A stretch of 35,978 nucleotides of DNA, taken from a bacterium (candidate division B38) B3_B38. Its GTDB lineage: Bacteria > Acidobacteriota > B3-B38 > Guanabaribacteriales > B3-B38. Every line of letters begins with the position of its first letter. The first letter of the stretch is position 1. The position numbers were made by a program, and so were the translations under genes. This document shows positions 1 to 35,978 of this stretch, piece by piece. Below the pieces are notes generated by a model. It did no database searches. It was not told where the DNA came from and saw only the letters and a list, made by a program, of their open reading frames with translations. Location: contig NJBL01000019.1 in the NCBI GenBank assembly GCA_005223145.1, forward strand, positions 1 to 35,978, read 5' to 3'.

Positions 1-68
1 CTTGCATGTGATCCAATGTGGCAAGCCGCCTTTTTTTGGTCTTCAAGCAATCCTTCATCCCATTGCAT
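1..68 (-). CDS. N-terminus of probable UvrD/PcrA-like helicase (partial, runs off left edge)
   Basis: Minus strand ATG at 68..66 reads MQWDEGLLEDQKKAACHIGSHA, resembling the Q-motif region of UvrD helicases; AGAGGTGAT ribosome-binding site just upstream; open to window edge. Confidence 0.5.
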   Translation of the reverse strand, partial: MQWDEGLLEDQKKAACHIGSHA

Positions 69-182
69 TAAATTTATCACCTCTTAGATAAATTTGGTAA
101 AGTCAATATCTAAAATAATTCAACGAATTCTTCTACGCCTCCAAATTGGGATTTTATAGGAGGGTATTTATTAACTTCTCTC

Positions 183-259
<77 letters not shown>

Positions 260-358
260 ACACAGATTACAACCTTAATTTTTATCACAAATTAGGGGAA
301 TTTTCAACCGAAATCGCCCCTTTGCTTGCAGCTTGACTGTTCCTCGCCCCTCAGCCTT

Positions 359-949
359 TTACTTCCCGCTCCTGAGGAACTCCTTTATCTTCTGCAGGGC
401 TACACCCCGATGGCTCACCCGAGTCTTCTCCGTGGTGGTCAGTTCGGCGAAGCTCTTGTCCAGCGGGGGGTAGTAGAACAGGGCGTCGTATCCGAACCCC
501 CCTTCCCCCTTCAGTTCAGTGAGGATAATGCCCCGGCACCTTCCCTCCGCCACCTTGATTATCTTGCCTGCATCGGCTATCGTCATAACGCAGATGAAGG
601 CTGCCCCCCTCTCCTCCCAGGGTACGTCCTCCATCAGTTTCAGCAGCTTCTGATTCCTCTGCTGGCTAGTGCTCCCGAAGCGGGCGGAGAATACCCCCGG
701 TTTCCCTTTCAGATAGTCGACCTCCAGCCCGGAGTCCTCCGCCAGGGTGACCATCTGGTAATGCCGGTGATAAAACAGAGCTTTCCCGGTGGCGTTCCCC
801 CAATAGCCCTCCCCCCCTTCAAAAAACGGGGGAGCATCACCAAGCTCAAGGAGGCTCACCAGCTCAAGCTCCTCTCCTTGGAGGCCCTTTTTGAGTTCCT
901 TTATTTTTCCGGCGTTGCGGGTAGCCAGCAAAATCTTTCTCATTGACAT
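359..949 (-). CDS. rdgB: XTP/dITP diphosphatase (RdgB/HAM1 family)
   Basis: MRKILLATRNAGKIKEL, TLAEDSGLEVD, GFGYDALFYYP, SHRGVALQKI motifs. Confidence 0.95.
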   Translation of the reverse strand: MSMRKILLATRNAGKIKELKKGLQGEELELVSLLELGDAPPFFEGGEGYWGNATGKALFYHRHYQMVTLAEDSGLEVDYLKGKPGVFSARFGSTSQQRNQKLLKLMEDVPWEERGAAFICVMTIADAGKIIKVAEGRCRGIILTELKGEGGFGYDALFYYPPLDKSFAELTTTEKTRVSHRGVALQKIKEFLRSGK

Positions 950-1022
950 CCACTTCAGTGAAAGGTTCGGGGGTTTGATAGCATCCGCTCCTCAGGAGGG
1001 ATAATCTCGGGAAGAGGTGGGG

Positions 1023-1751
1023 CTATCTTCCCAGGATGGGACCGAGCACCTCCTTTTGGGCAGCCACCAGCTCCTTGATCCCCCCGCGGGCTAAGGTTAT
1101 CATCTGCCTCAACTGGGTGAGGGTGAACAGCCCTGCTTCTGATGTCCCCTGGATTTCTACCAGTTTACCTCTGCCGGTCTGCGCCACATTCATATCGACC
1201 TCAGCAGCGGAGTCCTCCTGGTAAGTGAGGTCAAGGAGCATATTCCCGCCCACAATCCCCACGCTCACTGCCGCCACATAGTCCTTGACCGGTATGGAGG
1301 GGATGAGCCCTTCGTCGTAAAGCTTGTGCAGGGCTAGGACCAGAGCCACAAACCCGCCGGTCACCGAGGCAGTGCGTGTTCCCCCATCCGCCTGGATGAC
1401 ATCGCAGTCTATCCACAGGGTGATGGTTCCCAGCTTTTTGAGGTCGACCACCGCCCTCAACGAGCGCCCGATAATCCGTTGAATCTCCTGCGTTCTCCCC
1501 GAAGTTCGACCCCGGGTAGCCTCGCGAACCATCCTCACCCCGGTGGAGCGGGGCAGCATTCCATATTCTGCGGTAATCCAACCCTGTCCGCTGTTTTTCA
1601 GAAAAGCAGGGACACCCGCTTCCACGCTTGCCCCGCAGATGATGCGTGTATCCCCCAGCTCGATGAGCGCTGACCCTTCGGCATGCTTTAGATAGTGGGG
1701 GACAATGTTTACCGGACGAAGTTCGTCAGGCTTTCGTCCATCCCCTCGCAT
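1023..1751 (-). CDS. rph: Ribonuclease PH
   Basis: [72 protein letters not shown]. Confidence 0.97.
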
Positions 1752-1866
1752 ATGACCGTCCTTTCCAAGAAGATATTTGCCTCCGGCGGTTAACTATAAA
1801 CCGAAGTATAACCGCATACCCAAAGATTATAATTCAACCGGGGGACAAGTGCAATAAGGAACTCCC

Positions 1867-2460
1867 TCATCTTTGAGCGATGAGAGAGAGGTCTTTGTTC
1901 AGGGGCTTCCGGAGGTCGAGGTGCCCGGCTAAGGTCTCAATCTCTTTCCCTTCGACCAGAATCTGCACCTTCTGAATGGAGGGGAAGTTTATGGTCAGGG
2001 TATCGACAATAGAGTAGATGGTCAGCATCTCCCCGGTGGTTCCTCCCCAGTGGTCGCTGATGAATTGGCGGGAGAAGTCGACATAGGCTATCCCCTGGCG
2101 CGTCAAAAACAGCTCTCTCAAGATGGTAGAAGGGGGAATGGTTGCCAGTAGGTAGCTTTTGGAGGGTCCTTTTATCAGCTCCACCACTACCTGTTTAGCC
2201 TGATCGGTTATGGAGGTGGTGTAGTAGATGCGCCTCTCTTCGTCGGCCAGCCAGTTTCCTTCGCTCGACTGGAAGAAGAGATAGACGGTCATCAGGTTAG
2301 CCTCCCTGTCGATGTAAGGGGTGGGGAGCTCTGCTGAGGGGGCCGGGGAAACTTTGGGCTGGGGAGGGGATTCTTTTTCAGGATAAAAGACAAAGTAGAT
2401 AAAGAGCCCTCCGGCGATGACCAGGAAGACAATCAGGAGGATTATATATTTGCCCTTCAT
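1867..2460 (-). CDS. GerMN domain-containing membrane-anchored protein
   Basis: N-terminal TM, then VYLFFQSSEGNWLADEERRI ... YVDFSRQF typical of GerMN; located between amidase and rph. Confidence 0.8.
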   Translation of the reverse strand: MKGKYIILLIVFLVIAGGLFIYFVFYPEKESPPQPKVSPAPSAELPTPYIDREANLMTVYLFFQSSEGNWLADEERRIYYTTSITDQAKQVVVELIKGPSKSYLLATIPPSTILRELFLTRQGIAYVDFSRQFISDHWGGTTGEMLTIYSIVDTLTINFPSIQKVQILVEGKEIETLAGHLDLRKPLNKDLSLIAQR

Positions 2461-2476
2461 ATTTCTGGCTCAAAGG

Positions 2477-3742
2477 TTAATACTGGAGGGGGTAGTTCCC
2501 CGTCTTTCTTTCATAAAGCTGGATGAAGTTGCTTATGCTCCGGAACAGGGAGTAAGCTATCTTCTGCCGGTAAGATTCGGTTCGGAGCTCCCTCTCTTCG
2601 GAGGAGTTGGAGATGAAGCCGACTTCAATCAGTACTGCGGGCATAGCCGCCCCCATCAACACGGCAAAGGGGGCTTGCTTTATGCCACGGTTCTCAATAT
2701 TGAGCCGAAGGTTCAGCTCCTGCTGGATAATTTCTGCCAGTTGACTGCTCTCGTTCAGGTACTCTGCCTGCGCCATATCCCACAGGGTGAGCTGCAGGTC
2801 GCTGGCCAGAGTGGGGTCGCCAAGAACGATGGGGAAGTTCTCACGGGCTGCCAGCTGGCTCGATTCGTCATCGGTAGGCTCATAGCTCATAAAGAAGGTC
2901 TCCGCCCCCTTAACCCCCCTCTTCCTGGAAGCGTTAGTATGGATGCTGATGAAAAGGTCTCCTTTCACATTGTTGGCTTTGGCAGTTCGCTGCTCCAGGG
3001 GGAGGTTCTCGTCGGTCTCTCTGGTCAGTACCACATTCACATCAAGGTTGCTGGTCAAAAGCTGACGGAGCATTCGGGTAATATCCAGAACCACTTCTTT
3101 CTCCAGCAACCCCGTGCGACCTTTGGCCCCCACATCGTCTCCTCCGTGTCCGGGGTCGAGGACCACCGTCTGTATAGCGGGAGAGGGGTTAGGTATGGGA
3201 GGTGTTCGCTCCTGCTCGGCTGTTGAGGGATTAATTCGCTCGATGGTGGGATTGGTGGTAGGGAGCTGGCGATACAGGTCGATCACAATACGATTCGGCT
3301 TCTCCAGGTGAAAGGTATTATACGCTTTGAAATAGGACCCCAGGCTGATTACCAGCGTGCTGTTGGATGAGCCGACATAAAAGGTCAACTGGTTAACAAC
3401 CCCGTCGTCGAGAGTCTTTTTCTTCCATGGAGGGGAGACCCTCAGAGGGAAATAAACTACCAGTTGCCCGGCGTCTTCAAATATGCTGCAGGGGAGATAC
3501 TCCCCGCTTTCAACGACCAATCGGGTATATCCCTTATGGGAGAAAGCTCTGAAGTCTATCTTCTCCTCATTCTGATAGAGAAGAACCTCTCTGGGGTTAC
3601 CTACCGAGGATAAAAGGGGTGGGATTAAGGGATGCGAGGCACCATGGCTGGAATAAAGTATGCACAGAAAAAGGTATAATAAAAAAAGGGAGCCTGCCCT
3701 CAATAACCAGGCTCCGCTACGACCTTTCAATATCCTCTCCAA
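2477..3742 (-). CDS. N-acetylmuramoyl-L-alanine amidase (AMIN + Amidase_3)
   Basis: VVLDPGHGGDDVGAKG...EKEVVLDI, FISIHTNAS, AVLIEVGFISNSSEE catalytic motifs; N-terminal signal segment and AMIN-like region. Track start is TTG. Confidence 0.92.
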   Translation of the reverse strand: MERILKGRSGAWLLRAGSLFLLYLFLCILYSSHGASHPLIPPLLSSVGNPREVLLYQNEEKIDFRAFSHKGYTRLVVESGEYLPCSIFEDAGQLVVYFPLRVSPPWKKKTLDDGVVNQLTFYVGSSNSTLVISLGSYFKAYNTFHLEKPNRIVIDLYRQLPTTNPTIERINPSTAEQERTPPIPNPSPAIQTVVLDPGHGGDDVGAKGRTGLLEKEVVLDITRMLRQLLTSNLDVNVVLTRETDENLPLEQRTAKANNVKGDLFISIHTNASRKRGVKGAETFFMSYEPTDDESSQLAARENFPIVLGDPTLASDLQLTLWDMAQAEYLNESSQLAEIIQQELNLRLNIENRGIKQAPFAVLMGAAMPAVLIEVGFISNSSEERELRTESYRQKIAYSLFRSISNFIQLYERKTGNYPLQY

Positions 3743-3743
3743 C

Positions 3744-4095
3744 TGGTGGAGGCGGCGGGAATCGAACCCGCGTCCGGGAATATTCAGTCAAGAGCTTCTA
3801 CATATTTAGCCTGTCTTTTATTTTCACACCCCTTAGCTCCGGCAGGCAGGATTTAAAGGATGTTAGCCTATGTTAATATTTCATCCGGCGACCATAGACT
3901 CATCGCCGAACTATCCTGCTTTACGGCGCTCACTCCCACCCCCGCAGGAAGGGGATGGGGGAACGTAGCTGCCTTTTACGCAGCTAATGCTAACTGAGTG
4001 TCAGCAGTTGTCTTAGTCCACTTGTTTAACGAGCTAGTGGAACTCGATATGCCGCTCCTGCCTTCAACTATCCCCGTCGAATCCTGTACGCCCCC
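3744..4095 (-). ncRNA. ssrA: tmRNA (transfer-messenger RNA)
   Basis: Minus strand 5' GGGGGCG-TACAGGATTCGACGGGGAT and 3' CGGACGCGGGTTCGATTCCCGCCGCCTCCACCA; GGGGGCG/CGCCTCC acceptor stem; tag ORF ending ...DTQLALAA*. Confidence 0.95.
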
Positions 4096-4110
4096 ACATT
4101 GCTCATTTAT

Positions 4111-4139
4111 AATATAGCATAGCCCTCTCTCTTTGTCAA
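4111..4139 (-). promoter_or_regulatory. sigma70-type promoter of ssrA
   Basis: Minus strand TTGACA (4139..4134), 17-bp spacer, TATATT (4116..4111), just upstream of the tmRNA 5' end. Confidence 0.75.
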
Positions 4140-4175
4140 GCTAAAAAGCTATATACAGAAGCAACCATAAACTTG

Positions 4176-4204
4176 TTGACATTAAAGGTATTTTGTATCA
4201 TAAT
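4176..4204 (+). promoter_or_regulatory. sigma70-type promoter, divergent from ssrA
   Basis: TTGACA (4176..4181), 17-bp spacer, CATAAT (4199..4204). Confidence 0.65.
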
Positions 4205-4297
4205 TTGAAAGAGTTACATCATTTTTCAAGGTGGTCAGTTATGACAAGCATTTATTTAAGCTTTGGCGAAAGATAATATATCGAAGGGAGGCGAGGA

Positions 4298-5350
4298 ATG
4301 GAAAATCAGAACCTTGAGAAAACCCCTTCGGAGGCGAGGGAGGAATGGGAACAGAAGCTCGATTCCTTTCGCCAGGAATTATCCTCCCTCAAAAGCAGTA
4401 TCAGTGAGGGCTGGGAGAAGCTGGAAAATGAGCTGCGCAAACTGATAGAGGAGGTCCCTCGGCTCAAGCCAACACCTGCGGGGGTCTCCTGGGAGGAGCT
4501 GGAGAAGGTGATCGAGGAGATAGACAGAGGGAGTAAGCAATCGGAGATTCTGAATAGCCTCCTCCTGGGAGTGGGCAAATACTGCCAGCGGGTAGCCCTC
4601 TTTGTCATTTCCGGGCAGGAGGTCGTCGGCTGGTTAGCCAAAGGCTTCAGTGCTGAAGGCGTTCCCACAGGCAGAGCCAAGGTTACCCTTCCCCTGACCC
4701 AGAATAACATTTTAAACGAGGTCAATACCAGGCAATCCACCGTTATAGCCAAACCCGAAGACCAGCCGGAGAATGATCAGTTTCTGCAGAGATTAGGGGA
4801 AGCTCTCCCCAAGCAGATATTGGCTACTCCCCTGTTTGTAAGGGGAAAGGTTGCTGCCATAATCTATGCTGACCAGGGGGATTCCTTGGAAGAGATTACC
4901 ATGGTCCCCCTGGTAGAGATTATTAGTAAGGTCGCTGGCATGGCTATTGAGCTCCTCCCTCTCAGGCGGAAATTAGCCGAGGCTCCCCCGCCGCCCAAAC
5001 CACCTGAGGAAGCTAAAGAGGAAGTAGAGGAGGAAGAAAAGGAAGAGGTGGAAGTTGCTCCCTCCCCCGAGGCAATAACCGAAGAGGACCGGAAAATCCA
5101 TGAAGAAGCCCAAAGGTTTGCCCGGCTGCTGGTTTCAGAGATAAGACTCTACAATGAGGTTGAGGTCACTCTGGGGAGGAAGAACCAGGACATCTATCAG
5201 AGGCTAAAAGACGACATCGAGCGGAGCCGCGACGCCTACAATAAAAGATTCCCCACCCTGGCTTCTACGACCGACTACTTCCACGAGCAGCTGGTAAAAA
5301 TCTTAGCCGAGGGGGACGAGTCGGCTCTGGGGATACAGGAACAGGATTGA
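4298..5350 (+). CDS. GAF-like domain protein with N-terminal coiled coil and acidic linker
   Basis: GGGAGGCGAGGAATGG start; QRVALFVISGQEVVGWLAKGF...ATPLFVRGKVAAIIYAD resembles a GAF fold; Glu-rich EEAKEEVEEEEKEEVEV linker. Confidence 0.75.
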   Translation: MENQNLEKTPSEAREEWEQKLDSFRQELSSLKSSISEGWEKLENELRKLIEEVPRLKPTPAGVSWEELEKVIEEIDRGSKQSEILNSLLLGVGKYCQRVALFVISGQEVVGWLAKGFSAEGVPTGRAKVTLPLTQNNILNEVNTRQSTVIAKPEDQPENDQFLQRLGEALPKQILATPLFVRGKVAAIIYADQGDSLEEITMVPLVEIISKVAGMAIELLPLRRKLAEAPPPPKPPEEAKEEVEEEEKEEVEVAPSPEAITEEDRKIHEEAQRFARLLVSEIRLYNEVEVTLGRKNQDIYQRLKDDIERSRDAYNKRFPTLASTTDYFHEQLVKILAEGDESALGIQEQD

Positions 5351-5379
5351 CCTTCTTCCCTATGAGAGAAGGTCCCCCA

Positions 5380-5634
5380 ATGAAAGGGATAATAAGAGGG
5401 GTGGGGGTATTTCTTCTTATCGCTTCTATCATCGCCCTGCTTTTGCTCTACTATTGCCTGAGCAGGATTAAAAGAGGAGAAGAGCAAGAAAGAGTTCCCC
5501 TTCTGGGCAATGGAAGAAATAAACTATGGGAAATCCCTTCTCAATGGGCAGGCAATCATATAGGGTCTATTTCAGATAATTCCCCAGGGAAATTAAGCTT
5601 TTACGGACTGCCTTTTCATTGTGAGCCTCAATAG
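5380..5634 (+). CDS. small single-TM hypothetical protein
   Basis: MKGIIRGVGVFLLIASIIALLLLYYCLSRIKRGEE..; co-directional with upstream gene but overlaps the convergent CDS at 5567. Confidence 0.35.
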   Translation: MKGIIRGVGVFLLIASIIALLLLYYCLSRIKRGEEQERVPLLGNGRNKLWEIPSQWAGNHIGSISDNSPGKLSFYGLPFHCEPQ

Positions 5635-6361
5635 TTAGCAAAGGGGACGATTCAGACCTCCGCAGCAGCCCAAAAAGCTCACCAAAGGGGAAATTTCCCT
5701 CCCCCAGGGCGAGATGTTCATCCAGCTTTCCATGGTTATCGTGGAGGTGCACCTCCATTAAGAAAGGGCGGAACATCTCTATCCATCGTGACAGCGGGCG
5801 CTTGGCGAAAACATTGTAGTGTCCGGTGTCAAAACAAAGCCCGAATCTGGGCGAGCCGATGCTGGAGACCAGTTGCAGGAGGTTATCGGGCGCGAACTCA
5901 AAGACATTCTCCAATGCCAGCGGTACCCCAACTCCCTCGCTGGACTTTAGTATCTGCTTCCAGGTGTCTAAGCTGTTGGTGAACCACTGCTCGACAATCC
6001 CCTGAAAGCGCCACGGGTCAAAGCCCGGATGAAAGACGACCAGCTCGGGTTTTAGCCTATCTGCAAGCTCAATAGTCTGGATAAATCGGTGGAAGGTCAC
6101 CTCTCTTATCTTAGAGTCGGCGCTCCCGGGGGAGAGGTTCTGGTAAGGACCATGGATGGTGCATTTGAGCCTCCCCTCCCTTAGCACGGAGACCACTGTG
6201 TCAAGTTCTTCTTGCCGCAATTGGTCCAGGTTATCTCCGTCAAAAAAGATTTCAAGGTTGACCCGCTCCTTCTTCACCTGGGGGAGATACCTGGAGAACT
6301 CTGAATAGGGGATATGGACAAAAACCTCTCCCGCCATCGGATTTCTATCTACATCTTCCAT
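5567..6361 (-). CDS. sugar phosphate isomerase/epimerase-like (AP endonuclease family 2 TIM barrel)
   Basis: KCTIHGPYQNLSPGS, VVFHPGF, ALENVFEF, LCFDTGHYNVF, EVHLHDNHGKLDEHLALGEG motifs. Confidence 0.85.
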   Translation of the reverse strand: MEDVDRNPMAGEVFVHIPYSEFSRYLPQVKKERVNLEIFFDGDNLDQLRQEELDTVVSVLREGRLKCTIHGPYQNLSPGSADSKIREVTFHRFIQTIELADRLKPELVVFHPGFDPWRFQGIVEQWFTNSLDTWKQILKSSEGVGVPLALENVFEFAPDNLLQLVSSIGSPRFGLCFDTGHYNVFAKRPLSRWIEMFRPFLMEVHLHDNHGKLDEHLALGEGNFPFGELFGLLRRSESSPLLTIEAHNEKAVRKSLISLGNYLK

Positions 6362-6416
6362 ACACTTTTATTATATCCACCAGCTCACCTCCTGTACAGG
6401 GTAAGGTTACCACCGT

Positions 6417-6445
6417 TTGACTGACACATCAAACTGTGGTAAAAT
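6417..6445 (+). promoter_or_regulatory. sigma70-type promoter upstream of TonB-like gene
   Basis: TTGACT, 17-bp spacer, TAAAAT; about 29 bp before the ATG at 6474. Confidence 0.6.
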
Positions 6446-6473
6446 TACAATAAATTATTGAGAAAGGATAAAA

Positions 6474-7637
6474 ATGCCCGAGGATAAGAAACCATCCAGC
6501 ATGCCCGATATACCCGTTGACAGATACCGCCCTACCGGTCAGCTCCCCCCTGAGGAGAGGGAGAAGAAGTCCCCTTACAGACCCCTGCTCATAGGGTTGG
6601 TGGTCATCTTCTGCATCACCATTGTCCTGGTCTTCTTGCAGCCTTTCTCATGGAAAGACCTTGGGCAAGGTATCCGCCACCTACCGGGAAGGATTGCTGC
6701 TCTGTTTACCTCGACCGAGGAAGAAGGCGCCCTTTCTCCCTCAGACCAACCTCAAGTGGAAGTCTCCGACATTAAAGCTGAACAATCTACCGAAGAGTCA
6801 AAAGAAGAAACCCCAGTTTTACCACAGATGACGGACGAGGAGAGGTATCGGCTCCAGATAGAAGAGCTTCAGGAGGAGCTGGTGGGTCTGCGGGATGAGA
6901 GGGAGAAACTCCAGCAGGAGCTCAAAAACAAAGAGAGGGAGCTGAACAGGGTGGACAGAGAGCTGAAAGAGGAGCAGAGAAAAAGGGGTGAGGCAGAAAA
7001 GAAAACCGCCCGAATAGAGGCGGAGTTTCAGACGGTCACCTCCTCCTACGAGGCGAAGATGGAAGCGCTGGAAGAGCAAGCCCGGAAAGACAAAGAGACT
7101 TACGAAGAAAAAATAACTGAGCTGCGGAACAGGCTGGATGAAGTGGAGAAGGAGATGGCCGAAACCCTCAGGCTCTACGATTCCCGCTCTCAAAAGGAGG
7201 CAGATGCGGTTGCCGACATTCTGAGGCAAGCGCAGGAGAACAGGCGAAGAAGGGAGAAGGCGGAAGCCGACCTCTCGGCTGCTCAAAGGGAGATAACCCG
7301 GTTAAAAGAGCAACTGGTAGAGGCACAGCGGGTCCGCGAGGGTGACCTCGTCCCCCTCGATGAGGAGGTCATCAAACCGGAGGTCATAGAATCCACCTCG
7401 CCCCGCTACCCACTTCAGGCTCGTCGTCGGGGAATTCAAGGGGTGGTGAGGATCAATGCCCTCATCTCAGAGAACGGCGATGTCCTTCGGGCAACAGTGG
7501 TCAATCCCTCCCCTGAGACCGAGATGCTGGAGGAAGCCGCCCTGGAGGCGGTGAAGCAGTGGAAGTTCGCCCCCGCCATCAAGGACGGGCAGAAGGTCAA
7601 GGTGTGGATGGTTATCCCGGTGAGATTTAAATCTTAG
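6474..7637 (+). CDS. TonB C-terminal domain protein with long coiled-coil periplasmic region
   Basis: N-terminal TM (PLLIGLVVIFCITIVLVFL), heptad-like Glu/Lys/Arg-rich stretch, C-terminal SPRYPLQARRRGIQGVVRINALISENGDVL...AALEAVKQWKFAPA. Confidence 0.85.
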   Translation: MPEDKKPSSMPDIPVDRYRPTGQLPPEEREKKSPYRPLLIGLVVIFCITIVLVFLQPFSWKDLGQGIRHLPGRIAALFTSTEEEGALSPSDQPQVEVSDIKAEQSTEESKEETPVLPQMTDEERYRLQIEELQEELVGLRDEREKLQQELKNKERELNRVDRELKEEQRKRGEAEKKTARIEAEFQTVTSSYEAKMEALEEQARKDKETYEEKITELRNRLDEVEKEMAETLRLYDSRSQKEADAVADILRQAQENRRRREKAEADLSAAQREITRLKEQLVEAQRVREGDLVPLDEEVIKPEVIESTSPRYPLQARRRGIQGVVRINALISENGDVLRATVVNPSPETEMLEEAALEAVKQWKFAPAIKDGQKVKVWMVIPVRFKS

Positions 7638-10419
7638 CCGATACCACCCGGCAGTGCTCTAACAGGCGGCGATAGAAAGGCTCTCGCTCCAGCAGTCGGG
7701 AGTCCCCCACCAGAATGAGCTTCTTTTTCGCCCTGGTCAGTGCCACATTCATTCGATGCCTTCCCCCATGGTTAATATCCCAGCAGCGACCAAATCCCTC
7801 TTTGCTTGTGTTGGTAAAGGAGATGATGACCACCTCCCGCTCCTCCCCCTGAAACTTCTCCACAGTGTCAATGGTGATACCTTCAATGGTGGGGAATTGG
7901 GAACCAAGGGACACAATTCGCTTCCGCAGATAGTCGACCTGAACCCGATAAGGAGCGATGACCCCTATCTCATTGCCTCTGATTCCTCCCTGCAGTAATC
8001 CCCTCACCGTCTGGCTGACCGCTTCCACCTCTTCCGGGTTGTGATTCTCTGCCCCCACTTCCGCCGGGAGGTTGGCGAACACCATTGGGCTATCGGGGTC
8101 GATGATGGGAAAGATTTCTGGAGAGATGATTTCCGGTGAGGGGAGGTGGAGACGGAGGTCAGCTACCGAAGGGTCAGCGACCATCTTCCTCTGGTAGAAT
8201 TGGCTGTTGGAGAAGGCGATTATCTCCCGGTTCATCCGGTATTGAACCGAGAAAAAGAGAGTGCGGTTCCTGTGAGAGTCCGAGGCTATGAGGCGCTCCA
8301 TCATAGAGCAATGTAAGCGGTTCCTCCTGGCTGCCGATGAGCGGACTACTGGTGGAAGTGAGAAGGGGTCGCCCGCCAGAAGGAATCTTTCTGACCGATT
8401 GAGGGGGATTAAGGTGGCGGGTTCGCTCAGTTGGCCTGCCTCATCGACCACCGCTACATCAAACCGCTGGCTGTGTATCAGGGGATTTGAGGCTGCGGTC
8501 CCCATGGTGCTGGCTATCACCGGGACCTCCAGTAGCCTCTCTCTCAGTTGACGGGTGGAAAGACCGGCGAGATAGGGGTCGAGGAGATAGGAGTGAAGCG
8601 TCTTGTTCACCGCTAAAGGGGTGCCTATGCGGAGGAAGCCCTCCCAGCCAAGCTCTTTAAGTTTCTGAAGAAGATGGTCCACTCCCTGATGGGTCAGGGC
8701 GCTGAAGAGCACCCGGCGCCCTCTCTGAGCCAGCTCTCTGATAATCAGGGCCAGCACCACGGTCTTGCCGGTGCCCGGCGCTCCCCAGACGACTAAAGGA
8801 GCGTCGGCAGATAGAGCCCTCTCCACGGCTTCTCTCTGACTCTGATTGAGCCATTCCTCTTTCCGGCTCAAGGTGGAGTGTTCCCCTGAAAGTGATACTC
8901 CCTCCACTTTTTCTCCTTTGAATAGGTAACCAACGAAAAGCGCCCGCTCCATCTGTTCCAAGTCTATCTTCTGCAGCGGCGGCTCGCCCCAGGCAGGGTC
9001 TTCTACCTCGTCTTGCACCATAAGCTGGAGGGTGGTGCCGGAGACCGCTTTGACTTTCCCCCTCGCAGTTCCCCTCTTACCCGCAGCAGAGGGGACTAAC
9101 AGAACCAGGTCTCCGGGCTCCGCTTGTGTCTCGTTCAGGCAACTGAAGGTCAGCTCCGTCCAGCCACCCGCTTTTTTCTTGCCGGTGAGTTTAAACTGCT
9201 CTATGACCAGCTCCCTTTTGAACTTCGGCTCCAACTTCCCCAGGTGTAGCTCTCCACTCAACTCCGCCAGATGCTCCCTCTCCGCCCTAACAGACTGGAA
9301 GTGTAACAGGAGGCGCTCTTGTGCAGAGGTTTCAACAGGAGGGGCTATTCTCTGCTCTTCAGAAAGCAGGGTGAAGAAAGGAGGAGGAGGGGAATCCGGT
9401 TGCTGGTGAGCATCAATTGACTGCCACAGGCGGAGGCAGCCCTGGCGAGAAAAACAGCGACTGCAGACCTCTCTCTGCTGAACGGGGGAAGGGTGATATC
9501 TTCCCAGGTCGATGGCCACCAGCTTGTTCCTGAGGTTGAGGAGCTGGCAGGTATGTCCGGAGTGCCATTCTACCTTTCTGTAGGGGAAATAGGACGGCTC
9601 CCCCGCATAGAGAACCCAGGCTTCTGTTTTTTGTTGTCCTTTGAGCAGGGCTTCCTCGACCAGCAGCGAATAAACGACCATCTGAGCCCGATGGTCGGGA
9701 TGAGGGTGATCGCCACACGCCCTTCCGGTCTTAAAATCTACTACAACCGCGCTGGCGGAGGCGGGGTTAACCATAAGAGTATCGACCCGTCCCTTCAGCC
9801 CCAGCCTGTGCGAGAGGAGGTAACGCTCGGTGCGGATGTCAAAGCCGGGATGGGCTTCTACCAGCTCCGTGAGCCATCCCTTCACCGATTCTATCAAGGG
9901 GCAGAGCCTCATAGCCAAACCCTCCTCCGAAGGGGGATACCTCAGGGCAGCCAGCAGGGTGTGATTTCTCTTGATTATCTCCTTAGCTTCCTTTGCCAGA
10001 TTGATTTCCCCCTTTGACTCCACCAGCCGGGCAAAAAGCTGATGAGCCAGGCTGCCGATTACCCCGTTATAGCCGGGGGGTTCGGGGGGAGATGCCCGAT
10101 TCGCCAGGTGCTTTCGGGGGCACTCAAGGGCGGTGCTGAGGGCGGTGGCCTCCAGCAGGAGACCGGGGCTGAGGATAAAACGGCTGTCGGCTCCCACCAC
10201 ATACTGGTCGCTTGCCATGGCTTCTCCCCGCCCGATGAAAAGGGGGGCTCCCTCCCAGAGAAGTTGAACGGTCTCCTCCCAACAAGGCTCTATCAGAAGC
10301 TCTATCTCCTCCCCTTCCGCTCCTCTGACTATCAGATGATAGCGTCCATCCCGCTGGGGAGTCACGGAAGGGCTCTTTGCCCTGACATAGAGTTCTTTCA
10401 GCATTCTTTGATTGCTCAT
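7627..10419 (-). CDS. Dna2-like Fe-S PD-(D/E)XK nuclease fused to SF1B (UPF1/Dna2-type) helicase
   Basis: ECPRKHL + CSRCFSRQGC cysteines; GRVDTLMVN...VVVDFKTG nuclease motif; GAPGTGKT, VVDEAGQ, QYRMNREI, TIDTVEKFQGEEREVVIIS, NVALTRAKKKLILVGD helicase motifs. Confidence 0.88.
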   Translation of the reverse strand: MSNQRMLKELYVRAKSPSVTPQRDGRYHLIVRGAEGEEIELLIEPCWEETVQLLWEGAPLFIGRGEAMASDQYVVGADSRFILSPGLLLEATALSTALECPRKHLANRASPPEPPGYNGVIGSLAHQLFARLVESKGEINLAKEAKEIIKRNHTLLAALRYPPSEEGLAMRLCPLIESVKGWLTELVEAHPGFDIRTERYLLSHRLGLKGRVDTLMVNPASASAVVVDFKTGRACGDHPHPDHRAQMVVYSLLVEEALLKGQQKTEAWVLYAGEPSYFPYRKVEWHSGHTCQLLNLRNKLVAIDLGRYHPSPVQQREVCSRCFSRQGCLRLWQSIDAHQQPDSPPPPFFTLLSEEQRIAPPVETSAQERLLLHFQSVRAEREHLAELSGELHLGKLEPKFKRELVIEQFKLTGKKKAGGWTELTFSCLNETQAEPGDLVLLVPSAAGKRGTARGKVKAVSGTTLQLMVQDEVEDPAWGEPPLQKIDLEQMERALFVGYLFKGEKVEGVSLSGEHSTLSRKEEWLNQSQREAVERALSADAPLVVWGAPGTGKTVVLALIIRELAQRGRRVLFSALTHQGVDHLLQKLKELGWEGFLRIGTPLAVNKTLHSYLLDPYLAGLSTRQLRERLLEVPVIASTMGTAASNPLIHSQRFDVAVVDEAGQLSEPATLIPLNRSERFLLAGDPFSLPPVVRSSAARRNRLHCSMMERLIASDSHRNRTLFFSVQYRMNREIIAFSNSQFYQRKMVADPSVADLRLHLPSPEIISPEIFPIIDPDSPMVFANLPAEVGAENHNPEEVEAVSQTVRGLLQGGIRGNEIGVIAPYRVQVDYLRKRIVSLGSQFPTIEGITIDTVEKFQGEEREVVIISFTNTSKEGFGRCWDINHGGRHRMNVALTRAKKKLILVGDSRLLEREPFYRRLLEHCRVVSAKI

Positions 10420-10449
10420 CTTCTTTTTATAAAATTCTGGAGTCGGTTG

Positions 10450-13400
10450 TTAAACCCTCTTATGGGGGCAGAAGCCCTCCTCACCCCCGTAGCCGCAGCG
10501 GAGACAATCGCGCCGGGAATGAGCGGCGGTGAGTCGGAAATCCCCATCCTCAATTCGCTTGACCATCTCCCTTATGGTCTGTTCTATCAGCGGAAGCTCC
10601 TCTTCCGAGAGGTCAATCTCCACTGGGCGCCCTTGGGGAAGCAGAAAGACCTCCACCCTCAAGGGTTCTGCTCTGCGGAGCTCCTCCCCCAGACATCCAT
10701 GGCGGCAGGCAAGGAGATATATCCCCATCTGAAACCGATAGTCCTCTTTTAGCTGTGGGGTGAGTTTGGGGGTGGTCTTGTAATCGACCAGGAACCACTC
10801 CCCGTTTTGCCGATGAACCCGGTCGATAAAGCCGTTCACGGTAATCTCCGAGCTGGGAGAGAGAGTGAGCTTGAGGTTAAACTCCTGCTCCAGGAACAGA
10901 GGGGATATTTCGCTGTAAGGATGGGCGGCATAGGAGGTAAACAACACCTCCCCCCTCTCTTTTAATATACGGTTGAGCTGGGAGGTGCTTAGCCTTTCAT
11001 TAACAGCCAGCTGGCGGAAGATGTTCCTCATGAGCTTCACTTTGTCCATCCCTTTTTTCAGCGGGTACTGCCGGTGAAATTCAAAGAGGGTCTTATGAAT
11101 GAGCGTGCCGAAGCGGGTCGGGCTGAGCCCCGGCGCCTCCCATCCCTCCTCTATCACCAGCGGGTATTCTTCCCTGTACTCCAGGGTAGGGACTTTAAGC
11201 TGGTGAAGGTACTGATACTTAACGGGGCAGTGGCGGAATATGTTGAGCTGGCTGAAGCCTATCCTGACTCTGCAGGGGCTTTCTTCCAGCGGATGAGCTG
11301 GTGCTTTTCCCTGCTCCCCTTCGCTCTGCAGGGAGGCGAGGGCATTCAGGCGCTCCTTGAGCTGGCTCACCTCTTGAGGGGTCAGGGGAGAGCCCCGGTC
11401 GTCTTTTGCCGACACCGGTGGGACCCCGGCTTCTTCGGGCATCTTTAGGAGGCTCGATGGTCCTGACTCCTGCTGGCAGTAGTCTTTTAACCTCTGGAAC
11501 TCCTCCCCTGATGCGTCGGAGGTGGTGATGATGAGCAGCTCCTGTGCCCGGGTCATAGCCACATATTTTATCCTCACCTCTTCCTCCGCTTCCTTTACTC
11601 TGGGGTCCTCAATGCTGCGGTATTTATGGAATCTCTTTCTTGCCGGTCCGGTATTTACCAGCAGCCCCCACTCCGGGCTGAAGTAGAGCGGTCGATAGCG
11701 GAAGCGCCTGAGTGAGTCGCTGGTGAAGTCGCTGAGAAAGACCACCGGGAACTCCAGCCCCTTGGCCTGGTGGATGGTCATGATGGTGACCACCTCCTCT
11801 TCCAGGGGAATCTCAGTGGGGGGCTCGTCGAGGTTATGCTCCACCAGGGTGGCGATGTACTGCAGGAAAGCAGAGAGGGAGGTAAACAGCCCACTCTCCT
11901 CAAAGTCCTGGGCAAAGCGGTATAACCTCTGCAAATTGGCTAATTTTATGCGGTCGGAGAGGGAGTCCCCGCTTTTCACCAATTGAAGATAGCCGCCCTC
12001 TTCCATCACCCGGGAGACCAGAGCGGAGAGGGAGATTTCGTGCTTGACTTCTATCATGCGCCGGAGGAGCTGGCTGAAATCGGATATCTTTTTCCTGGTC
12101 TCCGGCTCGAGGGATGCTAACCACCCTTCGGTTTCCAGCAGGGCAAGGAACAGAGGCGAACCTGCGTAAAGATGCAGGTCAGCCGCCTGGCGGAGCTGGT
12201 AGAGCTCTCTGTCAGAGATCCAGAAGCAGGGGCTTTTCAGCACCGCTGCCAGGGAGAGGCTGTCGAGGGGATTATCAACCACCCTGAGAAAATTTATCAC
12301 ATCGGCTACCTCCTGGGCGTGAAGGAAGCCGCCCCCACCGATGGTTTGAAAAGGTATATCATAGCGGGCTAACACGTCCTGATAGATGCGCACCTTCTCC
12401 CCGTTCCTCATTTTCCGCAGGAGGATGGCAAAATCTCCATAATTAATAGGTTCCCCTTCTGTCCGTTGAAACCTTTTATTAGATGTCTGCAGCGGCTGTC
12501 CGAGCAGCTCTCTTATCTTTCTGGCGATGAACTCCGCTTCATCTTCGGTAGAGGAGGCGTCGAAGATTCCCAGCGTGGGTTCCCCCCCTTTCCCCAGTTG
12601 GGCTTTGAGACGCCGGGGATGGGGTTTCACTGCGGGGAGCATAAGATGGCGGGAGAGGTCAAGGATCGGCTGAAAGGAGCGATAATTGTGAGTAAGGTGG
12701 ACTTCCAGCGAGCGGGGGAACCGCTCTGTCAGGTTAGTCACCTCGGCATCCCGGAAGCCGTAGATGCTCTGATGACAATCACCCACCACCGAGACATTGG
12801 TCATACCGGGTTGTGCCAACAGCTCCAGCAGAAGAAATTGAGCCGGGTTGGTGTCCTGAAACTCATCCACCAGTATATATTGGAAACGCTTCCGACAGCG
12901 GTGGCGGTAGTCCTCATCCCGCAAAAGGTGGTAAAGTTGGAGGAGGAGGTCGGCGAAATCGAGGGCGTTCTGCCTCAGAAGCTCCTCCTGATAGCTGGCG
13001 TAAGCATCCGCCAGAAGCTCAATCAGCGTGAGCTCCAGCTCCGTCTCTTCTTCGGAATGGGAGGGGTCGGTTTGCCGGAACTGACGAGCCTTATCCACGG
13101 AGAGCTTTCGGAACTCTTCGGGGGTGAGGAGGTGGAGCTTTATCCTGCGTATAACACGAGGGAATTCGGCTATCAAGCTGCGGAGGTTGAGGTGAAAGCG
13201 CTCACGGAGGTCTCGCAGCTCAGAGAAGCGAGAGTTGACAAAAAGCCTGATGCACTGCCTCAAGAGCAGTTCCTGCTGGTTCTCCTCCAGTATGCGGAAG
13301 TTGACATCCAATCCCAGATTAAAGGGGGACTCCCGCAGCAGGCGGGCTGCCAGGGCATGGAAGGTGGAGACCCACAGCCGTTGGGGGTCCAGCCCCTCCT

Positions 13401-13641
13401 TTTCCAGGCGGCGGCTCATCTCCTCGGCGGCTTTGTTGGTGAAGGTGAGGGCTAATATCTCCTCGGGCGCGAAATGGCGGGCCAGAGCCAGGAAGCGCTG
13501 GGTCATGGTCTGGGTCTTCCCGGTGCCCGGACCAGCGGCTATGGCCAGCGGCTGGTCTATTCCGGCTTCAATAGCCCGCAGTTGGTCGCTGTCCGGGGTG
13601 AAGCTCTTCCCTCTATCTTCCATTCTTCCTGCTTTGTTCAT
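10450..13641 (-). CDS. UvrD-family helicase with C-terminal RecB-type nuclease (AdnA/AddA-like)
   Basis: AGPGTGKTQTMTQRF, STFHALAARLL, ILVDEFQDTN, TIMTIHQAKGLEFPVVFL, VAMTRAQELLII; nuclease GFIDRVHRQNGEWFLVDYKT; cysteines CPVK and CLRCGYGGEEGFC. Confidence 0.9.
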   Translation of the reverse strand: MNKAGRMEDRGKSFTPDSDQLRAIEAGIDQPLAIAAGPGTGKTQTMTQRFLALARHFAPEEILALTFTNKAAEEMSRRLEKEGLDPQRLWVSTFHALAARLLRESPFNLGLDVNFRILEENQQELLLRQCIRLFVNSRFSELRDLRERFHLNLRSLIAEFPRVIRRIKLHLLTPEEFRKLSVDKARQFRQTDPSHSEEETELELTLIELLADAYASYQEELLRQNALDFADLLLQLYHLLRDEDYRHRCRKRFQYILVDEFQDTNPAQFLLLELLAQPGMTNVSVVGDCHQSIYGFRDAEVTNLTERFPRSLEVHLTHNYRSFQPILDLSRHLMLPAVKPHPRRLKAQLGKGGEPTLGIFDASSTEDEAEFIARKIRELLGQPLQTSNKRFQRTEGEPINYGDFAILLRKMRNGEKVRIYQDVLARYDIPFQTIGGGGFLHAQEVADVINFLRVVDNPLDSLSLAAVLKSPCFWISDRELYQLRQAADLHLYAGSPLFLALLETEGWLASLEPETRKKISDFSQLLRRMIEVKHEISLSALVSRVMEEGGYLQLVKSGDSLSDRIKLANLQRLYRFAQDFEESGLFTSLSAFLQYIATLVEHNLDEPPTEIPLEEEVVTIMTIHQAKGLEFPVVFLSDFTSDSLRRFRYRPLYFSPEWGLLVNTGPARKRFHKYRSIEDPRVKEAEEEVRIKYVAMTRAQELLIITTSDASGEEFQRLKDYCQQESGPSSLLKMPEEAGVPPVSAKDDRGSPLTPQEVSQLKERLNALASLQSEGEQGKAPAHPLEESPCRVRIGFSQLNIFRHCPVKYQYLHQLKVPTLEYREEYPLVIEEGWEAPGLSPTRFGTLIHKTLFEFHRQYPLKKGMDKVKLMRNIFRQLAVNERLSTSQLNRILKERGEVLFTSYAAHPYSEISPLFLEQEFNLKLTLSPSSEITVNGFIDRVHRQNGEWFLVDYKTTPKLTPQLKEDYRFQMGIYLLACRHGCLGEELRRAEPLRVEVFLLPQGRPVEIDLSEEELPLIEQTIREMVKRIEDGDFRLTAAHSRRDCLRCGYGGEEGFCPHKRV

Positions 13642-13771
13642 TTATCGGTTCTTGGCTTTGCGAAGGGCGAAGCATTTGGGTGAAATAATTGGTGCAAAGC
13701 TCATACTATATGAAGATAGCGCATCATTTGGGTGCCCTATTAGTTTTCTTCCGCAAGCGCTTAGCCAATCA

Positions 13772-14614
13772 TTAAGATTGGAGAGTATGCTTACCGGAAC
13801 GTGAAAGGTTAGCGGGTCCCGTCACAATTACAACGATTATAGCCCAAACCATAATCAGCATACCCATTATGTTGACTATATCTCCTTGAGCAACTCTGGT
13901 TGTAAATGCAACATCTACGGAACCATGGAACAAAATTACTACCAAGACACTTCCTTTGCTACTGTTATATAGCCATGTGAGAAGAACTGCTCCGGTAACG
14001 ATGCTGAAGAGCCAACCGATAATTCCCCCTATATTCATATTTGCATAGCCTGGTCTATACCAGAACATCGGCAGATGCCAAAGAGCCCACAACACACTGA
14101 GAATAAGCGTGGCTGACAGGGCGCTGCGGCCCTTTTGAAGCCTCGGCAATGCATATCCTCTCCATCCTGCTTCCTCACCCAGTCCAAAGGTTAGTGTGTG
14201 AAATATCCAGGTGGCAATCAGCCCGAATTGGGGAAATTCCTCCGCCAATCCGAACTGGCTGAAATCTGCCCATGCATCCCCGCGGATACGGACGGCTACT
14301 GCTGCAATCACAAACAGCGCCACCGGGCCGAACAGGGCAATGAGATGTCATTTGATACTAACACGCCACCGTACAATTCGACCAAGTAATTCTCGGAGCC
14401 CCGTCTTTCCGCTACTGATTCCTGTCACGATAATCGCAGCGAGGATTGGCCCAAATGCTCCAAAAAAATGATGATATGGTAAAACTGGTATATCACGAAT
14501 ACCCAACGAAGAGAGAACCAGCGGCGTCCAGATAATCCACGAGATTCCGTTGGCCAGGATAAAGTAGGTAGCAAGCGGGTGTTTTTTCATCCAAACCGAC
14601 ATGCGTGAGCTCAT
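13772..14614 (-). pseudogene. CPBP-family intramembrane metalloprotease interrupted by in-frame TGA
   Basis: ORFs 14348..14668 and 13772..14323 lie in the same frame, separated by one TGA (14350..14348) plus 8 sense codons: ...[23 protein letters not shown]...; [14 protein letters not shown] motif downstream. Probable start MSSRMSVWMKK at 14614. Confidence 0.75.
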
Positions 14615-14639
14615 GGTGAAGCTTCCTTCACCGCCTCTG

Positions 14640-15479
14640 TCAGGTTGTCTCCTTTGGCTTGACCCCATAAACGCTTATACTTACCACCGAACGGGCAAGC
14701 TCTTTTAGTGTTTCGGCTGGAATTTTCAGAAGCTCAATGAACTCCTTGGCAGCCGGGTCGTTACTGAGGAGCTCGATGGGGAAAGATTTCTCGTCAATTA
14801 CCCTCACCTCCCGAAATCCTGCCGCTTTGATGGCACTCAGGTATTCGTCCCTCATTATGGCCCCGGAGATACAGCCGACATATGCCTCCACTGAGCTCTG
14901 TATACAATCCGGCAGCTCCTTCAACAAAACAATATCCGAGATCATTATTCTGCCGCCCGGCTTGAGCGCCCTGAACGCTTCTCTGAAGACCATTCTTTTG
15001 TCGGGCGCGAGGTTGATGACACAATTGGAGATAAGCACATCCGCAGAGTTATCAGCCACCGGGAGATGCTCAACCTCCCCCAGCCTAAACTCCACATTTT
15101 CATAGTTGCCCTTGCTGGCGTTTTCTCTTGCCTTTTCAATCATCTCGGGTGTCATGTCCACCCCGATAACTCTTCCGTTGGGACCCACTTTGTTGGCAGC
15201 GATAAAACAGTCAAATCCCGCACCCGAACCAAGGTCAAGAACGGTCTCGCCTTCGCTTAAAGATGCAAGAGCAATTGGATTTCCACAGCCAAGCCCTAAA
15301 TTTGCCCCTTCGGGAATCCCTTTGAGCTCATCCTCGGTATAGCCTAACTTTTTGCCGATATCCTGAGCTTCGTCAGTGCTTTTGCAGCAGGGATTCACAG
15401 GACCACAACAGGAGCGATTGCGTTTGGCAGTTTTGGCATAGCCTTCTCTCACAGCTTTCTTTATCTCTTCATCCTTCAT
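14640..15479 (-). CDS. arsM: arsenite S-adenosylmethionine methyltransferase
   Basis: VLDLGSGAGFDCFIAANKVGPNGRVIGVDMTPEMIEKAR, SNCVINLAPDK, EAYVGCISGA with ArsM-type Cys positions. Confidence 0.93.
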   Translation of the reverse strand: MKDEEIKKAVREGYAKTAKRNRSCCGPVNPCCKSTDEAQDIGKKLGYTEDELKGIPEGANLGLGCGNPIALASLSEGETVLDLGSGAGFDCFIAANKVGPNGRVIGVDMTPEMIEKARENASKGNYENVEFRLGEVEHLPVADNSADVLISNCVINLAPDKRMVFREAFRALKPGGRIMISDIVLLKELPDCIQSSVEAYVGCISGAIMRDEYLSAIKAAGFREVRVIDEKSFPIELLSNDPAAKEFIELLKIPAETLKELARSVVSISVYGVKPKETT

Positions 15480-15511
15480 TTTTCAGTCACCTCCATAGTT
15501 GGTTGCCCGTA

Positions 15512-15796
15512 TCACTTTCCAACTATCTCTTTCATCACGGGACCGAGGAGTTCCTTTACCATCTCCCCAAATTCTTCTGCTTTAATTAAAGAGATGCAGC
15601 ATAATTTTCCATCTTTTTCCCAGCTTACAACCGCCAACTTCTCACCCGCCCGGATGTCCGCCTTATCCCTTATCTCTTTGGGAAGCACCATCTGTCCTCG
15701 CTCATCAATGCTTATTAATGATTCAACTTTACAGCAACTCATTCTATTGTCTGAGGACCCGCAAGAAGGTTTATTCTTTTTTACCATTCTCATCAC
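15512..15796 (-). CDS. Cys-rich AbrB/MazE/SpoVT-domain protein (resembles HgcAB-associated protein family)
   Basis: SLISIDERGQMVLPKEIRDKADIRAGEKLAVVSWEKDGKLCCISLIKAEEF AbrB fold; N-terminal CGSSDNRMSCC; immediately upstream of arsM. Confidence 0.8.
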   Translation of the reverse strand: MMRMVKKNKPSCGSSDNRMSCCKVESLISIDERGQMVLPKEIRDKADIRAGEKLAVVSWEKDGKLCCISLIKAEEFGEMVKELLGPVMKEIVGK

Positions 15797-15823
15797 CCCA
15801 TCGGATAGCTTATGCTAATTATA

Positions 15824-15859
15824 CTGATTTGTCTGATAAATCAGGTTACACTGATAAAT
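15824..15859. promoter_or_regulatory. 9-bp-phased CTGAT(A/T) repeats, possible operator
   Basis: CTGATTTGT at 15824, CTGATAAAT at 15833 and 15851 (spacings of 9 and 18); 15833..15844 is also CTGAT-AA-ATCAG. Confidence 0.35.
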
Positions 15860-15938
15860 ATAGCGCATTTAATACCACATGTCAAGCGGTTTTTCAAAGT
15901 TTTCTTTTCAGCGGGCTAAAAAAATTCCATTAGCTGCG

Positions 15939-16077
15939 GCATATCGCTTCATAGGGGCAACCCCAGTATCCCTGGCAGGTATCTGGCGCTGCTGAGGAGG
16001 GGCGGGCGGGGAAATAGCCCTGTTTGATACGGGAACAGCATTCCACAATGGTGGCTTCCACCTGCTGAAGCTCATCC
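15939..16077 (-). repeat. Direct repeat copy A: relic/duplicate of the helicase 3' coding end
   Basis: Matches 17619..17757 at constant offset 1680 without indels; 5 mismatches in core 15950..16077; encodes DELQQVEATIVECCSRIKQGYFPARPSSAAPDTCQGYWGCPY then EAICRS*. Confidence 0.95.
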
Positions 16078-16132
16078 TTATGTCCTCCATTCCTCTCCCC
16101 TTTTTTATCTGTCGTTTTGTTCATATCAGAAG

Positions 16133-16146
16133 TCCAGACGTCTGGA
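16133..16146. repeat. 14-bp perfect palindrome TCCAGACGTCTGGA
   Basis: TCCAGAC/GTCTGGA read directly, between copy A and the YaaA-like gene. Confidence 0.9.
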
Positions 16147-16152
16147 TATTTT

Positions 16153-16181
16153 TTAGCTAAGTTCCGAAGTAACCTAGCTAA
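16153..16181. repeat. Imperfect inverted repeat (10/11 arm matches, 7-nt loop)
   Basis: TTAGCTAAGTT-ccgaagt-AACCTAGCTAA; each arm contains TAGCTA. Confidence 0.8.
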
Positions 16182-16219
16182 ATATAATATGTTATACTAA
16201 ATTGGCAAAGGTGCGTTTT

Positions 16220-17023
16220 CTATTCAAAGTGGTTAATAACTCCCACATCTTGACGGTTAAAAGGAATTGTATAGAAATTATTCTGGATAAAATTGGACTT
16301 GATGAAAGAGACGATGAGCTTGCCTAATGTTTCTGGCACGATACGCAGAGCTCCACCTTTACTTTGAAAATTGATATAGTAAGTTCTTGCCACTTTTAAG
16401 CTTGTGTTTTCTTTCAATTTTAGCCAACTTATGCTCTTCATAATCTTTATATAATCTGATGTACGGGCGAAAAAGCCATAGATATTAGTAATTTTGTTTC
16501 TATCAATATATTCTTCTATTATTTTAGTTAGACAGTGCTTTTTCCAATATTTAGCATTCATCAGCTTCCTATAGTAATGTATCCTTTCGCTAGGCGTTAA
16601 AATTCCATAGGCTCCTGACATTATTAGTATATGAATATCTTTTCTAAAATAGACTTCTCTTACAGATTCTCTGAAACTATCAACGCTATAAAGAGATCCA
16701 TTGTATCTGTCCAAAGCAGCAATAAGTCCCGAATTTTTATCAATATAATATGCCATTCCTTTTCTTCCATTTAGGAGGTAATCTTTTGTGTTTACAATAT
16801 AATCGATGACTTTTCTTTCTTCAGCTTCTTTAAAAGTTTCATAAATGTCTTTTTTTTGTTTTTTTGCCGAATATGGAAATATTATTAAGACCTTTTTTCC
16901 TCGTAACTTAGTGGATGTTAATGGTTTTCCAATGTCTTTTAATTCTTTTGTGACAATAGGCTTAGGTTTTCTATGAATGAGAGACCTTTGTAAAAAGAAG
17001 AATAAGTTATTTTTGTTTGACAT
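16220..17023 (-). CDS. YaaA/DUF6884-like protein (tentative)
   Basis: KVLIIFPYSAKKQ... and ILIMSGAYGILTPSERIHYYRKLMNAKYWKKHCLTKIIEEYI resembles YaaA-type motifs; AT-rich gene with RBS. Confidence 0.6.
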   Translation of the reverse strand: MSNKNNLFFFLQRSLIHRKPKPIVTKELKDIGKPLTSTKLRGKKVLIIFPYSAKKQKKDIYETFKEAEERKVIDYIVNTKDYLLNGRKGMAYYIDKNSGLIAALDRYNGSLYSVDSFRESVREVYFRKDIHILIMSGAYGILTPSERIHYYRKLMNAKYWKKHCLTKIIEEYIDRNKITNIYGFFARTSDYIKIMKSISWLKLKENTSLKVARTYYINFQSKGGALRIVPETLGKLIVSFIKSNFIQNNFYTIPFNRQDVGVINHFE

Positions 17024-17150
17024 CTTCGCTCTCCTTTTTTATCCTTTTATTTCTTAGCTTCTCCAAGCCTCTTGCATATAAGGTGCTGAGATTATCTGAA
17101 ATCGGCTGATCGACAGCAAGTCTAGATAAGCTCTGTTAGGCGAAATTCCT

Positions 17151-17576
17151 TTATTTTCCTGTCCGGTTGTACTTTGGCAAATACTCATATATCAGTAAAG
17201 TTTCCACCAATGAAACAATATTTTTATCTTTTCCTTCAAATGATATAAAAGAAAAAACAAAATTGTCTTTAATAAAGGATTTGGATTCATCTCTTAAATT
17301 AAGACCGTACTCTTCAGCAATTTGTTTTCTAAATACACTTTTTGTGTAATTGTCTGATAAATGTTGGCGCATGATTCTTTGGTATAATCCCCTTCTTCCT
17401 AATGCGCGTCCTACATATACTATTTTATTGTTTCTCTTCGAGCGCCATAGATAAACACCAATTTTTTTAGGCACGGTATTTAATTCTATATTCTTAGGGT
17501 CATGATTTTCTGCTTTTACAAGTTTTTCAGAATATATAAGTGCATCTTTTAATTGTCTTTTAATTTTTTCAAACAT
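17151..17576 (-). CDS. GIY-YIG nuclease domain protein
   Basis: IGVYLWRSKRNNKIVYVGRALGRRGLYQRI...SLVETLLIYEYLPKYN: GVY..VYVG core, Arg, Glu and terminal PKYN typical of the family. Confidence 0.8.
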   Translation of the reverse strand: MFEKIKRQLKDALIYSEKLVKAENHDPKNIELNTVPKKIGVYLWRSKRNNKIVYVGRALGRRGLYQRIMRQHLSDNYTKSVFRKQIAEEYGLNLRDESKSFIKDNFVFSFISFEGKDKNIVSLVETLLIYEYLPKYNRTGK

Positions 17577-17609
17577 ATTTCATCCCCAACTAATAATATA
17601 GAATGCAGT

Positions 17610-20600
17610 TTATCTATTGCATATATTGGCATAGGGGCAACCCCAGTATCCCTGGCAGGTATCTGGCGCTGCTGAGGAGGGGCGGGCGGGGAAGTAGCCC
17701 TGTTTGATGCGGGAGCAGCATTCCACAATGGTAGCTTCCACCTGTTGAAGCTCATCCCCTGAGAGGCAATAGTAGTCTTCCTCATCGGTGGAGAAGCCGG
17801 GAAAGCAGAGCACTGCTGTGGACCATTTTATTCTTCCCTCTTTATCCTGGGCGAAGTATTGGAGATAGTATCCCGCCTGCCGGTCGAGCTTCAACCCTCC
17901 TGCGGTCACGCCCTCCCGGACAGCCAGCCAGGCTAAAACCGGGTGGAGGCGGAGCGGAGGCTGCTCCCTCCCCTGGCGGGTGACTGAGCTCAACATCCCC
18001 CGGGCCAGATTTTTGGCTTCGGTAGATTTTGTCTGGCGTTTTCGGAGGGCATGGTTCAGGATTATCACCCTCCCGTTGTCGTCCATCATCACCCCGTCCA
18101 CCCTCACTCTGAAAGGATAGCCCTGGTACTGGAATGCGAAGGTATCCCGGGATGCCAGGCAAGGAAGGTGAAGATGGGGGAGAAAGACCTCCTCCACATA
18201 GGAATTGATAATCTCCTTTATCTCGGCTTCGGTATATGTCATCGGGTCGGGCAGAGGGAGGGAGCGCTCCTCCAATGCTTGACGCCACAGCTCGTCTATC
18301 AGGGAGCCGAGCCTCTCCGTCCTGCGGGTGGCGGGGGCTTTTCGCAGAGACTCCCTCATATAGGGGATGTTGAGGAGGTTTATCACCTGCTTGACCACTC
18401 CCCGCCAGGCTCGCTGAGGGTCTGCGGGGGAGGTGATGTTCAAGATGGCGGAGTAGAGGGCTTTACGGGGGCAGGTAAGGTAGCTCTCCAGCATCCAGGT
18501 GCTGAAGGTGAACTCTTCCTGCTGTAGGGGTAGGGGCTCTTCTTTTGGGGAGATAGAAAGAGGGCGGGCATCCGACAATAGCTCATCTATGCCGGACACT
18601 GACCCCACCCAGAGCCCCTCACTCTGGGAAGGCTCCAATCGCTTCGCCAACTGAGCGAGCTCCTCCACCATCTCCCGTTTGAGCGGCGTCTTTTTCGAGA
18701 GGAGGTAGTGCGCGAGGTCCGATAGGGAGAGGACTTCGCCGATGCCAGTGACCTCCCTTGTCTGGCTGATGGCGGTGTTCCGCAGGAAGCCAAGCCCCGA
18801 CTTGTGGCAGCTCTCCTCATCAAGGGGGAGGTTGTTGTTCAGCAGGTGCAGGAAGCGGGAGGGGAGAAGGGGGAACAGGGTGCTCTTCTGAGAGTAGGTA
18901 AGATAGACCATTTGTTGGGCTTTGGTCATTCCCGCCCGCAGGAGTCGGCGCTCTTCCCGGTAGTGTTCATCATCGCTGCGAGGATAAGGGTGGTAGAAAT
19001 TGGGATATAGCTTTTTCATCCTCTCTAATTCGTCGGCGGTGAGCAACTCATCCCCTCGGAGGCGAAGGGGGAAACTCTCCTCCAATAAACCCGGGATGAA
19101 GATGACGGGGAACTGCCTCCCTTTTGTCTGGTGGATGGTCATCACCCTCACCCCTTCCTCCTCTTTTTCGGGCCGGTCCATGGAGGCTTCGGAGGCGAAG
19201 TGGCTTACCAGCTCGTCAATCTGGGAGATGAGTTCCTTAAATGTTGGCGGCTTCCCCTGGAGGGCGGTGAACACTTCGGTGAACTCCTGCACCATGGTGG
19301 TGAAGTGACGCAGGTGCCGCAGGGAATCACTTGCAGTGGTGGAAGGCGCCACATCCTTGGTGGCGGAGCCAACCAGGTAGGCCAGCAGCCCGCTGTGGTT
19401 CAAAATGCGGTGTATCAGTGTGGGCAGTGGCAGGGTGTCTTTCTCCCTTTCCAGCAGAAGAAAAGAGCGCATAAAGCGGAACAATTGTTGGAAGAATTCC
19501 CCATAGGATTCATCCTCCTCCAGGCGGCTTAATATCGGGGGGCGGGGGACAGGTGGGGTTTGGCTTATGTGGGTCTCCTTTAAGGGAAACAGGTCGGGAT
19601 AATCGGTGGTCAGCCACCAAGTTAACCCCTTGATGTAGTGGAACAGGCTCTCTCCATCCCTCCCCCGGGAGGCTTCCAGCCGGTGGAGCATCTGCGGTTG
19701 GAGGGCTGAAGCAGGGGAGTGGAGGACGCGTCTGAAATGCTCCCCCTCATCGGGTGAGGCGAGAGCTTTTAGATAGGAAATGAGGAAGCTCACCCCTTTG
19801 TCCTTATGAAAGGTGCTGCCCCCCATTATCTGATAGGGGATATGATGATAGCCGAGGGCTTCCTCCAGCGGCTTTGCCAGGGGGGAGAGGCGGCGGAGCA
19901 GAACGGCAAAGTCGCTATAGCGATACCCAGCAACACCCTGCTGGTTGCTCCCCTCGAGGAGTAGTCTTTTTATCTGGCGGGCGATGAAGAACGCCTCGTC
20001 AATAGGGGTTGGCTCGGCAGCCACGAAAACCGCATTTCCCGGCGGAGTGTCATGCGCTCCAGAGTTCGCCCTCTTCTCCAGGCGCTCCACTATCTGGAGG
20101 AGCTCGGGGTGACAGCGGTAGGACCGGGATAAGGTTATCACCTTAGCTCGGGAATAACACTTGAGGAAGCGGGGCTTCTCCCCGTTGATAGAGGCAATGT
20201 GTGAAGGGTCGCTTCCTCGGAATTTGAAGATGGCTTGCTCCGGGTCACCTGCCACACAGATGCAAGGGCTCTCGTTCTCCCGGGTCAACAAAGTAAGGAG
20301 ATGGAACTGAGCGGGGTCAACCTCCTGAAACTCATCGACGATAATGTAGCCAAATCTCTCCTGATAGCCCCGGCGGATTTCGGGATGTTCTTCCAGCAGC
20401 CTCACTGTTCTCCGCACCAGGTCTGGAAAGGCGAGGTAGCCGCTCTCTTCCATTTCCTTCTGAAGGGCTGAGTAAAGGCCTGCGAGGTCGGTGAGCTTGC
20501 GCTTCAGCGATACTTCCCCGGGAGTGGAGGGAGAGAAGTGGCTCACCATTTGCTGAAAATCGGCGGAGTCTATGAGGTTCTGCTTGAGTAATCGGATAAA

Positions 20601-21083
20601 CTCCCGCAGCTTGAGGGCAAAGCCCGCCTTCTCGGTCACTCCTCTCAGATAGCTTGTCAGCCCGAGAGAGGGGAGATTTCTCTTAAGAAACTGATGGACA
20701 AAAAGCCATTCCTCAAAGTCGCTGAGGATATGCAGATGAGCGGGGACCCCCGCCGCAAGGCTGTTCTCTCTGAGGAGCCTCCGGCAAAAGCCGTGAAAGG
20801 TGAAAATCCACAGCTCATCGTAGCTCTCGGTTAAATACTCATCCACCTTCTCCCGCCACTGCTCTGCCATCCTTGAGGAGAAGGTCAGTCCCAGAATGTT
20901 TCTACGAGGGACTTGCTTCTGGGTGAGCAGATAGGGTATCAGCAGGGTGAGGGTGCGGGTCTTGCCCGTGCCCGGTCCTCCTATTATCATCTGGGGTCCG
21001 TCAAATTCAACAATTGCCCGTCGCTGCACCTCATCGAGAGTGCTGAAATCCCGCTCCCACCTGGTAGAATTTAGCTTAGCCAT
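17610..21083 (-). CDS. UvrD-family helicase with degenerate C-terminal RecB-type domain and Fe-S cysteines (AdnB/AddB-like)
   Basis: GGPGTGKTRTLTL, FTFHGFCRRLL, IIVDEFQEVDPAQF, VMTIHQTKGRQFPVIFI; CPRK and CQGYWGCPYANIC cysteines; nuclease motif region VRVDGVMMDDNGRVIILNHAL lacks the D..K signature. Confidence 0.88.
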   Translation of the reverse strand: MAKLNSTRWERDFSTLDEVQRRAIVEFDGPQMIIGGPGTGKTRTLTLLIPYLLTQKQVPRRNILGLTFSSRMAEQWREKVDEYLTESYDELWIFTFHGFCRRLLRENSLAAGVPAHLHILSDFEEWLFVHQFLKRNLPSLGLTSYLRGVTEKAGFALKLREFIRLLKQNLIDSADFQQMVSHFSPSTPGEVSLKRKLTDLAGLYSALQKEMEESGYLAFPDLVRRTVRLLEEHPEIRRGYQERFGYIIVDEFQEVDPAQFHLLTLLTRENESPCICVAGDPEQAIFKFRGSDPSHIASINGEKPRFLKCYSRAKVITLSRSYRCHPELLQIVERLEKRANSGAHDTPPGNAVFVAAEPTPIDEAFFIARQIKRLLLEGSNQQGVAGYRYSDFAVLLRRLSPLAKPLEEALGYHHIPYQIMGGSTFHKDKGVSFLISYLKALASPDEGEHFRRVLHSPASALQPQMLHRLEASRGRDGESLFHYIKGLTWWLTTDYPDLFPLKETHISQTPPVPRPPILSRLEEDESYGEFFQQLFRFMRSFLLLEREKDTLPLPTLIHRILNHSGLLAYLVGSATKDVAPSTTASDSLRHLRHFTTMVQEFTEVFTALQGKPPTFKELISQIDELVSHFASEASMDRPEKEEEGVRVMTIHQTKGRQFPVIFIPGLLEESFPLRLRGDELLTADELERMKKLYPNFYHPYPRSDDEHYREERRLLRAGMTKAQQMVYLTYSQKSTLFPLLPSRFLHLLNNNLPLDEESCHKSGLGFLRNTAISQTREVTGIGEVLSLSDLAHYLLSKKTPLKREMVEELAQLAKRLEPSQSEGLWVGSVSGIDELLSDARPLSISPKEEPLPLQQEEFTFSTWMLESYLTCPRKALYSAILNITSPADPQRAWRGVVKQVINLLNIPYMRESLRKAPATRRTERLGSLIDELWRQALEERSLPLPDPMTYTEAEIKEIINSYVEEVFLPHLHLPCLASRDTFAFQYQGYPFRVRVDGVMMDDNGRVIILNHALRKRQTKSTEAKNLARGMLSSVTRQGREQPPLRLHPVLAWLAVREGVTAGGLKLDRQAGYYLQYFAQDKEGRIKWSTAVLCFPGFSTDEEDYYCLSGDELQQVEATIVECCSRIKQGYFPARPSSAAPDTCQGYWGCPYANICNR
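17619..17757 (-). repeat. Direct repeat copy B: 3' end of the intact helicase gene
   Basis: See copy A (15939..16077). Confidence 0.95.
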
Positions 21084-21207
21084 GTTGTTTACTTGTGAAT
21101 AGTATAAATTTTTTCTCGACTACCGGTTTAATTAGGAGCAGTAGTCAATCCTCTGGCTGAGATTTGTATACCACAGGTGAGGGAAAAAGTAAAGGCAGAA
21201 TAAACTC

Positions 21208-21567
21208 TCAACGGTGCTTCTTTGGTTTTATAAGCCAGTTTAGGACGAGGTTGACCAGGCTGATGACCAGGGCGCCGATGATGGCTGGCATTATGCCTTC
21301 CACCCAGAAGCCGGGGATGAAAAAGGGGAGGAGGAAAAGGATAACCCCGTTTACCACAAAGTAAAACAGCCCCAGTGTGATTATGAGCAGAGGAAAGGTG
21401 ACCAGGAGGAGAATGGGTCGCAGTATCATGTTAAAAACCGACAGCACCAAACCTGCCAGCAGCAGCTCCCACCACTCCCCATCAAAGCCAATCCCTCTGA
21501 CCCAGCGAGCGGCTAAATATAGCGCTAGAAAGTTTATCAGAACCCTCAGGAAAGCTCTTCTCAACAT
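21208..21567 (-). CDS. phage holin family (superfamily IV)-like 4-TM membrane protein
   Basis: LINFLALYLAARWVRGIGFDGEWWELLLAGLVLSVFNMILRPILLLVTFPLLIITLGLFYFVVNGVILFL. Confidence 0.85.
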   Translation of the reverse strand: MLRRAFLRVLINFLALYLAARWVRGIGFDGEWWELLLAGLVLSVFNMILRPILLLVTFPLLIITLGLFYFVVNGVILFLLPFFIPGFWVEGIMPAIIGALVISLVNLVLNWLIKPKKHR

Positions 21568-21749
21568 CTGTGCCTCTTCTTGACGATAATCTTTCGGCGA
21601 AGCTCCCTTATTCGCTCTATACGGGAGTCAATCAGCCTCCGCAGCTGGTTCTCCTCTTCATGCCTTGACGGCAGGAGAAGATGGAGCAGCAGATAGCAGA
21701 GGATGATTCCCAGCGAAAGCCAGACTATCCTGGCTCCAAAGGCTTCCAT
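21561..21749 (-). CDS. small single-TM hypothetical protein
   Basis: MEAFGARIVWLSLGIILCYLLLHLLLPSRHEEENQLRRLI; overlaps next gene by a few bp, co-directional. Confidence 0.55.
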   Translation of the reverse strand: MEAFGARIVWLSLGIILCYLLLHLLLPSRHEEENQLRRLIDSRIERIRELRRKIIVKKRHRC

Positions 21750-21803
21750 AGGTGACTTTCCTCTCTAATTGGCACTTTGTTCTTGTCTATTTGCACCAGG
21801 CAA

Positions 21804-22247
21804 TTACCCTTTCCTTTTATATCTTTTAATCCCGATATAGGCTACTACTCCAACAACCATCATACTAAGGATGAGATAGAAATTAGAGCTGAGAAACTCT
21901 TTTATTTTGCTGGCAGTTTGCATAATGTTGTACAGCCTTTCTCTCTGCTGAGGAGAGAGGCGGGGCAGGAGCACATTGACTATGAAATTGCCCAGATATG
22001 AAAAGGAGTTTTTTATGCTATCCCTGATGCGCTGGAACCTCGTTTTTATAGCCGTTCCGAGGGAGCGGATTCGTGAAGGAGGAGGATTCAATTCCGTCTG
22101 GTCATCGGGAGCCCCCTCGGTGGGGGCTGGAGCAGAGGCTGGCAGAAGAAGATAAGTAGTAATCCCCGCCACGATAAGAGCAATCCCCACTATTAAAGTC
22201 GTTTTGGGGCGACCTCTAAAGTAGGATAGTTTGATTTTAATGGGCAT
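21804..22247 (-). CDS. hypothetical membrane protein (two TM segments)
   Basis: TLIVGIALIVAGITTYLLLP and NFYLILSMMVVGVVAYIGI; co-directional with neighbours. Confidence 0.6.
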   Translation of the reverse strand: MPIKIKLSYFRGRPKTTLIVGIALIVAGITTYLLLPASAPAPTEGAPDDQTELNPPPSRIRSLGTAIKTRFQRIRDSIKNSFSYLGNFIVNVLLPRLSPQQRERLYNIMQTASKIKEFLSSNFYLILSMMVVGVVAYIGIKRYKRKG

Positions 22248-22288
22248 CGCTCTTTTCCGTGGAGGAGGTTAATTGCATTTAAGCTACC

Positions 22289-23470
22289 TCATTGGACGAC
22301 CTCAGAGGCAAACACCAACTTTACCCCCTTCTCCTGCAAAATGGGAAGAGTTGTTTTCAGGGCTTCGATGGTGGATGGATATATGTGTCCGATACATATG
22401 GCATAGCCGTTCAATTGAGCCAGTTCCCCTGATTTTAGGAGCTGTTCCTTGCTGTGGTTGAGGTCGGCTACATCGTCAATAAAGATGGTGCGGGCGGCAG
22501 CGGGGATATTCATATCGCGGGCAACCTCATAGGCGATAGAGTCTTCGCTGGTGCGGCTGTCGATAAAGAAGAGCCGATGCCTGCGGACGCATGTTAGCAC
22601 TGTGGAGATGGCTTCTCGGTCGCGGGTGATGCGAGAGCCCATATGGTTGTTTATCCCCTTCAGATAGGGGATAGAGTAAACATTATCCTCAATAATCTGT
22701 TCCACTTCGGATTGGCTCATAGAGGAGAGGATGGCTCCTTGACCCGGGTTGGTGTAAGGATAATCGTCCGGCTCCATAGGCAGATGCAGCATAATATCCC
22801 ATCCCTTCCGGTGCCCCAGCCTGGCTGCCTCGGCAGAGTAAGGGAGGTCGGGAATGATAGATAATGTCAGGGGCTGTTCCACCATGAGTAGTGATTGGAG
22901 CAAGGTGAGGCTGGAGCCTATATCGTCAATAATGATAGCTACCTTTGCCGGTGCTGCTTTGCTGATGGGTTTTCGGAAGTGGAGATGGTAGCCGAGCTGA
23001 GGGTTGAGCCACGCCTCCAGAGAGAGGGTTAAGCTCTTTTCTTCTCTATGGAAGGTTTTACCCCTTAGCTCCCACCCCTCCGTATCAGCCCTCCGTTTCA
23101 GCCTCTGATAGAGGAGGTTAAGGTCGGCTTTTTCATCCACTGCTATATGGCAGGGGATAGTCCCTCCTCCCTCCTCTTTCCCCCTGCTAATCTCAATATC
23201 ATTCTCCCTTATCCCCACGCGGGAGAGCTCCTCCTGAAGTGGAGGAGGGAGAGAGCTATAAATGGCAGTTTCAGAGATAGGAGATGAGGGGAGTTCGCCT
23301 TCGACCGAGGGATTCTCATTGGTTGCCTTAAATGAATGCAGAAGAAGAATTCCCGCCGCCAGCAGAGCGCTGAAATAGACCAGCAAGACCCAGTTGCCAA
23401 AGGGGTTCTTCCTTTTCAGAATCCCTCTCCGACCAACCCTTCTGCTGGACCTGGTAGACTTTTTGAACAT
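22289..23470 (-). CDS. divergent polysaccharide deacetylase family protein (YibQ-like)
   Basis: VAIIIDDIGSSLTLLQSLL, LTLSIIPDLPYSAEAARLGHRKGWDIMLHLPMEP, NNHMGSRITRD, RLFFIDSRTS. Confidence 0.9.
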   Translation of the reverse strand: MFKKSTRSSRRVGRRGILKRKNPFGNWVLLVYFSALLAAGILLLHSFKATNENPSVEGELPSSPISETAIYSSLPPPLQEELSRVGIRENDIEISRGKEEGGGTIPCHIAVDEKADLNLLYQRLKRRADTEGWELRGKTFHREEKSLTLSLEAWLNPQLGYHLHFRKPISKAAPAKVAIIIDDIGSSLTLLQSLLMVEQPLTLSIIPDLPYSAEAARLGHRKGWDIMLHLPMEPDDYPYTNPGQGAILSSMSQSEVEQIIEDNVYSIPYLKGINNHMGSRITRDREAISTVLTCVRRHRLFFIDSRTSEDSIAYEVARDMNIPAAARTIFIDDVADLNHSKEQLLKSGELAQLNGYAICIGHIYPSTIEALKTTLPILQEKGVKLVFASEVVQ

Positions 23471-23505
23471 TGGTTTAATCCCTATGGCAGCCCTTTTTAA
23501 GCTTT

Positions 23506-24717
23506 CTAATTGCTAACGGCTATATATGATAGAACTTTATTGAGTTGAGGGTCGCCAGGGACAAATTCCCTCTCCACCATCTCCTTTATTTTTCCCTCAG
23601 TGAGGGAAAGGTCGGGTGTTACCCCCTTCCCTTCAATGGGCGCTTTTCCAGGGGTAAGGAACATTCCTACAGAAAGTCTCAGAGCCGAGCCATCCTCCAG
23701 GGGGATTATCTTCTGTAAGGAGCCCCGGCCAAAAGTCTGCTCGCCGATGAGCTCCCCACGCTTATTGTCCTTGATGGCGGCAGCCAGCATCTCTCCCCAA
23801 TTGCTGGTATCGCCGTCTACCAGCAGGAAGAGTTTTCCCCCATAGAGGGTAGTCCCCACCTTTGCCGAGTAGCTACTTTCTATCCCCTTGGGCATCTTGA
23901 GAGAGGTTATCTCCCCCCGGTCCAGAAGCATATCGGCTATGGCAATCACCTCGTTTAACTGGCCGAGGATGTTTCCCCGGAGGTCGATCAATAAGGAGGT
24001 AATCCCGCTCTCCTGCAGGCTCTGGAGCCCCTGAGCGACCGAGCCGGACACCCCGGGGAGGAAGTTCGGTATTCTGAGGTAGCCAATCCCTCCCTCAAAC
24101 ACTCGATTGGAGACCCTTTCCGGAGAAACCTTCTCCCGCTTCAGAGTGATTCTCTCCGCTTCCCTCTTCTCCTTTTTCGTTATGGACAGGGTAACGGATG
24201 AGTCGATGGGTCCCCGCAGCTTCCTCCTTATGCTCCACAGGGAGAGCTTCTGGGTGGAGAGACGGTCAACTGCCCTCAGCCAGTCGCCTGGTTGAATCCC
24301 CTCTCTCTCAGCTGGGGAATTGGGCAATATTCTGACGATGCGGGCGTAATCAAAGCCCGAATTTTTATTGACCTCCAACCCAATATCCCCGGGCTCTTCC
24401 TGAGGAGACTGGGCGAATGCCTGATATTCCTCTGCTGTCAGATAAGTGCATTCGGGGTCCAGGCTCTCCATCAGCCCGGTCAGCGCGCCGCGGTAGAGCT
24501 TTCGCAGGTCAACCGGTTCCACATAATTCCTCTCCACCAGCTCCAGAACTTCAGTCAAAACAGCCAGGTTTTTATAAGTTTGTTCGTTTAGCAGCACCCT
24601 GCCCGCTATTATTCCCAGCAGGGTAAAAGTGATCAAGCAGACAGAGCCGATTATGAAATAGATTTTATACCTTTTCAGCATCTTTTTCTCCAAGGTTAAG
24701 GTTTTTTCTTCAGCCAT
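23506..24717 (-). CDS. S41/CtpA-type PDZ protein, catalytic residues apparently substituted
   Basis: PDZ region ARIVRILPNSPAEREGIQPGDWLRAVD; GYLRIPNF; LLIDLRGN; VDGDTSNWGEMLAAAIKDNKRGELIGEQTFGRGSLQ. Confidence 0.9.
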   Translation of the reverse strand: MAEEKTLTLEKKMLKRYKIYFIIGSVCLITFTLLGIIAGRVLLNEQTYKNLAVLTEVLELVERNYVEPVDLRKLYRGALTGLMESLDPECTYLTAEEYQAFAQSPQEEPGDIGLEVNKNSGFDYARIVRILPNSPAEREGIQPGDWLRAVDRLSTQKLSLWSIRRKLRGPIDSSVTLSITKKEKREAERITLKREKVSPERVSNRVFEGGIGYLRIPNFLPGVSGSVAQGLQSLQESGITSLLIDLRGNILGQLNEVIAIADMLLDRGEITSLKMPKGIESSYSAKVGTTLYGGKLFLLVDGDTSNWGEMLAAAIKDNKRGELIGEQTFGRGSLQKIIPLEDGSALRLSVGMFLTPGKAPIEGKGVTPDLSLTEGKIKEMVEREFVPGDPQLNKVLSYIAVSN

Positions 24718-25889
24718 TTCAAGGGGTCAAGGGGCTTGCTCTTATGTCTCAATTCAAAGTAGAGATAAGGACCCTTCAGCGAGCCTGTCTCGCCCACCAT
24801 TCCTATAACATCGCCCCTGTTTACCCGCTCCCCGACTTTCACGGTAAACTGGGAAAGATGGGCGTAAAGGGACCAGTATCTGTATCCATGGTCAATGATC
24901 AACAGGTTGCCATAGCCCCGGAACCAGTCAGCATAGATCACCACCCCATCGTAGATAGCGCCGACCGCCATACCCTCTGGGGCAGCAAAATCTACCCCGT
25001 TATGGGGGGTGTAGGTGTGGAATCGGGGGTGCTTTATGGAGCCAAAGGGCACCGTTACCTCACTGGATACCGGCCAGTTGAGCTGCCCTCTGAGAAGGTT
25101 GAGGCTTAACCCCACTCCCGGGGAGAGTGCCCCCTCCCTCTGTCGAACCAGCTCCGCAACGAGACGCTCTAGCCTGGCGGAGGATTCCTGAAGTTCTTTC
25201 AGGGTGGCTAACTGCAAATCCCTCTGCTGCCGGATGTTAGTCAGAAGCTGCTCCTTTCTCATCTTGGTGGCTTTTATCTCCGCCCTCTTATTTTCCGCTG
25301 CCTGTTTTAACTTCTTTACTCGGCGGGTATCCTCCTCCAGCTTATGCCGGCTTTCCTGTAATTCGAGGACATTCATTTTGAACTGATTGAGTTTTTGCCT
25401 GTCCCTCTCCGAGAGGATAGCGATATATTTATACCCCCTGAGAAAGTCGGCTGTGGACTGGAGAGAGAGCAAAACCCTGAGGTAGCTTAATCTTCCCAAT
25501 TTATATAAGTTTACTAACATCTGCCCAATATAGGCTCTCAAGGAGTCAATCTCTTTCTCCAGAGCCTCTATTCTGACGATGGTCTTTTCGATCTCTTTCT
25601 CTTTAATCTGCTGCTCAGAAGCGAGTTCCTGGACTTCTAAATTCTTCAGCCTGAGCTGGAGGTCCATCTCCTCCAGCTCCTTGAGAATCCCCCTCTCCTC
25701 CCGCTCATAGCGGCTTATCTTTGCTTTGACTTCCTTGATTCTTTCTCTCAGCTCCTCCAGCTTTTTCTTCTCTTCTTCTATACGCTGAAAGTCATTTTCC
25801 TGTCCGATCAGCAAAGTTGGCAGAAGAGAGAGAAAGAATAACAATATACCAAGCCGCTTCTTTCTACAGAGAGCCATCGCCTTGCTCAA
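24696..25889 (-). CDS. EnvC-like murein hydrolase activator (coiled coil + M23/LytM domain)
   Basis: Signal peptide, long coiled coil, LytM-type domain HNGVDFAAPEGMAVGAIYDGVVIYADWFRGYGNLLIIDHG..SLYAHLS..GPYLYFELR. Confidence 0.88.
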   Translation of the reverse strand: MSKAMALCRKKRLGILLFFLSLLPTLLIGQENDFQRIEEEKKKLEELRERIKEVKAKISRYEREERGILKELEEMDLQLRLKNLEVQELASEQQIKEKEIEKTIVRIEALEKEIDSLRAYIGQMLVNLYKLGRLSYLRVLLSLQSTADFLRGYKYIAILSERDRQKLNQFKMNVLELQESRHKLEEDTRRVKKLKQAAENKRAEIKATKMRKEQLLTNIRQQRDLQLATLKELQESSARLERLVAELVRQREGALSPGVGLSLNLLRGQLNWPVSSEVTVPFGSIKHPRFHTYTPHNGVDFAAPEGMAVGAIYDGVVIYADWFRGYGNLLIIDHGYRYWSLYAHLSQFTVKVGERVNRGDVIGMVGETGSLKGPYLYFELRHKSKPLDPLKWLKKKP

Positions 25890-25962
25890 ACAGACAGCCT
25901 AAACTGTTATTAGTGGAATTGACCACCCCGCTGGGGGTGAATCTCCACCTCTTCTTTGGGAA

Positions 25963-26811
25963 TTAATATTTATAAAACCCTCGCCCAGTCTTTCTCCCCA
26001 GATGCCCGGCATCAACCATCTTGCGCAACAGGGGGCAGGGACGATACTTGGGGTCGCCGAGTCCACAGTAAAGAACTTCCATAATTGCCAGGCAGACATC
26101 CAGCCCGATGAAGTCTGCTAAAGTGAGGGGTCCCATGGGATGGTTCATCCCCAGAGTCATCACCGCATCAATAGCCTCGGCGCTGCCCACTCCCTCCATC
26201 AGTGCGTATATGGCTTCGTTAATCATAGGAATCAATATCCGGTTGGATATGAAGCCGGGGAAATCATTGACCTCCACCGGGGTCTTACCCATAGCGGTAG
26301 CCAGACTCTTAGTGGTGGAGAAGGCCTCCTCCGAGGTATCCACCCCCCGGATTATTTCTACCAGCTTCATTACCGGCACCGGGTTCATAAAGTGCATCCC
26401 GATGACCTTGTCGGGGCGCTGGGTGGTGGCTCCTATTTTGGTTATGGATATGGAAGAGGTGTTGCTGGCCAGAACCACCTGGGGCGGACATAGGCTGTCT
26501 AACTGGCGGAAGACCTCGCGCTTGATGTCGAAATCCTCATTCACCGCCTCGATGACAAAGTCAACCCCCTTCATCAGGGAGAGGTCAGTAGTGGGGGTTA
26601 TACGACTCAGTGCCTCCTGTTTCTGCTCCTCGGTAATTTTCCCTTTATCCACTCCCCGCTGGAGGTTTTTGTCTATTGTCTTGGTTGCCCGCTGCAAAAG
26701 CTCATCGGCAACATCCTTCATAATAACCTGATATCCTGAAAGGGCAGCTACATGGGCGATGCCGTTGCCCATGGTACCTGCTCCTACTACTCCGATTTTC
26801 TTTATTTCCAT
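25963..26811 (-). CDS. hbd: 3-hydroxybutyryl-CoA dehydrogenase
   Basis: [66 protein letters not shown]. Confidence 0.93.
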
Positions 26812-26870
26812 CTTTGCCCTCCTCTTTATTAAGACGCTTGCACTTCTATAAAAGGTTCAAAAATATATTA

Positions 26871-28052
26871 TTAAAGCCTTTCCACTGCCATAGCTACCGC
26901 ATTTCCCCCTCCCAGACAAAGAGCAGCTACCCCCCTGGTAGCCTTTCTCTCCTCCATGGCGTAGAGGAGGGTGGTGAGCATTCGGGCTCCGGTAGCTCCT
27001 ATGGGGTGCCCCAAAGCGACCGCTCCTCCGTGGACATTTACCTTTGTCGCATCAAGCTTTAGCTCCCTGATAACGGCGATCGCCTGAACGGAAAAGGCTT
27101 CGTTTAGTTCAAAAAGCTCCACTTCCTCTTTGCTCCAGCCCGTTCGCTGCCAGAGCTTCTCTACCGCTTTGACCGGTGCCATCATCACCAGCTCTGGCTC
27201 AATTCCACTGACCGCATAACCCACAATCCGAGCCAGGGGCTTTGCTCCCAAGGCTTCCGCCTTCTCCTTAGAAGTTATCACCACAGCGGCTGCTCCGTCG
27301 TCTACTCCGGGGGCGTTGCCCGCGGTGACGGTCCCCCCTTTCTTGAATACAGGGCGGAGCTTAGCCAGGGCTTCCAGGGAAGTATCCCGCCGGGGAGCTT
27401 CATCGGTGGCAAACAGGATGGGCTCTCCCTTTCTCTGGGGTACCTCAATAGGGAGTATCTCCCGCTCAAACTTTTTCCCATCGATGGCAACGATTGCCTT
27501 CTGATGGCTTGAGAGCGCGTAGCGGTCCTGCTCCTCTCTGCTGATTCCGTATTTTTCGGCAACTATCTCGCCGGTATAGCCCATATGAAAGTCATTAAAG
27601 GGACACCATAACCCATCCTGTATCATGGAGTCCACCAGCTTGCCGTCACCCATTCTATATCCCAGGCGTGCTTTGGGGAGAAGATAAGGGGCATTGCTCA
27701 TGCTCTCCATCCCTCCGGCAACCACTATCTCCATATCACCCATAGCGATCTCCTGGCTGGCAAGGACCACCGCCTTCAGCCCTGAGCCGCAGACCTTATT
27801 GATGGTGAGCGCCGCTACTGAGGGGGGTAATCCTCCATTGAGCGCAGCCTGTCGGGCGGGGTTTTGCCCCAATCCCGCGGAGACGACATTCCCCATGATT
27901 ACCTCATCTACCTCCGCAGGGCTGACCCTTGCTCTTCTAACCGCCTCGCTGACCACCCGGGCGCCCAGCTCAGTAGCAGGAAGCGTGCTCAGTCCTCCCA
28001 GGAATTTCCCTACAGGAGTTCGCACGGCACTTATAATGACCACCTCTCTCAT
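26871..28052 (-). CDS. acetyl-CoA acetyltransferase (thiolase)
   Basis: [56 protein letters not shown]. Confidence 0.95.
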
Positions 28053-28102
28053 TATTGCTGCTCCCTATAAATACGCAAAATAAAATTTAATATTTGAAAA
28101 AT

Positions 28103-28130
28103 ATTATATCAGTTTGACCCCAAATGTCAA
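28103..28130 (-). promoter_or_regulatory. sigma70-type promoter for thiolase/hbd
   Basis: Minus strand TTGACA (28130..28125), 16-bp spacer, TATAAT (28108..28103). Confidence 0.65.
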
Positions 28131-28169
28131 TCAAAGAAGAGGCTTTCGGGCTTCTCCTCCCCTTTCCTC

Positions 28170-28198
28170 TTGAAATCGACCCATGGGTGAGATATTAT
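28170..28198 (+). promoter_or_regulatory. candidate promoter for leader-ORF/pgi
   Basis: TTGAAA, 17-bp spacer, TATTAT. Confidence 0.45.
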
Positions 28199-28279
28199 TA
28201 GGAAAAGTTTTGCTAAGCAGAGGAAAGCTGTGGTTTTCGATTGATAAACCACCGACCACTTAACAAGCGGGAGGAGGGG

Positions 28280-28342
28280 ATGGCAAAAATACAAGGCTCG
28301 ACCTTAAAGCCAGCCTTGTTAGCCGATTATCAGAGACCCTGA
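28280..28342 (+). CDS. candidate 20-aa leader peptide MAKIQGSTLKPALLADYQRP
   Basis: Strong GGGAGGAGGGG upstream of ATG; contains 8-bp perfect hairpin ACAAGGCT..AGCCTTGT (28291..28319); ends just before the pgi RBS. Confidence 0.35.
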   Translation: MAKIQGSTLKPALLADYQRP

Positions 28343-28358
28343 ACAGGAGGGAAACTCT

Positions 28359-29816
28359 ATGTATGATGCTCCCTCTGATGTAGAGGATTTTCTCTCACCC
28401 CCCTGGATGGAGCGGAAGAGAGTTCGCTACGACTACACCAACTCCCTTGCCTTTATGGTGGGTGAGGAACACGGTGTGCCCTATGAAGAGCTGAAGAGGT
28501 ATGCCGGGGACAGCCAGCATATCCTCGAAGAGTTCCGCCAAAAAGAGGAGAAAGGGGAGCTCGGCTTCACCCAGCTCCCCTCCACCGTGGAATATCGCGA
28601 GGAGGTAAGCCGTTTCCTGCTGAAGGCAAAGGGGAAGTTTGATTATCTGGTGGTGCTGGGGATTGGCGGCTCCGCCCTGGGGCTGGTTGCCCTGCAGGAG
28701 GCTTTGAAGCCGGAGGCGAAAATGCCCTGCACACCCCCATCCAGCCGGGTCTTCCCCGCCCTCTATGTGGTCGACAATGTCGACCCCTCTTTGGTCAGTT
28801 CGATTCTCAACAGCATTGACCTCGAGAGAACCCTGATTAATGTCATCAGCAAATCAGGCTCCACCCTGGAGACTCTGGCTAACTTTTTGATCTTTCGCTC
28901 AGCTCTGATTGAAGCGGTCGGCTACCCCAACCACTCCCGGCATATTGCGGTTACCACCACCATGGGAGAGGGTTATCTCTTCGAACTCGCCCAAAAGGAA
29001 GGCTATCAGCTGTTCGGTATCCCCCGCAATGTCGGCGGAAGGTTCAGTGTCCTCTCCCCGGTCGGTCTCCTTCCGGCGGGTCTTATCGGGATAGACCTGA
29101 CGGAGCTGTTAGCAGGGGCGCAATATATGAAGGAGCTTTGCCAAAGCCGCCCCTCGATGGAAAACATCCCCTTCCTCTCCGCCGTCATTCAACACCTGCT
29201 GGACACCCGAAAGGGGAAAGGCATACAGGTTTTTTTCGCTTACAGCAGTCTGCTGCGAGGATTGGCTCGCTGGTATCAGCAGCTCTGGGCGGAGAGTCTG
29301 GGGAAGCGGCTGAACCGGCACGGCGAAGAGGTCTTCTGCGGACAGACACCGCTGGTGAGCATAGGGACTACCGACCAGCACTCTCTGTTACAGCTCTTTG
29401 GCGAGGGACCTAATAATAAGTCCATCACCTTCCTTGAGGTAAGCCACCTCCCCGGCCAACTAACCATTGAAGAAGCACCGTCGCCCCACGAGATAACCGA
29501 CTATCTCAAAGGCAAGTCCCTTCAGGAGGTCCTGCTGGCGGAGCGCAGAGCCACCGAGCTGTCTCTCACCTCCAATGCCCGCCCCAACACCACCTTTATC
29601 CTGCCGGAGGTCAGTCCCTTCACCCTGGGGGAGCTTATCTACCTCTTTGAGCTGCAGACAGCCTATGCGGGGGAGCTTTACCGGATAAATCCCTACGACC
29701 AGCCGGGAGTCGAGGAGGGAAAACGCACGGCTTATGCCCTGCTGGGTCGCCGCGGGTATCGGGAAAAACAAAGGGAAATTGAAAAGAGGTTGCCTTCCAA
29801 GCGATATATAATTTGA
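28359..29816 (+). CDS. pgi: glucose-6-phosphate isomerase
   Basis: VVLGIGGSALGLVALQEAL, VISKSGSTLETLANFLIF, GGRFSVLSPVGLLPAGLIGID, NPYDQPGVEEGK. Confidence 0.95.
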   Translation: MYDAPSDVEDFLSPPWMERKRVRYDYTNSLAFMVGEEHGVPYEELKRYAGDSQHILEEFRQKEEKGELGFTQLPSTVEYREEVSRFLLKAKGKFDYLVVLGIGGSALGLVALQEALKPEAKMPCTPPSSRVFPALYVVDNVDPSLVSSILNSIDLERTLINVISKSGSTLETLANFLIFRSALIEAVGYPNHSRHIAVTTTMGEGYLFELAQKEGYQLFGIPRNVGGRFSVLSPVGLLPAGLIGIDLTELLAGAQYMKELCQSRPSMENIPFLSAVIQHLLDTRKGKGIQVFFAYSSLLRGLARWYQQLWAESLGKRLNRHGEEVFCGQTPLVSIGTTDQHSLLQLFGEGPNNKSITFLEVSHLPGQLTIEEAPSPHEITDYLKGKSLQEVLLAERRATELSLTSNARPNTTFILPEVSPFTLGELIYLFELQTAYAGELYRINPYDQPGVEEGKRTAYALLGRRGYREKQREIEKRLPSKRYII

Positions 29817-29834
29817 GGGTCAAGTCAGATAGTT

Positions 29835-31772
29835 ATGGCAGAAGAGGAGCTTTCTGGTAAATATGTCATCGTGGGCACTGCCGGTCACATCGACCACGGC
29901 AAGACCGAGCTGATAAAGGCTCTCACCGGGGTGGATACTGACCGCCTGAAGGAGGAGAAGGAGCGGGGGATAACCATTGATATCGGCTTCGCCAGCCTGG
30001 AGCTGGAACAGGGGCTGAGGGTTGGATTTGTGGATGTCCCGGGACATGAGCGGTTTGTGAAAAATATGCTGGCAGGTGCTGCCGGGATTGACCTGGTGCT
30101 CCTGGTAGTTGCCGCCAACGAGTCGGTGATGCTCCAGACCCGTGAGCATTTTGAAATCTGCCGCCTCCTCCGGGTGAAAAAAGGTCTGGTAGCCATAACC
30201 AAGAGCGACCTGGTAGAGGATGAGATCAGGGAGCTGGTTAAACTGGAGGTTGCCGAGCTGCTGAAAGGGAGCTTTATGGAGGATGCGCCCATTGTCGGCG
30301 TCAGCTCCAAGACAGGCGAGGGGCTGGAGGAGCTGGTTGCCGGGCTGCGGAGCTTGGCCGCAGAGGTGGAAGCCAAAGATACCAGCGGAGTCTTCCGTCT
30401 CCCGGTGGACAGGTCATTTGTGATGAGAGGGTTTGGCACCGTGGTCACCGGCAGCCTCTTCTCGGGTGAGATCGGAGTGGAGGAGACAGTAGAAATTCTC
30501 CCCTCAAAGTTGAGGGCACGGGTAAGAGGGCTTCAGGTTTTTAATAAGTCGGTGAGGCGGGCTTTTGCCGGGCAGAGAACCGCCATCAACCTCCAGGGGA
30601 TAAGCACCGCCGAGGTAAGAAGGGGTGACATCCTTACCCTGCCAGACCTCTTTCTCCCGGGTCATATGTTTGATGTCCAATTGACCCTGCTGCCCACTTC
30701 CCCCAGACCCCTTGTCCACCTCGCCCGGGTCAGGTTTCATCTGGGCACCGCAGAGATAATGTGCCGGGTCCATCTGCTGGAAGGGAAGAGGCTCCTTCCG
30801 GGGGAGGAAACCCTGGCTCAGCTCCGATTGGAGAAGCCGACATTCGCACTCCCTGGCGATCGATTCATCATTCGCAGCTATTCCCCCATCACCACCATCG
30901 GTGGCGGTTTGATAATAGACATCCTCCCCCTCAAGCATAAAAAGAGGTATTCGGAGAAGGTTCTGGGGGCTTTGAGAACCCTGACAGAGCTTGATCCCCG
31001 CCGGACCATACCGGTTTTCGCCACCGATAAGGGAGGGGCTGGTATGGGGGAGAAAGAAATTGTCTCCCGCACTGGTCTGAAACCTGAAAAGGTAAGGGGC
31101 ATCGTTGCGGAGATGGAGCAAAAGGGGCTCATCCACATTATTTCCAGGGAGCCGCTGCTGATAATCTCGGCTGAGGTAGCACAGGAGTTGTCAGAATCGA
31201 TTATCTCCCTCCTCAAGGGATTTCACAAAACCTACCCTCTGAGAAGGGGGATGCCTCACAAGGAGCTCCAGGAGAAGCTTCTCCGCCGTGCTCCCTTTTC
31301 TGCATTCAAGTGGGTGATGGCTAATCTGTTGGCTGAACAGAGGTTGATATTGGAGAAGGAGGTGCTCTACCTACCAGAGCATCAGATAACCTTATCACCC
31401 AGGGAAAGCAGGATGAAGGAGGAACTGGAAAGCCTCTACCGAAAAGCAGGTCTGACCCCGCCCTCCTGGGAGGAGGCTTCTCAGAAGCTTTCTGGTACCC
31501 CCAACCTGAAAAGCAAAATCCTTCACCTTCTGTTAGAGCAAGGAACTCTGGTCAGGTTGACCGAAGACTTAATCTTTCACCAACAGTCTCTCAATGAGCT
31601 TAAAAAAAGCGTCTACCAGAAGGGCACCAGCGGTGACAGATTTTCCGTGGGGGAGTTTAAGGAGTGGTTCAAAATCACCAGAAAATACGGTATCCCTTTG
31701 CTGGAGTATCTGGACAGTGAGAAAGTCACCCGAAGGGTGGGCGATGAACGGGAGATTATCCGAAAGGAGTAA
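29835..31772 (+). CDS. selB: selenocysteine-specific translation elongation factor
   Basis: [57 protein letters not shown]-terminal winged-helix region ending [30 protein letters not shown]. Confidence 0.96.
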
Positions 31773-31952
31773 GCTACAAGAGGAAAAGCTCTTATGCCCA
31801 TAGGTTATCGTCTGCTCTCCCTCCATAATTTGAGTTGACTGGAGCGTAATTATAGGATAAAATTCTTAATTAAGGACGATGATAAATAAATGGCGAAAAA
31901 AAGTTATGGGGTTAGCCCCCAAAAGGGTGTCCATCTTTAAGAGGAGGGATAT

Positions 31953-32147
31953 ATGTTTGGCTCTTTAGGGTTACCAGAGATACTACTTCTGGTGCTCATT
32001 ATCATTTTGATCTTTGGTGCCAAGAGGCTCCCGGATATCGGCAGAGGATTGGGCAAAGGGATACAAAACTTTAAGAAGGCTTTGAAGGGAAAGCCCGACG
32101 AGATAGAGGGCCCCAATAAGGGAGAAGAAAAAGAAGAAAAGGTGTAG
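31953..32147 (+). CDS. tatA: twin-arginine translocase TatA/TatE subunit
   Basis: LGLPEILLLVLIIILIFGAKRLPDIGRGLGKGIQNFKKALKG. Confidence 0.95.
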   Translation: MFGSLGLPEILLLVLIIILIFGAKRLPDIGRGLGKGIQNFKKALKGKPDEIEGPNKGEEKEEKV

Positions 32148-32249
32148 TATCCTTTCCGGGAGTCATTTGCTGTCCTGGGACTTATTTTCTATGAGGGTGT
32201 TCTTGTTAACAAAATTTGGCTTGGCAAACCTTAGAAGGGAGATAGCATA

Positions 32250-32762
32250 GTGAGAAAGCTATCCGTAATAGGCTTATTAGCTGTGGCGCTTGTCATTCTC
32301 AGTGCCTCTGCCAGCATGGGGGGAGATGCCTTCCTGAAAGGTGGCTATAAGCAGTTTCGCAAGGAACATGATAGTGAGTTTAACACGTGGATTATCTCTG
32401 GTGGGTCGGATTACAAGCTCATCCCCTATATTAGCCTCGGCTTTGAAATCCAGTATTCGCACAAAAAGGTAGAGGAGCAAAGCTTCAACTGGCTTAACCT
32501 CTACCTCAATGCCAAAGCATACGCGTATGGAGGTTCAGTCAGACCTTATATTGGGGGCGGCGTCGGGCTGCAGACTGCCACTAAATGGACGGGGGAATTG
32601 GAGGAGACCACTTTTGCCAAGGATGTAGGCTACCAGTTACTGGGAGGAGTGGCCATTGGTCCCCCTGGAGCTCTTGGCCTGGTATTGGAAGCCCAGCTCC
32701 AACTTCCTAAGGACCTGGATGGAATAACCGCCATTCACTTCATGGCTGGAATAACCTGGTAA
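32250..32762 (+). CDS. outer-membrane beta-barrel protein
   Basis: Signal peptide; alternating amphipathic strands; SVRPYIGGGVGLQ; terminal aromatic residue (Trp). GTG start. Confidence 0.75.
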   Translation: MRKLSVIGLLAVALVILSASASMGGDAFLKGGYKQFRKEHDSEFNTWIISGGSDYKLIPYISLGFEIQYSHKKVEEQSFNWLNLYLNAKAYAYGGSVRPYIGGGVGLQTATKWTGELEETTFAKDVGYQLLGGVAIGPPGALGLVLEAQLQLPKDLDGITAIHFMAGITW

Positions 32763-32806
32763 CAATAGTGCCCTCCTCAGAGTGGGGAGGACACCCATTA
32801 TTTAAT

Positions 32807-32826
32807 CCCTCTGAAAGGGTTTTTTC
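32807..32826 (+). terminator. short rho-independent-type terminator
   Basis: CCCT-CTGAA-AGGG followed by TTTTTT; only 4-bp stem. Preceded by another GC-rich hairpin after the barrel gene. Confidence 0.4.
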
Positions 32827-32867
32827 TTTATTTTTGATAGTCTCTTAAGAACAGAAGCTATCCTATC

Positions 32868-33452
32868 TCACCATTTTCTCTTGACCCGTTTGACTGCCGA
32901 TGAGTCAGGTATATCCTGCAGCAGCTCCCGGATACTCTTTTTAAGGCGGGAGTGAATAGCGTCGGGTGCTATCTCCAGCAGGGGGATGAGGACAAACCTC
33001 CGACAATGCATCCGGGGATGGGGGATAGTCAAGCTGGAGGTTTCCACGGTCAGCTGGTCGTACATCAGAATATCGAGGTCAATCATCCTCGGTCCCTGGG
33101 GAATAAGGTGGTTTCGCCCCATCTTTTCTTCTATCTGCTGGCAGCGATGCATAAGCTGCTCAGGGGAAAGGGTAGTTTCCACCTCCACCACAGCGTTCAT
33201 AAACCAGGGCTGATTAAGCTCACCCACCGGTTCGGTATGGTAAAGGGAGGAAGTCTTCATTATCCTGAGCTCAGCACCTTCAAGAAGGGAGAGGGCGGTT
33301 TTCAGGTTCTTCTCTCGGTCACCGATGTTGCTCCCCAGACCTAAAAAAGCCCGGTGGGTAAGCTTCCGGTGGTAATTTGAGCCAGTAAGAGCTTTCAAGG
33401 GAATTCCTTTCCAGAACAGTGCTCTTATACCAGATGGGCGGGGAGATGTCAA
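32868..33452 (-). CDS. folK: 2-amino-4-hydroxy-6-hydroxymethyldihydropteridine diphosphokinase
   Basis: FLGLGSNIGDREKNL, SSLYHTEPVG, FMNAVVEVET, GPRMIDLDILMYD, IPHPRMHCRRFVLIPLLEIAPD. Start codon uncertain. Confidence 0.93.
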   Translation of the reverse strand: MTSPRPSGIRALFWKGIPLKALTGSNYHRKLTHRAFLGLGSNIGDREKNLKTALSLLEGAELRIMKTSSLYHTEPVGELNQPWFMNAVVEVETTLSPEQLMHRCQQIEEKMGRNHLIPQGPRMIDLDILMYDQLTVETSSLTIPHPRMHCRRFVLIPLLEIAPDAIHSRLKKSIRELLQDIPDSSAVKRVKRKW

Positions 33453-33485
33453 GTGGCAGGCAGACCCATTTTCTGGAAGATTAGC

Positions 33486-33514
33486 TTGACGTCCACCCCT
33501 TTTTCATCTATAAT
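33486..33514 (+). promoter_or_regulatory. sigma70-type promoter for rmuC
   Basis: TTGACG, 17-bp spacer, perfect TATAAT. Confidence 0.7.
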
Positions 33515-33567
33515 TGTTGCAAATTGAGATATTTATTTATAAATTCTCCCTTAACAAGGAAACGAAG

Positions 33568-34590
33568 ATGACCCTTTCGCCAGCGTTTCTGGTTTTGATA
33601 ATTGCCATTTTCGCCATTGCTGGGCTGGTTTTCTACTTTCTTTTCTGGAGGCAGCTCGATTTCCTACGCCGTCAGATCGGCGATAGCCTTAGCCAGAGTT
33701 CCACCCAGTTGGAGCAGAAGCTGCAGATGGTCGACCAGCAAGTGCGCGACTCCTACAAGCAATTGGGCGATGTGCGGCAAGCTCTGGGGGAGCTCTCCAA
33801 ATCGGCAGAGCAGATAATGGAGGTGGGCAAAGGGATATCCGACCTGCAGGACATCCTGCGGGCACCCAAGCTGAGGGGAGGGCTGGGCGAGCTAATGCTG
33901 GAGGAGCTGTTGAGCCAGATACTTCCCAAGAAACACTATCAGCTCCCTTATAAATTCAAGAGCGGGGAGATGGTCGATGCGGTGGTGCGAGTGGGGGAGC
34001 GCCTGGTGCCGATAGATAGCAAGTTCCCGCTGGAGAACTTCCGCCGGCTGATTGCCAGCCAGGGGGAGAGCGAGCAGAGGGAAGCTCGCCGGGCTTTCGT
34101 CCGGGATGTCAAAAAGCATGTGGACGATATCGCCCGCAAATACATCCTCCCCGCCGAGGGGACCTATGACTTCGCTCTGATGTATGTTCCCGCTGAGAAT
34201 GTCTACTACGAAACCATCATCAAGGAGGCAACCACCGACGGAGGGGAGAGCCTCTCCACTTATGCCGTAGCGAGAAAGGTGATTCCGGTCAGCCCCAACA
34301 GCCTCTACGCCTATCTGATGGTGATTGTGCTGGGACTGCAGGGGCTGGAGGTGGAGAAGCGAGCCGGGGAGATAATCAAATACCTGTCCAGCCTCAAAGG
34401 GGATTTCGGTAGGTTCCGAGAGCACTTCGAAGTCCTGGGCACGCACCTCACCCACTCCCGACAGAAATACGATGACGCCCAGAAGAGCCTCGGTCGCCTG
34501 GAGGATCGAATTCACCACATAGAGGAGAGCTCCACTAAGGCACTCCCTTCGGAGTCAGAGTCCGAAATCTCTATATCCAAGGAAGATTAA
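33568..34590 (+). CDS. rmuC: RmuC family DNA recombination protein
   Basis: N-terminal TM + coiled coil; GGLGELMLEELLSQILP, VPIDSKFPLENFRRL, YVPAENVYYETI. Start placed at internal ATG (AAGGAAACGAAGATG). Confidence 0.92.
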   Translation: MTLSPAFLVLIIAIFAIAGLVFYFLFWRQLDFLRRQIGDSLSQSSTQLEQKLQMVDQQVRDSYKQLGDVRQALGELSKSAEQIMEVGKGISDLQDILRAPKLRGGLGELMLEELLSQILPKKHYQLPYKFKSGEMVDAVVRVGERLVPIDSKFPLENFRRLIASQGESEQREARRAFVRDVKKHVDDIARKYILPAEGTYDFALMYVPAENVYYETIIKEATTDGGESLSTYAVARKVIPVSPNSLYAYLMVIVLGLQGLEVEKRAGEIIKYLSSLKGDFGRFREHFEVLGTHLTHSRQKYDDAQKSLGRLEDRIHHIEESSTKALPSESESEISISKED

Positions 34591-34605
34591 AGCGAGACAG
34601 GGCTT

Positions 34606-35064
34606 ATGGAAAATATAAAGGTCATTGCCACCAATAAGAAAGCGTTTCACGATTACTTCATCCTGGAGAAGCTGGAGGCGGGGATTGTGCTGGTGGGGAC
34701 CGAGGTAAAGTCGCTGCGGGAGGGCAGAGCCAACCTCAAAGACAGCTACGCCCAGGTCAAGGGGGGGGAGGTGGTTCTTCTCAACTGTCATATCAGCCCC
34801 TATCGTCATGGTAACATCAACAATCACGAGCCCACCCGTGAGCGGAAGCTCCTGCTCCACCACCGGGAGATAAAGAGGCTCATCGGAAAGACCGAGCAGC
34901 GGGGATTCACCCTGATTCCCCTACGCATCTACTTCAAAAGAGCGATAGTCAAGGTGGAGCTGGGGCTGGTCAAGGGGAAGAAGTTCTATGATAAGCGCAG
35001 GGAGCTCAGGGAGAAAGCCATCGAGCGTGAAGTTCAGGCAGCCATGAAGGAAAAATATCGATAG
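34606..35064 (+). CDS. smpB: SsrA-binding protein
   Basis: NKKAFHDYFILEKLEAGIVLVGTEVKSLREGRANLKDSYA, KKFYDKRRELREKAIEREVQ. Confidence 0.97.
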   Translation: MENIKVIATNKKAFHDYFILEKLEAGIVLVGTEVKSLREGRANLKDSYAQVKGGEVVLLNCHISPYRHGNINNHEPTRERKLLLHHREIKRLIGKTEQRGFTLIPLRIYFKRAIVKVELGLVKGKKFYDKRRELREKAIEREVQAAMKEKYR

Positions 35065-35142
35065 GGAGACACTCGGCCTCTTTGAGAAGGAGACCATATA
35101 TTTGTGAGCGAAAATTTCACATCTTAAATATAGGACAAAAAA

Positions 35143-35412
35143 GTGAAACCCACCGATGAGGAGATAGAGGAGGAGAGGCGAAGGATTCGCTATCTGCGGA
35201 TGCTGGTCGACCTCACCAGGAACATCCTCTATCAGGGGAACCTCAGCTACCAGGAGGCATTGCAGCTGGTAGCCAGTACCAAAAACGCCGCCTTGAAGCT
35301 ATTTCCGGATAAGGAAGAGACCTACAACCTCATCTATCGCCCCCGCTTTGAGAGAATTCTGTGGGAGGTTTACGGTAGGGCGGAGACCGATAAGATAGTG
35401 GAAGAGAATTGA
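35143..35412 (+). CDS. hypothetical 89-aa protein
   Basis: GTG-initiated ORF KPTDEEIEEERRRIRYLRMLVDLTRNILYQGNLSYQEALQLVASTKNAALKLFPDKEETYNLIYRPRFERILWEVYGRAE; clean intergenic position. Confidence 0.65.
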   Translation: MKPTDEEIEEERRRIRYLRMLVDLTRNILYQGNLSYQEALQLVASTKNAALKLFPDKEETYNLIYRPRFERILWEVYGRAETDKIVEEN

Positions 35413-35520
35413 TAGCCCTCCCCCTACTACCCGAACCTTTAGGGGAAAGACTCTCTTTTTTAATTCCGGGCATTAGAAAAACCAGGTACTTAACCTCCGA
35501 GTCAACCCCCCCTTAATTCC

Positions 35521-35978
35521 TCACCTTTTGCCCAGGAGCTTTTTGCACCAGTTCCGCGCTACATAGAACCCCATACTACGATTGGCAATGAGCCTCCTTT
35601 TGCAATAGGCGATGGCGTCCTTCCAATCCTCGGCGAAGGGGATATAAACTCGCATGGTATGACCCCTTCGTATCAGTTCGTTTTGTATCTTCTCGCGGGG
35701 CACGCCGGCGAGCATCTGGAACTCATACTGCTCCGGGGGAACTTTATTATTCTGGAGGAGCTCCATGCAGCGATGAATTAGTCTCTCATCGTGGGTGGCA
35801 ATGGCGACAAAGTGCCCTTTCTCAAACAGCCTTTCCATATATATCAGGAGTTTCTCCTTCATATCCTTTTTGTTCTGTAAGCCGATCTCCGGGAGCTCGC
35901 GGTAGATTCCTATGCAGAGGCGGATGTGAGCCTGGAAGCCATCCAGCTCTTCAATATCCTTCTCGGTGCGGAAGAGCC
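35521..35978 (-). CDS. proline dehydrogenase, C-terminal part (5' end beyond window)
   Basis: Frame open to window edge: ..IRLCIGIYRELPEIG...FVAIATHDERLIHRCMELL...YEFQMLAGVPREKIQNELIRRGHTMRVYIPFAEDW. Confidence 0.85.
   Translation of the reverse strand, partial: LFRTEKDIEELDGFQAHIRLCIGIYRELPEIGLQNKKDMKEKLLIYMERLFEKGHFVAIATHDERLIHRCMELLQNNKVPPEQYEFQMLAGVPREKIQNELIRRGHTMRVYIPFAEDWKDAIAYCKRRLIANRSMGFYVARNWCKKLLGKR

What the first reader, a model, noticed from the sequence alone, without database searches (positions are those of the whole stretch)
15939..17757. Two-gene cassette (GIY-YIG nuclease + YaaA-like) inserted at, and rebuilding, the 3' end of an AdnB/AddB-like helicase gene
The last ~45 codons of the 17610..21083 helicase gene (the Fe-S cysteine tail) occur twice: intact at 17619..17757 and as an orphan at 15939..16077, at a constant 1680-bp offset without indels. 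Between them lie ~1.5 kb of visibly AT-rich DNA with a GIY-YIG nuclease gene starting 33 bp after the helicase stop, then a YaaA/DUF6884-like gene. Seen directly: repeats, ORFs, composition contrast. Inference: a mobile cassette that integrates in a conserved gene end and supplies a replacement end, with the GIY-YIG protein as possible homing/integration nuclease, or alternatively a small defence/repair module hitch-hiking in a recombination operon.
Basis: partly seen in the sequence, partly recalled or inferred. Interest (0 to 1): 0.85.

Follow-up and report, generated by a model that had tools for sequence, protein, structure and literature searches.

The report
Nuclease cassette replacing a helicase gene end
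A short foreign stretch carrying a DNA-cutting enzyme gene and a partner gene sits at the end of a bacterial DNA-repair helicase gene and brought a spare copy of that gene end, so the helicase stays whole; small integrated mobile elements and fungal mitochondrial elements are known to do the same, but this one has no integrase of its own and an unfamiliar cargo.

Summary
A 148-nt direct repeat (91%) of the AddB/AdnB-like helicase end flanks a 1,532-bp, 31.7% GC cassette in 53% GC surroundings. The cassette encodes a GIY-YIG nuclease (all five catalytic residues) and a YaaA-like protein.

A same-genus genome without the cassette ends its helicase CPYEAMCRS*, like the orphan copy A (CPYEAICRS). 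A is therefore the displaced native end, and B (CPYANICNR), now completing the gene, came with the insertion. B's last seven codons diverge abruptly but keep the cluster cysteine and the stop in the same codons; the chance from random cassette DNA is about 0.001. The element therefore probably carried a gene end, rather than simply duplicating its target.

The anatomy matches E. coli e14/icd (165-nt repeat, 93%, measured here), integrase-less att-flanked remnants (CIMEs) and fungal mitochondrial mORFs. No integrase lies in the cassette or window. The GIY-YIG protein has no separate targeting domain and nearest solved relative Eco29kI. Related YaaA-like genes lie in defence islands, once directly behind a GIY-YIG gene.

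Best reading: a non-autonomous or decayed gene-end-replacing element carrying a probable restriction-type module. GIY-YIG-driven homing is possible but unsupported. No second example of the arrangement was found.

The parts
17610..21083 (-). AddB/AdnB-like UvrD-family helicase-nuclease (hel1), 1,157 aa, target gene; ends CPYANICNR* with copy B
   Evidence: UvrD-helicase, UvrD_C, PDDEXK_1 and ADDB_N matches; 85% aa identical orthologue in congener G002
17610..17757 (-). Copy B: helicase end in use, next to the cassette; first 128 nt nearly identical to A, last 20 nt divergent
16078..17609 (-). Inserted cassette between the repeats, 1,532 bp, 31.7% GC
   Evidence: absent from G002 and G003; composition; single copy in the genome
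17151..17576 (-). GIY-YIG nuclease gene, 141 aa; catalytic residues Y42, Y54, R67, E125, N137 present; starts 33 nt after the helicase stop
   Evidence: PF01541 E 3e-7; weak Eco29kI similarity; alignments
16220..17023 (-). YaaA-like gene, 267 aa, partner of unknown activity
   Evidence: PF03883 E 3e-7; relatives in defence islands
16079..16219 (-). Non-coding end of the cassette with two hairpins (16152-16182; palindrome around 16133-16146)
   Evidence: folding z-score -3.4; inverted repeat I18; + strand terminator-like site
15930..16077 (-). Copy A: displaced native helicase end (CPYEAICRS*), orphan, frame still open
   Evidence: relatives G002 CPYEAMCRS and G003 CPYEKMCWE

Best explanation
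A small integrated element landed at the 3' end of a conserved recombination-helicase gene. It carried its own functional copy of the gene end, which now completes the helicase (copy B), and it pushed the native end downstream (copy A). Shown: repeat, empty site, foreign composition, which end is native. Inferred: the element entered by recombination inside the shared gene-end block, in the way att-type elements such as e14 use icd. Because it encodes no recombinase, it is either a decayed element or one moved by an enzyme supplied by another element (CIME-like). Its cargo, a GIY-YIG nuclease plus a YaaA-like partner read just behind the helicase, is most likely a small restriction or defence module rather than the mobility machinery.
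For: The congener G002 has the same helicase without the cassette and ends like A; G003 (same order) also ends CPYE.xC..*. B keeps I-C-x-x-stop in the same codons although 9 of its last 20 nt differ; random cassette-like sequence gives Cys and stop in place with P about 0.001. A and B differ at both ends and are identical over 64 nt in between, as expected after a crossover inside a shared block. All 5 core differences are synonymous, so both copies probably diverged as working gene ends. If A had been unconstrained since the split and only silent changes were accepted in B, the probability is 0.005-0.011. e14/icd gives the same picture: 165 nt, 12 differences, 11 at third positions. CIMEs of 1.2-13 kb without recombinases sit at 3' ends of protein genes (PMC7563491). 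Cargo: the nuclease is nearest to Eco29kI, and YaaA-like relatives sit in defence islands.
Against: No integrase, relaxase or transposase occurs in the cassette or among the window proteins scanned, and no integrase-bearing element at this gene end was found. One intact integrase elsewhere in the genome looks like a tRNA-site enzyme by its C-terminal tail. The identical block shows no significant core-type inverted repeat. A and B share 12 derived bases against G002, so the carried end came from a very close relative or arose in this lineage. The helicase tolerates amino-acid change (180 replaced against 177 silent codons versus G002), so the synonymous-only argument is moderate. Only one example exists.
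Confidence: 0.5

Rival explanations
1. Homing: the GIY-YIG enzyme, perhaps aimed by the YaaA-like partner, cuts cassette-free helicase ends, and repair from a cassette-bearing copy installs the cassette and its replacement gene end. This would be a bacterial counterpart of fungal mitochondrial mORFs.
For: Same anatomy as fungal mORFs: endonuclease ORF plus a carried C-terminus and a displaced native C-terminus; the atp9 case is a GIY-YIG (PMC3630166). Catalytic residues are intact. The last codons of B are recoded.
Against: The protein is a lone 141-aa catalytic domain; no separate DNA-targeting domain was found. Nearest solved relative is a restriction enzyme. At the upstream junction B differs from the native sequence by only two silent bases within 25 nt, so the site would not be protected. 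Copy A keeps the native end sequence. Related GIY-YIG and YaaA genes are not at duplicated gene ends.
Confidence: 0.2
2. Insertion with long target duplication: the nuclease module entered by illegitimate or staggered-break repair that duplicated about 128 bp of the gene end in place, as proposed for restriction-modification genes in Helicobacter and other bacteria.
For: A and B share 12 lineage-specific bases against G002. The near-identical block ends sharply at CCCTATG. Restriction systems are reported to insert with long and variable target duplications (PMC3031569; Nobusato et al. 2000, cited in PMC2630997). The nuclease resembles Eco29kI.
Against: B beyond the block would be random element DNA, yet it keeps the cysteine and the stop in the same codons (P about 0.001, or about 0.05 if selection demanded the cysteine). 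Orphan A has few changes, all silent.
Confidence: 0.22
3. No mobility: an ordinary small operon behind the helicase plus a chance partial gene duplication or pseudogene.
For: The genes are co-oriented with the helicase and start 33 nt behind it.
Against: Absent from relatives, base composition far below the surroundings, and both boundaries coincide with the repeat.
Confidence: 0.05
4. Assembly artefact of a metagenome-type assembly.
For: The genome is in 102 contigs.
Against: The copies differ at 14 sites; the two junctions lie in one 36-kb contig; the intact reading frame continues through B.
Confidence: 0.03

Closest known systems
Prophage e14 at icd (E. coli K-12)
   Same: The element supplies the 3' end of a protein gene and leaves the native end as a displaced fragment; repeat 165 nt, 93% identical, differences almost all silent (PMC6379469). 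It too carries a restriction gene (mcrA) beside the displaced end.
   Different: e14 is 15 kb and encodes an integrase and excisionase; the present cassette is 1.5 kb and encodes neither.
CIMEs (cis-mobilizable elements)
   Same: Cargo flanked by gene-end direct repeats without recombination or transfer genes; size range 1.2-13 kb includes this one (PMC7563491).
   Different: No parent ICE or IME, and no tandem partner with the same site specificity, was found; functional att sites not shown.
Fungal mitochondrial mORFs (Glomus atp6/atp9/cox2/nad3, Allomyces atp6)
   Same: Endonuclease ORF (GIY-YIG in the atp9 case) together with a carried, divergent C-terminus and a displaced native C-terminus (PMC3630166).
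   Different: Those elements carry one endonuclease and no YaaA-like gene; here no evidence that the nuclease drives insertion.
Restriction-modification insertions with long target duplication (Kobayashi)
   Same: Nuclease module flanked by a long direct repeat of target DNA (PMC3031569).
   Different: No methyltransferase in the cassette; the end of B looks like a carried gene end, not target plus random insert.
GIY-YIG restriction enzymes (Eco29kI, Hpy188I)
   Same: Compact GIY-YIG nuclease; weak sequence similarity to Eco29kI.
   Different: E 0.08 only; partner is YaaA-like, not a methyltransferase.

Membership tests
Gene-end-replacing integrative element (e14/icd type) | Direct repeat of a gene 3' end at both element boundaries, element-side copy completing the gene | tested here: met
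Gene-end-replacing integrative element (e14/icd type) | Empty site in a relative matching the displaced copy | tested here: met
   G002 ends CPYEAMCRS like copy A
Gene-end-replacing integrative element (e14/icd type) | Encodes a site-specific recombinase | tested here: not met
   two ORFs only, GIY-YIG and YaaA-like
CIME | Flanking att-like repeats, no recombination or transfer genes | tested here: met
CIME | Derivation from, or mobilization by, an integrase-bearing element with the same site | tested here: inconclusive
   none found; viral and plasmid searches with the gene end empty; genome integrases not linked to the site
Homing endonuclease / mORF | Endonuclease with intact catalytic residues | tested here: met
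   Y42, Y54, R67, E125, N137
Homing endonuclease / mORF | Separate DNA-targeting domain giving long-site specificity | tested here: not met
   no other Pfam domain in 141 aa
Homing endonuclease / mORF | Cuts the empty allele but not the occupied one | not testable with these tools
   needs biochemistry
Group I or II intron carrying an endonuclease | Intron RNA structure in the insert | tested here: not met
   no intron match in Rfam
Known anti-phage defence system (PADLOC-DB 2.0) | Both genes match models of one system | tested here: not met
   only weak GIY-YIG matches, none for the YaaA-like protein
Insertion with long target duplication | Repeats are duplicated target DNA with the insert unrelated to the target | tested here: inconclusive
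   core fits; divergent but gene-like tail of B speaks against

The most novel reading that the evidence does not exclude
A bacterial counterpart of fungal mitochondrial mORFs: a two-gene element in which a compact GIY-YIG nuclease, aimed by a YaaA-like DNA-binding partner, homes into the end of a recombination-helicase gene and hands the gene a replacement, cut-resistant end so that invasion costs the host nothing.
Probability: 0.13. Interest if true: 0.8.

Novelty: new variant of a known kind. Interest (0 to 1): 0.42.

Why it matters
It is a clean example, with an empty site for comparison, of how a nuclease module can enter a core DNA-repair operon without harming it, in a poorly studied bacterial lineage. 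If an in-trans recombinase is responsible, protein-gene ends in uncultured bacteria may hold many integrase-less cassettes that annotation overlooks, and short orphan gene ends are a simple signature by which to find them. If homing is responsible, it would link the fungal mitochondrial mORF strategy to bacterial chromosomes. The GIY-YIG plus YaaA-like pair is also a candidate uncharacterised defence module that can be tested directly.

Tried and rejected
Group I/II intron: no Rfam match. Phage or plasmid origin: no relatives of either protein in phage records, and none in plasmids beyond a lone GIY-YIG in Curtobacterium; none in viral contigs. A carried helicase end in viral or plasmid sequence, as an attP would be: none. 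Genome-collection scans gave one lone GIY-YIG relative without a YaaA neighbour. Second copy of the cassette in the genome: none. Repeats around other YaaA/GIY-YIG loci: none flanking them. Inverted-repeat recombinase core in the identical block: not significant. AlphaFold models of both proteins were poor (mean pLDDT 31 and 40) and were not used. The whole genome was not available as a file, so a genome-wide hunt for other orphan gene ends was not done. The synonymous-difference test looked strong under a strict model (P 0.005-0.011), but the helicase accepts many replacements; allowing for that, my own estimate of the likelihood ratio is only about 6 (inference).

Full report
Observation. 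The window (contig C94 of genome G000) contains a 148-nt direct repeat, 15930-16077 (A) and 17610-17757 (B), 91% identical without indels at an offset of 1,680. It is the only long close repeat of the window. Copy B is the end of the reading frame of an AddB/AdnB-like helicase-nuclease, 17610-21083(-). Copy A is an orphan of the last 48 codons and the stop. Between them lie 1,532 bp at 31.7% GC, against 53% for the rest of the window and 56.8% for the helicase. They hold a GIY-YIG nuclease gene (17151-17576) and a YaaA-like gene (16220-17023), both on the helicase strand.

Which end is native. Genome G002 of the same genus has the helicase (85% aa identity) without either cassette gene. Its end reads CPYEAMCRS*, matching orphan A (CPYEAICRS*), not B (CPYANICNR*). 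G003 of the same order ends CPYEKMCWE*. A is therefore the displaced native end, and B arrived with, or was created by, the insertion. The third genus member, G001, gave no helicase hit and is 79% complete, so it is silent on this.

Was the end carried in or duplicated in place? Over the first 128 nt A and B differ at five sites, all synonymous third-position transitions: two derived in A and three in B relative to G002. They share 12 bases that differ from G002. So the two copies separated well after the split from G002. In the last 20 nt they differ at nine sites, an abrupt change. Even so, B keeps Ile-Cys and a stop in the same codons. Random DNA of the cassette's composition gives cysteine and stop in place with probability 0.0012. 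If selection demanded the cysteine, the stop alone is about 0.05. This favours a homologous, carried gene end over simple target duplication. The silent-only divergence points the same way: under a strict model in which A was free to decay, the probability is 0.005-0.011. It is moderate evidence only, because the helicase as a whole accepts as many replaced as silent codons (180 against 177).

Yardstick. In E. coli K-12, prophage e14 replaces the end of icd. I fetched it and measured the repeat: 165 nt, 12 differences, 11 of them at third positions, two conservative replacements (described in PMC6379469). The anatomy is the same as here, down to a restriction gene near the displaced end. The difference is that e14 encodes an integrase. 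The present cassette has only two genes, and no integrase, transposase or relaxase was found among the window proteins scanned. Elements of this form, with flanking repeats but no recombinase, are known as CIMEs, 1.2-13 kb long and found at 3' ends of protein genes (PMC7563491; PMC5704250). Fungal mitochondrial mORFs give a second parallel: an endonuclease gene travels with a foreign C-terminus and displaces the native one, once with a GIY-YIG enzyme (PMC3630166). A third is the insertion of restriction systems with long target duplications (PMC3031569).

The nuclease and its partner. The GIY-YIG protein is a lone 141-aa domain with the residues expected of an active enzyme (Y42, Y54, R67, E125, N137). 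No separate targeting domain was found. Its only relative among solved structures, weakly, is the restriction enzyme Eco29kI (E 0.08). The YaaA-like protein has rare relatives: 6 of 396 genomes of the phylum matched a profile of it. Most of those inspected are in defence neighbourhoods: beside McrBC and directly behind a GIY-YIG gene, with an IS fragment between (L045); beside type I restriction genes with another kind of GIY-YIG gene upstream (L052); beside a BREX-type ATPase (L054); beside a DUF262-like gene (L062, by eye). One (L061) is not. None of the loci scanned for repeats (L045, L052, L053, L054, L061, L062) is flanked by a duplicated gene end. The pair is therefore best read as a small defence or restriction cargo, and the gene-end duplication as a property of how this copy was inserted.

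Homing considered. For homing, both occupied-allele junctions must resist the nuclease. At the upstream junction B differs from the native sequence by only two silent bases within 25 nt, and A retains the native downstream end. The enzyme has no recognisable long-site domain. Homing is not excluded, since the YaaA-like partner might supply specificity, but nothing found here supports it.

Surroundings. In G003 hel1 and the next helicase, hel2, are about 50 bp apart. In G002 several hundred bp of debris lie between the hel1 stop and the apparent start of hel2. In the window this interval holds the cassette, copy A and a further 2.3-kb block (HgcC-like regulator, methyltransferase, small ORF, CAAX protease) not found in G001, G002 or G003. 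The hel1-hel2 junction is thus a site of repeated insertion in this genus.

Limits. Structure predictions were too poor to use. Mechanism steps beyond the anatomy and the empty site are inference.

Noticed in passing
window 13772-15796: A 2.3-kb block between hel1 and hel2 (HgcC-like AbrB-type regulator NF040962, UbiE/ArsM-type methyltransferase, small ORF, Rce1/CAAX protease) was not found in G001, G002 or G003; the hel1-hel2 junction is a repeated insertion site.
   Followed up: partly
G000:C47:11503-11862 (L073): A 388-residue open frame with a CdhD-type match and the motif NVWCSATGG instead of the mercury-methylation motif NVWCA(A/S)GK of HgcA (motif from memory), near a methyltransferase; possibly an HgcA-like paralogue, in the genome that also has the HgcC-like gene.
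   Followed up: partly
L045 (G350:C62) 2817-5162: A GIY-YIG gene followed by a YaaA-like gene with an IS fragment between them, beside McrBC-like genes and a GHKL-type ATPase gene: a second, unstudied pair.
   Followed up: partly
L063 (G122:C1) 4228-9705: A YaaA/DUF6884-like gene in a row with genes that look by eye like NurA, HerA and a tRNA-guanine-transglycosylase-like (DpdA-like) gene, suggestive of a 7-deazaguanine DNA-modification cluster.
   Followed up: no
window 16079-16219: Two strong hairpins (one with a UUCG-type loop, one a perfect palindrome TCCAGACGTCTGGA) between the YaaA-like stop and orphan copy A; may be a terminator or an element end.
   Followed up: partly
L040 6730-7359 (G002): Debris between hel1 and the apparent hel2 start in G002, including reading frames that look like methyltransferase fragments.
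   Followed up: no
window 7627-21083: Three large helicase-nuclease genes (Dna2-like, hel2, hel1) on one strand, an AddAB/AdnAB-like recombination cluster interrupted by the inserted blocks.
   Followed up: no

Follow-up and report, generated by a model that had tools for sequence, protein, structure and literature searches.

The locus raises the question of why the 3′ end of a single gene should be present twice in a bacterial chromosome, on either side of a stretch of foreign-looking DNA and with silent differences between the copies. In the window (the whole stretch of DNA analyzed here, 35,978 nt of a contig from the candidate division B38 bacterium B3_B38), the gene concerned encodes, by Pfam and translation, a 1157-aa UvrD-type helicase with a C-terminal PD-(D/E)XK nuclease domain (17610–21083, minus strand; Pfam UvrD-helicase, 7.6e-55; UvrD_C, 4.9e-30; PDDEXK_1, 5.7e-11). 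Its C-terminus is a cysteine motif, CQGYWGCPYANIC, of the AddB/Cas4 Fe-S kind; these terminal cysteines we take to be Fe-S ligands, from general knowledge of AddB/Cas4-type nucleases.

Sequence comparison places one copy of a 128-bp repeat in frame within this gene (copy B, 17630–17757, minus strand), followed by a tail that differs from the native one: ANICNR* (17610–17629, minus strand; 26% GC), where the asterisk is a stop codon. The other copy (copy A, 15950–16077, minus strand) is, by the repeat itself and by comparison with a congener, the displaced native 3′ end of the gene with its frame intact, and continues into the native tail and stop EAICRS* (15930–15949, minus strand; EAMCRS* in the congener, G001). 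Along one orientation the order is the 5′ part of the host gene, copy B, an endonuclease ORF, and the native end (copy A plus EAICRS*), which is stranded 1.7 kb downstream of the present end of the gene. Both copies stop at an aligned TAA.

The copies are 96% alike, and theirs is the sole long repeat of its kind within the window; another repeat (65 nt, 74%) was considered as comparable and rejected, being homology between helicase motifs. A recount over the 128 bp confirmed the five mismatches of the original prediction (16014/17694, 16029/17709, 16035/17715, 16053/17733, and 16065/17745; codon pairs TAT/TAC, CGT/CGC, TGT/TGC, GCC/GCT, and CAG/CAA), all of them synonymous and at the third codon position when read in frame with 17610–21083. 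All are also transitions. They are all in the first 64 bp of the repeat, and its last 64 bp show none (one-sided P about 0.03, two-sided about 0.06). The last codons, CPYEAICRS* in copy A and CPYANICNR* in copy B, do differ non-synonymously as predicted, but to speak of a few differing codons understates the case: next to the 64 identical bases the tails disagree at 9 of 19 positions, and the replacement tail has the GC content of the cassette (26%, with 32% in the cassette, 53% in the native tail, and 60% in the repeat). This makes copy B a composite of 64 bases shared exactly with A and an AT-rich tail.

Which end is native can be judged from relatives. At E ≤ 1e-60, host-gene orthologs within the phylum were found only in G001 and in G008, a relative of the same order; one match among genome contigs was G001 itself. 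G001 is without the insert at the corresponding place, and its gene ends in CPYEAMCRS*, like copy A; in G008 the end is CPYEKMCWE*. The first tail residue is E in both and A (alanine) in copy B. Since the tail of A is like that of the cassette-free G001, with G008 agreeing, and ANICNR* is found in B only, in AT-rich DNA, the native end, now displaced, appears to be copy A, and the incoming one, now fused to the gene, copy B, or at the least its last codons. The five silent sites are mixed: G001 has the base of A at three (CAG, GCC, TGT) and the third base of B at two (those of CGC and TAC), in codons that have also changed otherwise in G001 (CTC, TCC). A mixture of this kind in a cassette-free relative had been put forward as a sign of drift in place, but it neither refutes nor proves import, since the outgroup is at about twice the A–B distance and a mix is expected under either history. 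With one close relative to compare, then, the tail groups A with G001 and G008, and the silent sites divide 3 to 2. The polarity of the tail marks B as incoming, in keeping with the earlier proposal that the cassette brought its own 3′ end; the other half of that proposal, a donor in a related genome, we infer.

The replacement tail keeps both Ile-Cys and the stop in register with the native tail, so that the gene retains its frame and its last cysteine. In random cassette-like sequence a Cys would be in register by chance in 2.3% of cases, and Ile or Met followed by Cys in 0.3%; the tail therefore looks either homologous or selected.

The insert between the copies (16078–17629, minus strand) has 32% GC where the host gene has 57%, and its composition and its absence from relatives suggest a foreign two-gene cassette. 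The first gene (P0002; 17151–17576, minus strand) encodes a 141-aa single-domain GIY-YIG nuclease (Pfam GIY-YIG, 3.2e-07, above the cut-off), which retains the fold's GVY, YVG, Arg, Glu, and Asn positions. It consists of a catalytic domain only, with no recognizable DNA-binding part, and its best leads among solved structures and in a defense library are restriction-like (Eco29kI, weak). The second (P0003; 16220–17023, minus strand) encodes a protein of 267 aa, part of which is a YaaA (DUF328, PF03883) segment; its Pfam H2O2_YaaD match (3.1e-07; 30.6 bits, with the cut-off at 29.6) covers residues 58–167 only, and it is also weakly DUF6884-like. Single-sequence structure models were poor for both (pLDDT 41 for P0002, 31 for P0003). 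The three other genomes of the order compared have no match to either protein. The YaaA match is the sole one among the genomes of the order compared, and the source genome has one other GIY-YIG match, in a frame of 601 aa, a length that suits UvrC. No close relatives of either were found in the phages, plasmids, viral contigs, and genome contigs searched. Distant GIY-YIG relatives on a Curtobacterium plasmid and in genome G097 were considered as sister cassettes and rejected, neither being flanked by a gene-end repeat; the repeats in G097 are on one side of its GIY-YIG gene. A search of the insert for known RNAs (intron, IStron) found none.

Several small features are found where the cassette meets copy A. 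A perfect 14-bp palindrome, TCCAGACGTCTGGA, is at 16132–16145, between the YaaA-like gene and copy A, and beside it (about 16154–16183) is a TTAGCTA...TAGCTAA hairpin with a TTCG loop. The stretch just before copy A (16078–16110) repeats the ribosome-site-like GATAAAAAAGG(A/G)GAG that is found ahead of the YaaA-like gene (17024–17050); near copy A it is followed by ATG GAG GAC ATA A, which copy A interrupts. To judge by these letters, a third cassette gene may have begun with this stretch and its ATG and been truncated at the junction. Simple misassembly at the repeat was considered and rejected, the cassette–A junction (16077/16078) not being within a repeat; a mixture of strains in the metagenome assembly may have produced the arrangement.

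The surroundings also differ from those in relatives. A second helicase, similar in kind, begins about 50 bp past the host-gene ortholog in G008 and about 0.5 kb downstream of it in G001; in the window it is at 10450–13641, and the pair has been driven apart by the cassette together with a second block of genes. This block (13650–15949), between the native end A and the second helicase, has arsenite-methyltransferase-like, AbrB/MazE-like, and Rce1-like CAAX-protease genes, which had no match in the three relatives compared. The junction between the two helicases looks like a repeated insertion spot. The gap between them in G001 (L010, about 4727–5200) spans about 0.5 kb and shows no gene that is clearly intact; a frame within it, EVGFEVKQMKLEHSIFAKGEYLPLLVCIKP, is by eye like a methyltransferase C-terminus, without a match to the methyltransferase of the window.

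The silent pattern invites a calculation, and the chance of 1/243 originally quoted for it used the wrong null, supposing both copies free to change. A fair null for in-place duplication has copy A dead and copy B constrained, omega for the host gene being taken from the comparison with G001 (dN 0.084 and dS 0.335 for the gene as a whole; about 0.17 for the codons of the repeat). The probability that all five changes are silent is then about 0.005–0.011 for an A that was dead all along (as much as 0.03 when transitions alone are allowed) and 0.015–0.045 for one dead half the time; it is 0.0006–0.004 if both copies were neutral and 0.06–0.3 if both were constrained at an omega of 0.1–0.25. The likelihood ratio of two constrained ends to a dead A is about 10–35, from only five events and for a pattern noticed post hoc. 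The A–B divergence is dS 0.20 and dN 0, and that of either copy from G001 dS 0.36–0.42, which would put the A–B split at roughly half the age of the species split from G001. Because the divergence is all silent and the ratio favors constraint, both copies were probably constrained gene ends during most of their divergence, and a dead copy is disfavored; the proposal that they diverged while both were functional is upheld to this extent, on five events.

An arrangement of this kind is already known from fungal mitochondria, where mobile ORFs carry a foreign C-terminus (Allomyces atp6; Glomus atp6, atp9, cox2, and nad3; PMC3630166). Four Glomus genes have the order gene body, inserted C-terminus, endonuclease ORF (GIY-YIG in atp9), and native C-terminus (PMC3630166), which is the order of the bacterial locus too. 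In these the fused end is foreign and the displaced native end clusters with relatives; in atp6 the changes relative to a relative are all synonymous, and the copies are 63.5% alike (PMC3630166). The bacterial locus differs in being chromosomal, in having a second, YaaA-like gene, and in the closer likeness of its copies (96%), and is known here from sequence. In Endoconidiophora mitochondria, partial C-terminal duplications with GIY-YIG/LAGLIDADG ORFs are found downstream of cob and atp6 (PMC6279837); there as here the C-terminal duplicate is set apart from the gene by endonuclease ORFs, but the system is mitochondrial and its ORFs are degenerate (PMC6279837).

By this analogy, we give an even chance to the reading that the AT-rich cassette with its replacement gene end is a bacterial look-alike of the fungal mobile ORFs, the arrival of B and the mobility being what we infer. 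A foreign AT-rich two-gene cassette would have inserted into the helicase-nuclease gene at its 3′ end, and the last codons of the gene would have been exchanged for an equivalent end adjoining the cassette (B plus ANICNR*), leaving A plus EAICRS* behind. The B end may have come along with the cassette from a lineage near the host. If the mitochondrial parallel extends to donor, cutting, and mobility, the GIY-YIG nuclease would once have cut cassette-free gene ends, and homologous repair would have copied the cassette in together with its own end. Since the gene stays usable, such an insertion would be harmless. Several findings count against this explanation: no B-type gene end or second copy of the cassette was found in the phage, plasmid, viral-contig, and genome-contig collections searched; P0002 is a lone domain with restriction-like leads, and the YaaA-like gene has no explained role; a composite B is not simply explained by one close donor; and two of the five silent sites polarize to the A side. 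A more ambitious version, in which a selfish chromosomal cassette homes into the 3′ end of a repair helicase-nuclease gene and B is recoded and cut-resistant, with the silent changes as the mark of resistance, strikes us as improbable.

The main rival is an insertion with a long target duplication, in which A and B would have been identical initially and drifted in place, a pattern described for Helicobacter restriction-modification genes (Nobusato et al., 2000, as cited in PMC1643837). As far as they are presented there, those insertions share with this one a nuclease-gene insert, long direct target repeats, and an empty site in a relative, but here the copies are not identical, their differences are all silent, one tail is replaced, and the cassette has no methyltransferase (none was found between the repeats, which thus do not enclose a restriction-modification gene pair). 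The weak likeness of P0002 to Eco29kI-type enzymes suits this rival, as do the identity of the last 64 bp, the silent sites polarizing in both directions, and a tail of cassette-like GC (26%) next to 128 bp of host-like GC (60%), as expected with a border exactly at CCCTATG. Against it, five silent changes of five would be rare were A unselected (about 0.005–0.011, as above), and the supplied tail has a cysteine and a stop in register (2.3% for the Cys alone). This route, or later conversion between A and B, accounts better for an AT-rich tail next to 64 identical bases, and import accounts better for the silent pattern. On balance we regard a long target duplication as rather unlikely.

The composite B would also be accounted for if the insert were the remnant of a site-specific integrating element whose att site held the 3′ end of the gene, with B and A as the attL and attR left by a crossover in the identical segment. 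Integration at the 3′ end of a gene typically restores that end and leaves repeats that have a boundary on either side, and integrative elements that duplicate att sites in this way share with this locus the direct repeat of the gene end and the restored gene. However, the cassette has two genes only, which match GIY-YIG and YaaA; no tyrosine or serine integrase or recombinase was found in the insert, and the neighboring ORFs are methyltransferase, AbrB/MazE-like, and CAAX-protease-like, so that we hold this origin to be a long shot. Lastly, both copies could be under selection after a local duplication if A were still used, as part of a 64-aa open frame (15930–16124, minus strand) in which 16 cassette-side codons are joined in frame to copy A. 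The frame has an in-frame ATG and all its cysteines are intact, but it has no clear ribosome-binding site, the frames would match by chance about one time in three, and we know of no use for a bare Fe-S end; the frame may be accidental, and its use seems to us very improbable.

The likeness to the fungal mobile ORFs is drawn from one instance in a bacterial chromosome. The arrangement does have a signature that can be searched for in genomes: a direct repeat of a gene end with silent differences, a replaced tail, and an AT-rich nuclease ORF between the copies. If the preferred reading is true, the strategy of fungal mitochondrial elements, in which an endonuclease gene brings along a spare 3′ end for the gene it invades, would also be found in bacterial chromosomes, and in this bacterium it would affect a gene for DNA break repair.
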